Shown here in pieces: positions 1 to 64,000 of a stretch of DNA of 64,000 bases (within the stretch, counting starts at the first letter, position 1; each line of letters begins with the position of its first letter). The DNA is from Zingiber officinale (Eukaryota; Streptophyta; Magnoliopsida; Zingiberales; Zingiberaceae), in contig NC_055990.1 in assembly GCF_018446385.1 (NCBI RefSeq), positions 139,016,996 through 139,080,995 of the forward strand, written 5' to 3'. The position numbers and the translations under genes are program-made. Below the pieces are notes generated by a model, which was given only the letters and a program-made list of their open reading frames with translations, ran no database searches and was not told the DNA's origin.

Positions 1-33
1 AGCGAATCACCTTTTGCCACCAAATATTCGATT

Positions 34-232
34 AACCTTGACTTACTTGTCTCTTTACTCAACCAACTTAACATATTAATTGATTGTCAAGTATTAGGTT
101 ACTCTTGATCTATTTATCTCTTCGCTCAACCAACTTAATATATTGATTGACTATTAAATATGAAATCAACCTTGACTTACTTGTCTCTTCACTTAAACTT
201 AACATATTGATTGATTGTCAATTATCAAGTCA
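34..232. repeat. Short tandem repeat, about 66 bp unit, three copies
   Basis: Three diverged copies of a unit containing 'cttgacttacttgtctct' and 'cttaacatattgattgat' follow each other at about 34, 102 and 169. Similar sequence resumes after the two SINEs (about 670-740), so the SINEs seem to have landed in this AT-rich array. No gene is seen here. Confidence 0.6.
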
Positions 233-420
233 ATCTCCCTCAGCACCCCCGCCAACCAATCTCAGGGCCAACATGGAGAAGGTAAATCACGGACGGCTAC
301 TAGCATTTGGAATAGTGATTAGCACATAAGCGAGGTATTTACCTCGACTTTGTCGAGATTCGAACCTCAGACCTTATGATGGCAACATCTCATGCGTTAG
401 CCACTCGACTTATCCGAGGA
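232..420 (-). mobile_element. tRNA-derived SINE (family 1), near full length
   Basis: Read on the minus strand this segment begins near 420 with an A-box-like 'agtggctaacgc' (394-405) and has a B-box-like 'ggttcgaatc' (357-366), the internal RNA polymerase III promoter layout of tRNA-derived SINEs. The body matches two further copies in the window, at 9529-9690 (plus strand) and 21276-21396 (minus strand, 5' truncated). I could not find a convincing target duplication for this copy. Confidence 0.72.
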
Positions 421-426
421 GATAAT

Positions 427-669
427 TAATTAATTGACTATAAAAAAAATGATAATCCCGGTTAGCCTCATTGACTATCTCTGGGGGTGACTGGTCCGGT
501 CCCACGGAAGTTTCCCACCGGCCACCAGGGTAAATCGGGAAGCGCACGCGGCGGCCAGCCCAGAAGCCCAGCATCCTTTGATTACGCCCCCCATTTGGAG
601 GAAAAATTCCTACAAATACGCCGTAGCTGGGGTTCAAACTATGGCCCCGGGGACTAATTAATTGACTAT
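427..669 (-). mobile_element. SINE-like insertion (family 2) with perfect 15-bp TSD
   Basis: The 15-bp sequence 'taattaattgactat' occurs at 427-441 and again at 655-669 and encloses 442-654. On the minus strand the insert ends in a T-run (the A-run at 442-449) and starts near a 'gtttgaacccc' block that resembles a Pol III B box. It is GC-rich against AT-rich surroundings. The perfect duplication suggests a fairly recent insertion. The family differs from the neighbouring SINE, and the 5' head may be truncated because no clear A box is seen. Confidence 0.75.
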
Positions 670-984
670 CAAGTATCATGTCAATATTGACACACTTGAT
701 GTGTCAGTTGATCAATTAATATATTAATCAAATATTAAAATCTGAACTAAAGATGAACTAAACACCTCTCTTCTAAATTTCTAGAAAAAATACATCGGCA
801 ACTACCTCATTCAGTTAAAGAGATGTCACCACCTCACGCCAATATACAGTGCGAATAATTTGCAAGTTCCATCTTCTCACTAGACAGAGTCAAGTTCTTC
901 TTGGTCGAAAAAAAATAATGAATATTAAAAATTAATTGAAGATAATTTAAAATTTTAAAAATATATATATTAATTTTAAAAAAA

Positions 985-1736
985 ATAAAGATAATTTTAA
1001 ATTGACACTTCATTAATAAAAGGGATTAACGAATATTAAAAAATGACTATAATAATTAGAAATTTAAATGATTTCTTACTTGATAATTAATATACTCTAT
1101 TAAAATAATAAATAAGGAATTAATTATAATTCCTACCAAAATGGTCATATTTTTATTAAAAAAAATAAAAAATAAAGATAATTTTAAATTGACACTTCAA
1201 TAATAAAAGGGAACAATTAAAGAATATTAAAAAATGGCTATAATAATTAGAGATTTAAATTATTTCTTACTTGATAATTAATATACTCTATTAAAATAAT
1301 AAATAAGGAATTAATTATAATTCCTACCAAAATTTATTAAAAAAAATTAAAAAATAAAGATAATTTTAAATTGACACTTCAATAATAAAAGGGAACAATT
1401 AAAGAATATAAAAAAAATGACTATAATAATTAGATATTTAAATTATGTCTTACTTGATAATTAATATACTCCATTAAAATAATAAATAAGGAATTAATTA
1501 TAATTCCTACCAAAATGGTCATATTTTTAGTAAAAAAAATTAAAAAATAAAGATAATTTTAAATTGACACTTCAATAATAAAAGGGAACAATTAAAGAAT
1601 ATAAAAAAAATGACTATAATAATTAGATATTTAAATTATTTCTTACTTGATAATTAATATACTCCATTAAAATAATAAATAAGGAATTAATTATAATTCC
1701 TACCAAAATGGTCATATTTTTATTCAAAAAAATTAT
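985..1736. repeat. Tandem array upstream of PR-1, four copies of about 187 bp
   Basis: The block 'agataattttaaattg' recurs at 989, 1176, 1359 and 1551, giving periods of 187, 183 and 192 bp. Each unit also contains 'ttcttacttgataatt' and 'ggaattaattataattcc', the latter an inverted repeat able to form a small hairpin. The array ends about 260 bp before the PR-1 start codon, inside its probable promoter region. Confidence 0.85.
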
Positions 1737-1922
1737 TTTATGTTTACTAATAGATTTATAAAAGTCTTATATTTTAATTATTTTAAATTAATTAAATTTC
1801 CATATATTTTTTTCTAGACTCGTATTTTATTCGCATCATATTATTTCTACTCCTCTCTTATTATTTTCCTAATTTACAATGAAAATTTATATTTGCTATA
1901 TGAGGCACGGCCACTCACGGTG

Positions 1923-1929
1923 TATAAAA
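1923..1929 (+). promoter_or_regulatory. TATA box of the PR-1 gene
   Basis: TATAAAA lies 70 bp before the start codon at 1999, which leaves room for a 5' leader of about 40-45 bases. It is the only good TATA motif close to the gene. Confidence 0.7.
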
Positions 1930-1998
1930 GGCCATATTGTATCACAATTATTGAATCAAGTTAATTAGCGAAAAGATTAATTAATTGAGTGAATAATT

Positions 1999-2490
1999 AT
2001 GAGGTCGTTGGGTTCCATAATTTGTGTCGCCGTGGCTATCGCGGTGGCCTACACGACCATCCCCACGCTGGCTCAAAACTCCCCCGGCGACTTCGTGGCC
2101 GGCCACAACTCCCCACGTGCGGCCGTCGGCGTGGGGCCGGTGACGTGGAACAACACGGTGGCGGCCTACGCGCAGACCTACGCGAACCAGCGAATCGGGG
2201 ACTGCAAGCTGGTGCACTCGAACGGGCCCTACGGGGAGAACCTCTTCTGGGGGTCCGGCGACGGCTTCACGGCGGCTTTCGCGGTGCGCGCGTGGGCGGA
2301 CGAGAAGCAGTACTACAACTACGCGAGCAACAGCTGCGCCGCCGGGAAGGAGTGCGGGCACTACACGCAGGTGGTGTGGCGGTCGTCGACACAGATCGGT
2401 TGCGCGCGCGCACGGTGCAAAAGCGGCGGCGTCTTCATCATCTGTAGTTACTACCCGCCGGGCAACTATGTCGGAGAGCGGCCGTACTGA
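1999..2490 (+). CDS. PR1: Pathogenesis-related protein 1 (CAP superfamily), intronless
   Basis: The 163-residue product is a secreted CAP-domain protein of the PR-1 family, which accumulates in the apoplast during defence and binds sterols in characterised members. Residues 1-25 form a hydrophobic signal peptide ending TLA. The CAP tetrad is visible as His36, Glu80, Glu118 and His121 (GHYTQVVW). Six cysteines (69, 113, 119, 135, 140, 149) fit the three disulfides of the family. The C-terminus [11 protein letters not shown] (153-163) matches the CAPE1 defence peptide; the processing motif before it reads CSYY rather than the usual CNYx. Length and single-exon structure are normal for plant PR-1. 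Third positions are very GC-rich. The gene stands alone; the array at 985-1736 and the TATA box at 1923 lie upstream. Family certain; basic or acidic subtype and expression pattern not decided. Confidence 0.96.
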
Positions 2491-2700
2491 TACTTCAGAA
2501 AAATAAGAAGGGATTACTTTATAAATAATGATTAATTGTTGCTGATTAATCTATAACTCTGGATAATTATTGTCAATTCACATCTTTACCTTGCGGATCA
2601 AATATTACAAAATATTTTGCTTCATTCTGCCTTATTTGCCTTTAATTGCGTTCAAATTTGGTCCTAATTTCTTCTAAAATTATTGAAATGTATTTCAATT

Positions 2701-2738
<38 letters not shown>

Positions 2739-4935
2739 TGATTGAAAACATACAAAGAGCTGCTTGATTGATGAAGGTAAAAAAAATCATGGGGTCTAGT
2801 TAATGATGCTAATTAAGTTTATTATTATTTTTGATTGACGAATGTAAAATCCTAATTGAAAATTTGAATGAGATTGATTACCTCATTTATTCATTTTATG
2901 TTTAATTAGTTCATGAGAATATTGTTTTATTCGTTATTTATATATATTTAATATCCTGTCTACTTTATAAGTACATCACACATCTATTTTTTTCATTTAA
3001 ATTTTTATTTTATTTTATGTCCATTATTTTTTTTAAGAATGTAATCTATATTATTTTAAAATGATAAAAAATATCTTGTGGGCTTTACCGATAAATTAAA
3101 GGCTAAAATATGGAAAGCTATTGACATAAAAAGCTATTTACCAAATATGGCCTAAGGTAAAAATCTATTGACATAAAAAGCTATTTATCCTTCATAGCTT
3201 CCGCCCACGGTGACGGCCTAGGCTAAAAAGCCCGTGTATTTAAATATATTTGAAAAAAATCTATTTCTATATTTAAATTTAAAAATAATTAATGAAATAG
3301 CTATTCTTGTAATTTCAAATTCTTGCTTATTGTATAAAGAATTATAATTTATAATTTTATCACAATTTTGATTTGCCCAACTATAAGCTAATTGAGCTAG
3401 ATGGATTGAATATGCATGTTATTTAGTTAGTTAATCTGGACAGTTCGATTAGATTGGATGGACAAAATAATTATCTTTCTAATCAAGTTGATTGACCTTA
3501 TTAGGCCGAATAGTTTGATCAAATTGGTTAGACAATCAAATGAGCTAATATGGTTTGCTAAACAATTTGGACCAACCGATATATCTAGCCAAGTGATCAA
3601 CTAATTGACGATCCAGATAGATCAAGTGGGGCAATAGCGATACATAAATTGATTGAGTAGATTGTGAAAGTAACACTTGTCTGTTGGTTTAATTTTAAAA
3701 GATTTTTTTCTTAATTATTTTGTACATTATATTTTTTATATTTATCTAAAAATAATAAAACTTTTGATCATTAGAATTTTATCTAGGAATCTGATGATAG
3801 GTATAACTATTTTAAAAATATATTTTATTCTCTATAAATAACTATTTTATTCCTTATCATGGATTAAATACATAAACAAGAGTGACTTCATCCTTATCAT
3901 ATCTTCTAATTTATTGAGAGATGAATGATTAATTTAATATCTCATATGGTGCCAACTTGATATATAAACATTATGTAATATTGTCAACTTTAATAAAATG
4001 CAATGACACGTTCAATTTTTCTTAAAAACACATTGGAAATCCATCAACATACGAGTGATAAGATAGATGGCTTCTCCGATCCATACTCAATCAAATCTTT
4101 TTTTTTTCAAACAAAAAATGCAATATTAGAACTCTAGCAAATCGATGTACAAAATCTTGATTCATCAAGTAGTGTTTGCAAATAATTGTTCAGCTCATTT
4201 AATTAACTGAAAAATTACTGAAGATCTTATTAATTATGTAGAGAAATATTTTCCTTAACTTTCGGTGTTCAAAGAAACCCAAAGGAACAGAAATAATTGA
4301 GGGTGAAAATGAAAAATTCTCACCCATTTTATGATAAACATAGATTCTGTTCGGAGCTGTGACAAAGGAGTCGTTAAATTCCTATTTCCCAAGATTCGCT
4401 TTTTTTACTTGCCCCCAACAACTTCCCGTATTTGCACTGCTGACCTTCCAATTTGTTTGCCCAAAGCTTAGTAAATTCCCCCTCCAACTTTATCAAATCT
4501 AGAGCTAGTCGAGTCAAACCGTTAACTATTAACTATTAGAACGTTAAGTGTTAACTATTAACTATGAAGTAACGAGTCGTTCGTATTTTTCGAATTAACT
4601 TGAAATTTTCGATTTAAGTTGATCATCAGTAAAAAAGACTTTCAAAATTAAAAATTAAATACTTATTATATAAAAAAAATCGCTGTCTCCATTTTATTTT
4701 ATTTTATTTTAGATTTGATGAATCAAATAATAGTATCAGATTAGATCAATCAATTCAACTAGCTGAAGCAAGATTATTGCGTCAACGAAATTGCTTCTGT
4801 TGAATAACATTGCCGACCGATTCAATGACAAAAAAAAAAAATGCAACTCAAAGTCAGAGTTATATACTTTAATTTAGTTCATGAAAACCTTCCTTGAAAA
4901 CCTCTCCTTTCTTCTTCGTCGTCGTCTTCTTCTTC
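2491..4935. other. Intergenic DNA, AT-rich, with an ATT microsatellite
   Basis: No gene seen. An (ATT)n tract of about 38 bp lies at 2701-2738. A 21-bp phrase beginning 'attgacataaaaagctat' is duplicated near 3120 and 3167, and 'gttaactattaactat' is duplicated near 4525 and 4550. Open frames here are short and low-complexity. Confidence 0.6.
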
Positions 4936-4942
4936 TTATAAG
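4936..4942 (+). promoter_or_regulatory. Probable TATA box and pyrimidine patch of the DUF538 gene
   Basis: TTATAAG directly follows a pyrimidine-rich run (4905-4936, cttctt/cgtcgtc repeats) of the Y-patch type common in plant core promoters, 74 bp before the ATG at 5010. Confidence 0.5.
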
Positions 4943-5009
4943 CCACTGCACACTTCAATAAGCAAAAACCTTCCTTAAACCCACCATTAAAGCTTTTTTG
5001 TTCTCTCCA

Positions 5010-5543
5010 ATGTCAAAGGCGCCGCCTTTCCTCCTCCTTTTGGCCTTCCTCTCCCTCTCGGCCCTGTTGCCATCTCTTTCCGCCCGCCCCGTCACCTCCG
5101 GGGACGTCCTCGTCGGTGGCGGCCGCTCCTTCCGGGAGCTCCTCCGCAGCGAGGGCCTCCCCGGCGGCCTCTTCCCCAGGGGCGTCGAGTACTTCTCCCT
5201 CGACCTCTCCTCCGGCCTCCTCGAGGTCCGCCTCCGCGGCCCCTGCTACGCCCGCTACGACGACAACCTCACCTACTTCGAACGCGTCGTGAGGGGCAAG
5301 CTCAGCTACGGCGAGCTCACCAACGTCGTCGGGTGGTCAGAGGAGGAGCTCTTCCTTTGGCTCCCCGTCAAGGGCATCCTCGTCTCCGATCCCTCCTCCG
5401 GCGTCGTCCTCGTCGACATCGCCCTCGCGCACAAGGAGCTGGCGGCTTCGGTGTTCGAGGAACCGCCGGAGTGCCGCCCGGACGCCGGCGTCGCAGAAGG
5501 TGAAGGCGCTGATAGAAATCGGATCTTGATGGGTTTTCTATAA
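5010..5543 (+). CDS. DUF538 family secreted protein, intronless
   Basis: The protein has 177 residues from the ATG at 5010; the frame is open upstream to a TTG at 4998, but plant translation would use this ATG. Residues 1-25 form a signal peptide (leucine-rich core, SLSA then RPV). The rest is a DUF538 domain: an N-terminal amphipathic part with the 'LLRSEGLPGGLFP' motif (44-56), then a beta-rich core with 'RLRGPCYARYDD' (74-85), one potential N-glycosylation site (NLT, 86-88) and Cys79/Cys155, which could pair. DUF538 proteins are small plant proteins, some linked to stress, trichomes or senescence; a lipid-binding-like fold has been suggested and the biochemical role is unsettled. Coding DNA is extremely GC-rich at third positions, unlike the flanks. 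It converges on PNSL3 downstream. Confidence 0.92.
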   Translation: MSKAPPFLLLLAFLSLSALLPSLSARPVTSGDVLVGGGRSFRELLRSEGLPGGLFPRGVEYFSLDLSSGLLEVRLRGPCYARYDDNLTYFERVVRGKLSYGELTNVVGWSEEELFLWLPVKGILVSDPSSGVVLVDIALAHKELAASVFEEPPECRPDAGVAEGEGADRNRILMGFL

Positions 5544-6557
5544 AAACTCTTTCTTTCTATCAGAATTTACCATTTTCTGCCAAAATTTCAGCTTAGATTA
5601 GATTTTGTTCCCCCCTTCAATGGTCGAATAAGTCTCTGTAAATACCATCTATGAACTCGATTTTATCAATCAATAACAAGTTCCCAATCCACTTCTCCAA
5701 TTCTTCTCTGTCCTGAAACTGTTTGTCCTGTGTTCTCCAACATTAGTCTCGACTTTCCATTCGTTTATTCCTTCACATTGCAGAAACCCATTGCACGAAG
5801 AGAGATGGATCCCGGAAGCAGAGATGACAATTACTGCCTCCTAAAACTCCACATTTTTCTCTACGAATTTGTCCCGTTTGTTTACTGAAAACTCTCATGA
5901 GAAGAGATTCGAGAGCAACGGTAGAAGAAAAAGAAAAAGAAATTCAGTTACTAGTGCAAACGATGGTGTGAAAACAAACCCATAGCTACTAGTCAGTTAT
6001 TTGCAAATGATGTGTTTTTGATGGTTTGTCAGTGATAATTAATGGAACTCTCATCAAATTGAGCAAAAGAAAGTCAGAAATGAGAACAGAAATGGAGTTT
6101 TCAGACAAAGACTGGACTGTCATTAATTAATCCTCATTCTTAAATACATTGGCCTTCACAATTAGCTTGAAAGGCATATCAACGCCTCACGGGGCTTGGT
6201 ACGGTAAGAGGCAAGACTCATTCCAATCAAAATTCAAAGGACATTTTTTGTGGAATTTGAACCATTAATAATGCCGGGGTGTCTTGGCCGGATCCACTTA
6301 CTTGGTAGTCGATCTACCATCTAATTGGACCGATGGCTCATATAGCTGATATAAAAATAAGAATTGAAAGGCATATCAACCAACTTAGCGTGAGGTTGAC
6401 ATGTGTTTAGCTCATTGGAATGTAGGGCTATTTAATGATGTCATTGCCTTCATGGATAAGTTTTTGAACAGCATTTGCCTCTGATTCAAAGAAGATTATT
6501 ACCAAAAGATTTTCGAGTAATAAATCAAAAGCAAAACTACAGCAGCTTGTGTTCAAA
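5544..6557. other. Intergenic spacer between convergent genes
   Basis: This spacer separates the 3' ends of DUF538 (+) and PNSL3 (-) and must hold both polyadenylation regions. No further gene is seen. The segment about 6180-6360 has a different, more GC-rich composition and might be an old SINE-like insert, but I see neither boxes nor a target duplication. Confidence 0.5.
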
Positions 6558-7499
6558 TCAAGCCATTCGGCTCATTACTTCCTTGAGAATCACTTCTGTC
6601 TCAGCGTAGCACGACCTCGTCAACGGCTCGCTCTTCTGCTTCACTGCCGCTTCAAGCTGCCGACCAACACCACACACTAATTCATTAAACCCCCACAAAT
6701 ATTAATTAATTAAGAAAAAAGAATTTCACTTTATTGGGAGGGTAAAATAATTGTTTTTAAAAAATCTGGAGTAAAGTGAAAAATTCGTATTGACTGGAAA
6801 CCAGGGATGAAATTAGTGGGGTTTATTGCCAAAACGCTACCACCTTCTCGACGCTGTCGAAGAGTCGATTGGCGAGGTCGGTGAGAAGCGGCTTCTGGTC
6901 GTCGGCGGCGGCGGAGATAACCTTGTCGAAGTCGTAGTACATGACGGTGGAGCGCAGGCACAGGTACATCCTCACGTAGTTCCACGCGTCCATTTGCTCG
7001 ATCAGGTCGGCCAGAGCCAGCAGATCGAAGGCGTAGTGCTTCAGCCGGTACGCAGTCATCTCCCCGATCTCCGCCATGAAGATCCCATTCCTCAGGAACG
7101 ACCTCGTTCCCGTCTCCTTGTTCTCGATCTCTGAATCGCCGTGCCCAATTCCATCAAACCGAATTCAAAATCCAATCTTTTCGATCGAACCGCAGCAAAT
7201 CAAAATCCAGAGTACTCACTGTTGGTGACGGTCGGAGAGGGAATGGGGCCGGTCAGCCACAGGCCGTTGTCACCTGGCGTGTCCACCTGCTCGGCGGCCG
7301 TCGATGGCCGGATCCCCAGCTGCTGAAACAGAGTGACCGCCGTGGAGAGGCCTAGAGAAGCTCTTCTTGATATTAATGGAGGGGGAGATTTGAAATTGGA
7401 GGGGGAGAAAGTGGTGACTCCGGCCGGCGATCTTTTGCTCGGGTTGTGGAGGTTCGGCGGAGTCGATGTGGCGTTGAGGTTGGAGAGGGGAGCGGCCAT
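6558..7499 (-). CDS. PNSL3: Photosynthetic NDH subunit of lumenal location 3 (PsbQ-like), three exons
   Basis: Minus-strand gene with exons 7499-7220, 7130-6844 and 6656-6558, giving 221 residues, the usual PNSL3 length. Introns 7219-7131 and 6843-6657 have GT/AG ends and keep frame; the first splits a Lys codon. PNSL3 belongs to the lumenal subcomplex of the chloroplast NDH complex in cyclic electron flow. The first 69 residues are a bipartite transit peptide: a Ser/Pro-rich plastid part, then a twin-arginine lumen signal (Arg45-Arg46 before a hydrophobic stretch) ending near STAAEQ. The mature part starts GDNGLWLTGP and has the PsbQ-like helical bundle (YRLKHYAFDLLALADL, DAWNYVRMYL, LTDLANRLFDSVEK, SCYAETEVIL). 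The last exon encodes LEAAVKQKSEP... to ...SRMA before TGA at 6560-6558. The start is the first in-frame ATG, at 7499. It is head to head with the peroxidase. I prefer PNSL3 to PNSL2 from recall of the Arabidopsis sequence. Confidence 0.93.
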
Positions 7500-8207
7500 G
7501 GCGGCGTGGATGAGTCGAGTGGTGCCTGGCTGAGGCCATTGAGTTATCCATGGAAGAGAGGTTGGTTGGCCACACAAAGGAAATCCACACCATATGGCTA
7601 TTATGGACTTTTACCACTATGAAACCCTTCAAATATACAAGACTTTAGTGAACTCTAGAGATGCTTCAAACTCCATTTTTAAGTACACCTATAAAGTATT
7701 TAACATCCATTAACTTAAACAAACAATCAACAAAATGAAGTCAAGTAGAAGCCCTATAATTAATTCCCTTAAACATCTTCCAAGACTAAACTGGTCAAAA
7801 ACTGAAAACCGCACTTTAAGAAAAGGCAGCCTTGAAAAACTTAACAAAGAGTTCGGTTACAGTAAAGTTAGCCACCGTCTCCTCCCTCAGTCAACACCAC
7901 CATCTGGACAAGGCAAGCTTCGAGTATTTAGGAACAAGAAAGAAAAGCAAATTTTTGTGAAGTGTATGTATATAACACATTAACAACTTCAAGCAATTGA
8001 AGAGTAATTAAGTCCACATGCACACTCATCACAGTGAACTGGCAGGGGGATCCCAAGAAATCAATAGCAATTAGGCAATTAAGAATCTAATAGAAACATT
8101 GGATTCATCTTCGTTTCAGCTTTCATGGTCCCTTTTAAATTTGCCATCGATAGCAGATCAGTGAGAGCCTGAGAGCGAGGAAAACCGCACTCACCTGTAT
8201 CAGAAAA
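7500..8207. promoter_or_regulatory. Shared 5' region between PNSL3 (-) and peroxidase (+)
   Basis: About 0.7 kb separate the two divergent start codons, so both promoters must lie here. I see no strong TATA box for either gene. A short open frame at 7735-7983 begins with ATG but has no recognisable domain and looks like chance. Confidence 0.45.
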
Positions 8208-9350
8208 ATGGCAGCTCTGCCTTTTGTTCTCCTTCTGTTAGCTCTTCCTCCAGCCACTGCGCTCTCTTTGGAAATCCGCTATTACAGGTATTCATGTCCC
8301 AGAGCAGAGATAATTGTAAAGCGAGTAGTCGAGAAGCATTTTCAACAAGATCCATCTGTTCCTGCTGGCCTACTTCGCCTGCACTTCCATGACTGCTTCG
8401 TTCGAGTAAGTTTAATTAGATTAACAGATGTTTGCTAGAGAAGACTAATCTGTTCTATTCGCGCAGGGATGTGATGCTTCCGTTCTTGTTGACAGCACCC
8501 CAGGCAATGTTGCTGAGAAAGAGTCTCCCCCTAACCTGACCCTGCGAACGTTCGATGTGATCGACGATATCAAGGCCGAGCTGGAGAAGGAATGCAGCGG
8601 AGTAGTGTCTTGTGCAGATATTTTGGCGCTCGCGACGAGAGATGCGGTAGCACTATCAGGAGGTGCAGCTTATGCCCTGCCCACGGGCAGGCGAGATGGC
8701 ACCATTTCAAGGGCCGCAGATGTGCAACTGCCAAGTCCATCTTCCTCTGTTGAGACAGCCGAAGCTGACTTCAGGAGCATCAATCTGGATTTGGTGGATC
8801 TCACTACGCTACTCGGTGAGTATTCACCATTCTCTCGAATGCAATTGGATGCAGCATTAATTGGTGTATAGCTTCTTCTGAACATCTCGTTTCAGGTGCT
8901 CATGGTGTTGGATTCTGCCATTGTTCACTGGTTACCACCAGGCTCTACAACTACCAAGGCACCGGCCTATCGGATCCGATAATGGACCCTGCCATGCTTT
9001 CTAGTCTCAAACAAAAATGCCCACCTGAAGTCGTGCTGCCCAGCAACATAACCAGAGACACCAGGATTTTCTTGAACCAAGCAACGTCTAAACCCTTCTT
9101 CCTTGATACCTCATTCTATCAAGGTTTGTTCAGCGAGAAGGCAGTGCTTGAACTAGATCAAGGATTGGCCTTCACGGATGTCACCAGCAAGTTGGCTGCA
9201 AGATATGTGAGGAGGCCAAAGAGGTTTGTTCACCAATTCTCGAAGTCAATGATCAAGCTTGGTTATGTGGGGGTGTTAACAGGAGAAGAGGGAGAGATCA
9301 GGCTCGACTGTAGAAAAGTGAACAATGGCACACAAACAACTTTGTCTTAA
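8208..9350 (+). CDS. Class III secretory peroxidase, three exons
   Basis: Exons 8208-8405, 8467-8815 and 8896-9350, with introns 8406-8466 and 8816-8895 (both GT...AG), encode 333 residues. The enzyme oxidises phenolics with hydrogen peroxide in the cell wall or vacuole. A signal peptide covers about residues 1-19. The distal haem site RLHFHDCF gives Arg57 and His61; the proximal ligand is His185 in LLGAHGVGFCHC. The family's eight cysteines are present (YSCP, HDC, GCDAS, ECSG, SCADI, CHC, KCPP, LDCRK), with one extra Cys in GFCHC. SCADILALATRDAVALSGG and GRRDG are typical. Both introns fall at positions usual for plant class III genes; the usual last intron is missing. The C-terminal tail after DCRK is short, favouring secretion over vacuolar targeting. 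The exact family number cannot be assigned; it resembles the Prx10/43/44/57-like clade. Confidence 0.94.
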
Positions 9351-9528
9351 TGCGAGGGGATACCAATTGCTGAGTTAAAATTTTAGTCTTTAATTGGAAT
9401 AATTCAATTTGAATACGGTATTATGTCGATATAGATGGTTTTAGTATTTTTCAAATAAAAGTGTACACTAATTTAAAAACCATACGGGAGCATCAACTTT
9501 TGTAATATTCTTATAAGATAAATTTCAT

Positions 9529-9690
9529 GTCCCCTCAGATAGGTCTAGTGGCTAGCGTATGAAGTATTAACATAATGAGATCTGAGGTTCGATCTCGGTA
9601 AAATCGAAGTAAATATCTCCCTTATGTGCTAGTCACTATTTCAAAGGTTAATAGACCTCCTCCGTATTGATCTTGGGACGGATTGCACCA
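9529..9690 (+). mobile_element. tRNA-derived SINE (family 1), plus strand
   Basis: This is the same family as 232-420, in the opposite orientation: A-box-like 'tagtggctagcg' at 9546-9557 and B-box-like 'ggttcgatctc' at 9586-9596, followed by the shared body ('gctagtcactatttcaaa'). It lies just downstream of the peroxidase. The 3' boundary is uncertain and no target duplication was found, so it is probably old. Confidence 0.72.
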
Positions 9691-10266
9691 TCGGAATCAG
9701 GAAATGGAGTAACCACTCGTGTCGTAGCCAGAAGTTGAACTTTATCCAAGCTAAAAAAGAATGAGACCAATAGTGGGCTAATGGTAGAATTTAATCCCGG
9801 ATAATTTGGGAGATTGGCTTAAAAATTTAGCGATGATGAAGTAAATAATTGAAAACTTAAAATGGTATCTGGTGGAGTCCTCAGGCTACCGCTCAGCTAC
9901 ATTAATGCCTGGTTCACCTTTAGTAACCACACGATAAGGATATATATGTGCCTCAAAGCTTGAATATGATCATCATCACACAAAACATATTAGACCTATG
10001 CTTAAAAGTTGAGTGTCTTCCTAGTTTGTCAGGCATTTAAAAATTGAGTCCTAGTTTTAATGAATTAATAAATAATTTTTTTAATAGACAGTTGATCTAA
10101 GAACTTTAGGTTGATGGACTGCTCACTACGAGCACTTCCTGATTTAGACTGAATCGGTCACCTCCAAAATTAGTCAGTATAAGTTGAATACCTGGTATGA
10201 CAAAAAAGTTAAGAGCACGATGAACCTCAATTAATTAAAATCAAAGTTAAACTTTTCCTCGTATTT
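9691..10266. other. Intergenic DNA without recognised content
   Basis: No gene or repeat family recognised between the SINE and the first LTR element. The stretch marks the edge of the gene island. Confidence 0.5.
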
Positions 10267-11634
10267 TGATAACTAATATGGTGAGTAAGGTGGGACCGAT
10301 GGGACCCTCAAAGTGGAGTTCAACATCAAGAAAGTCAGCTAATGTGATTATCAAAATCAAGAAGGGGTTAACTTTCGGGTCATATCAGTGTCACGCCAAA
10401 ATAGGTATAGTTTCACTGCCGAGTGCTCTGGCTGATTGGATCAAAAGATCGATTGGACACACTAGGCACATCGCTCGGTTGGACAGAACTTTATATGCAA
10501 GTATAGTGGCTGAGTGCAAAATGAACCCCCAACATAAAATTCGATCGGACATATTGTCTGAGCAGACTTCGAATCTCCAAGCATAAACCCGAATGGCTAA
10601 AGGCTGGTGGGATCTTAGGAGCTTATCTCCCCACTTCTCCAAATACAAGGCTCTGAGCTTATATTCATCCGGCCCCAGCACCGGTTGGACATCTGGGGCC
10701 TAGTTCCTCATATGAGCATGACGCCTAGTCTACAGTCGGTCGGCCCAAAATTTGTCGAACTCTCTCTTGGAAACAACAATATATTGTTAAAGAATCGTAA
10801 CAACCTGTCAGGGAATATGTCATTAATCTGAGACATACATACAATGGAGCCTTCATTTACCTATAGGAAGGTTGTCGTACATACTCTATCTCCCGACATA
10901 CTGTGACACCAGATATTCCCTGTCGCCTCATTAATTACGGAGGTTATGAAAGACTAAATAAAAAGGGAGGGTCTTCTCCATTGGCTAGGTACGCCCACCT
11001 AGGCGCATGAATGCATACGTATTTGCACACCATTATTGTTTTGCTATTTATCGCCTTCTCCATTTCATTCGGCCATTATTCTAACATGAGCGTCGGAGGG
11101 CCTGCGCTAGGGACTCCTTCCCTAGTTCTCTCTTTAACGCTCCCATTGGCTTTGTTTATGGTGTGTGTAAGTCCACAACTCTTAGTTCCCGGATCGCTTT
11201 GCGTCCTCTCCTTCCAGCTAAGAGTCCTCTCAGTCAACATATGAGCCATCTCGATGCTCCCCCTAGTCAATGTGCCATTTCCCTCACTTTCAGACAAGAT
11301 CAAATTTGGTGCCATCTGTAGAAATTTCATCTGAATCTGAAACACGAAGATGAAAGAAGTTAGGAGACTCACCACCGTCACCTTATCACAAGAAGACTTG
11401 GAGCTGCTAATAGCTACCTAAGCGCAGAAGTTAGTGCAACAATAGCAGGCAGTAACTGGATGTCCTTTACAGAACAACCTTACTGTGTCAATATTGGGCC
11501 CTCACATTGAACGAGGGACTCGAGTGGAAGGCCCAATGAGGTTCCAACTAATTCCTCCTCCTCTGGCAGGCTTAGTGCAAGCGCCTGTGCAGCTGAGTAG
11601 CTTGTTGCTTGTACCACCCTCCCCGCTTGTGTAT
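10267..11634 (+). mobile_element. Tat-like Ty3/gypsy fragment: LTR plus start of interior
   Basis: An LTR of about 1,036 bp can be proposed from TGATAACT (10267) to AAGATCA (11302), followed by 'aatttggtgccatctgtag', the leader/primer-site pattern also seen after the LTR at 52965. Shared phrases with that LTR ('gcgtcggagggcctg', then 'cctagggac'-type text) show the same lineage. A TATA-like AATAAAAAGGG lies near 10955. About 330 bp of degenerate leader/gag follows. A copia element starts at 11635, and the rest of this gypsy copy is not in the window. An old broken remnant. Confidence 0.65.
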
Positions 11635-11699
11635 TGTTGGTACAGGAAGCATCCAACGATCGAACCTACACTACAAAAAAACAGGGCTTCAGAAACGGA

Positions 11700-12600
11700 T
11701 TTTTAAAACGAAAATAAAATCTGTTTTAGATTTATATAAATCAGAGACAGATTTAATACAGAATTATTAATCCGTTTCATTTTAGTAAATAATATATATT
11801 TTTAAAAAATTTAAGACAGAATTTAAAACAAATTTGAAACAAAATTACATATAAATTTTTATAAACAAAAATAAATATGAATTATAAACAGAATTTGAGA
11901 CAGTATAATTTCCGTGACAAATTTTGTTTATAAATTAATTAAAAGTTAAAACAGAAATAAAATCTGTTTTAGATTTATATAAATCAGAGACAGATTTAAT
12001 ACGGAATTATTAATTCGTTTCATTTTAGTAAATTATATATATATTTTTTAAAAAATAAGACAGAATCTAAAACAAATTTAAAACGAAATTACATATAAAT
12101 TTTTATAAACAAAAATAAATATGAATTATAAAATTTGAGACGGTATAATTTCTGTGACAAATTTGGTTTATAAATTAATTAAAAGTTAAAACGAAAATAA
12201 AATCTATTTCGAATTTATATAAATCAGATATAGATTTATTACATAATAATTAATTTGTTTAACTTTAATGAAATATAATATTTGAAAAGAAATTTAAAAC
12301 AAATTTTGATACGAAGCTATGTATAAATTTTATTTAAAAAATAAATATGGATTATAAACGGAATTTGTGACCGTTTAAACATTTAATGAAAATTTTAAAT
12401 AAAAATAAAATCTGTTTTATATTTAATGAAAATTTTAAATGAAAATAAAATCTGTTTTATATTTATATAAATCAGAGACATGAACTTATAAATATATTCA
12501 CTTTGACAAAATATAATATATGAAAAAACTTTAAGAAAGAATTTAAACCAAATTTAATATGAAATTACATATAACTTTTTATAAATAAAAATAGATATGA
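11700..12600. repeat. Subterminal tandem repeat of the first CACTA element
   Basis: Units of about 240 bp start at 11709, 11952, 12192 and about 12401, each with 'aaaataaaatctgtttta' followed by 'atataaatcagaga' or close variants. Repeats of this kind bind transposase in known CACTA elements. Confidence 0.8.
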
Positions 12601-12639
12601 ATTAGATTTTCTAACCCTTTCTCCTCATCCTAATTTGGC

Positions 12640-14880
12640 TTTGGCTTTATCAGAGCATGTACAAATTCGTTTTCCCCCTCCTTTGATTTTTTTTTCTCGT
12701 GCTTGGTGGCCATCTCATACGGCTGCAAGGTCGTTCGCAGCTGCGAGGTCGGACGTAGTTGTGAGGTCGGTCGCAACAACTTGAGGTTGTCTACAGTTGC
12801 TTCTCAAGGTCGCAAGATTCGCGACCTTTTCAATTAGCCCCCTCATGCGACCGTGAGGTCGTCCATCCTACAGTCCCTGAATTCTTGTTATTTTTATTGA
12901 TTTTTATTAATAATTGTGCACTTTTATTGTAAATTACGGTAATAAAATAATAATAATAATAATTAAATAATAAGATTTAATTGGGGAATAATCTTAACAG
13001 AATTTTAGAAATTTTTAAGATTTTTTTTTTGAAACTCGTAAGGTGTAATTAGAGGGGATGTATTTGCGGGCTTGAGAAATGCATATTTAGAATATCCAAT
13101 TTAGTAGGAGTTGATAAAAGAAATTACTTAGGCTTTAATTAAAATAAACCTAATTTTTCTAATTTAATTAATCAATTTTGGTTATAATTCCTCACCGTGC
13201 CCTACTCCTCCCTAATCGCCGAACCCTTGCTCACCTTATCTCGTCGCCGCCCCGATTATTCCTCATCTCTCGCGTCGTTTACTCTCTGCTCTTCTTCTTC
13301 TCCTCATCTTCTCCAACCGGCACCCCTTTTTCTTCTTCTGCGTCATCTTCCCTCCTCTGCCATCGTCTCCTCGTCGCGGAGGTCCTCACAGCGCCGATTG
13401 TCACGAGAGCACCGCCGACAGCAGTCCTTCTCTCCACGACCCTCACCAACACCAAGCTCTCTGGGCTATCAGGCGGCCCGATCCTCTTCTACATTTTCCC
13501 CTTGCATCTCTGCCCTAGATGCAACCGGCGTCATCGCATCCAACCACAATACCTGCAATTTGGGTGGCTAGCGTCGCCGCCATCTCTTTCACCGGCTGCC
13601 ACTTCTTCCTCTTCCATCTGCCACCGTCAGAGAGCTAAGTACACAGGAGAGTAGGGTTGTTCTTCCGTGTATCAGCAGTTGCAAGGGGTTACCACGCGTT
13701 GCCCCCTTCAATTGTGCCGTGGCCATCTGGTCAGCCACAAGGAGGTATGAGATGTTGTCATCTCTATTCCTATTCCCTGTTTGACAGCCGTCACAGCTTA
13801 TCAATAGATTGACATCTTCTGGATTGCAGATCCATTGCTGCGGTGACCCCATTTGTGCCTAGATTTGTGCCAATGTTGTGTATCAGTGAATTCTGAGGCA
13901 GTGAGGGTTGTTGGACAGATTTACCATCGTCGGAAGAGCCACAAACTGCTAATAAGGGTAATAATCTGAACCTGATTAGATTTATTGGGTTGTTTCTTTT
14001 ATCATGTTGGATGTGTGTTATGTTTCTTATTGAATGCTTATATCAAACTTGATCTCCCTTAATTAGATTGCACACACTTGACTTTAATTGTTTCATGCAC
14101 CCAACTTGTTTGATAAAATGTTCCGTAGTTAGGTTCTAATTCCTGCATGTTGTGTGTTCGGTGAAATGTCTCTTTCAATAATTAGTTTCAATCCGATACA
14201 TCTTAGTTTACTTAACTCTTGCTTTGTATTGCTCTTTCAATTGTTAAGTTTTATGTCTTCATTTAAATTCAATTAGGTTAAGTTAGATTAGGTTTCTTTA
14301 ATGCTCTAGGTTTTATTCCATGCTTAGTTTCATTAATTACTTTATGTTGACTTTTATTTTCTGCAATTGTAGTTAGGTTAGACTTAACTCTCAATTCTTA
14401 CATTGTATTTTATTCATTAGGTTTGATTTTATACTTGCTTTGCTATTTCAAATCTTAGTCTTAGAATCCAAAATCCAAACTCCCTTGTTAATTCTTTAGC
14501 ATTAACAACTATGGACTAATTAGTGGGTGATCATTGATACTGATTATGACTTTTGTATAATTTTAATTTATTTTTTATTAAAAATTCTGATATTGTAAGA
14601 CTTACTCGTTTCATATTTTGATTTGTTAGATTTTCTCAATAAAATTGGTTGGTTCATTAATCTGTACAAGAGAAGCAATTTATCTCATGAAATTCGAAGA
14701 CAGGGAGAGCAATGAAGGCATGGATGCTATTAGCTCGAGGATGGAGGAACAAAATATTGAAAAGGAAAAAAAAACTTGTTATTACAAAAAGTAGGCAAAG
14801 GGAAGAAAATCTCAGGAGATGATTCGAAAATGATTCAAGAAATGGAATGTACAAATCATTTATATCTAGGAAAATTTAGT
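12640..14880. other. Interior of the first CACTA element, possible captured sequence
   Basis: Composition shifts from AT-rich repeats to GC-rich text at about 12700-12860 (repeated 'gcgaggtcg'-like words) and 13190-13850, then back to a T-rich intron-like stretch (13980-14640). A short open stretch at 14680-14850 looks exon-like. I recognise no protein family, so capture of host DNA is possible but unproven. Confidence 0.35.
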
Positions 14881-15989
14881 TTTTATAGTTTGATTATTGG
14901 TCAAATTTGTTTGGATAATGTAAATATTTATTTATTTTAATGTTAATTGTATAATACTTTTGGAATTAGAAGTTATTTCTTTTTAATAATTTTTAATTTA
15001 TTTGAATTGAAGAATTATTAAATATATTGATGAAAAATATAAAAATATAATATAATAATATTTAATGATAAATTTAAAAATAAAATTATATACAGATTTA
15101 TAAATAGAATTGTAAACTGATTTATAAACAAGATTAATAACAGATTTAAAACAAAATTAGAGACAAAATTTACATTTGAAATTAATTTTATTTTGTTAAT
15201 TTGAAAACAGATTTATAAACAGTTTGTTCATCCGTTTCTAAAATTAGAGACGAAATATTTCCGTTTCAAAATTAGCTACGGGGCTTTCACTAACGGATTT
15301 ATGAGACGGAATATTCCGTCTCAAACTTTCTTTAGAGACGGAAAAATGATTTTCAGAGACAGATTTTTTCATCTCTAAAGCCCTGTTTTCTTGTAGTGCT
15401 AAATTTTGATAATGACAAAGGGTTCAAAGTTAAGGTTATTTGTGGTCTAACAAGTTTGAATGAGATTGCAGGAAAGTCCTAAGGGTTCTTAGGCAAAAGT
15501 CCTAGCTGCGGTTAAGCAGGTGGAAAATCCTAGGGGATGGTGACCCTAGGTCCTAGGGGATGGTGATCCTAGGCGGAAAGTCTTGGCGTGTCGAGAGCTT
15601 CAGGCAAAATCCTAGAGTCGGGGACTCTAGGATGAAATCCTGGTACCGCGAGCCGGGTGGAAGTCTAGACGGGTTGTAGAGCGGACGTCCAGCATGAAGA
15701 CTGGAAGCTTCGAACGCTGAGCAAAAGTCCAGTTGTTCTGGATGATCAATCTGGCAACAGGTAAACTCTCCTGAGTGGAGTAGGTGAGGATGCGTTCCCC
15801 GAAGAGGGAATAGTAGGTATCGATTCGACCTAGGGTTTCCGGAGGAAAACCGAAGTCAAAACCTGATAGTCCGAAGACTGTCAAATGCTTTATTTTTCAT
15901 ATCTATATTGTGCTAACTTTGTTTTGCAGGGTATGATTGATTTCTTGGACTAACATATTTTGCAGGAAGCGAATTGAGCATGTTTGACT

Positions 15990-16265
15990 CGGATGAACAG
16001 TGTCCGAGGTGCCTCCAGGTTGCTGGAGGCGCCTCAGGCGCCTTGGCTATAGCTGCGCTAGAAGTAGGGAAGAAGGTGCCTTCCAAGGACGCTAAAGGCA
16101 CCTTGGACAGCTGATGGAAGGCGCCTTTCAAGGATGTTGAAGGTGCATTCAGGTGGATAATCAGCGACCACAGCGGAGCTTATCAACGACCGAGATTTGG
16201 GGGATAAGAGTTCGCTGAAGGTGCCTTCCAAGGAGCTTGAAGGCGCCTTCAACGACCCTATATAA
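15990..16265 (+). promoter_or_regulatory. Copia LTR promoter: GGYGCC palindrome array and TATA box
   Basis: Within the split copia LTR, words of the type aaggcgcctt, ggaggcgcc and aaggtgccttccaagg recur at least six times between 16010 and 16250, immediately before TATATAA (16259-16265). Most are perfect or near palindromes of 8-12 bp. Confidence 0.6.
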
Positions 16266-16675
16266 GTAGGTCACAAATTGATGCACATCAACACTTCCGA
16301 TTGCGATCCTTCTACTATGCACTGCTCTACAAGACGACCCTACTACTCAGCAATGCAACTCTGACAATCGGGCGACGTGACTCTGACGATCGAGCGATGC
16401 GAATCTGGCTACTGAGCAACACAACTCCGATGACCAAAAGCACGACCATCCAGATATGGAAAGTAATGTGTGCAAATATTATGACTATTTACGCATATTT
16501 TAGCGTACATTTACTTACTTTATGCATACATATTCATTGTATAATCGCCTCTTTCATCTTGTACTCATTATATATACTCTTTTGTTCAGATATCCACTCT
16601 TTGTTTGGTTTTGTGTTGACAGAGACAACTTTCGAAGCAAAAGCAGAGATTATCGACACATCGGAACAACCCAAA

Positions 16676-16955
16676 GAACATGGTCGTGCAATCTCGCACG
16701 GCCGTGTGACCAGACCAAAGAGGAGAATTGCACGACCGTGCAACCCTGCAAGCCCGTGTAGCCAAGACCGAGGCACATCAGCACACGACCGTGCAACCCT
16801 GCACGACCGTGCCACCCCATGACCGAGACCAAGAAGTGCACGGTCGGGCATCCTCGCACGGCCGTGCCCCAGGAGATCAGAGAAGGGAAAGGGCATGGCC
16901 GTGCTTGCTAAATTGGCACGGTCGTGCCGCCGCAGCCGTGCCCTATCCTATATAA
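16676..16955 (+). promoter_or_regulatory. Athila-type LTR promoter: CACGRYCGTG palindrome array and TATA box
   Basis: About eight copies of words such as gcacggtcgtgc, gcacgaccgtgc and gcacggccgtg lie in 260 bp, ending just before TATATAA (16949-16955). The 3' LTR keeps the same array at 32740-32975 plus 35570-35645 (split by a solo LTR), with TATATAA at 35652-35658. Confidence 0.75.
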
Positions 16956-17731
16956 GGGTTTTACCCCTTTGTCTCCGGGGGAGGGGCCGGGGAAGTAAGC
17001 CATCGGTTGGAGAAACATCTTGGTGCCATCCCACGCCATCTTGGACCTTCGTCCAGCGATCTTCCATCACCATATCGACTCCAGAAGCAGAGAATTGGAT
17101 CCGAAGGCCACTCGTCATCATTGGATAAGCACATCTCTTCTTTCTTTCTTCGTGTTTGAAGATTGTATGTCTATCTACATTATGTCTTCGGGGATCTTTC
17201 TGGCACTTATGGAGTAGATTCCTTATTCTAGGACTAAGGAGTAGTTGTGGCTCGGTTTGATGTAAAACTCGTATTTATGCTTATACTCGTTGGATGATCT
17301 CTTATGCTTTGTCTTAATTGCATGTTGGTTAATTGTGTAGAAATTTGTCAGCCTCGTAGAGGGATTATCTCTAGATCGTACACTCGAGGGGCCCTAGTGA
17401 TAGAGGTAACTCGTTCATGGACATCTAGGATACTTCCTTGAAAGGAGAGATAAATTCTCCTCAAGGAAGTGAGAGACCAAACTTAGCTCTTATTCTCTAT
17501 TCTTAATATTACCAATAAAAGTTGTGTCCTCAAGATTTGCCGAGGCGCCCTAGTGACAGGGGTAAACCGTAACAGGACTTCTTAGGATCCCTCTTTATTC
17601 TGGTACATAAGAATAGTCACTTTAGCTTCCAACAAATACGTGTCGAAGGACAGTGAGTGTAGGATAGAACGTTACACATCAATACCACTACAACGAAACT
17701 GGCCTCCTAGAACTCCCCATAACCAAGTTTT

Positions 17732-20287
17732 TGTTAGGATGTATACTAAAAGCCTAGCTTTTGGTATAAATATTTATCTAGAAATAAGAATCACATTGGT
17801 CAAATGTCTACATTTATGATAAATGTAATTGTTCAATTAATTTATATTGTAGATAACATGGTGTGTGGTGTCACACACAGAAGATCATGTTATCGGTTCC
17901 TTATAAATTATAAACAGTAGCTCACGACCAAGATGGAAAGGAACAAACCATTGGAAGGTCGTAATGTAATTAGGTATTAGTTTATCTTAACTATATAATT
18001 ACACTAGTACACTTAGAGTGTATTGAGTAGGACCATTTGAGGTCGTTTCTTTTATACTAACTTTATAAAGGAACAAAGACCTCAGTTATTATGGAAGTGT
18101 GTGCTCTTAATCCTAATATAATAACAAGCACATATATTTGATATTTATTTCTTTAATTTATCAATGGGTGAGATTTAGTTCGATAAATCAATAAGCCCGA
18201 TAAGTTGAAAAATGATATCACTTATAGTGTGTGTTGTTGATTATAGAAGGAAACTGTGTCCTAGTGATCTAGGTTGAGAATGTCCCCAAGAGGAGCTCAT
18301 AAGGATTGTCATGTTAAACCCTGCAGGTGGACTTAGTCCGACATGACGATGAAGTTGAGTGGTACTACTCTTGGAACTAGATATTAATTAAGTGAATTGT
18401 CAGTAATTTACTTAATTAGTGGACATTCGACATCTTAAACACAGGGAGACTAACACACTCATAATAAGAAGGAGCACAAAATGTAATTTGGGATTGGTGC
18501 GGTAGTTCAATAATAGTTCTCTAGTGGAATGAATTATTATTGATAAAATTAAGTTGTGTGTTCGGGGCGAACACGGGATGCTTAATTTTATCGGGAGACC
18601 AAAATCAATTCCTCCTCTCGATCCCTATCGTAGCCTCTTAATTATAGAGTACTATACCCACCTATACCCACCTTCTTACCCATCCCATAGGGGCCGACCA
18701 AGCTAACTTGGAGACCAAGCTAGGGCCGGCCAAAGTTTGGTTCATGGGTGCTTCAAGGTGGCCGGCCCTAGCTTGGGTTCAAGCTTGGTGTGGCCGGCCC
18801 AAATTTAAATAAAAGGATTTTTATTTTTTAAATTTTTATTATGTGGATAACATGATTTAAAAGAGAGTTTAAAAATTTAAATCTTTCCTTTTATAAGATT
18901 CTACAAAAGATTAAGAGAAGAGCTAAATCTCTTTCCTTATTTGTAGACTAAAAGGTTGATTTTAATTTTGATAAAAACTTTCCTATTAATCATGTTTATT
19001 ATTTAAAAGAAAGTTTAAAAATTAAAAAATTCTCTTTTATTAGTTTCTACAAAAGATTAAGAAAAAATTTAATATCTTTCCTTATTTGTAGATTAAAAGA
19101 GATTTTAATTTTTAGATATAACTTTCTTTTTATCCACATGTTAAAAGAAAGATTTTAATTTATAAAATTTCCTTTTTATTAACCAATCATGAAGGGAAAA
19201 ATTATTGTAGGAAGTTTTAATTTTGTGTTTAAAATTTTTGATTTGTGGAATGGTGTGGCCGACCATTGTAAATTGAAAAGAAAAATTGTTTGTAATTAAA
19301 TAAAATTTTCTTTTCAATGGAAAAAGAATTAAGAAAGTTTTTATTAAAATTTCCTTATTTGCCAAGACCAAGGATTATAAAAGAGGGGGTAGAGAAGGCT
19401 TCATGGTGAACAACTCTATTCTATTTTCTCCCTCTTTTTCTTCCTTGGTGTGGCCGGCCATCCTCTCCTCCTCTCTTCTCTTTGATGGCCGAACCTCATC
19501 TTTCTTGTGGAGATTCATATGGTGGCCGGATCAAGTTTAGAGAAGAAGAAGAAGAAGGAGAGAAAGAAAGTTTTGTTTCTAGCATCCCTTGGAGCATGGT
19601 GGTGGTGGCCGAACCTCTTCATCCTAGGAGAAGTTTTGATGGCCGAAACTTGTAAGGAAGAAGAAGGTGCTTGATGGTTCTCATCTCAGAAGATCGTTGC
19701 CTACACAACGTCCGAGGTTAGAAGAGGAATACAGTAGAAGATCAAGAGGTTTTTCTAAAAGGTATAACTAGTATTTTTCCTTTCTGCATCATACTAGTTA
19801 TTTTTGGAAATAATACCAAATACAAGAGGCATGCGATTCTAGTATTTCGAATTTGTTTTCGATGTTGTGTTCTTTTGTTTTATTTTTTTTCCTTGTGATT
19901 TGATTGTTCTTTTCGGTTGACCTAAAGTTATTTAAGGAAATTAAATATTAACTTTCCTTAAAAGGCTTTGTCTAGTCGGTGGTGGTTGTTCCCATATCCA
20001 AGAAGGCCATGTGCCTCGCCACGTCAGTACTGGAAGCCAATTTTGGAAATTAATATTTAATGAAATTAATAACCTAGGTGATTTGGATCGAACGTGTTAA
20101 GTTCCGCAGGAGATCCGAGTCTAAACCTAAAAGAACAAATAGATTAAACTTTGGATCAAACGTGTTAAGTTCCGCAAGCGATCCAAGTTTAATTTAAAAG
20201 AACACATGGTAGCTAGGGAAAGGTTCAGACCTTTGTACAAAATTTTTGTACAGTGGAACCATTAGGTTTTTCGAGTAGCAACCAACA
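17732..20287 (+). mobile_element. Solo LTR, 2.56 kb, inserted in the Athila-type 5' LTR
   Basis: It starts TGTTAGGATGTATACT and ends ACCAACA, flanked by the 5-bp duplication gtttt (17727-17731 and 20288-20292). The uninterrupted site survives in the 3' LTR near 36430, which confirms the boundaries. No coding domain is present. Internal AT-rich direct repeats of about 120-130 bp (18850-19150) contain 'ctttccttatttgtag'. The same family is at 32981-35568. The superfamily is not certain; copia is likely. Confidence 0.85.
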
Positions 20288-20611
20288 GTTTTGCACTTCG
20301 ACTTACTAGCTCTTGATTCTTCTTCTCGATCTTTCTTCTTTAGATTATTCCCAACCATTGGTAGTCTAGCTAAACCTAAGTGAATAATTGCTATTGCTTA
20401 TAACCAGTCCCTGTGGGATCGATATTTTTATTACTAACGATGAATCCGTGTGCTTGCGATTTGTAATAAGTTTTTGGCGTCGTTGCCGGGGGCTGCGTCT
20501 ATAACATTAGCAAAATCATATTTGATTAGACTAGGCTTTGTTTTTTTTCTTCATTTTCTTCATTTTTTTATTTTATATTCTGCTACTATATTCCAAGCAG
20601 CATCTTATTAT

Positions 20612-22300
20612 TGCATGCAAAGAGCTAACCTTTCAGGACAGCTACTACCATTCGATCCAGAGATTGACAGGACTTTTCTGAGAAGAAGAAATCTACAGAA
20701 AGCATTCCAAGTAGCACAAGAATCCTCAGAAATGGCCGACAAACTGTTGAAAGATTATGCGGCACCATATACACGAGGGGTTCGGTCCAGCATCACCCGA
20801 CGACCCATTGAAGCCAACAACTTCAAAATCAAGCCTACAGTAATCCACATGGTCCAACAAAATCAATTCGGAGGAGGACCGCATGGGGACGCAAACCACC
20901 ACCTAGAGTTGTTCTACAAGATCTGTGGCACTATGAAGGTGAACGGAGTCCCTCCAGATTCAGTTAGACTACTTCTCTTCAGGTTTTCCCTGAAAGACAG
21001 AGCCAAGCAGTGGCTGATCTCCCTTCCAGCAAATAGCATATCATCCTGGGAGCAGTGTGAATAGAAATTTCTGGATAAGTTCTACCCACCCAGCAAAACT
21101 GCTCACATGAGGAACCTGATTGCTAGCTTCAAATAGATAGACTCAAAATCATTATTTGAAACTTGGGACAGATTCAAGAGCATGCTGAGACAGTGCCCCC
21201 ATCATGGTCTTCAAAAATGGTTGGTTCTACACACCTTCTACAATGGAATCAATTATCGCATGAAGGTATCTCTTGTGGCAAAAGGCAATTTGCTCTCCCC
21301 CAGCGCCCCCACCAACCCGTCCCTAGGCCAACACGGAGGAGGTAAATCATGGGTGACTACTAGCCATTAGTGCAAATGGCCAAGACATGGGGGACACATG
21401 AAGGTATCTCTTGATTCTGCAGTAGGAGGAGTATTGATGAACAAAAGCCTTGATGAAGCTGAAGAAATCATAGAGAATGTGGCACAGAACCACCATCAGT
21501 GGGCATATGAAAGATCTAGTGGCTCCTTCACAGGGAATCCAATTAAAGCGTCAGGGAAATTCGACGTGGACGCAGTCACACTCATGTCTGCAAAGCTGGA
21601 CACTTTGACCAAGACATTTGAAGCCATGGGAAGCAACACAGCTAATACAAATAGCATGTGTCTGCGACGCTTGTGGAAGTACGGATCACGCTCAAGACAC
21701 TTGCCCCTTTGGGCCGATTCAGGCACAGATAAAACAACTTGAGCAATGCAATGCAATGCAATAGCCAGCTACAATCAGAGGTAAAATAATCTGTACTCCA
21801 ACATATACAACCCTAGGTGGAGGAACCACCCAATTTCTCATACCGGAATAATCAGGACCAAGGACCAGTACATCAAAGTCATCAGCCTGGGCAACAGAGC
21901 TACCAATCTGGATAACAGATTTATCAACAACAGCAACCTTCACAACTGTCCATGATTGAAAAGATGCTTGAGGAAGCTCTCTCAGAACAAAAGGAGATGA
22001 AGAATGAGATCAAGCAACTGACTCAGAGGCTGGAAAATTTTTAAAAACATCAAAAGATGCAAGACAGCTAGATAGCACATATAGCTCAGTCTTTCTCAAG
22101 AGCACAAGGAATGTTCCCAGAAAAGCCTGATATAAATCCAGTAGAACATTGCAACTGCATCGAGCTAAGGAGCGGACGGACTTTGGGAGATCCCCCAGAT
22201 TACCTCCCAGAAAGAACTTGACTCAGAGGGAGAGCCCAATCAGATCCAGAACAAGGGTGGAGAGGAAATCACCGAGAAGACACAAGGAACTTTTCAAATA
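20612..22300 (+). pseudogene. gag of the Athila-type element (fossil)
   Basis: Predicted peptide from 20612 contains Athila gag hallmarks: a region with NNFKIKPTVIHMVQ, then LFRFSLKDRAKQWLISLPA and SSWEQ. Coiled-coil-like and gln-rich sequence follows to about 22300. It is broken in several places and carries a SINE insertion at 21276-21396. Confidence 0.8.
21259..21413 (-). mobile_element. SINE (family 1), 5' truncated, with perfect 17-bp TSD
   Basis: The 17-bp 'catgaaggtatctcttg' occurs at 21259-21275 and 21397-21413. The 121-bp insert between them (21276-21396) matches the body of the SINE at 232-420 ('ggaggtaaatcatggg' against 'gaaggtaaatcacgga'), without the tRNA-like head. The insertion is younger than the Athila-type element that hosts it. 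Confidence 0.88.
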
Positions 22301-22599
22301 CCTCTATAGAGTAAGACAATTCCTTTCCCTCAGAAGCTGATAGCATCCCAGAAAGACGAAGAGTTCGACCGATTCCTGAAGAATATTAAAGAGATATGCA
22401 TAGAAGTACCACTGATAGATGCATTGCACTAGATGCCGAAGTTCGCAAAATTTTTAAAGGGAATTTTATCTAACAGGAGGTAAAAAGGCGACTTCGAGAC
22501 CGTGACATTGACAGAGAGTTGCAACACTATGCTCATAGCGAACACTCCACCAAAGCTTCAGGACCCAGGGAGATTTTCCATACCTTGCAAAATCGGCTC

Positions 22600-23083
22600 T
22601 GAAATCATATAGAAGGCTTTCTGCGACTTGGGAGCTAGTGTTAGCTTACTCCCGTACTCTTTATGCAAGAAGCTGAGACTCCAGAACATTAAACTGACTA
22701 CCATGGCACTGCAATTAGCTGACCACTCATGTAGATATCCAATGGGAATAGTAGAAGATGTGCTAGTAGAAGCGGGTGGATGTCTCATTCCTACCGATTT
22801 CATCATTCTGGATATGGAGGAGGACCCCAAGATACCGATCATCCTTGAAAGACCATTCCTTGCCACCGCTGGAGCCCTCATTGATGTGAAGAGTCACAAG
22901 TTATCCTTGGAGATCGGCAAGGAAATGATTGAATTTGATTTATCCGACTCTTTTACCCGCGTCTCCTTTTCTAAGGAAAGCTCTAGCAGGATGAACATAC
23001 ACAGAGCTGAAGCATGTAGTTCCTATCAGAGTTCACCTCCAGCGAACAGTAAGAAGTATATATGTCCCGCAGAGCAAAACTAA
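22600..23083 (+). pseudogene. Retropepsin-like protease region of the Athila-type element (fossil)
   Basis: The peptide reads ...LGASVSLLPYSLCKKL, then LQLADHSCRYPMGIVEDVLV, then a flap-like part and PFLATAGALIDV, which is the Athila protease pattern. No RT, RNase H or integrase follows. At about 23195 comes 'cttcttgggaggcaaccca', a phrase common in Athila relatives just after pol. Confidence 0.75.
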
Positions 23084-23399
23084 AGGCGTAGGCTAGAGCA
23101 CTAATCCTAGGAGGAGAGTCGTGCTTCCATGGGCTTAGTCCACACTAACTGAATGGGGTCGAGCTAAAGACCTAAAACAAGCGCTTCTTGGGAGGCAACC
23201 CAAGGATTTTTTTTATTTCGATTTATTGTCCTGTTATTCGTTTCATCCTTTAGTTAGTTTAGTTGAGTATTTTATTTTGGGTATTTCATTTTCAGGATGT
23301 GCATAGCCTCCACGAGCTGGCTGTGAGTATTTCATGGGCGTGAAAGCATCGGAGGAGCTAAAATGACGAAGGGCGAATCACTTTGAGCTTAAAGGAGCT

Positions 23400-23750
23400 A
23401 GCCGTGTGACTCTACACAGCCGTACGGAGCCAACAGAGAAAATAAGCCACGGGTCGTGCAACCCTGCACGACCGTGTGGCTTGTGCGGAGAAGAAAGGGT
23501 CACGGGTCGTGCCAATTAGCATGGACGTGCTATACTGCAAGAGAGGAAGAAGATCCAGGCCGTGCCTATCGGCACGGGCATGCGACCCATGCAGAAGAGA
23601 AGGAGACAGGGGTCGTGCCAATTGGCACGGTCATGCCACTTCGGCCGAGGGGAGAAAGGAGGAGGCCGTGCCAATCAGCACGGCCGTGCAGCATCAGACT
23701 TGACTTGGCCGTGTCTATAAGACACGACCGTGTCTCAACCCGTGCGCGTC
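23400..23750. repeat. Interior cluster of the Athila LTR-type palindromes
   Basis: Words such as cacgaccgtg, ggcacggtcatgcc, gcacggccgtgc and gacacgaccgtgtc recur about ten times in 350 bp. They belong to the same family as the U3 array at 16676-16935, but sit inside the element, directly before the ATHILA-type ORF. A 'gtctataagac' palindrome containing TATAAG is at about 23715. Confidence 0.7.
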
Positions 23751-24003
23751 GCCTCCCCCTCCAAAAAAAAACCCTATTTCCATCTCCCTCTCTCCCAAAA
23801 GCCTTCTCCTCTCTACTATACCTCATAAAACCCTGTTTTCCCACCTCTAGAGCCCACTTTTGTTTAGATCTACATCTAGATCTAAAACTTCTTCAAGTCA
23901 CAAATCCAAAAAGAGAGAAGAAACTTCCCTATTTTCCCTTCCTTCTCCTCCCTTTCCATCCTCAAGACCCATTTCCACAAGAAACTCCTCAAAGTCTTGC
24001 ACC

Positions 24004-25201
24004 ATGTCGCAGATCTTGAAGAGACTTGGTCGAGGAAGCAGTGGATCTGGCGAAGGAGACGCACCGGGAGGCGACAAAGACAAAGGGAAGGCTTCTACTT
24101 CAAAAGGCAAAGGAAAAACGGTGGCACGCGATGAAGGTAACGAAAACGAATTCAATATCATTTTTAGAAATCATGAACAAAAAGCTAGATATGATATACT
24201 TGTCGCTAGGAAGATTACATGCACTAAATATATGGATACTATTACTATAAGCATGTTAGGAATTAGAGATGATGTAGACTGGATGATAAGCTCTTTAGAT
24301 TGGAATGATATCATATACGCTCATGCACCGACCTACCCCCGCCTAGTCCTTGAATTTTTGAGCTCACTTGATGCAAATTTTCTTCTGAAGATGACTATGT
24401 AGGGGTTATAACTTTTAGGATGATGAATAAAGAAGTTCGGTGGAATTTTAGTGATTTCAATAACTGTTTTGGTTTACTCATTGGTGGTGCCCAAGGATTC
24501 GATAATGAAATTAGGTGGAATGAATTTTGGACGTTGATAAGCGGATCAAAAGACCCTTATGAGCCCTCTAGAGCCAAAGCATCACACATGCAAAACCCGA
24601 CCTTTAGATACGTTCACCGAGTGATGAGCAAAACGATCTTTGGTCAATGAGAGAGTGATGGGTAGTTAGAAAGATAGAACTGTATTCTCTTTGAGTGGTG
24701 TTAAATAAAGTTGATTTTGATTCGAGATTTCATTTCTTGCAAACTCTGTGGAAGGCAGTTAAGGCATCTTCGGGGATGATAGTGTTTGGAGGATTGATCA
24801 CCCAAGTAGCATTCAATTTAGGTTGTGCACTTGATAGATTAGAGGTGATTCATGGTAATGACAAGATCGGCATCGATTCTTGTCTTGCCATGAAAATGAT
24901 TTGCCGGGATGAGAATGAGTTTGCTTTCCCAAGAACCAATGGTTTTCCATTACCCCTTCCTTGCCTCAAGCGCACTTCGGTTCGCGACCCCGCGAATTGG
25001 GTGATTACTGATTTACACCCCGAGACTGTACCCTCCATTGTAGAAGAACCCAAATACCACCAAGAACCCTCGTCATCAGGAGTCCCACTGCCTTCCGGAC
25101 ATCCTGAACCTCCTAGACACTCTTTTGCATATGGCATGGGACCCTCTATGTTTCATTTTTCTGACTTCCGTACCTCTTTAGATTCCCTTCACGAGAAGTA
25201 A
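24004..25201 (+). pseudogene. ATHILA-type second ORF (fossil)
   Basis: Predicted text includes ARYDILVARKITCTKYMD, GIRDDVDWMISSLDWNDI and PTYPRLVLEFLSSL, the pattern of the 'ATHILA ORF-1' family found in place of an env-like gene in Athila elements. Its function is unknown. A basic Ser/Gly/Lys-rich N-terminal part precedes it. It is broken more than once. Confidence 0.72.
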
Positions 25202-26549
25202 AATACCCAACAATGATTGTTGGAGGGTCGCTTTAAATTATCTGACGACCAGTTTAGGAAGGTACAGGATCATTTTCAGTTCACTAGGGACTTCTATAGT
25301 TAGGTGACAGGGTTTGTTCAGGACTATGATGTTGACCATGAAAGAATGAGAAATTTTATGGATGATATGGATATCACTAGACAATAAGTAGATGCCTATA
25401 TCAATATCATCAACACCTTGGCCATCTTCCTGGTATGCCTAGATTTCCCCCTGATACACATCGGGGGCCCCCTTATCCCCCACCCTCGCCAACGTATTGA
25501 TTGCATCGAGACAATGAAAAGTCTAAGTCGGGGGGGGGGGGGGCGTGTTGTGTCCGTCTGCACAACCTGAGTCGGTTCTTCGTGTTTTCTTTTCTGCTTT
25601 GCATATTTCATGTTTTTTTGCATTTTTCTTGTTTCATGTTTTTATTTTGCATCTCATTTGTATTTTCCTTTCATTTTGTGGCATAATTGAGAACATCAAC
25701 CGTCTACTTTTTCTGCTACTTGCCCGATAGCAAAATGGCTAGCATTTTCTTAGTTCATGAGTTATCCAAATAGTGTCAGTATGTTTGGTGTATCTCCTTT
25801 CTCTATCTTTAGTAGCATGAAATAAGCTAAGTATTGTACGGAGTTTGGTGTAAGTTTTGGCCTAACCTTAAGGACCTTATTTTTCTCTACACTTAAGTAC
25901 TTAAGCTTGCATGGTAGATATACTTTTGAAATAGTTATAATTCATCCAAATTGTTTAGTACTTTTATTCCCATGGTGATTCCTTATTTTCATTTTGGTTA
26001 CTGGATGACCTCGGATCATGGAAGCTCATTTGAAAAAAATCTAAATCCCAACATATGCAACTCGCATGTGTGCAAAAGAAAAAAAAATAAAACAAAAAAA
26101 ATGATGATGAATAAGGGATAAAAAAAATAGTTATCGTGAGTGGAAACTAACAATTTACCCCTTTGAGACCGAGTTAGGTTACTGGGGAAATGAATGCTAT
26201 GTTTCTCTTGATTCCGAGTAGTATCATTTGAGACTTTGTGTAATTTAAAGAAAACGAACCAAGTGTGTGGCAGGTAAGTGCCTATCACCGAGAACATTAG
26301 AAACTCAATTGTATGACGACTTATCTAGGATAGAGAATTGAAACTTGAAGAGTTTGAGCTACTTATTGCATCGAGAACAAAGGACTTATGCTTAGGCCAT
26401 ACTTAGGTTACTCCACAGTCATGCTTATCAATGAAACTAGTTGATAGAGTTAGGCGAATGCACTAGGGATTATGAAGCACTGCAGGAACTTATGAACATA
26501 GTTTGTAGTGTTTTGCTTAAGGACAAGCAAAGGTTCGAGTTTGGGGGTG
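25202..26549 (+). other. Non-coding 3' interior of the Athila-type element
   Basis: No domain recognised. A 12-bp G run lies at about 25532-25543. The segment ends with the purine-rich tract before the 3' LTR. Confidence 0.55.
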
Positions 26550-26679
26550 TGATGTGCGCAAATATTATGACCATTTATGCATGTTTTAGCACACATTTAC
26601 TTACTTTATGCATACATATTCGTTGCATAATCGCCTCTTTCATCTTATACTCATTATATATCACTACAACAAAAATGTC

Positions 26680-26990
26680 AAAAGACAACACCACAAAGAC
26701 AACGATTTTGGAAGAAACTGTTGTGAATTTGATAAAAGACAACGATTTTTGACAAAACCGTTGTCTTTGATCTCCCATAAAATATAAAAGACAACAGTTT
26801 TGTTAAAATTATTGTTGTTGAGCGATTTTATTTTAAATCAACGACACATTTTACAACGGTTATCTAAAATCGTTGTCTTTAAATACTTTTTAGGGGTTAA
26901 GACAATAGTTTTATAAACCGTTGTGTTTTTATATTGTTTTATATAGTCAAAGACAACAGTTTTAATAAACCGTTGTCTTTGACTTTATTC
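26680..26990. repeat. Left subterminal repeats of the second CACTA element
   Basis: About ten copies of AAAGACAACG/CGTTGTCTTT in both orientations, often paired as hairpins around an A/T centre. They are mirrored at 32310-32630. Confidence 0.85.
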
Positions 26991-27169
26991 TTTCATTGTT
27001 TTCCCCTTCACATTTTTTATTGCAACCGTGTTTTACTTTCCCTTTCTGCCAAAAATTTTTAGCGCCATGTTTGCCCCTCTTAGCCTTCTCGAACCCTAAC
27101 CTATTTTTCTTTCCCTCTCCTTATACAATCTCTTCACACAATGAACCCTTGCTGTTTTTTCTTCCTCCT

Positions 27170-27456
27170 CCTTCCTTGGTCTCTGATCGAGTTGCCCCTC
27201 CTCCACGGTCAGACTAACTTCCACCCCGATCTTCTCATCTTTGGCACAAAATCCTTCTACACCTTCACCCTCAACCTCACCATCTTCTTGCTAGTCGTGA
27301 AGACCACTGCTCTCACTATGAACGTTGCCGGTGTCATCAAGGATGGGCTCCTCATTGCCTTCTCCTGGTCCATCATCCATGACACAATCACCCCCGTCAA
27401 CCTCTTCCTCTATCTACGACGTCACCTTCCTCGACGTTTCCTACTACAACAACGGG
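27170..27456 (+). pseudogene. Captured fragment: sugar-phosphate/nucleotide-sugar translocator
   Basis: The peptide [10 protein letters not shown]...[18 protein letters not shown] and [20 protein letters not shown] followed by TPVNLF matches the C-terminal transmembrane part of plant NST/TPT transporters (At3g17430-like, from recall). Between 27407 and 27412 the frame shifts, and the match continues in the next frame as [13 protein letters not shown], equivalent to GYGxAFLGVAYYN. Intact members are Golgi or plastid membrane exchangers of about 350 residues, so this is about a quarter of one. A T-rich leader precedes it. It is a transduplicated piece inside the CACTA element, not a working gene. 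Confidence 0.82.
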
Positions 27457-28156
27457 CCTCGTGGCCTCTTCTCCCACCACATCCATCCGCCTCTAGGGTT
27501 TCCTTGTTCTTCATGGTCCTCATTCTATCTGTGTTCTTTTTGCAAGAGTCTTCTACCAAAAAGGCTCTTCCATGGCTTTAGAGGCGAGAGGATCATAAAC
27601 ATATAGGCGAAGCAACATCAGACTCATAAGGCCTCGTACGTTTACTTGTGATAAATTTGAGTTAAGCAATGCTCTTTTGTTCGTCTTCCAATCTTCTTCT
27701 ATTGTTTTCTAACCCATTCTTTTGTTCTTCGATTAACATCACGAATCCTCAACTTATTATTTTCTGAGTTTTTTTTTTCTTCATTTGATGTGTTATTGGT
27801 TAATCTGAATTTGTGGTTATCTTTTTTTCTTGTGCAATGGTTTATTTCGAGTGCATTGCAGCATGTAGGATTTTATTTATTTTGGGGATTTCTATAGTTT
27901 CCTTCTACGTTACTGCTTTTGTTATTTGTTAAATATATTCGTTTGTTTAGTTTTGTAAACTTGCGTCGATGTATTATCCTTCATCTTGGATCGTCGTTTG
28001 ATGTGGCTGTTTTTTCCGAGGACGTAGTAATTGATTAACATTTATGTTTGCTTATAATTTTTTTTTTTATTTTGTATCTTCATTTTTTGTGTTCCCATTT
28101 GATTTAATCTACTTGTGGTTTAGTCTCTTCTTTTTTTAGATATTTTTCATGAATTA

Positions 28157-28426
28157 ATGGAGTCAAAAGGTGGGAAAAAGTCCAGTAGTAGTAGTTTGTT
28201 ACATTACAAAGCTCCCCTCCCCCTCGGCTATAGCATTAAAGACTTTCTACCATGTTGAGGAATCAATAAGTTCCAATCTGTTGCTTACTCCAATGTAAGA
28301 ACCTCCAAAAACATGTTAGTGACAAAGGAGAAAAAAATAGATCTTTGTTGTATATTAATTTGTTGTTCTCATGAAAATTAATTGTGACCATTTGATCTTT
28401 TGCAGTGTGTGAGGAAGCCATCTTGA
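28157..28426 (+). pseudogene. Captured small-protein gene, two exons, one premature stop
   Basis: Exon 1 (28157-28294) reads MESKGGKKSSSSSLLHYKAP, then LGYSIKDFLP, a TGA at 28256-28258, and GINKFQSVAYSN. Exon 2 (28406-28426) reads CVRKPS then TGA. The intron 28295-28405 has GT...AG ends and is in phase. This matches a conserved plant protein of about 50 residues that I recall as ...APLGYSIEDVRP.GGI.KFRSAAYSNC.RKPS; its function is unknown to me. Apart from the stop, which stands where the family has a Gly, the whole gene seems to be present, so the capture included an intron and came from genomic DNA. Confidence 0.7.
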
Positions 28427-28774
28427 TATTTCTTCTTATATTCTAAACCATTGGTTGAATATATGATATGAGAACTAGTCCTTCATAACTTGAGAATGGG
28501 AAAATATGAAAAAAGAGTATTTTTCTTTCATATTTTTTTTCTTATGCCCTTCATATCTACGTAGTTTATGCCTTCATCTTTTTTTCTTCTTCTCCTTTTT
28601 TACCTTCACTCTTTTTTGAGTGAATATTCTTATTGTTGTGTTATTAACATGTTTTATTTTGTTACACATCTAACTCATGTCAACAGATTAATGACAACTT
28701 GTGCAAAATCTCATTTTATCTATTTTTTAAAAAAATAAAAATTCTTCTCTTTGACTATCATATTCTTATTTCAG

Positions 28775-28844
28775 TGGAATACAAATTACCGAAACATTCA
28801 AAATACAGATGGAGGTGCAAAAACAACTTCAAGAACAACTAGAG
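28775..28844 (+). pseudogene. Captured exon: MYB-CC transcription factor (PHR-like)
   Basis: A 70-bp exon preceded by 'tttcag' and followed by 'gtaagt' encodes GIQITETFKIQMEVQKQLQE then QLE. This is the LHEQLE coiled-coil motif that follows the MYB domain in PHR1-like factors (phosphate-starvation and related responses). Only this exon is recognised; the MYB domain is not in the element. Confidence 0.8.
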
Positions 28845-29039
28845 GTAAGTTCCATGTGCATTATGAAAATATATATGATATTTTTATTGTTTTGCTTCAA
28901 GTAAATTTCTAAACCATCAAGGAAATGAAATGATAATAAATTTGTATGGATGAGAATCGTTAGGTACAAGCACCTCTCTGCTTTTGTGGATTCCCTCTTT
29001 TCTTCTCAAACTCTTGAATTTTTTTTTGTCGGATCTATG

Positions 29040-30345
29040 TAGTTGGATCCGTCAAGCGACAGGATGCACCGGTTGTGGCGGCTGCAGCGGCAGCTCCCGT
29101 CTGTCCCCGGGGCGGCTGATGCTGGCACGGTCGTGCCGTGCCTTGGAGCCTACCAAGAGAGATGATTCGGCCGTCCACACCGCAGCGGCGGTGGAAGCGT
29201 CCGACACCGCGGTGGGAGAGGAAGACATCGTCGATTATGAGAAGCTGGGTAAGGAGCTCGAGATCACTTCACCGCTGGAGATCATAGATCGGGCTCTGGA
29301 GATGTTCGGCAATGAAATCGCCATTACTTTCAGGTTAAAAGGCGTTATTTTTTATCTATTATTATTTTGGCCAGATTTTCTCCTCTCTGTTTTGGCATCT
29401 GTTGATTTTGTTTTGTTTTGGATATTGATTGTGTTTGAATATACCACAAATTACACAAATAGTACTATTTATGAAATTCAATACAACACAAGTGTTTGTT
29501 TGATTGTTTGTAGTTTGCACCAAAATATGTCATTTCTGTCTAGTACAACATTATTTTCCCTTCTAATTTTTTTTTTTTGATAAACTATGATACTGCAATT
29601 TAAGTTTTAAGGCAAGGGTGAGAATGTCTATAAACCCACAAATCAAACACCTTGAGAGATAAATAGGCAGTATAGAAGAACTCTTAGATTCTTGATTAAG
29701 AGAATGCATAGAGGCGATTTTTCAATCAGTCCCCTTCCTCAATTGTCTTGTTGAAGACTATAGTATGAAAGTTTTAAAGTTTGATGCATATATTTATGAT
29801 TTAAGATTTGTCACGGTAAAAGAGTATGATTTGTTTATTTATGATTTAAGGTGATTCAAGATAACAATTTGTTGGATAAGCATAAGAAGGTTAATCCTAT
29901 GCTTTTGATTGTTATGCTCTTGTGTGAAGCATAGATTATTCTCATCTTTGGAAGCCTTTAGACAGAAGATTGTAACTGACATGGGAGTTTTTTGGAACAA
30001 CGGAGCAGAGGATGTAGCTTTGATAGAATATGCAAAATTAATTGGTTGGCCATTTAGAGCCTTCAACCTTGATACTGGGAGGCTAAATCCTGAGACATAT
30101 AGGTTCTTTGATACTGTAGAGAAACACTACGGGATCAACATCGAGCACATGTTTCCTGATGTAGGGGAAGTACACGCCCTTATTAGAAGCAAAGGCCTCT
30201 TCTCCTTTTTCGAAGATGGGCACCAAGAATGTTGCCAAATGAGGAAAGTGAGACCTCTAAGGAGAATGCTGAAAGGCCTCCGTACATGGATCACTGGGCA
30301 GAGAAAGGATCATTCCCCTGGCACGAGAGCCAATATCCCTGTCAG
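29040..30345 (+). pseudogene. Captured fragment: adenosine 5'-phosphosulfate reductase (APR), two exons
   Basis: APR reduces APS to sulfite in plastids during sulfate assimilation. The exon 1 part (about 29040-29333) contains VDYEKLGKELE...SPLEIIDRALEMFGNEIAIT and ends at a 'cag|gttaaa' donor. The exon 2 part (30002-30345) reads [20 protein letters not shown]...[20 protein letters not shown] then [20 protein letters not shown] and [18 protein letters not shown], ending at 'cag|gtaatt'. The ECC and KVRPLRR signatures of the reductase domain are intact. The acceptor before exon 2 is not clear, and the thioredoxin-like C-terminal domain is absent. This is a long capture (over 1.3 kb with intron) and not functional as APR. 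Confidence 0.88.
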
Positions 30346-30885
30346 GTAATTAGTTTGTGTTTGATGTATCTCCCCTTTGATGGATCAAATCAAGCTCGAT
30401 TATTATAAGTTAAAGGTAATAATTTGCAGCCAAATGTGATGGATATAGTTTCCCATTAGATGTGTAATGGACATTTTTCTTGCAGGGGAATGGTTGGCTG
30501 ATCAAGAACCGGACAAGTAATATATATTATGTGACTTCCTTTTCTCCATAACATAAATAAATAAAGGAAATAATGCCTTCTAGTTTTAAGTCTGAAATTT
30601 ATTTCTTGTTTTTATTTTTGATTTCTCTCGCATGACATAATGTTTTCTGCTTGATTTTTCTGTTGGAGTAGCTCATGCTATCCGATGGTTTTGGAAGAAG
30701 AGAAACAAAATACCAAAATGAAATCTTTCATTTTAAAACTTCATTCTTCTTACATTTATAGTCTCCAGCTTTGCTTGGTGTTTAGAACAAAGTGAAAAAC
30801 TAGTTCAACAAGCCTATCATTGGATTAAGGTATTATTAATTTCCCCACTGTTAAAAGACAACGGATTTTATCCTTCCACAATCAG

Positions 30886-31687
30886 GATTCATTCTCTGGT
30901 TGACAATCAGAAACTGAGATTGAAGCAGCAGATTGAATACTATTTTAGGTACCTTAATATCTATAAGGTATTTTTTCAGACAGTTAATAATTTAAATTGT
31001 TTCTGCTGCAGCGTGGATAATCTCTGTAAGGACATTTTTTCTTCATGGCAAGATGGATGATCAAGGTTGGGTTCCAGTCTCATTGATTGCTACCTTCAAC
31101 ATGGTGAGTAATCCTTGTGATTATGGATATGAGGAGTAATTCCATGTTCAAAAAATTTAACTGCCTCTACTTCCTAACACATCACAATATATGCAGGTCA
31201 AAAGGGTGACCACGAGCACAGCGGTGATATTGAATGCTCTAAGAGATTCGACAGAACTTGAAATACAGGTACTTCACCCCCATCTTTTCCCCCCTTGATT
31301 CTACTCTTATCAGCTATGTTTCTTAAATAATCCATCTTGGTATTTTTCTTCAAAACTTGTTCCTGCAATCATCTATAGGCAGAGAAAATTAGAAGGCGAG
31401 AGGATTGGATGAGATGGTTACTGCCCTCGATGGAAAATCCAAATGGTCATGGTTCCACACCTCACTTGACATTGAACCATGATGATTCAGTCATCCACCC
31501 CATGCAGACTCTAGGATTAGAAGAATCTTCCAGCCAGGCCACCATGAGTCGTACTCAAACTGAGGTAGCACTTGATAGGGGATCAACATCCTGTAGCTGC
31601 AACAGCCAACAGGGTAGAGATCCAGCTCAACTAGAAGAACTTTGCCGCAGCGGTTCAGATCATGAAATAGGCAATGACAAAAGCTAA
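30886..31687 (+). pseudogene. Captured fragment: La-related protein 1 (LARP1), four exons
   Basis: Exon-like pieces 30886-30948, 31012-31103, 31197-31268 and 31379-31687 all have AG acceptors and GT donors where expected. They encode RLKQQIEYYFS, VDNLCKD..., GWVPVSLIATFNM, VKRVTTSTAVILNALRDSTE and EKIRRREDWMRWLLPS. This is the La motif of plant LARP1, an RNA-binding regulator of mRNA translation and decay. One extra T in the T-run after KDI shifts the frame in the second piece. Three introns of 63, 93 and 110 bp survive, so genomic DNA was captured. The last piece runs to TAA at 31685-31687 with Ser-rich text. Confidence 0.85.
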
Positions 31688-31732
31688 GTTTGGAGGAATG
31701 TGGCTGGAACTGATTCATGAATCCAAATATAG

Positions 31733-31967
31733 ATGGACTGGTTCCAAGGAATCAGAAAGCATGAAGAAGTCTACCAAGGATCATATAATGGCAAAGCCAC
31801 GATACCAATGAGGAAATTGATGATGGAAGTGTGGGAGTTTGCTAGAGAGGACATAGACAGGGTGACCTTTTCCCTCAAGGTTGACTTGGCTTACCTCCTC
31901 GTCTCCCTTCTCATTCTCATCCAAGCACCTTATTAAGTCTTCGACACCAACTTCATATTGGAAAAGG
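31733..31967 (+). pseudogene. Captured fragment: ALMT anion channel N-terminal part
   Basis: The peptide MRKLMMEVWEFAREDIDRVT then FSLKVDLAYLLVSLLILIQA and PY, an in-frame stop (TAA at 31934-31936) and VFDTNFI matches the start of the membrane domain of aluminium-activated malate transporter family channels (KVGLAVLLVSLLIL...APY.VFGTNIIW). Only about 60-75 residues are present, and the rest of the channel is absent. Confidence 0.75.
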
Positions 31968-32309
31968 TTGGTATGAAAAAATAAGCAAGTGAGAAAGAGG
32001 AGTCCAATGAAATCCTACAAGTTGAAGATTGTGATGGGACTTGAGTTGATAATATTAAGTGCAATCCTACATGGCATGAACCACCATTAAAAGTTTCTAG
32101 TCTTTTGGCTATTGTTCATTAGTTGTAAATAGAGTTTATTTATTTGTATTGGGATAAATTTTATTTGAACATGAGATATGTTTCTTCTTTTGTGATTGTA
32201 ATTCTTGTATAACTAACATTTTGAATGATATTGATGTGGGGAATATTCTTTCTTGATTATGATTCTTTATTATATTTTAAATTGAAATATGATATATTGG
32301 TATTAAAAG

Positions 32310-32630
32310 ATAATAATTTAAAAGACAACGGTTTAAAACCGTTATTGTTGTCTATCACCCTCAAAGACAATTGTTAAAAATCGTTGTCGTAGCCCCAAAA
32401 ATGGTTGTAACTGGTAGAAAAATGCTCTAAATAACAACAGTTTTAAACTCTTGTCGTTTCATTGAAAGACAACGATTTAAAATCGTTGCAAAATTGTTAT
32501 CTTTTCACTCAAAAACAATGGTTTAAAATCGTTGTCGTAGCCTCCCACTTTTAACAACACTGCCAATTACAACGGTTTTAAAGGACCTACGACAACGGTT
32601 TTTAACCGTTGTCTTTTAATGTTTTTGTTG
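32310..32630. repeat. Right subterminal repeats of the second CACTA element
   Basis: AAAGACAACGGTTTAAAACC and related words repeat about ten times in both orientations, mirroring 26680-26990. Confidence 0.85.
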
Positions 32631-32980
32631 TAGTGTATACTCTTTTGTTCGGATATCTGCTCTTTGTTTGGTTTTGTGTTGACAGGGACAACTTTCGGAG
32701 CAAAAGCAGCGATTATCGACGTACCGGAACAAGATAAAGAACATGGTCGTGCAATCTCGCACGACCATGTGACCATACCGAAGAGGAGAAGTGCACGGTC
32801 ATGCAAACCTGCACGGTCGTGCGACCAAGATCGAAGCAGATCAGCACACGACCGTGCAACCCTGCACGGTCGTGCCACCCCATGACCAAGACAAAGAAGT
32901 GCACGACTGTGCATCCTCGCACGACCGTGCCCCAGGAGCCGAGCCCGGACACCACACGGTCGTGTCAATTGGCACGGTCG

Positions 32981-35568
32981 TGTTAGAGTGTATACTAAAA
33001 GCCTAGCTTTTGTAAACATTTATTTTGAAATAAAGAATCACATTGGTCAAAAATGTCTATATTTATATGCTAAGTGTAGTTGTTCAATTAATTTATATTG
33101 TAAATAACATGGTGTGTGGTATCACACACAGAAGATCATGTTATCGGTTCTTTATAAATTATAAACAGTAGCTCACGACTAAGATGGAAAGGAACAAACC
33201 ATTGGAATAGTCGTAATATAATTAGGTATTAGTTTATCTTGACTAATATATTACACTAGTACACTCTGTTTGTATTGAGCAGGACCATTTAAGGTAAGTT
33301 CTTTTTTACTGACTTAATAAAAGAACAAGACCTTAGTTATTATGGAAGTATGTGCTCTTAATCCTAATATAATAACAAGCACATATATTTAGTATTTATT
33401 TCTTTAACTTATCAAAGGGTGAGATTTAGCTCGATAAATCAAAAGGCCCGATAAGTTGGGAAGTGATATTATTTATAGTGTGTGTTGTTGATTATAGAAG
33501 GAAAACTGTGTCCTAGTAATCTAGGTTGATAATGTCCCTAAGAGGAGCTCATAAGGATTGTCATGTTAAACCCTGCAGGTGGACTTAGCCCGACATGACG
33601 ATAAGGTTGAGTGGTACTACTCTTGGACTAAGATATTAATTAAAGAGAGTTGTCAGTAACTCATTTAATTAGTGACCATTCGACATCTTAAACACAGGGA
33701 GACTAACACACTCATAATAAGAAGGAACCCAAAATGTAATTTGAAATTGGTGCTGTAATTTAATAATAATTCTTTAGTGTTATGAATTATTATTGATGAA
33801 ATTAAGTTGGGTGTTCAGGGCGAACACAGGAAGCTTAATTTCATCAGGAGACCAAAATCAATTCCTTCTCTCGGTCTCTATCGTAGCCTCTTGTATATAG
33901 AGAATTATACCCACCACATACTCACTTCCTACCCACCCTTAGGTGGCTGACCAAGCAAACTTGGAGTCCAAGCTTGGGCTGGCCAAGGCAAGGGTGGGTT
34001 GAGCCAAGTTAAGGGGGCCGACCATAACTTGGAGCCCAGGCTTGTTGTGGTCGACCCTAATAAAATTAAAAGGATTTTATTTTAAAATATTTTCTTATGT
34101 GGATATCATGATTTTAAAAGAGAGCTTAAAATTTAAATCTTTCCTTTTATAGGTTTCTACAAAAGATTAAGTGAAAGATTTGATATCTTTCCTTATTTGT
34201 AGTTAAAAGGAATATTTTAATTTTTTTGATAAAACTTTCCTTTTTGTAACCATGTTCATGATTTAAAAAGAGAGTTTTAAAATTAAATATTTCCTTTTAT
34301 AAGTTTCTACAAAAGATTAAGAAAAGATTTGATATCTTTTCTTATTTGTAAATTGAAAGGAAGATTTTAATTTTAGAGAAAACTTTCCTTTTTGGAAATC
34401 ATCCACATGTTTTAAAAGAGATATTTTAATTTATAAAATTTCCTTTTATAACCAACCATGAAGGAAAAAATTATTAGAGAAATTTTTATTTTAAAAATTT
34501 CCGGAACCAAATAAGGAAGTTTTAATTTTGTTTTTAAAACTTGCCTTATTTAGGAGCTTGTGATGTGGCCGGCCATGATAAGGGTTAAAAGGAAAGTTTA
34601 ATTAAATTTTCCTTATTAACTAATGGCAAGGAGAATAAGGGAATTTTAATTATAATTAAATTTCCTTATTTGCCAAGACCAAGGAATATAAAAGAGGGGG
34701 TAGAGGTGTCTCACCTCACACAACATATCATCTAGTATTCCCTCTCCTCTTCCTTGGTGTGGCCAGCCCTATTCATCTCCTCTTCTCTTCTCTTCTTCTT
34801 TAGTGGCCGGTTCATCCCTCTCTTGGAGCTCTTGTTGGTGGCCGGTTCTTGCTAGGAGAAGGAGGAGAGAAAGGAGGCTTTGCTCTTGCATTCCTTGGAG
34901 CTTGAAGGTTTTGTAGCCGAATCTTGCTAGAAGGAAGGTGTTGGTGGTTCTCATATCGGTAGATCGTTGCCCACACAACGTCCGAGATAAGAAGAGGAAT
35001 ACGGTAGAAAATCAAGAGGTTATTGCTTACAAAGAAAGGTATAACTAGTAATTATTTTCCACATCATACTAGTTTTCTTTGTATGAATTCCAAACACAAG
35101 AGGCTAGAGATTCTAGATTTTCGGATTTGTAATTCGAAGTTGTGTTTCTTTTATTTTATTTATCGATCTTGTAATTCAATTGTTCTTTTTGGTTAAACCT
35201 AAGGTTATATAAGGAAATTAAATATTGAATTTCGTTAAGAGGCTTTGTCGAGGCAGTGGTGGATGTTCCCATACCCAAGAAGGCCAAGTGTCTCGCCATG
35301 TTTGACCTGGGAGCCGATTTTCGAAATAAATATTTAATTAAATTTGTAACCTAGGTGGATTTGGATCTGTAATGTTAAGTATCGTTTACGATCCAAATCT
35401 AAACCACTAAGAACAGATAAGTTAAATTTGGAATTAATAATGTTAAGTTCCGTTTGCGATTCCGAATTTAATTTCTAAAGAACATAATAGGTTGTTAGGA
35501 AAAGTTCGACACTTGTACAAAATTTTTGTACAGTGGAACCGGTACGATCTTCCTAGGACCAACCAACA
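32981..35568 (+). mobile_element. Solo LTR, 2.59 kb, inserted in the Athila-type 3' LTR
   Basis: Same family as 17732-20287: starts TGTTAGAGTGTATACT and ends ACCAACA. The target duplication ggtcg is at 32976-32980 and 35569-35573, so the insertion is independent of the other copy. It hit a cacggtcgtg palindrome of the host LTR. No coding domain is present. Confidence 0.87.
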
Positions 35569-36768
35569 GGTCGTGCAGCGCGATCAGAGAAGGGAAAGGG
35601 CACGACCGTGCCAAATTGGCACGGTCGTGTTGCCGCAGCCATGCCCTACCCTATATAAGGGTTTTAACCCTTTGTCTCCGGGGGAGGAGCCGGGGAAGCA
35701 AGTCGTCGGTTGGAGAAACATCTTGGTGCCATCCCACGCCGTCTTGGACCTCCTTCCAGTGATCTTCCTTCACCACATCGACTCCAGAAGCAGAGAATTG
35801 GATCCGAAGGCCACTCGTCGTCATTGGATAAGCACATCTCTTCTTTCTTTCTTCGTGTTTGAAGATTGTATGTCTATCTACATTATGTCTTCGGTGATCT
35901 TTCTGGCACTTATGGAGTAGATTCCTTGTTCTAGGACTAGGGAGTAGTTGTGGCTCGATTTGATGTAAAACTCGTATTTATGCTTATACTTGTTGGATGA
36001 TCTCTTATGCTTTGTCTTAATTGCATGTCGGTTGATTGTATAGAAATTTGTCAGCCTCGTAGAGGGATTATCTCTAGATCGTACACTCGAGGGGCCCTAG
36101 TGACAGGGGTAATCCGTTCACGGACATCTAGGATACTTCCTTGAAAGGAGAGACAAATTCTCCTCAAGGAAGTGAGAGACCAAACTTAGCTCTTATTCTT
36201 TATTCTTAATATTACCAATTAAAATTGTGTCCTCAAGATTTTCCAAGGCGCCCTAGTGACAGGGGTAAACTGTAACAGGACTTCTTAGGATCCCTCTTTA
36301 TTCTGGTACATAAGAATAGTCGCTTTAGCTTCCAACAAATGCGTGTCAAAGGACAGTGAGTGTAGGATAGAACGTGACACATCAATACCGCCACAACGAA
36401 ACCGACCTCCTAGAACTCCCCATAACCAAGTTTTACACTTCGACTTACTAGCTCTAGACTCTTCTTCCCGATCTTTCTTCTTTAGATTATTCCCAACCAT
36501 TGGTAGTCTAGCTAAAACTAAGTGAATAATTGTTATTTCTTATAACCAGTCTCTGTGGGATCGATATTTTTATTACTGACGATGAATCTGTGTACTTGCG
36601 GTTCGTAACAGAAAGTCATCGATATACTTTAATTATTGCACTTAAAATATAAATCATTGTACTTCAGTACTTGTAATTTCTCGAATTTATAGTGATTGTC
36701 CATCGAAAGTACTCTCACGTGCGAGCCTGGGAGTAGGAGTCGCCACATACTCTGAACCAAGTAAATCC

Positions 36769-38718
36769 TGTTGGGACAATTTTCCTAGGTCAAGTTTGAC
36801 CAATTTGACTAAGCTTGAGTTGAGTCAAGCTTGAATCGAGATTTGAGTTTTGATGTTTAAAAATATATGGAGATTGCTAGGGCAATCATCCAGTTGTGGA
36901 GATGGTCAAAGGGTTGACTAGGTTGAGAAGAAGACAAGTCAAGTAGGTCAGGGATGACAGGAGACTTGACTGGGTAAGTCCTAACTGGAGGTTAGGTGTC
37001 TGGAAGTCCTAACTGGAGGTTAGGTGTCTGGAAGTCCTAACTGGAGGTTAGGCAGTGGAGAAGTCCTAAGTGGATGTTAGGCAGTGGTGAAGTCCTAACT
37101 AGAGGTTAGGTAGTGGAGAAGTCCTAACTGGAGTTTAGGCAATGAAAAAGTCCTAACTGGAGTTTAGGCATCTGGGAAAGTCCTAACTGGAGGTTAGGCA
37201 AGAGAGAAGTCAAGTAGGTCAAGGTTGCTAGGAGACTTGACTGAGAAAGTCCAAATTGGAGATTAGGCAAAGGTAAGTCCAACAGGAAGGTTGGCAAGAG
37301 TGAAAATCCAAGTAGGTCAGTATTGACTAGACTTGGTGGTGAAAGTACTGATAAGTGAGCCAGGCAATTGGGAAAGTCCAAGTGTGATCTTGGTAAAGGT
37401 TGAAAGTCCAAGCATGTGGTCTTAGCAAGGTAAGTCCTAGTGTGACTTGGTAAGGAGAACTCGATAACTAGGATGAGGCTGAAGGAAGCTCTTGAAGGCA
37501 AGGCGTGAAGGATGAGAGATATCCGAGGGACGCGAGGCTGATGGAGGAGGCTAGAAGGCTAGTTCGAGGTTGATCGAGTGTGGTGTATAATCTGACAACT
37601 AGGATGAGGCTGAAGGAAGCTCCTGAAGGCAAGGCGTGAAAGATGGGAGATATCCGAGGAGCGTAAGGCTGATGGAGGAGGCTAGAAGGCTAATTCGAGG
37701 TCGGTCGGGTGTTAGCCAAATGCTAGGCATGGATACCCAACAGGTCATGGTTGACCGGGAGTTGAGTTTGCGACCTTGAACTTGAGTTTGAGGCAAGTTC
37801 AGGGTGTTCAATTAATCGGTCGATCAATTGAACCAGTGTCCAATCGATAGGTCGATCGATTGAACCAGTGTCCAATCGATCGGTCGATCGATTGGAGTGT
37901 GCTGCGAGTGTGGGATGACTCTAATCGATCAACCGATCAATTGGGAGTATTACTCGCAAGCACACAAGCTTTCCCAATCGATCGAGCGATCGATTGGGAT
38001 CTCCAATCTATCAGTCGATCGATTGGGGAGGAGAAGCTCTCGCGCGAACGCGAGAGCATAAAATGGGTTTGAATCAATCGGCCGATCGATTCAGATGGTC
38101 CCAATCGATCGGTCGATCGATTGGGAAGTGACCGTTGAGCAGGAAACGAGTAATGGACGACTGGGATTGTGCAGATGTGACGTGACAATCGATTGGGACT
38201 AATTTTGATCAATTGGGAGCACTGTATAAAGCCTGGGCGGAGCGTTTTCTTCGCCAGAACTTTGCGTTCTTTCCTGCGATTCTTCTGTGACTTTCACAGC
38301 GACTTCTCCAAAAAACTCTCCACCAGTCTTGAAGGTTCTTGGAGGCACGTCCAAGTCAAGAGGTGAGTTGTAACAAGAAGAAGAAGCTAGGGTTAGGGGT
38401 TTATTGTACAAATCTTGTAAGATTTCCCTTGTATTTGCTTCTTTTTATATTCTTGTTGTATTGTGAGCTTGTAAGGCTTCTCCGCCTTCGGTAGTTATCA
38501 CAAAGGAGTGATTTTATAGTGGAGGGTGTGTGAGTGTGTGGATCCTTAGACTAGTCACCTCTGTTTGAGGTGGATACCAAGTAAATCCCTAGAGTTAGCG
38601 TTGTTGGTGTTTGGTTCTTGTATTTTCTGCTGCACATCATCCAGAAGAAACAAACCAATTCAAGCACGATGAACCGCTATTCACCCCCTCCCCTCTAGCG
38701 GACATCATGGTCCCATCA
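36769..38718 (+). repeat. 5' LTR of the gag-only copia element
   Basis: It contains two stacked arrays: about eight copies of a 28-29-bp unit with the hairpin CCTAACTGGAGGTTAGG (36977-37202), and about nine long palindromes of the type AATCGATCGGTCGATCGATT (37805-38215). TATAAA follows at 38225-38230. Confidence 0.88.
37805..38230 (+). promoter_or_regulatory. Copia LTR promoter: TCGATCGA palindrome array and TATA box
   Basis: Near-perfect palindromes of 16-24 bp built from TCGAT units recur every 30-60 bp and end just before TATAAA at 38225. A perfect hairpin GCTCTCGCG-CGAA-CGCGAGAGC (38036-38057) lies among them; its stem is unchanged in the 3' LTR (44639-44660). Confidence 0.78.
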
Positions 38719-38757
38719 ATTAGTATCAGGGCGAGGTCGCTCTTCTATGGACTAACC

Positions 38758-40129
38758 GGCCAAGAGAGCAAGAAGCTAGAGGAAGAAGAAGATGGACTTG
38801 GGAGGTCCACTTGGATGAGACATCCGGATTCCTCCGCCATATGACAAGGAAGACTTCGCCTTTTGGAGGAATCAGCTGGAGACATAGTTCCAAATGGAAT
38901 GGAACCAACGGGTTGTCTTGAGTGACCCATTTGAAGCTCCTACGGACAAGAAGGGTAAACGCCTCCGACCTCGGCATTGGACCAAAGAGCAACGAGAGCA
39001 ATCAGAGGCGGACAAGGAGGTAATGAGAATTTTGCATAATTTACTATCTTCAAATATTTTGTTGAGTGTAGGTGAAACCACAAATGCAAGTGATCTTTGG
39101 AAAAAGATCATTGCCTATCATGAAGACCCTACACAAGTCCAAGGAGTGGAAGAGCCCAAGGAGAAGGGCTCATTGGTCCAAGAAGAGAAGGATCAATCCG
39201 ATGTTGACACGAGGTCAACATCCGAAGAAGAGGAGGAAGAAAAGATGCAATCCGATGTTGACGAGAGGTCAACATTCGAGGAGGAAAAGGAAGAGAAGGA
39301 AGAGGTGGAAGAGGAGAGTTCTTCCACATCCTCAAGAGATGAAGTAGTGGAAGAGTCCATATCCTCAAGTGAAGAGGAAGAAATAGAAGATGATGTCATC
39401 TCTACATTGCAAGAAAAATCAAATGGAGGATCAAGCATCAACCCTACAAGCAAAGGTATAAAGATTTCAATTATTAAAGATAAAAATCATATCATTTGCT
39501 TTGAGTGTAGGGAGCATGAGCACTACAAGAGCAAATGCCCCAAATTGGCCAAGAAGAAGGGCCAAGTAGCAATAAAGGACAAAGAAAAGCTCAAGGAGAC
39601 AATCCCCACAATAAAGAGAAGCAAGGAACACATTGTGTGTTTCTTGTGCAACCAAAATGGACATTATCGAAGTCAATGTCCAAAGGGGAAGAAGTCGGTT
39701 AAAGTCAAAAGAGGAAGTACAAATCAAGGGGGAGCTTCTTAGAGCAAACCCAAGGTAACTTTTAATAGTGCAATTCCTTTGAGTCATGATAAAATGCATA
39801 TTAGAAATAATTCTTATCATTTTAATGCAAATTATCATGACAATAGAAAGCATGGTAGCTTTAAGGGAAAATATATACCTCCTCATGCTAGATCTACCAT
39901 ACCTAAGGTTAGGAAGGTAGATAACTACTTAGGCAACAATTCTAAGGATTTTAGATATAAGCCTAAGGCTAGCAATGCTCATAGGAATCAACAAAAATCC
40001 AAATCTATGGACTTAGTAAGGGAAACCCAAGTCTTAAGGTCAAGACTTGATAACTTAGAGAGAACCTTAGCAAGAATGGAAAACTTTCTTAAGGGGCAAA
40101 GTGAGCATCACCTAGGGAGAGCTAGATAA
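38758..40129 (+). pseudogene. gag region of the gag-only copia element (fossil)
   Basis: Predicted peptides include an N-terminal copia gag-like part (FEAPTDKKGKRLRPRHWTKE), a very acidic Glu/Ser-rich middle, and two CCHC zinc knuckles, CFECREHEHYKSKCP (about 39500-39545) and CFLCNQNGHYRSQCP (about 39640-39685). A basic tail and a coiled-coil-like end (LRSRLDNLERTLARMENFL) follow. It appears broken in a few places. Confidence 0.8.
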
Positions 40130-43100
40130 GAGTCATCCAATGGCTATAGAGGTTTGGGATACAAACCTAAAACCAAGAAGGATGTGACTTCCTATCATAG
40201 GGTTTCATATAGCTATGAAACCAAACCTAGGTCTAGTGGTCAAGTCAAAAAATACTAGGGAAGTCATCCCTAAGAGTACATTTGTCAAGACCAAGGTGAC
40301 TAAGGCTCTAAAAAGGCCTAATAAAGTCACAAAGAAGGTTACAAGGGAAGTTATTCCTAGGAGTGACCTAGTAGAAGTGACCAAGGCTTCTAAGAAGCCT
40401 AGAAAGGTCCTTAGGAAGGTGACTAGGGAAGTCATCCCTAGTGAGTACCTAGAGCATCCAAGGAGCACCAATAGGTTTTGGGTTCCTAGGAGCATATTCT
40501 CTCCACCCTAGATGGGTTTAGAGAGTGTCAACTCCAATTGGAAGGGTGGTTAACCCAACCTTGATAAAAGTTGACACTTGAGAGCATTTTCAAGGTTATT
40601 GTTAACCTTTGAAAATGAAAAGGATTATGCTATTACTCTTTGAAAGAGTAACATATGTCAAATCTTAAGAAATTATGTTTGAATTAAATTGGCACAATTT
40701 GAAAAAACATAAGAAACACCAAATTGGGGTTTTGGTATTTTCTTAGGGCAATTAAAGGAAAATCTAGGTCCTAATGTAAGATAATTACTCCTTGGAAGAG
40801 TAAGTTGTGCCAAACTTTGAGGAATCACACTTAATGTACGTTGGTACACTTGGAAAAAGGATACGAAATGGCTAGTTGAGATCTTAGTATGTTCTTAAGG
40901 AACTAAGAGCAAATCTAAATCTTAAGTCTCAAAGGTTAATCCTTAAGAGAAGTAATTTGTGTCAAATTTTGAGGATTTGAACTTGATTTAAGTTGACACA
41001 TTTAGGAAAGGATAAGAAATGCTAAGTTGGGGGTTTTGGCATTTTCTTAGAAGGTTAAAGGCGAATCTAAGCCTTAATTTGATTTCATTTACTCTTTAAA
41101 AGAGTTAAATGTGTCATGCTTTGAGGAATTTGTTTAATTTAAAATGACACAAATTAGAAAGGGAAAAAGAAATGTCAAAATTGGGTTTGGCACCTTCTTG
41201 ATGAAATTGGGCAATCTAGGATTTAATTTTAAAGTTTAGCTAAGAATTAAGGATGCTTAGATAGATTATCTAGGTATATTTTGTTTATACTAAAATGCCA
41301 TGATTGTTTGCCCATCATATGTCATGACATCATATTTATTTTTGCATTCATGATTATTATGAAAAATATCAAAAATATCATGTCATGTCATGCATACATC
41401 ATGTAGCTATAGGAAATTTTCTTTTGAAAATTCTTTCTTTTTGATGTATGTCATACATAACATATCATTCATTATGATAATTTCCTTGTAATTAAGGACA
41501 AATGTCAATAATTGTGGGCTTATACCAAGTGACATCCTTGGTGGATGATCATGGTTCTCACAATGCCTAGATAGATATGCATGATCCCTTAAATTAGGGC
41601 AAAACTAAATGTACATCTCACAAAGAATCATAAGGTGACTTGTATGTGTTTTAATACACATTAGATACAAGTGAGATGTTAGGATGGTGAACAAAACTCA
41701 AGATGTTGATTTAGTGCATCTTGTTGAGTTTTAGGTTCATCAAAACACATACTTATGTGTCTTCCAATCATTGGGAGAGCTAATGTACAAGTCATGTGCA
41801 TTGAGCCCAAAGAACATGGTTGGATATTGGTTTTGAAAATTATTTTAAAATGCTTTTGGAAAACCTTGGTGAAGACTATCTTTTGATAGTAATCATTATT
41901 GGAAAGTTAGACACAAACTAGGAGAAAACATTGAAGTTTTCAAGAGTTTTTGAACTTGTGTCAATATTTGAAAATAGGAAGTATTTTTATAGAAAATTAT
42001 TTTTCCTTGATAAAGTATACTCTAAATAATGTCTACATGAATTTTTATGATTTTTAGAATTTTGTAAAATTTTTGGGGAGTTTCTGAATTTCGCTGAAAT
42101 TGAATTTCAGGAAATCAGAAATCCAATCGATCGATCGATCAATTGGGATGGTTTTGATCGATTAGTCGATTGATTGGGAAACAAATTCCCGCGAATAGAA
42201 GGGTAGTGAATCGATCAGCCGATCGATTGACCCAATCTGGATCGATCAGTCGATCAATTCAGAGGAAATTTCTACGAGCAGTAGCTTGCAAAATCAATCA
42301 ATGGATCGATTGAAGTGATTTCAACGATTGAGTCCCAACTTCAATCGATTGGGAAGTCTGATTTTGGCTGGAAAGGCCTGATTTTAGCACTTCAAGTCAC
42401 TTCGAGTCCCAATAACCATTCCAAACCCCTTGGAATACATTTGTATACATTTAGGGGGAGTTTTCTTGATGAAAACAGGTATGGATTGGTTAATATAAAT
42501 CAAAGTGAAGTTTAGGATGGAGTTTAGTTTCAATTTCGAATCTTTGAGCCTCAAAACTTCAAGTTTTGGTTTTCAAGGGTCATTAACCATTCCTAACCCT
42601 TTGGAATACATTTGTATACATTAAGCGGGAGTTTTCATGATGAAAACAAGCATGGTTTGGTTAATGTCGACTTAGGTGAAGTTTAGGTTGAGGTTAGTTT
42701 CATTATTGAATTTTGAACCTCAAAACTTTGAGTTTTGGTTTTCCTAATTATTTAGGAACCCCAAGTCATTGTTGGCGCAATGATAGAAGTTTGACCATGT
42801 TTTTAGGGGGAGTTACTCTTTGAAAACATTAAAATATTTTCAAAGACCTGGGAAGGTGGGTTAAACCTTCGTGATGAATTAATACTTAGGGTCGAGTATT
42901 GGAGAGCAATGGAAGGTTGGTTATCTTCATTGCTAGGATGTTAAATGCTCTTGGATGAGCATTTTGGAGTAGATGTTTGCTCAAGGGGGAGCATTGGGTT
43001 CAATGAAGGGGATCGGACCTTCATTGGTAAAGTAAAAAATGCTCTTGGATGAGCATTGAGAAGAAGATTACTGCTCAAAGGGGAGCATTGGATACAATGA

Positions 43101-43427
43101 ATAAGATTTTCATTGGTCAAATGGTGAATGCTTTAGGTTGAGCATTGTGGAGTCAAGTAGAGCTCAAGGGGGAGCTTTGGAGATAATGAAGGGTATGTGA
43201 TCTTCATTGTGAGGTTAACTCTTATGGGGAAGAGTTGTTTTCTATTTTTTATGTGTGACAAAGGGGGAGAATTGAATGTTAAGTTAGGTCTTCATTCATA
43301 CTTTGTCATGAAAAGGTTAAGGCTATGGGATTTAGCCTTGTGATAAAAAAGAAATTAAGGCTATGGGATTTAGCCTAACTTAGAGGTATTAACTAAGAAG
43401 GATTGTCAAACATCAAAAAGGGGAGAT
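40130..43427 (+). other. Non-coding interior of the gag-only copia element
   Basis: No pol domain is recognisable in 3.3 kb. The text is rich in repeated AG/T-rich phrases ('gttttggcattttcttag', 'gggggagcattgg'). Five more TCGATCGA-type palindromes sit at 42115-42350, the same family as in the LTRs. Confidence 0.65.
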
Positions 43428-45316
43428 TGTTGGGGTAATTTTTCTAGGTCAAGTTTGACCAGTTTGACTAAGCTTGAGTTGAGTCAAGCTTGAGTCGAAA
43501 TTTGAGTTTTGATGTTTGACAATATATGGAGATTGCTAGGGCAATCGTCCGATTGTGGAGATGGTCAAAGGGTTGACCAGGTTGAGAAGAAGACAAGTCA
43601 AGTAGGTCAGGGATGACAAGAGACTTGACTGGGTAAGTCCTAACTGGAGGTTAGGTGTCTGAAAGTCCGAACTGGAGGTTAGGCAGTGGAGAAGTCCTAA
43701 CTGGAGGTTAGGCAGTAGAGAAGTCCTAACTGGAGTTTAGGCAATGGAAAAGTCTTAACTGGAGTTTAGGCATCTGGGAAAGTCCTAACTGGAGGTTAGG
43801 CAAGAGAGAAGTCAAGTAGGTCAAGGTTGACAAGACACTTGACTGGGAAAGTCCTAATTGGAGACTAGGCAAAGGTAAGTCCAACAGGAAGGTTGGCAAG
43901 AGTGAAAATCCAAGTAGGTCAATGTTGACTAGACTTGGTGGTGAAAGTCCTGATAAGTGAGCCAGGCAATTGGGAAAGTCCAAGTGTGATCTTGGCAAAA
44001 GTTGAAAGTCCAAGCATGTGGTCTTGGCAAGGTAAGTCCTAGTGTGACTTGGTAAGGAGAACTCAATAACTAGGATGAGGCCGAAGGAAGCTCCTGAAGA
44101 CAAGGCGTGAAGGATGGGAGATATCTGAGGGACGCGAGGTTGATGGAGGAGGCTAGAAGGCTAGTTCGAGGTTGATCGAGTGTGGTGTATAATCCGACAA
44201 CTAGGATGAGGCCGAAGGAAGCTCCTGAAGGCAAGGCGTGAAGGATGAGAGATATCCGAGGGACGTAAGGCTGATGGAGGAGGCTAGAAGGCTAGTTCGA
44301 GGTCGGTCGGGTGTTGGCCAAATGCTAGGCATGGATATCCAACATGTCATGGTTGACCGGGAGTTGGGTTTGGGACCTTGAATTTGAGTTTGAGGCAAGT
44401 TCAGGGTGTTCAATTAATCGGTCGATCAATTGAGCCAGTGTCCAATCGATCGGTCGATCGATTGAACCAGTGTCCAATCGATCGATCGATCGATTGGAGT
44501 GTGCTGCGAGTGTGGGATGACTCCAATCGATCGGCCGATCGATTGGGAGTATTACTCGCAAGCATAGAAGCTTTCCTAATCGATCGAGTGATCGATTGGG
44601 ATCTACCAATCTATCGGTCGATCGATTGGGGAGGAGAAGCTCTCGCGCGGACGCGAGAGCATAGAATGGGTTTGAATCGATAGCCCGATCGATTCAGATG
44701 GTCCCAATCGATCGGTCGATCTATTGGGAAGTGATCGTTGAGCAGGAAACGAGCAATGGATGGCTGGGATTATGCAGATGTGATGTGGCAATCGATTGGG
44801 ACTAATTTTGATCGATTGGGAGCACTGCATAAAGCTTGGGCGGAGCGTTTTCTTCATCAGAACTTTGCGTTCTTTCCTGCGATTCTTCTGTGACTTTCAC
44901 AGCGACTTCTCCACAACTCTCTCTGCCAGTCTTGTAGGTTCTTGGAGGCACGTCCAAGTCAAGAGGCGAGTTGCAACAAGAAGAAGAAGCTAGGGTTAGG
45001 GTTTATTGTACAAATCTTGTAAGATTTCCCTTGTATTTGTTTCTCTTTATATTCTTGTTGTATTGTGAGCTTGTAAGGCTTCTCCGCCTTTGGTAGTTAC
45101 CGCAAAGGAGTGGTTTTATAGTGGAGGATGCATGAGTGTGTGGATCCTTGGACTAGTCACCTCTGCTTGAGGTGGATACCAAGTAAATCCCTAGAGTTAG
45201 CGTTGTTGGTGTTTGATTCTTGTATTTTCCGCTGCACATCATCCAGAAGAAACAAACCAACTCAAGCGCGACGAACTGCTATTTACCCCCCTCTAGTGGA
45301 CATCACGGTCCCAACA
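43428..45316 (+). repeat. 3' LTR of the gag-only copia element
   Basis: It aligns along its length with 36769-38718, including both palindrome arrays (hairpin units about 43636-43805; TCGATCGA palindromes 44410-44815). Confidence 0.88.
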
Positions 45317-45448
45317 AATCCTTGGTGTTTGTGTTTTATTTGTCTCTCTCTTATTTCCGCTACGTATTTACTTTGAGTTTATTTGAAACAAACGAATTAG
45401 CCACGAGCGCTATTCACCCCCCCCCCCCTAATGCTTTTCGATCCTACA

Positions 45449-46600
45449 ATTGTTATTAGATCCAGACCCCTCTGAATTGGTGAAACCACCAATCGAGCAT
45501 AGGATACTCTTTTTAAAAATTAATAGTTTTTTTATTTTATCAATTTTTTAAAATTAGTGAATTGCTAGTTTTACTTTTCTACCGCACTATTAATCCAAGA
45601 CCAAGTCTTGGAACATTTGTTGTTATTCCTTTGTGTGCAAGATTTTTGTTTTAATGGCCCACCAAGAAGACTACAACACAGCTCGTCTGCCTCTTTTTTC
45701 CAGTGAAGATTTTGGCTACTAGAAGGGTCGAATGGAGTACTACCTCCAAACCCAACTCGAGATGTGGATGATCATCAAAATCGGCATCTCACTCCCACTT
45801 GACGGTACTGGAAAACCAATATCATGCGAGAACTAGGACGCAAGTCTGATGAAGAAGGTCGAGGTCAATGCCAAAGCGACATGTACTCTTCAATGTGGTT
45901 TAACAAAGGAGAACCTAAATCGAGTAGGCTCGTTCTCAAGCGCCAAAGACTTATGGGAGAAGCTAATTGAGTTGCATGAAGGGACCTCCGATACTAAGGT
46001 AAGTAAAAGAGATTTAATTTTAAATAAGTTGTATAACATAAAAATGTAGGATGACAAATCTGCGAGTCAACAACATGCACACATCCAAGAACTTCTCAAC
46101 GGTCTCCACATAATCAGACAAAAGATAGAAAATCGCAACATCATCAGGTATGCATTAAATGCATTTCCTAGGAACACCTTGTGGGCATCAATGGTAGATG
46201 CTTACAAGGTTTCTAAGGACCTTTCCTTAATTAGATTAAATGAATTATTTTCAGAGTTTGAATTACATGAATATACTAATACACCTATAGCCGAGAAAGG
46301 TATTGCTTTGATTGCAGGTACGAGCAGAACACGGGAAGCAAAAGCAAAGCACATAATTGAACCCGAGTCCGAAGAAGAACCGGACTCAGATGACGACAAC
46401 GATAAAATCACAACCGAGCTGGTAAATCTGGTACGAAAACTCTACAAGAAGAAGAAAGGATTCACCAAGAAGGACATCGAGAAGGTGATTCAGTCCAAGA
46501 CAGTGTAAGCGAGTCCAAAAGTGAAGTCTGAGGCAACCTACTATGGCTGCAACAAGAAGGGAAACAAAGAAGCAAAGGAAGAAGAAATCACTGTAGATGA
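45449..46600 (+). pseudogene. Leader and gag of the outer copia element (fossil)
   Basis: After the LTR end at 45448 a leader runs to ATG at 45654. The following text resembles copia gag (UBN2/DUF4219 type): MEYYLQTQLEMWMIIKIG, SFSSAKDLWEKLIELHEG, NELFSEFELHEY, an acidic stretch, and CNKKGN-type zinc-knuckle text near 46545. A few breaks are present. Nothing of pol is seen downstream. Confidence 0.75.
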
Positions 46601-47281
46601 CATGGGATGAGTCTTCTTCATAACCCAAAAAAGTCTTACCAGACACCAGGCACACCGCTCGATTGGACCAGGCACACCAATGGTTCGAGTTCAGGGATTT
46701 CCTGAACCAAAAAAAGTAAGGATAGGGGCGGAGATGGGGACGAGGATGAAATTCAGGGCCGGGGATGGGGATGGCAAACCCATCCCCGCCCCGCCCTATT
46801 GTCATTCGTACTTATGAAATAGAATTTTCATTCTATGTCACTACATACAAAGCTTCTATTATAAACCATGCAAATGTTATTTTTTCCTAGTGATCAAGAA
46901 GCATTAAATTCTAAGAGGGACAATCTAATGCAAATGTTCCCATACACTCCGTGTGATGCTAAGGAATAAGTCATACATTAAATTATAAAAGGGACCATTA
47001 AAGGAAAGAATGCTTTAAATAAAATGAATCCAGAAAGTTATCATAGGCTCTGGATTAATCCTTTAAGTTTACATTGATCATGAGCTAAATCTTAAGAAGA
47101 GAAGTGGAGTGACATGTTACATCAGTTGACTTTCTAATCTTTAGTTTAAGTTTCACTATTTAAAGAAACAAGTCTATTTCTTCCTCTTAGAGTCACAAGA
47201 TCTATTACATCATTAAACTGATGCATAGAATACCAATTTAAATGTTAACAGCTTATAAAATATATTCCTCATCAAATTTGT
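46600..47281. other. Junction region without recognised genes
   Basis: The copia similarity fades. A C/G-rich inverted segment (about 46725-46800, 'ggggatggggatgg' against 'ccatccccgccccgccc') could be the end of a hAT-like insert. The remainder is unassigned. Confidence 0.4.
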
Positions 47282-47893
47282 GTAACGCCCCTAGTTTTTT
47301 TTTAAACACATAATAAAATGTAAACTACAGGCGTCACCTATTCTTACTTACATAAAGGTTTCTTAGTTCAAATTACATAGACGGTTCAAAAATAAACATA
47401 ACAAAATACAAAATTTAATCTGGATGATTTTCGGATTGTACTGCTCTTGTTCCGAGCTAGCTCACTGGTCAATGCCTCTTGTCTCATTTGTCTCATTATC
47501 TGAAAAAAGTATAATTTGTGAGTCAAAAGACTCAGCATGTTCGAAACAGTATTATGTATTAATTAGCGAATATAATCTAGTGTACTAAGGGGAATCACAT
47601 ACAAGGTAACTTGGGCTCTCTCTACTAGCATACTATGAACGTAAGCATAGACACCGATATAAGCAAGAGAGAATAAACATGAGCATGCATATTAACAACC
47701 ATAATCATGAGCATGAACATAGGCATAATATAAGCATATGAATAGACTTAATCGTAGGAATGAACATAACATATCATGAACTTAACATTTTTATAACATA
47801 TTATGGACTTAACGTATTCATAGCATAACATGGATCTGAATTTAGCTTATCCTGAACCTAACTTATTCATAACATATTATGGAAATTGATATT

Positions 47894-48285
47894 GGGCTCC
47901 CTTTGGGGCTTTGTCCCATAAACGGGCTCCCTCTGAGGCCTTTCCCCGTAAACGGGCTCCCTCGGGGGCCTTTTCCCTCACAGTATTCCCATCAAACTTC
48001 ATCATGTTGTCGTAGTAGACTTACCGATATTGGGCTCCCTCTGGGGCCTTCTCCTATAGACGGGCTCCCTCTGGGGCCTTCTCCCGTAAACAAGTTCCCT
48101 CTCGAGCCTTCTCCCTCACGGTATCCTCATTAATTTTTTATTAATTAATTTACCTGATATTGGGCTCCCTCTGGGGTCTTCTCCTGTCAACGGGCTCCCT
48201 CTGGGGTCTTCTCCCATAAACGGGCTCCCTCTGGGGCCTTCTCCCATAAACAGGTTCCCTCTGGGGTCTTTTCCCTCACGATATC
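47894..48285. repeat. Hierarchical minisatellite, 30-bp units in 130-138 bp blocks
   Basis: Units of the form gggctccctctggggccttc plus tcccgtaaac (30 bp) occur in runs of three to four. Runs start at 47894, 48032 and 48162, each closed by 'ttccctcac(a/g)gtat' and an AT-rich spacer. The open frame across it (Gly-Leu-Pro-rich) is a repeat artefact. Confidence 0.85.
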
Positions 48286-49199
48286 TTCATTGAATCTCAT
48301 TAACCACTTGTTAATTAATGCGTTAATACTATTTTACTAAAACTAGAATTAAAGTTCAGATTATCAATTAAACCGTTATAAAATTGCTTAACCAATTCCA
48401 TTAACTAAATCATAGATTAATTAACTTACCTTAATTAATTCCTTAATTAATCCCTCAATCATCCTTATTAATTAGTTAATCTATCAAACTAAATTAATCA
48501 ATTAAGTTGATTAAATTACTTAACCAACTTTTTAATTAATAATCTTAATTATGCAACCCCTCTAATTAATTTTCTGATTACATTAATTAATCGTATTAAT
48601 CAAATGAGTTAATTAATTAACTATTGCTTCAATAATCAAACTACACTAATAGCTCGGTTAATATTACTTGATCGACCCATTAAATATGTCTTCAATCAGA
48701 TTAATAGTTAATGAAGTTAATCACATACTAATCAATCTCAACCAATTAATGAATACCTATTAAATCACCAACCATTTAATCAATCTATGAATAATAAATT
48801 ATAAACAATTCAATTCATTAAATCTCTAATCAAGATTAGATTATCATATCATATATAAATTACATAGTAGACCTATTCATCTATTAGTTAAGATATTAAA
48901 TTTAACTAACAATGAGAATCAAATAAATAGAATAAATCTTATAGTTAATTGAAGAAATAAATCATAATTTTAATTAATTAAACCACATGGTCCCTACCAA
49001 AAAGTCATTAGAACTTCATCGAATCATGAACAAGAAGAGAAAAGCATAATCATTACCAATAAAACATGCATTGATTTTTGTAGCATGCAAAAGCATAAAA
49101 CCAAAATTAACATAACATACTAAATTATCTCTTAAACATGGTTGGGTTTACTATTCCTAAGCATCATTATATGAACTGAATATTGCATAAATTGGTTTA

Positions 49200-49660
49200 G
49201 AATATGCACAATTTATATAGAACCAAAACATGATATCATGATAAGAAAACAAGCCAACCTTACAAGCTATAAAATTAATAACTTCACAAAATTATAGACA
49301 CTAATTAAGAGCATTAACATAATTAAAAACATGCACAATTCATTTAACTTAAACATGATATCATAACCAGGAAACAAGCTATAAAAATTCCAACATTCAC
49401 AAGATTATAGAAACTAATTAACAGCATTAACATAATTGAAAACATGCACCATCCATATGAAGCCAAAACATGATATTATAAAAAGGAAACAAACCTAACC
49501 TTACAAGCTACCTAATCCGAAACTTCAAATTATTATAGAAACTAATTAAGAGCATTAACATTGTAGAAACATACACCATTCATTGGAATCAAAACATGAT
49601 ATCATAAAAAGGAAACACCCAAAACTATACAAGACTATAGAGGCTAACTACCACAATAAC
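49200..49660. repeat. Tandem repeat, four units of 114-126 bp
   Basis: The phrase 'aaacatgatatcat' (or one-base variants) recurs near 49225, 49351, 49465 and 49591, with 'attatagaaactaattaa' and 'agcattaacat' at matching offsets. Confidence 0.8.
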
Positions 49661-49859
49661 AAGGTTAGGAACATGCCTTCTACCAACTCCCACTTCTTGT
49701 CTTCCTTTGGGGCTCTAGAACTAGTGGAGAACAATGGGAAGGAGAGGAGCCCCTTAGGGCCGGCGACACATCCAGAGGATGGATGGGGCTTTTGGAGGTA
49801 GGGTTTTTAAAGAGATGGAGATTAAGACTTTGTCTAAATTTTATCCTTCAAGTCATATA

Positions 49860-50422
49860 ATTTATTTATCTCCTTTTATATATATATATATATATATATA
49901 TACTTTATTTTCATATATGTTACATAATATATTAAATCTTATTTTTTTCTTATTCTTATTTAATTATATATTTTATATTATATATAATATATTATTTATA
50001 GAAATAGTATGTTACACGTGTTTCTTATGTATTTTTTCTTATTTAATTTTATTTATGCTTTATAATTTATATTATACATTTTATATAATATAGTATATAT
50101 ATCTTATTTCTATATTAATTAGATGAATAATCTCTATAAATTTATAGATACTAAATTTTATCCCTAAATGCTAAGTCCATTAATTCCTATCTACTAAGTT
50201 TTATCCACATGTTTTAATTTCATACTTGTTTAATCTTTATTTACACTATATAATTTATATAATATATTATATATTATATATTATATATTATATATAATAT
50301 TTCTTTGTTACACGTTCTTACATTTTTTAATACTATATAATTTACATTATATATTTTATATTATACATAAAATTTCTTATTTACATGTTCATACATTTAT
50401 TTTTATACTATATAATTTATAT

Positions 50423-50463
<41 letters not shown>

Positions 50464-50465
50464 TA

Positions 50466-50517
<52 letters not shown>

Positions 50518-50927
50518 TATATAATTCCATATATATCCACATATATAAAAATTCGTAAGTTATAGGTTTTATAAATACTAAATCATTTTTTATTTTTATA
50601 AAACTTAATACTAAGTATAAATAGAAGCCTATATCCATATACTAATTTTATATTTATATATATCCATGTTTATATTAACTATACATGGTAACATATAATT
50701 CATGTTATAGTTTCTTAATACTAAGTTATTACATTAATTTTGTATATATATTTATATCCATATACTAATTATATATATATCCATGTATACATCACATATA
50801 TATGGTAATATATATAATTTGTATATTTCGATATTACAATTTCTTAATAATTTACATTATATATTTTATATTATACATAATATTTCTTATTTACATGTTC
50901 ATACATTTATTTTTATACTATATAATT

Positions 50928-50993
<66 letters not shown>

Positions 50994-51394
50994 TAAATAT
51001 TTATATATTGGTATATTATTATTATTATTATTATTATTTATATAATTCCATATATATCCACATATATTAACTTAATACTAAGTATAAATAGAAGCCTATA
51101 TCCATATACTAATTTTATATTTATATATATCCATGTTTATATTAACTATACATGGTAACATATAATTCATGTTATAGTTTCTTAATACTAAGTTATTACA
51201 TTAATTTTGTATATATATTTATATCCATATACTAATTATATATATATCCATGTATACATCACATATATATGGTAATATATATAATTTGTATATTTCGATA
51301 TTACAATTTCTTAATAATTTACATTATATATTTTATATTATACATAATATTTCTTATTTACATGTTCATACATTTATTTTTATACTATATAATT

Positions 51395-51425
<31 letters not shown>

Positions 51426-51450
51426 AATACTAAATATTTATATATTGGTA

Positions 51451-51496
<46 letters not shown>

Positions 51497-51780
51497 TATA
51501 TAATTCCATATATATCCACATATATAAAAATATGTAAGTTATAGGTTTTATAAATACTAGATAATTTTTATTTTTATAAAACTTAAAGTATAAATAGAAG
51601 CCTATATCCATATACTAATTTTATATTTATATATATCCATGTTTATATTAACTATACATGGTAACATATAATTCATGTTATAGTTTCTTAATACTAAGTT
51701 ATTGCATTAATTTTGTATATATATTTATATCCATATACTAATTATATATATCCATGTATACATCACATATATATGGTAAT
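49860..51780. repeat. AT-rich block: three tandem units of about 470-510 bp with TA and ATT microsatellites
   Basis: The phrase 'ttacatgttcatacattt' recurs at 50381, 50891 and 51358. Each copy is followed by a (TA)n tract, a (TTA)n tract and 'tccatatatatccacata'. The longest (TA)n run is about 58 bp (50933-50990). Open frames here are Tyr/Ile-rich artefacts. Confidence 0.85.
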
Positions 51781-52965
51781 TGATACGACGCGTAGTGGCG
51801 GGGCCTAGAAGAAGGGAGGAGAAGAGTCAAGGCTATGTAGCGGTCAAAAGACAAGGTGATGCAGTAGTCAAGAGTCAAGATGATGCGGCAGTCAATAGTC
51901 GAGGTGACTTGGCGGTCAAAAATCAAGCATAGGAGGCGGTCAAGAGTCAGGTATATGTGGTAGTCAAAGGTCGAGCAGACCTGTCAATCAAGGGGTCAAG
52001 GTAGCGGAAAGACAAAGGACGACGACAGGTGAAGCTCAGGGGCAGGCGTTGCAGGGGACAGCAGCTCAGGAGAATGGGTTTGCTGAAAATGCGAGTCAAG
52101 GAATACAGGTTGAGATCAGCAGAGCTGTTCAGAGACAGATCGATCTACAGGCCTGCGTTCGAAGGCCCGGAGCACAAGTCACAGGGTACAGGTCGGGAGC
52201 AGCAGAATTGATCAGAGACAGCTCAGTCTGCAGGCTTGCGTTCGAAAGCTGGGGAGTAGGTCACAGGGCAGGTTCCACAGATAGGGCTCGGCAGATCTGC
52301 GAGGATACGGCGCGAAGCCATAGACACACGTTCGAAGGCCTGATTTAGGTGGCAAAGCTAACAGAGTGGAGCAGGTCTGACAGGGGGATGTGAAACAGAT
52401 ACAGACTATAATAGACCGGGGGAGCTAAACGACAAAGGAGTCAGGGAATCATAACTACCTGTCAGGGGGTAATTATCACACACCAGGGGATATGCGCAAA
52501 GGCGAAGGTTCTTAAACAAGAAGATGCCTTTATAGCCAATAATAGCCAGACAGGTGTCATTCACTACATGACAAAGCCCAGCGTCTAACGTTTTCTGACA
52601 TGCTTGCAGGTTCTAGAAGCCCTTGCTGGTGCATAAAAGGGGGAGGATTCCTCGTACGCGGATACGCTCACTCGTCATTCCTCACCAATCTTTCACTTTT
52701 TTCGGATTCTTCTCTTACACTTTCTGGGGAAAAAAATACTTGACTTGAGCGTCGGAGGGCCTGACCCGGGGACCTTTTCCCTGGTTTCTGGCCTCTAACG
52801 TGAGGTGGGATCGTCTGCGTGTGTGCAGGACCTGCAGCCTCGTTAGCCGCCCGTGGGAGCTTGTTCCTACACACGTCTAGGTCATCCTTGAGCCACCGCG
52901 ACTCTCCGTCAACAACTAGTACATCGCGACCGGCCTTCATCCGACTCAGCCTCCGGACAGGATCA
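51781..52965 (+). repeat. 5' LTR of the Tat-lineage element
   Basis: TGATACGACG...GACAGGATCA. The U3 part has about seven direct repeats of a 24-26-bp word ('gtcaagagtcaaggtgatg', 51815-52010) and two larger repeats around 'ttcgaa' (52140-52260). A TATA-like GCATAAAAGG is at about 52630. Confidence 0.82.
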
Positions 52966-52997
52966 AATTTAGCGCCGTCTGTGGGAAACACAAGAGC

Positions 52998-54370
52998 TTG
53001 AGCCGGAGCGTGAAGATGGAGGAATCTGGTCGAAGTTCCAACCGGAGGATTAATGTTACCATGACCGCCGGGGAGTACGAGCTCTTCAAGGAGGCCAAGA
53101 AGCAAGCCGCCTCTGAAAAGCAGGGAACAGTTTCTCGACCTCGCCAGGCGCCTGAAGCATCCAGAGAGCCAGCTCCTGTTTCCGACAAGGGCTCGAAGAG
53201 GAAGCAGCCAGAAGAGCTTCCTCGCACTTTATTCCGAGAGCCTCGTCGCAACTATCATCAATCTGGGCCTCGAGAACATAGTCCGAAGAGAGAAGAACCG
53301 CAGGCGTCGATGGCGGAAAGCTCTCTACCTCCGCCTCGGGACTCAAGAAAAGGAAAAGCTATTGTCCCCGTCGAGGATCTGCCTGAAGATTTGGATGACA
53401 AGGTACCCTTCTCGGCTCAGATATTGAGGGAGAACCTACCTAGGGGTTATCGAGCTCCAAACATAGGAGAATATGATGGAAGCAAATATCCAGAAGAGCA
53501 TTTGCGGAAATTCAAAAATGCGGCTATATTGTATCAGTATAGCGATGCTATCAAATGCCGAGTATTTCTACATACCTTGTCGAGTTCAGCACAGAAGTGG
53601 TTTGATGGATTGCCCCCAGGGTCCATCAATCGCTTTTTGGATTTCAAAACGGCTTTCTTGCGCCGTTTTGCCAGTAGTCGTAAGTATCAGAAGACTGACC
53701 ACTGTCTTTTCGCTCTGAAGCAGTGTCTAATCGAGCCCCTGCGAAGCTATATCAATCGGTTCAGCTAGGTGGCCAATGACGTCCCTTCTGCCACCTCGGA
53801 AATACTGATGAACGTCTTCTCCCATGGATTGCTAGAGGGGGAATTCTTCAGGGACCTCATCAAAAATCCTGCCCAGAATTTCGATGATATGGTGGAAAAA
53901 GCTTCTTGCTACATCAAAGTGGAGGAAGCGCAAGCGGCCAGGAGGAAGGCTGAGAAGATAGCTACCCCGGGCAGCCGACCTGAAAGAAGAGTGCCCCAGC
54001 CGTCGGCTTAGCCTCTTCAACGCGTTCAACCCAGGCCTGCCTTTCAGCCCGGCCAAGGAGCCATACCAGCTCCTCGAGTTGCTGCCATACACGCGCCTAA
54101 GCCTGGACCGAGGGGATTACCGTATTGTACATATCATCGGTCCAGGACGCATGATATCAGTAATTGCTTCCAATTCGCCCGTGATTTTAGGCGAGTTGTA
54201 GAGCAGGGCTTGCCTCCTCCCGAGCTGGCGCCCCAAATACAAAGAATGGAAGAAGAGCGGGCCGCAGCCGGGCGTGCTCGTCAGACTCGGCCCGACCTGG
54301 CAGGCCCTTCTAATCAAGCTAGTCCCGTGGAAGATGCTAGGGAGGTGGAGAACCGGGGCAACGTTGCTGT
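52998..54370 (+). pseudogene. gag of the Tat-lineage element (fossil)
   Basis: A basic, proline-rich N-terminal part precedes the conserved gag core (GEYDGSKYPEEHLRKFKNAA, CRVFLHTLSSSAQKWFDGLP, INRFLDFKTAFLRRF). A C-terminal charged part follows, with a short knuckle-like stretch near 54120-54180. Broken. Confidence 0.85.
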
Positions 54371-54452
54371 CTGAGAGATCAGCATGATTTCAGGAGGACT
54401 CACTGATGGGGATTCTGGCTGAGCCCGCAAGTCACATGGTCGGCGGTTATAT

Positions 54453-54992
54453 GTGGGAGCTGTTGGGTGCAGCCAGGAGCAGGTGTCATGCCCTGTTATC
54501 AGCTTTGGGCCGCAAGATTTGGAGGGTCTAGAATTACCTCACGAAGACGCCCTCATTATCAAGGTCATTATTGCTAATAGCCGAGTGGCTCGGGTCTTTG
54601 TGGATACTGAGAGCTCGGTTAATATTTTATTCAGAGCTGCGTTCGAGGAAATACAGATAGATGTCGCCGAACTTCAGCCTGTAACTACCTCTCTATATAG
54701 ATTTACAGGTAACAAAGTCAAGCCCATGGGTCAGATTAAGCTTGCCATATCTATAGGCACCGAGCCACTGGTGCGCACTAGGAGGAGCACCTTTATAGTG
54801 GTGGATTCTCCTTCCTCCTACAACGTCATCCTGGGAAGGCCAGCTCTGCACGAGTTCAGGGCTGCTGTCTCTACTTTTCATCAGAAGATTAAGTTCCCGG
54901 TCGGCGAGCAGGTCGGGGAAGTCAGGGGAGAGCAGAAGGTATCCCGTAGCTGCTACATTGACATAGTCCGGGTAGAACCCCGCAAGAATTGA
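54453..54992 (+). pseudogene. Retropepsin-like protease of the Tat-lineage element (fossil)
   Basis: Retropepsin pattern: RVARVFVDTESSVNILF, then YRFTGNKVKPMGQIKLAISI and SSYNVILGRPALHEFRA, as in Ty3/gypsy protease domains of the Tat clade. Confidence 0.82.
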
Positions 54993-55019
54993 AGAACTCA
55001 GGATGGTAGTGTACACGCT

Positions 55020-56516
55020 ATTCAAGAGGAACCTTTACCTATTGCAGAGGAGCCCATCCCTTGGGAAGAGATTCAGCTATATCTTGACAAAGCGGAGAGT
55101 CTCACTCACATTGGCAGTGACCTACCCTCGGATCTCAAGTTGGAGCTGATATGATGCCTGACCCGCAATAGAGATGTTTTTGCTTGGTCCCTAGAAGAAC
55201 TGCCTGGGGTCAAACCAGAGATAGCTGAACACAAGCTGCATTTAATACCTGAAGCTAGGCCAGTTAAGCAGAAGAAGAGGAATTTTTCTGCCGATCAGAA
55301 TAAAATTATCCGAGCTGAAGTGGATCAGCTCAAGAAAGTGGGACATGTTCGGTAGGTGCAATTCTCATCCTGGCTTTCTAATGTCGTGTTAGTAAAGAAG
55401 CCTAACAATAAGTGGAGGGTTTGCATAGACTTCCGTGATCTCAACAAAGCTACCCCCAAAGACTGCTATCCTCTGCCTCGCATTGATCAGATGGTGGATT
55501 CGACCGCTGGCTGTGAAAGGATATGCATGATGGATGCTTACCAGGGATATCATCAGATACCCTTGGCTCAGGAAGATCAGGAAAAGGTTAGTTTCATAAC
55601 AGCTGATGGTACTTTCTGCTATACTGTCATGCCGTTTGGACTCAGAAATGCTGGAGCCACCTACCAAAGAATGATGGACAAAATCTTCCGAGGGCAGATC
55701 GGGCGGAACGTCGAAGTCTATGTTGATGACATCTTAATCAAATCCCCCCTAGCGCCCAATCTAATAGTAGATGTAGAGGAAACCTGTGGGGCTCTGAGAC
55801 AGTATAGTTTAAAGCTGAATCCTTTGAAATGTCTGTTCGGAGCCAAAGGAGGAAAGTTTCTGGGATACTTGGTGATCGAGCGGGGGATAGAGGCCAATCC
55901 TGAGAAGGTTCAAGCGCTCCGAAACATGCAGGTCCCTCAGAATTTGAAGGAAACACAGAAGCTAGTAGGCATGATAACGGCGTTGTCCCGATTCATCTCC
56001 AGATCTGTTTATCGAGCTGCGCCATTCTTCAAAGTGCTCAGGAAAGCTGCCAAGTTTCAATGGACAGAAGAGTGCACACAGACCTTTGAGGAGCTGAAAC
56101 AGTACCTGGAATCTTTACCATCATTGTTCAAACCTGTTTTTGGAAAGCCCCTTTGGGTTTATTTATCAGCTACCCCTGAGGCCGTGGGGGCAGTGGTAGC
56201 TAAAGAGTAAGACAATATACAGCGGTCAGTGTACTTTTTTAGTCATCTATTGAAGGGGGCTGAGTCTCGGTACGCAACCCTGGAGAAGTTGGTTTACGGA
56301 CTCGTTCTCATGGCTCGGCGCCTCCGGCCGTATTTCTTGGCACATCCTATTACCGTCTGGACAAACAACACTATGGGTCGAGCTCTCACCAAAGTGGAGG
56401 TAGCAGGTCGACTTATCAAATGGGCAACCGAGCTAGGGGAATATGATATACAATATCAGCCTCGAACAGCGATTAAGGCACAGGCTCTGGCAGATTTTTT
56501 TACAGAGATTTATTAG
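55020..56516 (+). pseudogene. Reverse transcriptase and RNase H of the Tat-lineage element (fossil)
   Basis: RT motifs KKPNNKWRVCIDFRDLNKAT, LPRIDQMVDSTAG, MPFGLRNAGATYQRMMD and the catalytic YVDD (about 55720) are clear. The RNase H part includes LWVYLSATPEAVGAVV, YATLEKLVYGLVLMARRLRP and a typical connection region. Broken. Confidence 0.9.
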
Positions 56517-56519
56517 ATA

Positions 56520-56935
56520 GATTCGGAGGAGATCTGGAAGGTTTATGTAGATGGGCCGACCACCCATCATGGAAGCGGCGTGGGTGTACTTCTAATATCT
56601 CCACAGGGGGAAATAATGCAGTTGGCTGTCCGGTTGAGCTTCAGAGCCACTAACAATGAGGCAGAATATGAAGCCTTACTGACAGGTTTGTAAGCAGCTC
56701 GACATGTGGGGGCAAGCCGAGTCATAGTATATTCGGATTCTCAGTTAGTAACCCAGCTGGTGACCGGACATTTTGAAGTAAACAGTGACAAGATGCAAGT
56801 TTACAGGGAAGCATATGAGAAGATGAAGGAGGAATTTAAGGAAATCATAGTCACTAAGGTTCCTAGGGCTGAAAATGAAAGAGCTGATGAATTAGCCAAA
56901 ATGGTCAGCTCCCTGACCACTTGGGTACTTGACAG
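56520..56935 (+). pseudogene. Second (Tat-type) RNase H domain (fossil)
   Basis: Text of the type YVDGPTTHHGSGVGVLL...TNNEAEYEALL...VYSDSQLVTQLVTGHFEV...ENERADELAKM resembles a plant/archaeal-type RNase H acquired by the Tat clade in addition to its own. Confidence 0.82.
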
Positions 56936-56999
56936 ATCTATGGCACAGACCCTCCTTATAGCTCAGATAGATCTACAGAATAATTTGGGAGGAGTAATC

Positions 57000-58195
57000 G
57001 ATTGGAGAGCGCCAATGATAAGTTTTCTCCAACAAGGAATTACACCAACCAACCCTGAAGAAGCACGTCTGCTCAAGAGACAGGCCCACGCTTATGTTAT
57101 GATTGGAGATCAACTGTACAAGAGGTCATTTTCCAGACCCCTGCTCAAGTGTCTGAATACGGAAGAAGCAGATCACACACTGCGCGAGATACATTTGGGA
57201 TGTTGTGGCAATCATGCAGGCGGAAGAACGCTGGCACGGAAAGTGCTGCTGGCTAGGTATTTCTGGCCTACCCTACAAAGAGATGCCCAGAAGTTGGTGA
57301 ATACTTGTTTATCATGTTAAAAGCATCAGAACTTGACGCACCGACCCACTGAGCTGCTGAAAACTTCTATAATTTCTTTTCCGTTTGATCAATGGGGTAT
57401 GGATATAGTAGGGCATTTCCCAATGGCCACGGGTCAAAGACGCTTCTTATTGGTAGCAGTAGATTACTTCTCCAAGTGGGTAGAAGCTGAAGCTCTGGCC
57501 AGAATTACAAAGGAGGCTGTGATTCAGTTCCTGTGGAAGAATATTTTTTGCAGGTTTGGCCTACCTCATAAATTAGTGTCAGATAATGGAAGGCAATTTC
57601 AAGGACACGAGATATAGACTTAGTGTAGGGGGTTCAGTATAACTCAAGCCTTTACTTCGGTAGCTCATCCTCAGAGCAATGGTCAGACAGAAGTAGTCAA
57701 TTGAGAAATAGTGCGCGAGCTTAAAGTCAAGCTGGACCATATAGGAGGCAGTTGGGTGGACGAGCTGCCGAACATTCTGTGGGCTTATCGTACGACACCC
57801 CGAGAAAGTACAGGTTTGACGTCTTTCCACTTAGTTTATGGTAACGAAGCAGTGGTGCCTCTAGAGGTCATGGTGTCGTCCGCTAGAAGAATGCTATATG
57901 ACGAAGGGAACACCGAGCGACGATTGGCCGAGCTGGATTTCATCAGTGAAGTTCGTGAACAAACAACTGCTCGATTGGAAGCTTACAGACAGAGGATGAG
58001 ACAGAACTATAACAGAAGAGTAATCCCGCGGTTCTTCTGGGAAGGAGACCTAGTCTGGAAGCAAGTGAAGCCCGCAGGGGATGTAACAAAGTTGGCGCTT
58101 CAATCGGACAGACCGTATAAGGTCATCAAGAAATTAGCATCAGGGGCCTATTATTTGCAGGACGCTCAAGGAAGGAGGCTAGACCGACCTTGAGT
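57000..58195 (+). pseudogene. Integrase of the Tat-lineage element (fossil)
   Basis: An HHCC-type zinc-binding part (HLGCCGNHAGGRTL...CLSC) is followed by a core with the first two acidic positions of the DDE triad (QWGMDIVGHFP, LVSDNGRQF). The C-terminal part ends in LVWKQVKPAG...SDRPYKVIKKLASGAYYLQ. Broken. Confidence 0.85.
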
Positions 58196-58372
58196 GTTAA
58201 TTACTTACAGCCCTACCGAGTTTAGAAGAGCTGACCTAGAAAGTGTAAGTTAGGTCAGACAAGTGACACAGGAATAGCAAGACAGCCAAGTAAAAACTTA
58301 AAGATATATATGTACATTCAAAGGAATGAGAAAAGAGTCCAGTTGCTCGTTCATACAAACAGTTGGTACAAA

Positions 58373-60808
58373 TCATTTAAAGGGAGCAAAAATTTCATCT
58401 GGGAATCCTTGAATAATTTTGTCATGATCAAAAAAATCTGCAGGAGGAATGGAGTTTAAGAAATTCTGTGCATAAAGCTGCCGTATAACTCCAGCCGCTG
58501 TGTAAGGGACAGATGCAGAAAAGCGTGCTCCAGCCTGAGATAAAAACTCAGGAGATCTCAGATACAATTCTTGACTTCGAAGGCAGCGATCACTCTCTCC
58601 TTCTTGATAGACCGCCAGGGCAGTGGATATTCCCGTTAGAGCCGCCCGGGATTGGGATAGCTCTGCTCTCAGAGCCCTCAGTTCAGCTTCCTGAGTCTCT
58701 AGTTGAGCCGCCTGAACCTCCAATTTCTTGTTCCTCTCCTACAGAAGGGTTTCTTTGGACTGTATTTCCTGAGTCCGTTCGGCTAGTTGTTGCCGGTACC
58801 CTGCCTCAGCTGTGTTTTTCTCCTCTCTCAGAACTTTAAGCTCATCTTTGACTCGCACCAGGGATGTTTCCTGTCGCTTGGTTTGGTTGGTTAAGGCTTG
58901 GATTTCCGCTCGTAGTGCCTGACTAGCCTGGGCCGGGTCATTCAGTTGGAGCTCCAATTCAGAGACCTTCTCTTGGAGTTCTTTATTTTGATGATGGAGG
59001 TTGTGGAAAGATTGGTTCAGGGATAAGGATTCTACATGAGTCTGGATCAGAAGATATAACCTTTAGCTAAGACAAACTAATAATAGACGCGAAGTAAATA
59101 ATAGGCGTGATGTAGGGGGTACTTACTTTGGCCCAGGACTTAGAAAATCTTTCCATCTGGGCTAACAGCGACAAGCCATTCATAACTGCCAAGATGGCCT
59201 TTCCTCACCAGAGTGCGCGTGGGGGTATCATGTCTTAAAGCTAAGGTAGCTTTAGAAGGGATAGTAGTCTTGTAACGATAGCGGGCATAAGAAGAAGATT
59301 GAGAAGGACCGACGACCGGGCCAGGAGGAGCAGGAGGCGACATAGGAACATGTTCAGTTGGCGCCGTATTAGAAGGAGGGTCCCTTGGAGAACTAGTTTT
59401 TACATCAGGGGTAGGGACAGAGCGGGACGTTGCTGGTCTTCACTTATAGGGGTCGGAGGAGACCGCTGGAGGAACAGGAGGAGTGGAGGTGGAAGTGGTG
59501 CCAGGGCCGACCACAGTTGTAGAGGGGGGGGGGGACTTCGGTAGTAGGAGGAACAGGATTGAAAGCCTGGGTAGTCGGACCAGGTCCGCGACGCAGTCTG
59601 TGGAGCAAGGGTTGGCTGTCAGAGTCAGAACTATCAGAGCAAGGGTGACTCCGGGAAGAAGCTGGAGCACTGCTGCCCATAGTGCCCCGGCCAGAAGAAC
59701 CTCGACCTACGCGGTTGAGGGCTGAGCGGGCGCGTCTAGATCCCCGTGGGGCTCCTTGGAAGGCGGGTCTGGCCGAGCTACTAACTTGATCATAACCACG
59801 ACCCCGGCTCGGAGTGGCAGTCGATTGAGAAGGAGCGGCCGGTCGGAGAATAGTACTAGAGACAGATCGGGGAACAGAAGTCGGGAAGGCAGGACGGGAA
59901 GTAGGATGAGTAGCCGCTCTGACGGAGGTGGATCCGGGATGGGGAAGTAATCGCCTCTCCAAGATTGTCTGACCTCGTCGCAGTATTTCCAGATCACTGA
60001 TGGGAAAAGGCAGGATCTCTGATGCACGATTCAAAACTTCAGCTGTATACGCAAAAGCGAGGAGGGTCATTTCAACAGAGGAAAAAGAAAGTGAGAAGTC
60101 ATAGCAAATGCAAGCACAAACTTACCTAAGGAGTGCGGTGTTTCAGGAGAAGGGGGGCTCAGCCTGAAATAAGAAAGTAGGTCCTCGAATATCAGTCTCG
60201 TCAAATTCAAGCGCCAATCCTCCATTCGGTCGCAACCACACTAAATGAGAGGTCCATATGAAATTCTTCCAGGGCTGGAGTCAGGGGCAGCTCAGGTTGT
60301 CATTGTATGGGCCAGTTTACTTCATCGGGAAATTGGAGAAAGAAGAATTTTTTCCTCCAGTTGACACTCGAAGGAGGAAGAGGGGAGAAGAAAGCAGCAT
60401 GACTACGAGCTTGGAAATGAAAGAGGCCGTCAGCAAGCCGAGTAAGGGTGAAGAAGCAGTGAAAAAGGGGAGCCGACCAGGAGACTTCACAGACTTCGCA
60501 AAGTATTACAAAGCCACACAAAGTCCTTATATAATTGGGTGTTAGTTGACCTAAAGGGATCTTGAAGTAGCGGCACACTCCGGATAAAAAGGATGCAGAC
60601 GAAGGTCGGCCACAAATTGTTCTGTGAAGAAGGTACAATAGCCAGTCGGAGGATCGAAATACAAGTTTACACCAGTAGGGATGAGGGGACGAATGTTGGT
60701 AGGGATTTCGTAAGTATATCTTAGGTCATCCCAATCCAATTCAGCAAAAGTTGAAGCGCCAGGGAAATGGTTTGCTAATAGGGAAGACAAGGAAGGGGAA
60801 GAAGTCAT
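58373..60808 (-). pseudogene. Antisense coding module A of the Tat-lineage element (fossil)
   Basis: Read on the minus strand from MTSSPSLSSLLANHFPG (60808). The first part has IPTNIRPLIPTGVNLYF...LRLHPFYPE and later WRKKFFFLQFP, recalling the 'putative gypsy-type transposon' domain (PF04195-like, from memory). A Pro/Ser/Arg-rich middle (59444-60070) and a coiled coil (58739-58957) follow, then a closing TAAGVIRQLYAQNFLNSIPP. Splice-like GTAAG and CAG sites on the minus strand suggest introns, as reported for antisense ORFs of Tat relatives. Broken. Confidence 0.65.
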
Positions 60809-61560
60809 GATGAGGAGGATTACCCCCGGAAGGAGAAAGAGTAAGGGGAAAGGTGAAAGCGGGGAAAGAAAGGAATCGCGACAAAGTCTCAGGGGGAGTC
60901 AGTCGATAGGCGGCGATGGCAAATCATACGAGAAGGAAGGAAGAAGGAAGATACTTATAGGCATTGAAGAGGGAGGATATTTTCGTCAATCGATAGCGAA
61001 CGGCTAATACAGGGGCAGAGAAAAGGGGAAGGCCGTTTGATTTTCCTCGAAAATAGAGCCGTAGGGTATTACAGGAAAAGCAGTGGCTCGAGATACGAGG
61101 CGCTTCATAGGGCACCTGGAAGGAGGCAAAAAGGCGCATTCAGTGCAACTTTTCGCTAACAGCAGGACAAGAGGAGTCAAAGCAGTCAGCGGGATGGCGT
61201 GCAGATCAAATTATCAAGTCTTATGAAATAGGGTCTGCGTTTCACAAGTATAGCATGGGCAAAAAGCAGAGCCCATCTTTCGTCAGGTTCAAGCTCCCCG
61301 CAAAGGTAGCTCGGGTAGAGGCTCATAAAGAAGAAGCGGGCTTAGTATAAAAACAGTCATTGGGCAGAAGGGCAATAGGGCATATCAGAACAAACAATGA
61401 TAAGCAGATTAACAAAGGCCATCTAAAAAACAATAAGGAGATTTGCTAAGGCTGTAAAAACTCACTGCGAAAAAGGGCAAGTTATGGACATGGACGAAAC
61501 ACGCAAATAACACAGTACATCCATCCAGATAAAGAGAAACAGATAAGTCTATTCATCTTC
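60809..61560. other. Spacer between antisense modules
   Basis: GA-rich sequence without a recognised domain. It could hold the promoter of antisense module A. Confidence 0.4.
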
Positions 61561-61581
61561 AACACTACAGCATATGTCCCA

Positions 61582-64000
61582 TTAAGCAGCATCGTGGAGA
61601 AGGAGCACTGGTTCGGTAGGAACAAGTGGAGGGACTACGGGTTTGGTAAGCACAGTGGAAGGAGGAGCGGGACCAGTCGGTACATCAGAAGCAGCAGCAG
61701 GAAGGGTTTGGGCTGAAGCATCAAGGGAAGTCTGGTCTGTAGCAGTGGGGGGAGCCTCTAGAAGAAAAAGTCCATCATCTGCCTCGAAGGAAGGAAAAGT
61801 TTCAGGGGGCAATTCCCTTGACAGGCGAGCTGTGTCTAATAAAGTTGCAGGGGGCGCCGAGCGTAGAAAACCTTGCTCAAATGCCTGTCTGACCACACCA
61901 GCAGCCCCATAGCACAGCAACAAGGTCATCCAACTTCCCAACTTTCGAAGGAAGAAGGAAGAATAGACATAGGACAGCCTGTATATTCTCAGCCGCTCTG
62001 GTTCGCCAGCTCGGTACATATCCAAGTTGCTCTTATGGGTGGTAGCCTCAGCGCGGACTGCAGATAAGTCATTCTGGCCCTGAGTTATTGTTTCCTGGGC
62101 CTTCATGAGATCTGCCTGTAAAGACTGAAGAGTAGCCTGGCAGGTTTCCCATTGGGATTTCATGGTCGCTTCCTGGGCAGCGGAGGCACGAGCCTGAGCC
62201 TAAGCGTCGGCTAATCTCATTTGCAGAAGCTCCTGGCTTTGTTGCAATGATTTCAACTCAGCTGACTGGGAGATCAACTCTGCCTCTCTGCTTTCTAACT
62301 CAGCAACTGCCGCGCGACGGCGTTCAGTTTCAGAGGCCAACAGGGACTCACTTGTCTTTAAGGCCGCCTCCAATTTTTGTATCTTGTCAAAGGCAGCATG
62401 GGAGATGGCTGGGGCAGAAGTGGCAGACTCCCTAACGGCCCACAGGTAAGCATCCAGATCCCCGAGTAGGGGCTCATGAGGAACTAAGGAAGCTATCGGA
62501 GGCTCTAGTTCTTTGAGGCGGGCCTTAAGTGCCACATTTTCTCGCTGTAGCTCGGCTGCATGTTGAACGACACTCAAGCCCACGGAACAGGTCTGCAAAC
62601 AACCATAGGAAGGGAAAAAGGTCACAAATACATATTAACAATTAAGAGGAGAAAAGGAGCTTATCGATACTAGGCAACGGGCAACCTGGTCAAGACCCTC
62701 TACAGGAGGGCTGCTCCTCCAAAGTTGGCAGTTGGCAGATCGCCAGGAGATGGCCAAGTCTCCGTGTAAGTCAACCCTACCAAGGATGGAAGATGTGGCA
62801 GTAGTAGATACATGGGCAAGATCGATCTCTGAAGGAAGTCTCCAGGAGGCTTCGAAGGCGAGTTCCGGGGGAGGCAATTCTTGGGTCGGTGCAGCAGAGC
62901 ATGTAGGCATAGCAGGAGGGGAAGCTAAGGGAGTCATCGAGCCCCTTGACTGGTCTTCAGAAGCGGCCGAAGGCTGGTCAGGTAATAGACTATGGATCGA
63001 CGCTGGAACTATTACGTCCAGTGGCTGAGCTGCGATTTCCAGTTCGGAGTCCCTCTCCTGGGGAAAACTTATATCCAAGGACCGAGAATGAGAAGAGATA
63101 ACAGCCACCCGCTGACGGCGACGGGGGAGGTGGAGATGTTGGAGTGGCAGGTGTCACCCTTTTGCTCTTGCGCACCAGGCGCAATTTCATAGAGGGAGGG
63201 GGAGTAGGCGCTCGTTCTGTCGGAGGTGGCTCAGTCGAAGGTCGATCAGAGGAGGGGATCTGGGTTGGCTCTGTAGGTCCATGGGCGAGCGGCGCAGCAG
63301 GTGTTGGGGTGGTTGCAGGATCGGAGGTTTAAGGTTGGGTTGGTAGTAGACCGGTGGAAGCAGAGGGGTCAGAAGATAGGCCTTGCGTCAACTCTTCATT
63401 AAGAGCCTGCAGAACGGCAATCGATGGTTGTTCCTGGCTGGAAAAGGAGCAAAGTATGGCGGCCACTACAGAATTAAAAGGGAAAAAGCACCTCAATTAG
63501 TGAAGAACTTCAAAGAAGAAGCAGTAGCTTACCAAAGGGAGCACCGATTTCTGCAAAAATAGGGCTGAGACCAAAAGAGTATAGAATGTCTTCCATCATT
63601 AACACAGACAAGCGAACAATAACGCCGGTGAGCTTGGCCGAGGCCTCAGAGCAGACAGGTTCATGAGCATGTGAAGGGAAGTTAGGAGGAAGACTGGAGC
63701 GCCATTGGGAAAACCCGACTAAGGGGAAAGGAAGCTTAAGGAAGAAAAAGCGAGATTTCCAGCCCTTATTAGAGGAGGGCAGGTCATTAAAAAATTTATA
63801 GCCCGGTTTGGCTTGAACGTTGAATACCCCTGGCTCGGCGCGCCTGAAAGAGTAGAAATGGTGGAACAGCTGAACGGTTAAGGGAATTTGATATATGCGA
63901 CATAAGATGACAGTGCCGCATACGGCTCAGAATACGTTAGAGGCAAACTGAGAGATACTAATACCGAAGTACTGACTCAACTCAGAAAGAAAAGGGTGTA
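61582..64000 (-). pseudogene. Antisense coding module B of the Tat-lineage element (fossil, runs off the window)
   Basis: On the minus strand the order repeats that of module A. First comes a PF04195-like part near 63990-63550 (PGYKFFNDLPSSNKGWKSRF), then a Pro/Ser-rich middle (62635-63190), a coiled coil (62200-62625 and 62163 onward, LQADLMKAQETITQGQNDLS) and a closing YGAAGVVRQAFEQGFLRSAP similar to the end of module A. A GTAAG donor and TAG acceptor frame a likely intron near 63465-63535. Broken. Confidence 0.62.

Follow-up and report, generated by a model that had tools for sequence, protein, structure and literature searches.

CACTA transposons carrying host-gene pieces have been described in several plants. 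The soybean element Tgm-Express1 of the wp allele holds five unrelated host genes in 5.7 kb, spliced as cassette exons (PMC1947982), the Pack-CACTA elements of Arabidopsis and maize are non-autonomous, with CACTA TIRs and genic DNA of several loci (PMC8903248; the Arabidopsis mechanism is treated there and in PMC13317346), and the CACTAs of wheat chromosome 3B represent 140 capture events of 145 genes, about one gene per event (PMC4290129). Here we analyse a CACTA element in a 64,000-nucleotide stretch of ginger (Zingiber officinale) DNA, referred to below as the window. Like Tgm-Express1, it contains exon and intron pieces of several unrelated host genes, with six donors in 6.0 kb and thus one more; it differs in lying in an LTR rather than a gene intron and in belonging to a many-copy mosaic family (PMC1947982). 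It shares non-autonomy, TIR type and multi-locus genic content with the Arabidopsis and maize elements, whereas the ginger family displays, copy by copy, shared modules in differing combinations, one of them a conserved uORF leader (PMC8903248). Gene capture, exon shuffling and, for two families, inferred recent DNA exchange also appear in wheat, where the difference lies in the roughly one gene per event (PMC4290129). The ginger element belongs to a known kind, of which it is a rich representative, rather than to a new one; it is close to Tgm-Express1 but richer.

The interval 26662–32635 is one CACTA insertion. The TIRs (26662–26689 and 32608–32635, 28 bp) pair at 25 of 28 positions (89% complementary), subterminal repeats are present, and TAT flanks the element on both sides (26659–26661 and 32636–32638). 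The empty site is found within the window itself: the element lies in the 3′ LTR of a host retrotransposon whose 5′ LTR lacks it, and in that 5′ LTR the left flank matches 16463–16575 and the right flank 16573–16926, the overlap being the 3-bp target-site duplication (TSD). The ends and TSD proposed in a preliminary description, made from the letters alone, are thus upheld, and the two TIRs, which it had considered might belong to different elements, bound a single insertion. The region around the element has nested repeats.

Table 1. Features of the element and its host retrotransposon (window coordinates)
Feature	Position	Strand	Content, basis and edges
Host LTR retrotransposon	16464..36610	+	TSD GAAAG; LTRs 16464-~20468 and 26550-36610
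Pack-CACTA element	26662..32635	+	5974 bp; TIRs, TSD, empty site
5′ terminal and subterminal module	26662..27030	+	ACAACGGTTT-type repeats; right edge is our own division
Sugar-phosphate/phosphate translocator (TPT family) exon fragment	27150..27446	+	Similarity to ginger genes; edges set by the stretches compared, so that the fragment reaches at least 27150-27446
SAMDC 5′ leader	27457..28439	+	Upstream leader sequence, tiny uORF, small uORF, intron; Pfam and donors
Tiny uORF, ATGAATTAA	28149..28157	+	One-base overlap with small uORF start
Small uORF	28157..28434	+	Intron 28295-28405; premature TGA 28256-28258
MYB-CC piece	28690..28950	+	Exon 28775-28844 and flanking intron sequence; Pfam Myb_CC_LHEQLE 6.8e-9; both edges set by the compared stretch
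APS reductase (APR) piece	28952..30371	+	Part of exon 1 (to ~29333), intron 1, exon 2 (to ~30345), start of intron 2
LARP1 piece	30370..31684	+	Four La-domain/C-terminal exons and introns; La 1.2e-6, siblings; left edge placed where modules break in sibling copies
ALMT first-exon piece	31750..32110	+	Pfam ALMT 2.7e-6; in-frame TAA 31934-31936; right edge approximate
3′ subterminal and terminal module	32161..32635	+	Left edge is our own division

Between its terminal modules the element holds six fragments, all of them host-derived and all on the plus strand; this uniform orientation describes the window copy, sibling copies having been examined on the element's plus strand only. A Pfam scan of ten ORFs gave matches above the curated cut-offs to the AdoMetDC leader (9.3e-9), PAPS_reduct (3.9e-25), Myb_CC and ALMT, while the La matches, at 28.7 bits in one exon and 13.2 bits (0.085) in another, were both under the cut-off of 37.1. 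A control scan took in 72 of the 118 further ORFs (at least 30 aa, both strands) and yielded a single match below 0.05, to the remaining part of the AdoMetDC leader (0.012). The scan covered 82 of the 128 element ORFs, the remaining 46 being mostly very short or in terminal repeats, and no transposase family was detected among those 82, in agreement with the preliminary description.

That description had listed, in this order, a sugar-phosphate translocator exon, a small-protein gene of about 50 residues with its intron, a MYB-CC exon, two APS reductase exons, four LARP1 exons and an ALMT start, and had expected their sources to exist as genes elsewhere in the genome. All these identities were borne out except that of the small-protein gene, and donor genes were located for five of the six fragments, LARP1 having a candidate only. 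The translocator fragment is up to 83.5% identical over 297 bp to ginger genes, reaching that value with the gene at C9:95199777, whose exon matches Pfam TPT (3.4e-7). By itself the fragment, which has a frameshift near its 3′ end, had no match in Pfam or PDB, and a protein search with it returned two nameless ginger models without Pfam domains, so that its identity is settled through the donor genes. Its distance from the donor is high for coding DNA, and the true donor may be a paralogue outside the 6 of 10 pattern matches examined.

The supposed small-protein gene does have its intron but is the small uORF of a SAMDC (AdoMetDC) 5′ leader, interrupted by a premature TGA. The leader is 79.8% identical to the gene at C12:108918599 over 1012 aligned positions (window 27457–28430) and 75.0% to that at C11:100320015 over 1023 (window 27457–28439), and a sibling gene model (P0125) aligns to the whole AdoMetDC leader profile (1–51 of 51). 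A 6-base insertion occurs in all five aligned element copies of SAMDC and is missing from the four SAMDC sequences aligned. The one-nucleotide overlap of tiny and small uORFs described for the plant AdoMetDC dual-uORF leader is present here too, but the ginger copy is decayed and detached from the main ORF (PMC7503886); its uORF pair is not intact, owing to the premature TGA. This second fragment is a translational-control leader, polyamine-sensing in its source gene, and its capture would amount to a transposon moving a known translational-control cassette; the open-licence literature, as far as its texts were accessible, yielded no description of a transposon-borne SAMDC leader in ginger or in Pack elements.

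The MYB-CC exon could not be located with a degenerate pattern, but a DNA search succeeded, aligning the piece to the gene at C4:130371147 (82% over positions 1–219 of 261). The same search returned about 20 other MYB-CC places at 74–88%, several of them closer, which could represent other genes or diverged copies of the element, and this is the weakest of the five donor assignments. The APS reductase piece and the gene at C17:135567616 share 85.7% identity over 1453 aligned positions, and the piece matches the APS reductase structure 2goy in PDB (1.5e-39); comparison of introns, as the preliminary description had suggested, showed that donor introns are kept in both the SAMDC and APR pieces. 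The ALMT piece is 89% identical over 212 positions to the gene at C6:3824949. For LARP1, whose four-exon module also occurs in siblings, the stretch 31099–31684 was found at 40 places at 92% or more (of 41 candidates), none of them on contig C6, and the only candidate donor, the pair C1:23683518 / C2:27344841 (92–93%), could be a copy of the element in its own right. The LARP genes reached through nine short exon pieces (L067–L075) resemble the fragment only distantly. The second LARP1 exon of the window copy has a +1 frameshift that is not seen in 10 aligned siblings, and with the in-frame TAA of the ALMT piece, four fragments of this copy carry frame lesions (SAMDC uORF, translocator, LARP1 and ALMT). 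The cargo is probably mostly passive; its splice sites and uniform orientation could make it usable as cassette exons if transcribed.

A probe from the 5′ end (26662–27000) gave 40 scored matches at 91–100% (of 1645 candidates, window included). Identical 3-bp TSDs flank 14 of the 20 other copies examined; one (L018) has AAT/ATT, and five have no 3′ end in the stretch examined. A module tally over these 20 copies counted the translocator in 13 and partially in one, LARP1 in nine and partially in one, the SAMDC uORF in four, MYB-CC in two, APR exon 1 in two, and ALMT in none within the stretches examined. LARP1 and ALMT occur together in L041; L042 has only ALMT and the 3′ end in the 2.8 kb examined; ribosomal S21e (Pfam 9.5e-18) is present in one sibling, and a different one matches DNA ligase weakly (1.4e-4, under the cut-off). 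Module junctions of the window copy reappear in other copies, and at one additional locus all six fragments follow each other in the same order, although an insertion interrupts them there and no 3′ end was seen; the earlier expectation of further copies with the same TIRs is thus confirmed, that of the same fragment order at this one locus. The copies form a many-copy family that shares and reshuffles fragment modules in different subsets. These subsets, together with the same-order locus, suggest that assembly was probably stepwise with module exchange within the family, and not the work of one exceptional element. The six donors in 6.0 kb, which the preliminary description had called unusually rich, exceed those of Tgm-Express1 by one. 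K80 distances from window to donor are 0.176 for the translocator, 0.129 for SAMDC, 0.104 for ALMT and 0.082 for APR, against 0.033–0.061 to other copies; these values mix coding and non-coding DNA and are only suggestive of capture order. The locus offers a single-genome, copy-by-copy view of exon gathering and reshuffling by CACTAs, with named donors, sharp junctions, shared modules and staggered donor distances.

We consider it very probable that the element is a non-autonomous Pack-CACTA of ginger whose host-gene pieces were captured, probably stepwise, and whose modules were exchanged within the family. It combines CACTA TIRs, a 3-bp TSD with a clean empty site, no transposase in the ORFs scanned and host fragments with donors for five of six. 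A CACTA family with these TIRs would have taken genomic pieces, in which exons keep their introns, out of six or more host genes; its members would have swapped or lost modules through recombination, hybrid excision or gap repair; and a transposase from elsewhere would have moved the window copy into an older retrotransposon, in whose 3′ LTR the insertion made the TAT duplication.

An alternative is that a single lineage took up the whole set of six itself, every other combination being derived from it by deletion alone, without exchange between members. The second six-fragment locus fits this account, and internal deletion of a longer element could explain many sibling structures, yet we find it unlikely: among the 40 scored ALMT matches, 36 fall short of the full window query, and 35 of these begin at or after position 61; the ALMT first exon of L042 is longer and has different upstream sequence, a form that would not arise by deletion from the window type; the middle block of siblings holds other genes; and donor distances spread about twofold.

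It is less probable still that the element, or some members, act as functional chimeric genes whose transcripts are spliced across fragment borders and which selection maintains. Two public gene models inside sibling copies are predicted to join fragments across borders, ZIOFF_063215 (exact in L021 at 227 of 228 residues) and ZIOFF_028896 (191 of 192 in L012); modules are also joined in RefSeq LOC121992425 isoform X2, by eye translocator-ligase-LARP1 with Pfam showing La only, and in ZIOFF_070037, which matches the AdoMetDC leader, La and, weakly, DNA ligase. Other ginger models resemble the two exact cases, and the six window fragments share one strand. The spliced chimeric RNA envisaged in the preliminary description would be of this kind, and it is gene models in sibling copies that point to it. 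Against this, the joined models are predictions that vary from copy to copy, and the window copy carries the uORF stop, the LARP1 +1 shift, the ALMT TAA and the translocator frameshift. Element copies stand in public ginger gene sets as seemingly ordinary genes, which makes gene-family counts misleading. More speculative again, and very improbable, is the idea that the family serves as a combinatorial exon library with a portable polyamine-responsive switch, in which an intact SAMDC uORF pair would, in some copies, precede transcribed chimeric frames (such as ligase-LARP1 or MYB-APR) and tie their translation to the polyamine level.

Independent nested insertion of each fragment, or an artefact of assembly that joined two unrelated TIRs, is extremely improbable despite the nested repeats of the region: the flanks meet at the empty 5′ LTR with a 3-bp overlap, which rules out two unrelated TIRs, and module junctions recur in other copies, six modules standing in the same order at the second locus. 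Pack-MULEs have a TSD of about 9 bp with MULE TIRs, and Helitrons have neither TIR nor TSD. Although multi-gene capture is reported for both, cDNA retro-copying and Helitron or MULE capture are ruled out, at negligible residual probability, by the retained donor introns (SAMDC, APR), the CACTA TIRs and the identical 3-bp TSDs at 14 of the 20 copies examined.

Elsewhere in the window, a second CACTA (11669–15398) showed no host fragment over the curated Pfam cut-off in 10 of its 36 listed ORFs (best 0.015). An Rfam scan gave one match in the window, none of it within the element, and each LTR of the host retrotransposon also contains an 850-bp repeat.

The element at 26662–32635 of the ginger window is a real, rich Pack-CACTA element within a many-copy mosaic family, and its novelty, one of degree, lies in modular assembly recorded copy by copy and in a captured uORF leader. 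Whether its terminal inverted repeats (TIRs) might belong to two different elements was settled by comparing the window with itself. The left flank (to 26661) matched 16463–16575 and the right flank (from 32636) matched 16573–16926, and in this paralogous sequence the two matches overlap by the 3 bp of the target-site duplication (TSD). The empty site is the 5′ LTR of a retrotransposon whose 3′ LTR holds the CACTA element; because the flanks meet there with the 3-bp overlap, a single insertion event is shown, and the single CACTA element of the preliminary description stands. TAT borders it on both sides, and ACAACGGTTT-type subterminal repeats lie at either end. Across 3072 aligned sites the host LTR pair showed 84.4% identity (K80 0.177), which at the rice rate of 1.3 × 10^-8 substitutions per site per year sets an upper bound of about 7 million years on the CACTA insertion.

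Features of the window and donor loci in the ginger assembly
Feature	Window position	Strand	Donor locus	Details
CACTA-type TIRs	ends of 26662–32635	+		28 bp, 25/28 paired
Premature TGA in small uORF, window copy	28256–28258	+		
Small uORF intron	28295–28405	+		
SAMDC donor	27457–28430		C12:108918599	79.8% with gaps, introns included
SAMDC donor	27457–28439		C11:100320015	75.0% with gaps, introns included
APR donor	28952–30371		C17:135567616	85.7%, 1453 aligned positions
Translocator donor, best read			L064, C9:95199777	83.5% over 297
MYB-CC donor			C4:130371147 and C110:70960	82%, positions 1–219 of 261
ALMT donor, best of 4 matching			L055, C6:3824949	89%, 212 positions
Host LTR retrotransposon	outer ends 16464 and 36610			TSD GAAAG
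Second CACTA element	11669–15398			TSD CTA; TIRs start CACTACAA(A/G)AAAACAGGGCTT
850-bp repeat	16875–17731 and 35582–36434			94% identical; different places in the two host LTRs
Plant snoRNA R71 match	21139–21210	-		score 40.2 vs gathering 40; retrotransposon interior
CAP (PR-1-like) protein, host gene sequence	1993–2490			
DUF538 protein, host gene sequence	4962–5543			
Peroxidase exon, host gene sequence	8820–9350			
Direct repeats	36769–38719 and 43428–45317			91% identity
Very AT-rich block	50001–52000			17% GC, internal repeats

Pfam searches of ten ORFs of the element matched the AdoMetDC leader peptide, the MYB-CC LHEQLE motif, PAPS reductase, the ALMT start and a partial La domain, the last falling below the cut-off on single exons; 72 control ORFs from the other 118 (at least 30 aa) gave nothing below 0.05 save the remainder of the AdoMetDC leader. 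The translocator was identified through ginger genes. What had been described as a small-protein gene with an intron does contain the intron, but the leader match identifies it as the 5′ leader of S-adenosylmethionine decarboxylase (SAMDC). Its tiny uORF, ATGAATTAA, and the small uORF share one base, the same overlap that PMC7503886 reports for the dual uORF leader of AdoMetDC. Four fragments of the window copy carry frame lesions. All six lie on the + strand, in keeping with the earlier reading; such uniformity, with a chance of about 3% if orientation were random (2 × (1/2)^6), is suggestive only.

We searched the 3.09-Gb assembly, in which the window is G000:C5:139016996–139080995. Genes were paired across contigs C1/C2, C3/C4, C5/C6 and so on, from which we infer that the assembly is haplotype-resolved. 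The proposed origin of the fragments from genes elsewhere in the genome was borne out by located donors for the translocator, SAMDC, MYB-CC, APS reductase (APR) and ALMT; for LARP1 it extends to a candidate pair only. The APR match spans intron 1 of its donor and enters intron 2, beyond which the donor's next exon follows, uncaptured; a paralogue (L044) matched in two pieces at 72–73% only. Four of 14 ALMT exon-1 loci read matched, and six of ten translocator pattern matches were read. For MYB-CC, 40 of 48 candidates from the DNA search were scored: at both donor loci the second half of the domain lies about 1.1 kb downstream, as expected of a gene, but about 20 further places among those scored (74–88%, several closer than the donor loci) may be diverged element copies or other genes. 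The LARP1 module gave 40 scored places of 41 candidates, all at 92–100%, and distant LARP genes matched the fragment at 52–68% in protein; the pair C1:23683518/C2:27344841 is the best donor candidate. C6, partner of C5 by gene pairs, bears none of those 40 LARP1-module places; the insertion in the window may thus be confined to one haplotype.

A 339-bp 5′-end probe yielded 1645 candidates, and all 40 scored, the window among them, were 91–100% identical. We read 20 of the 39 non-window places. Further copies with the same TIRs were indeed found, 14 of the 20 having an identical 3-bp TSD beside a matching 3′ TIR; one (L018) has a differing TSD, and five have no 3′ end inside the stretch read. 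In the module table, six copies (L012, L013, L014, L022, L023 and L025) join translocator and LARP1 modules to a different middle block. That of L012 weakly matches DNA ligase (1.4e-4, below cut-off), and a related public protein model, P0124, has the UniRef name ATP-dependent DNA ligase family. L011 holds five of the six modules and L027 holds three (translocator, SAMDC and LARP1); L009, L017, L018, L019 and L020 have a common structure, with ribosomal S21e inside it in L009 (9.5e-18); L010 is a 726-bp miniature copy. ALMT was present in none of the 20 copies, within the stretches read. Of 659 candidates for a 406-bp ALMT query, 40 were scored; four, including the window, span all of it and 36 do not. 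L042 (2.8 kb read) combines ALMT, with a longer first exon, and the 3′ end; the other five modules are absent from that stretch. LARP1–ALMT is the combination in L041. The 313-aa gene model ZIOFF_032031 matches extra exons of L041 (G000:C10:56154000–56160600) at about 90% identity; they resemble a casein-kinase-type protein, Pfam giving La only. With these non-module exons, the family's donor list is probably longer than six.

The fragment order of the window recurs at one C2 locus, where 26662–29672 is matched in L026 (94.2%) and 29663–32022 in L059 (95.0%); all six modules are there, but an insertion splits them, with about 13.8 kb between, and no 3′ end is visible in the parts read. Matches on C1 run in window order too, by search positions only.

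K80 between window and donors (0.176 translocator, 0.129 SAMDC, 0.104 ALMT, 0.082 APR) compared with that to other copies (0.033–0.061) implies that the captures are older than the spread of copies and probably took place at different times, in an order that mixed site classes make insecure. A 6-base insertion common to all five element uORF copies aligned, and absent from all four SAMDC sequences aligned, points to one capture of the leader and subsequent spread. Junctions are tight: the translocator match extends to 27446 or further, with SAMDC starting at 27457; the MYB-CC match extends to 28950 or further, with APR starting at 28952; the APR match stops at 30371, and siblings show a recurrent module break at 30370. 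Among published models, hybrid excision involving neighbouring elements comes closest (PMC8903248, PMC13317346); for wheat, two CACTA families have been inferred to exchange DNA (PMC4290129).

Hints of expression came from public gene models only. The LARP1 query matched 11 proteins, nine of them ginger models. ZIOFF_063215 (227 of 228 residues exact within L021) and ZIOFF_028896 (191 of 192 within L012) combine translocator-type, ligase-type and LARP1 exons, Pfam giving La only and the other parts being read from sequence. ZIOFF_070037 has matches to the AdoMetDC leader, DNA ligase (weak) and La (190/292 against the L027 copy, no exact match), and ZIOFF_059794 starts with the MYB-CC exon and runs on into APR, Pfam giving PAPS reductase only. 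RefSeq isoforms usually rest on evidence, and those such as LOC121992425 X2 therefore suggest, but do not establish, transcript support. P0131, a public ginger model named probable protein phosphatase 2C 5, has a different N-terminus and ends in element-type La exons; it is possibly an exonised element in a host gene.

Elsewhere in the window, no host gene fragment was recognised in 10 of the 36 listed ORFs of the second CACTA element. The 850-bp repeats are apparently two independent insertions, and the direct repeats are possibly the LTRs of another retrotransposon.
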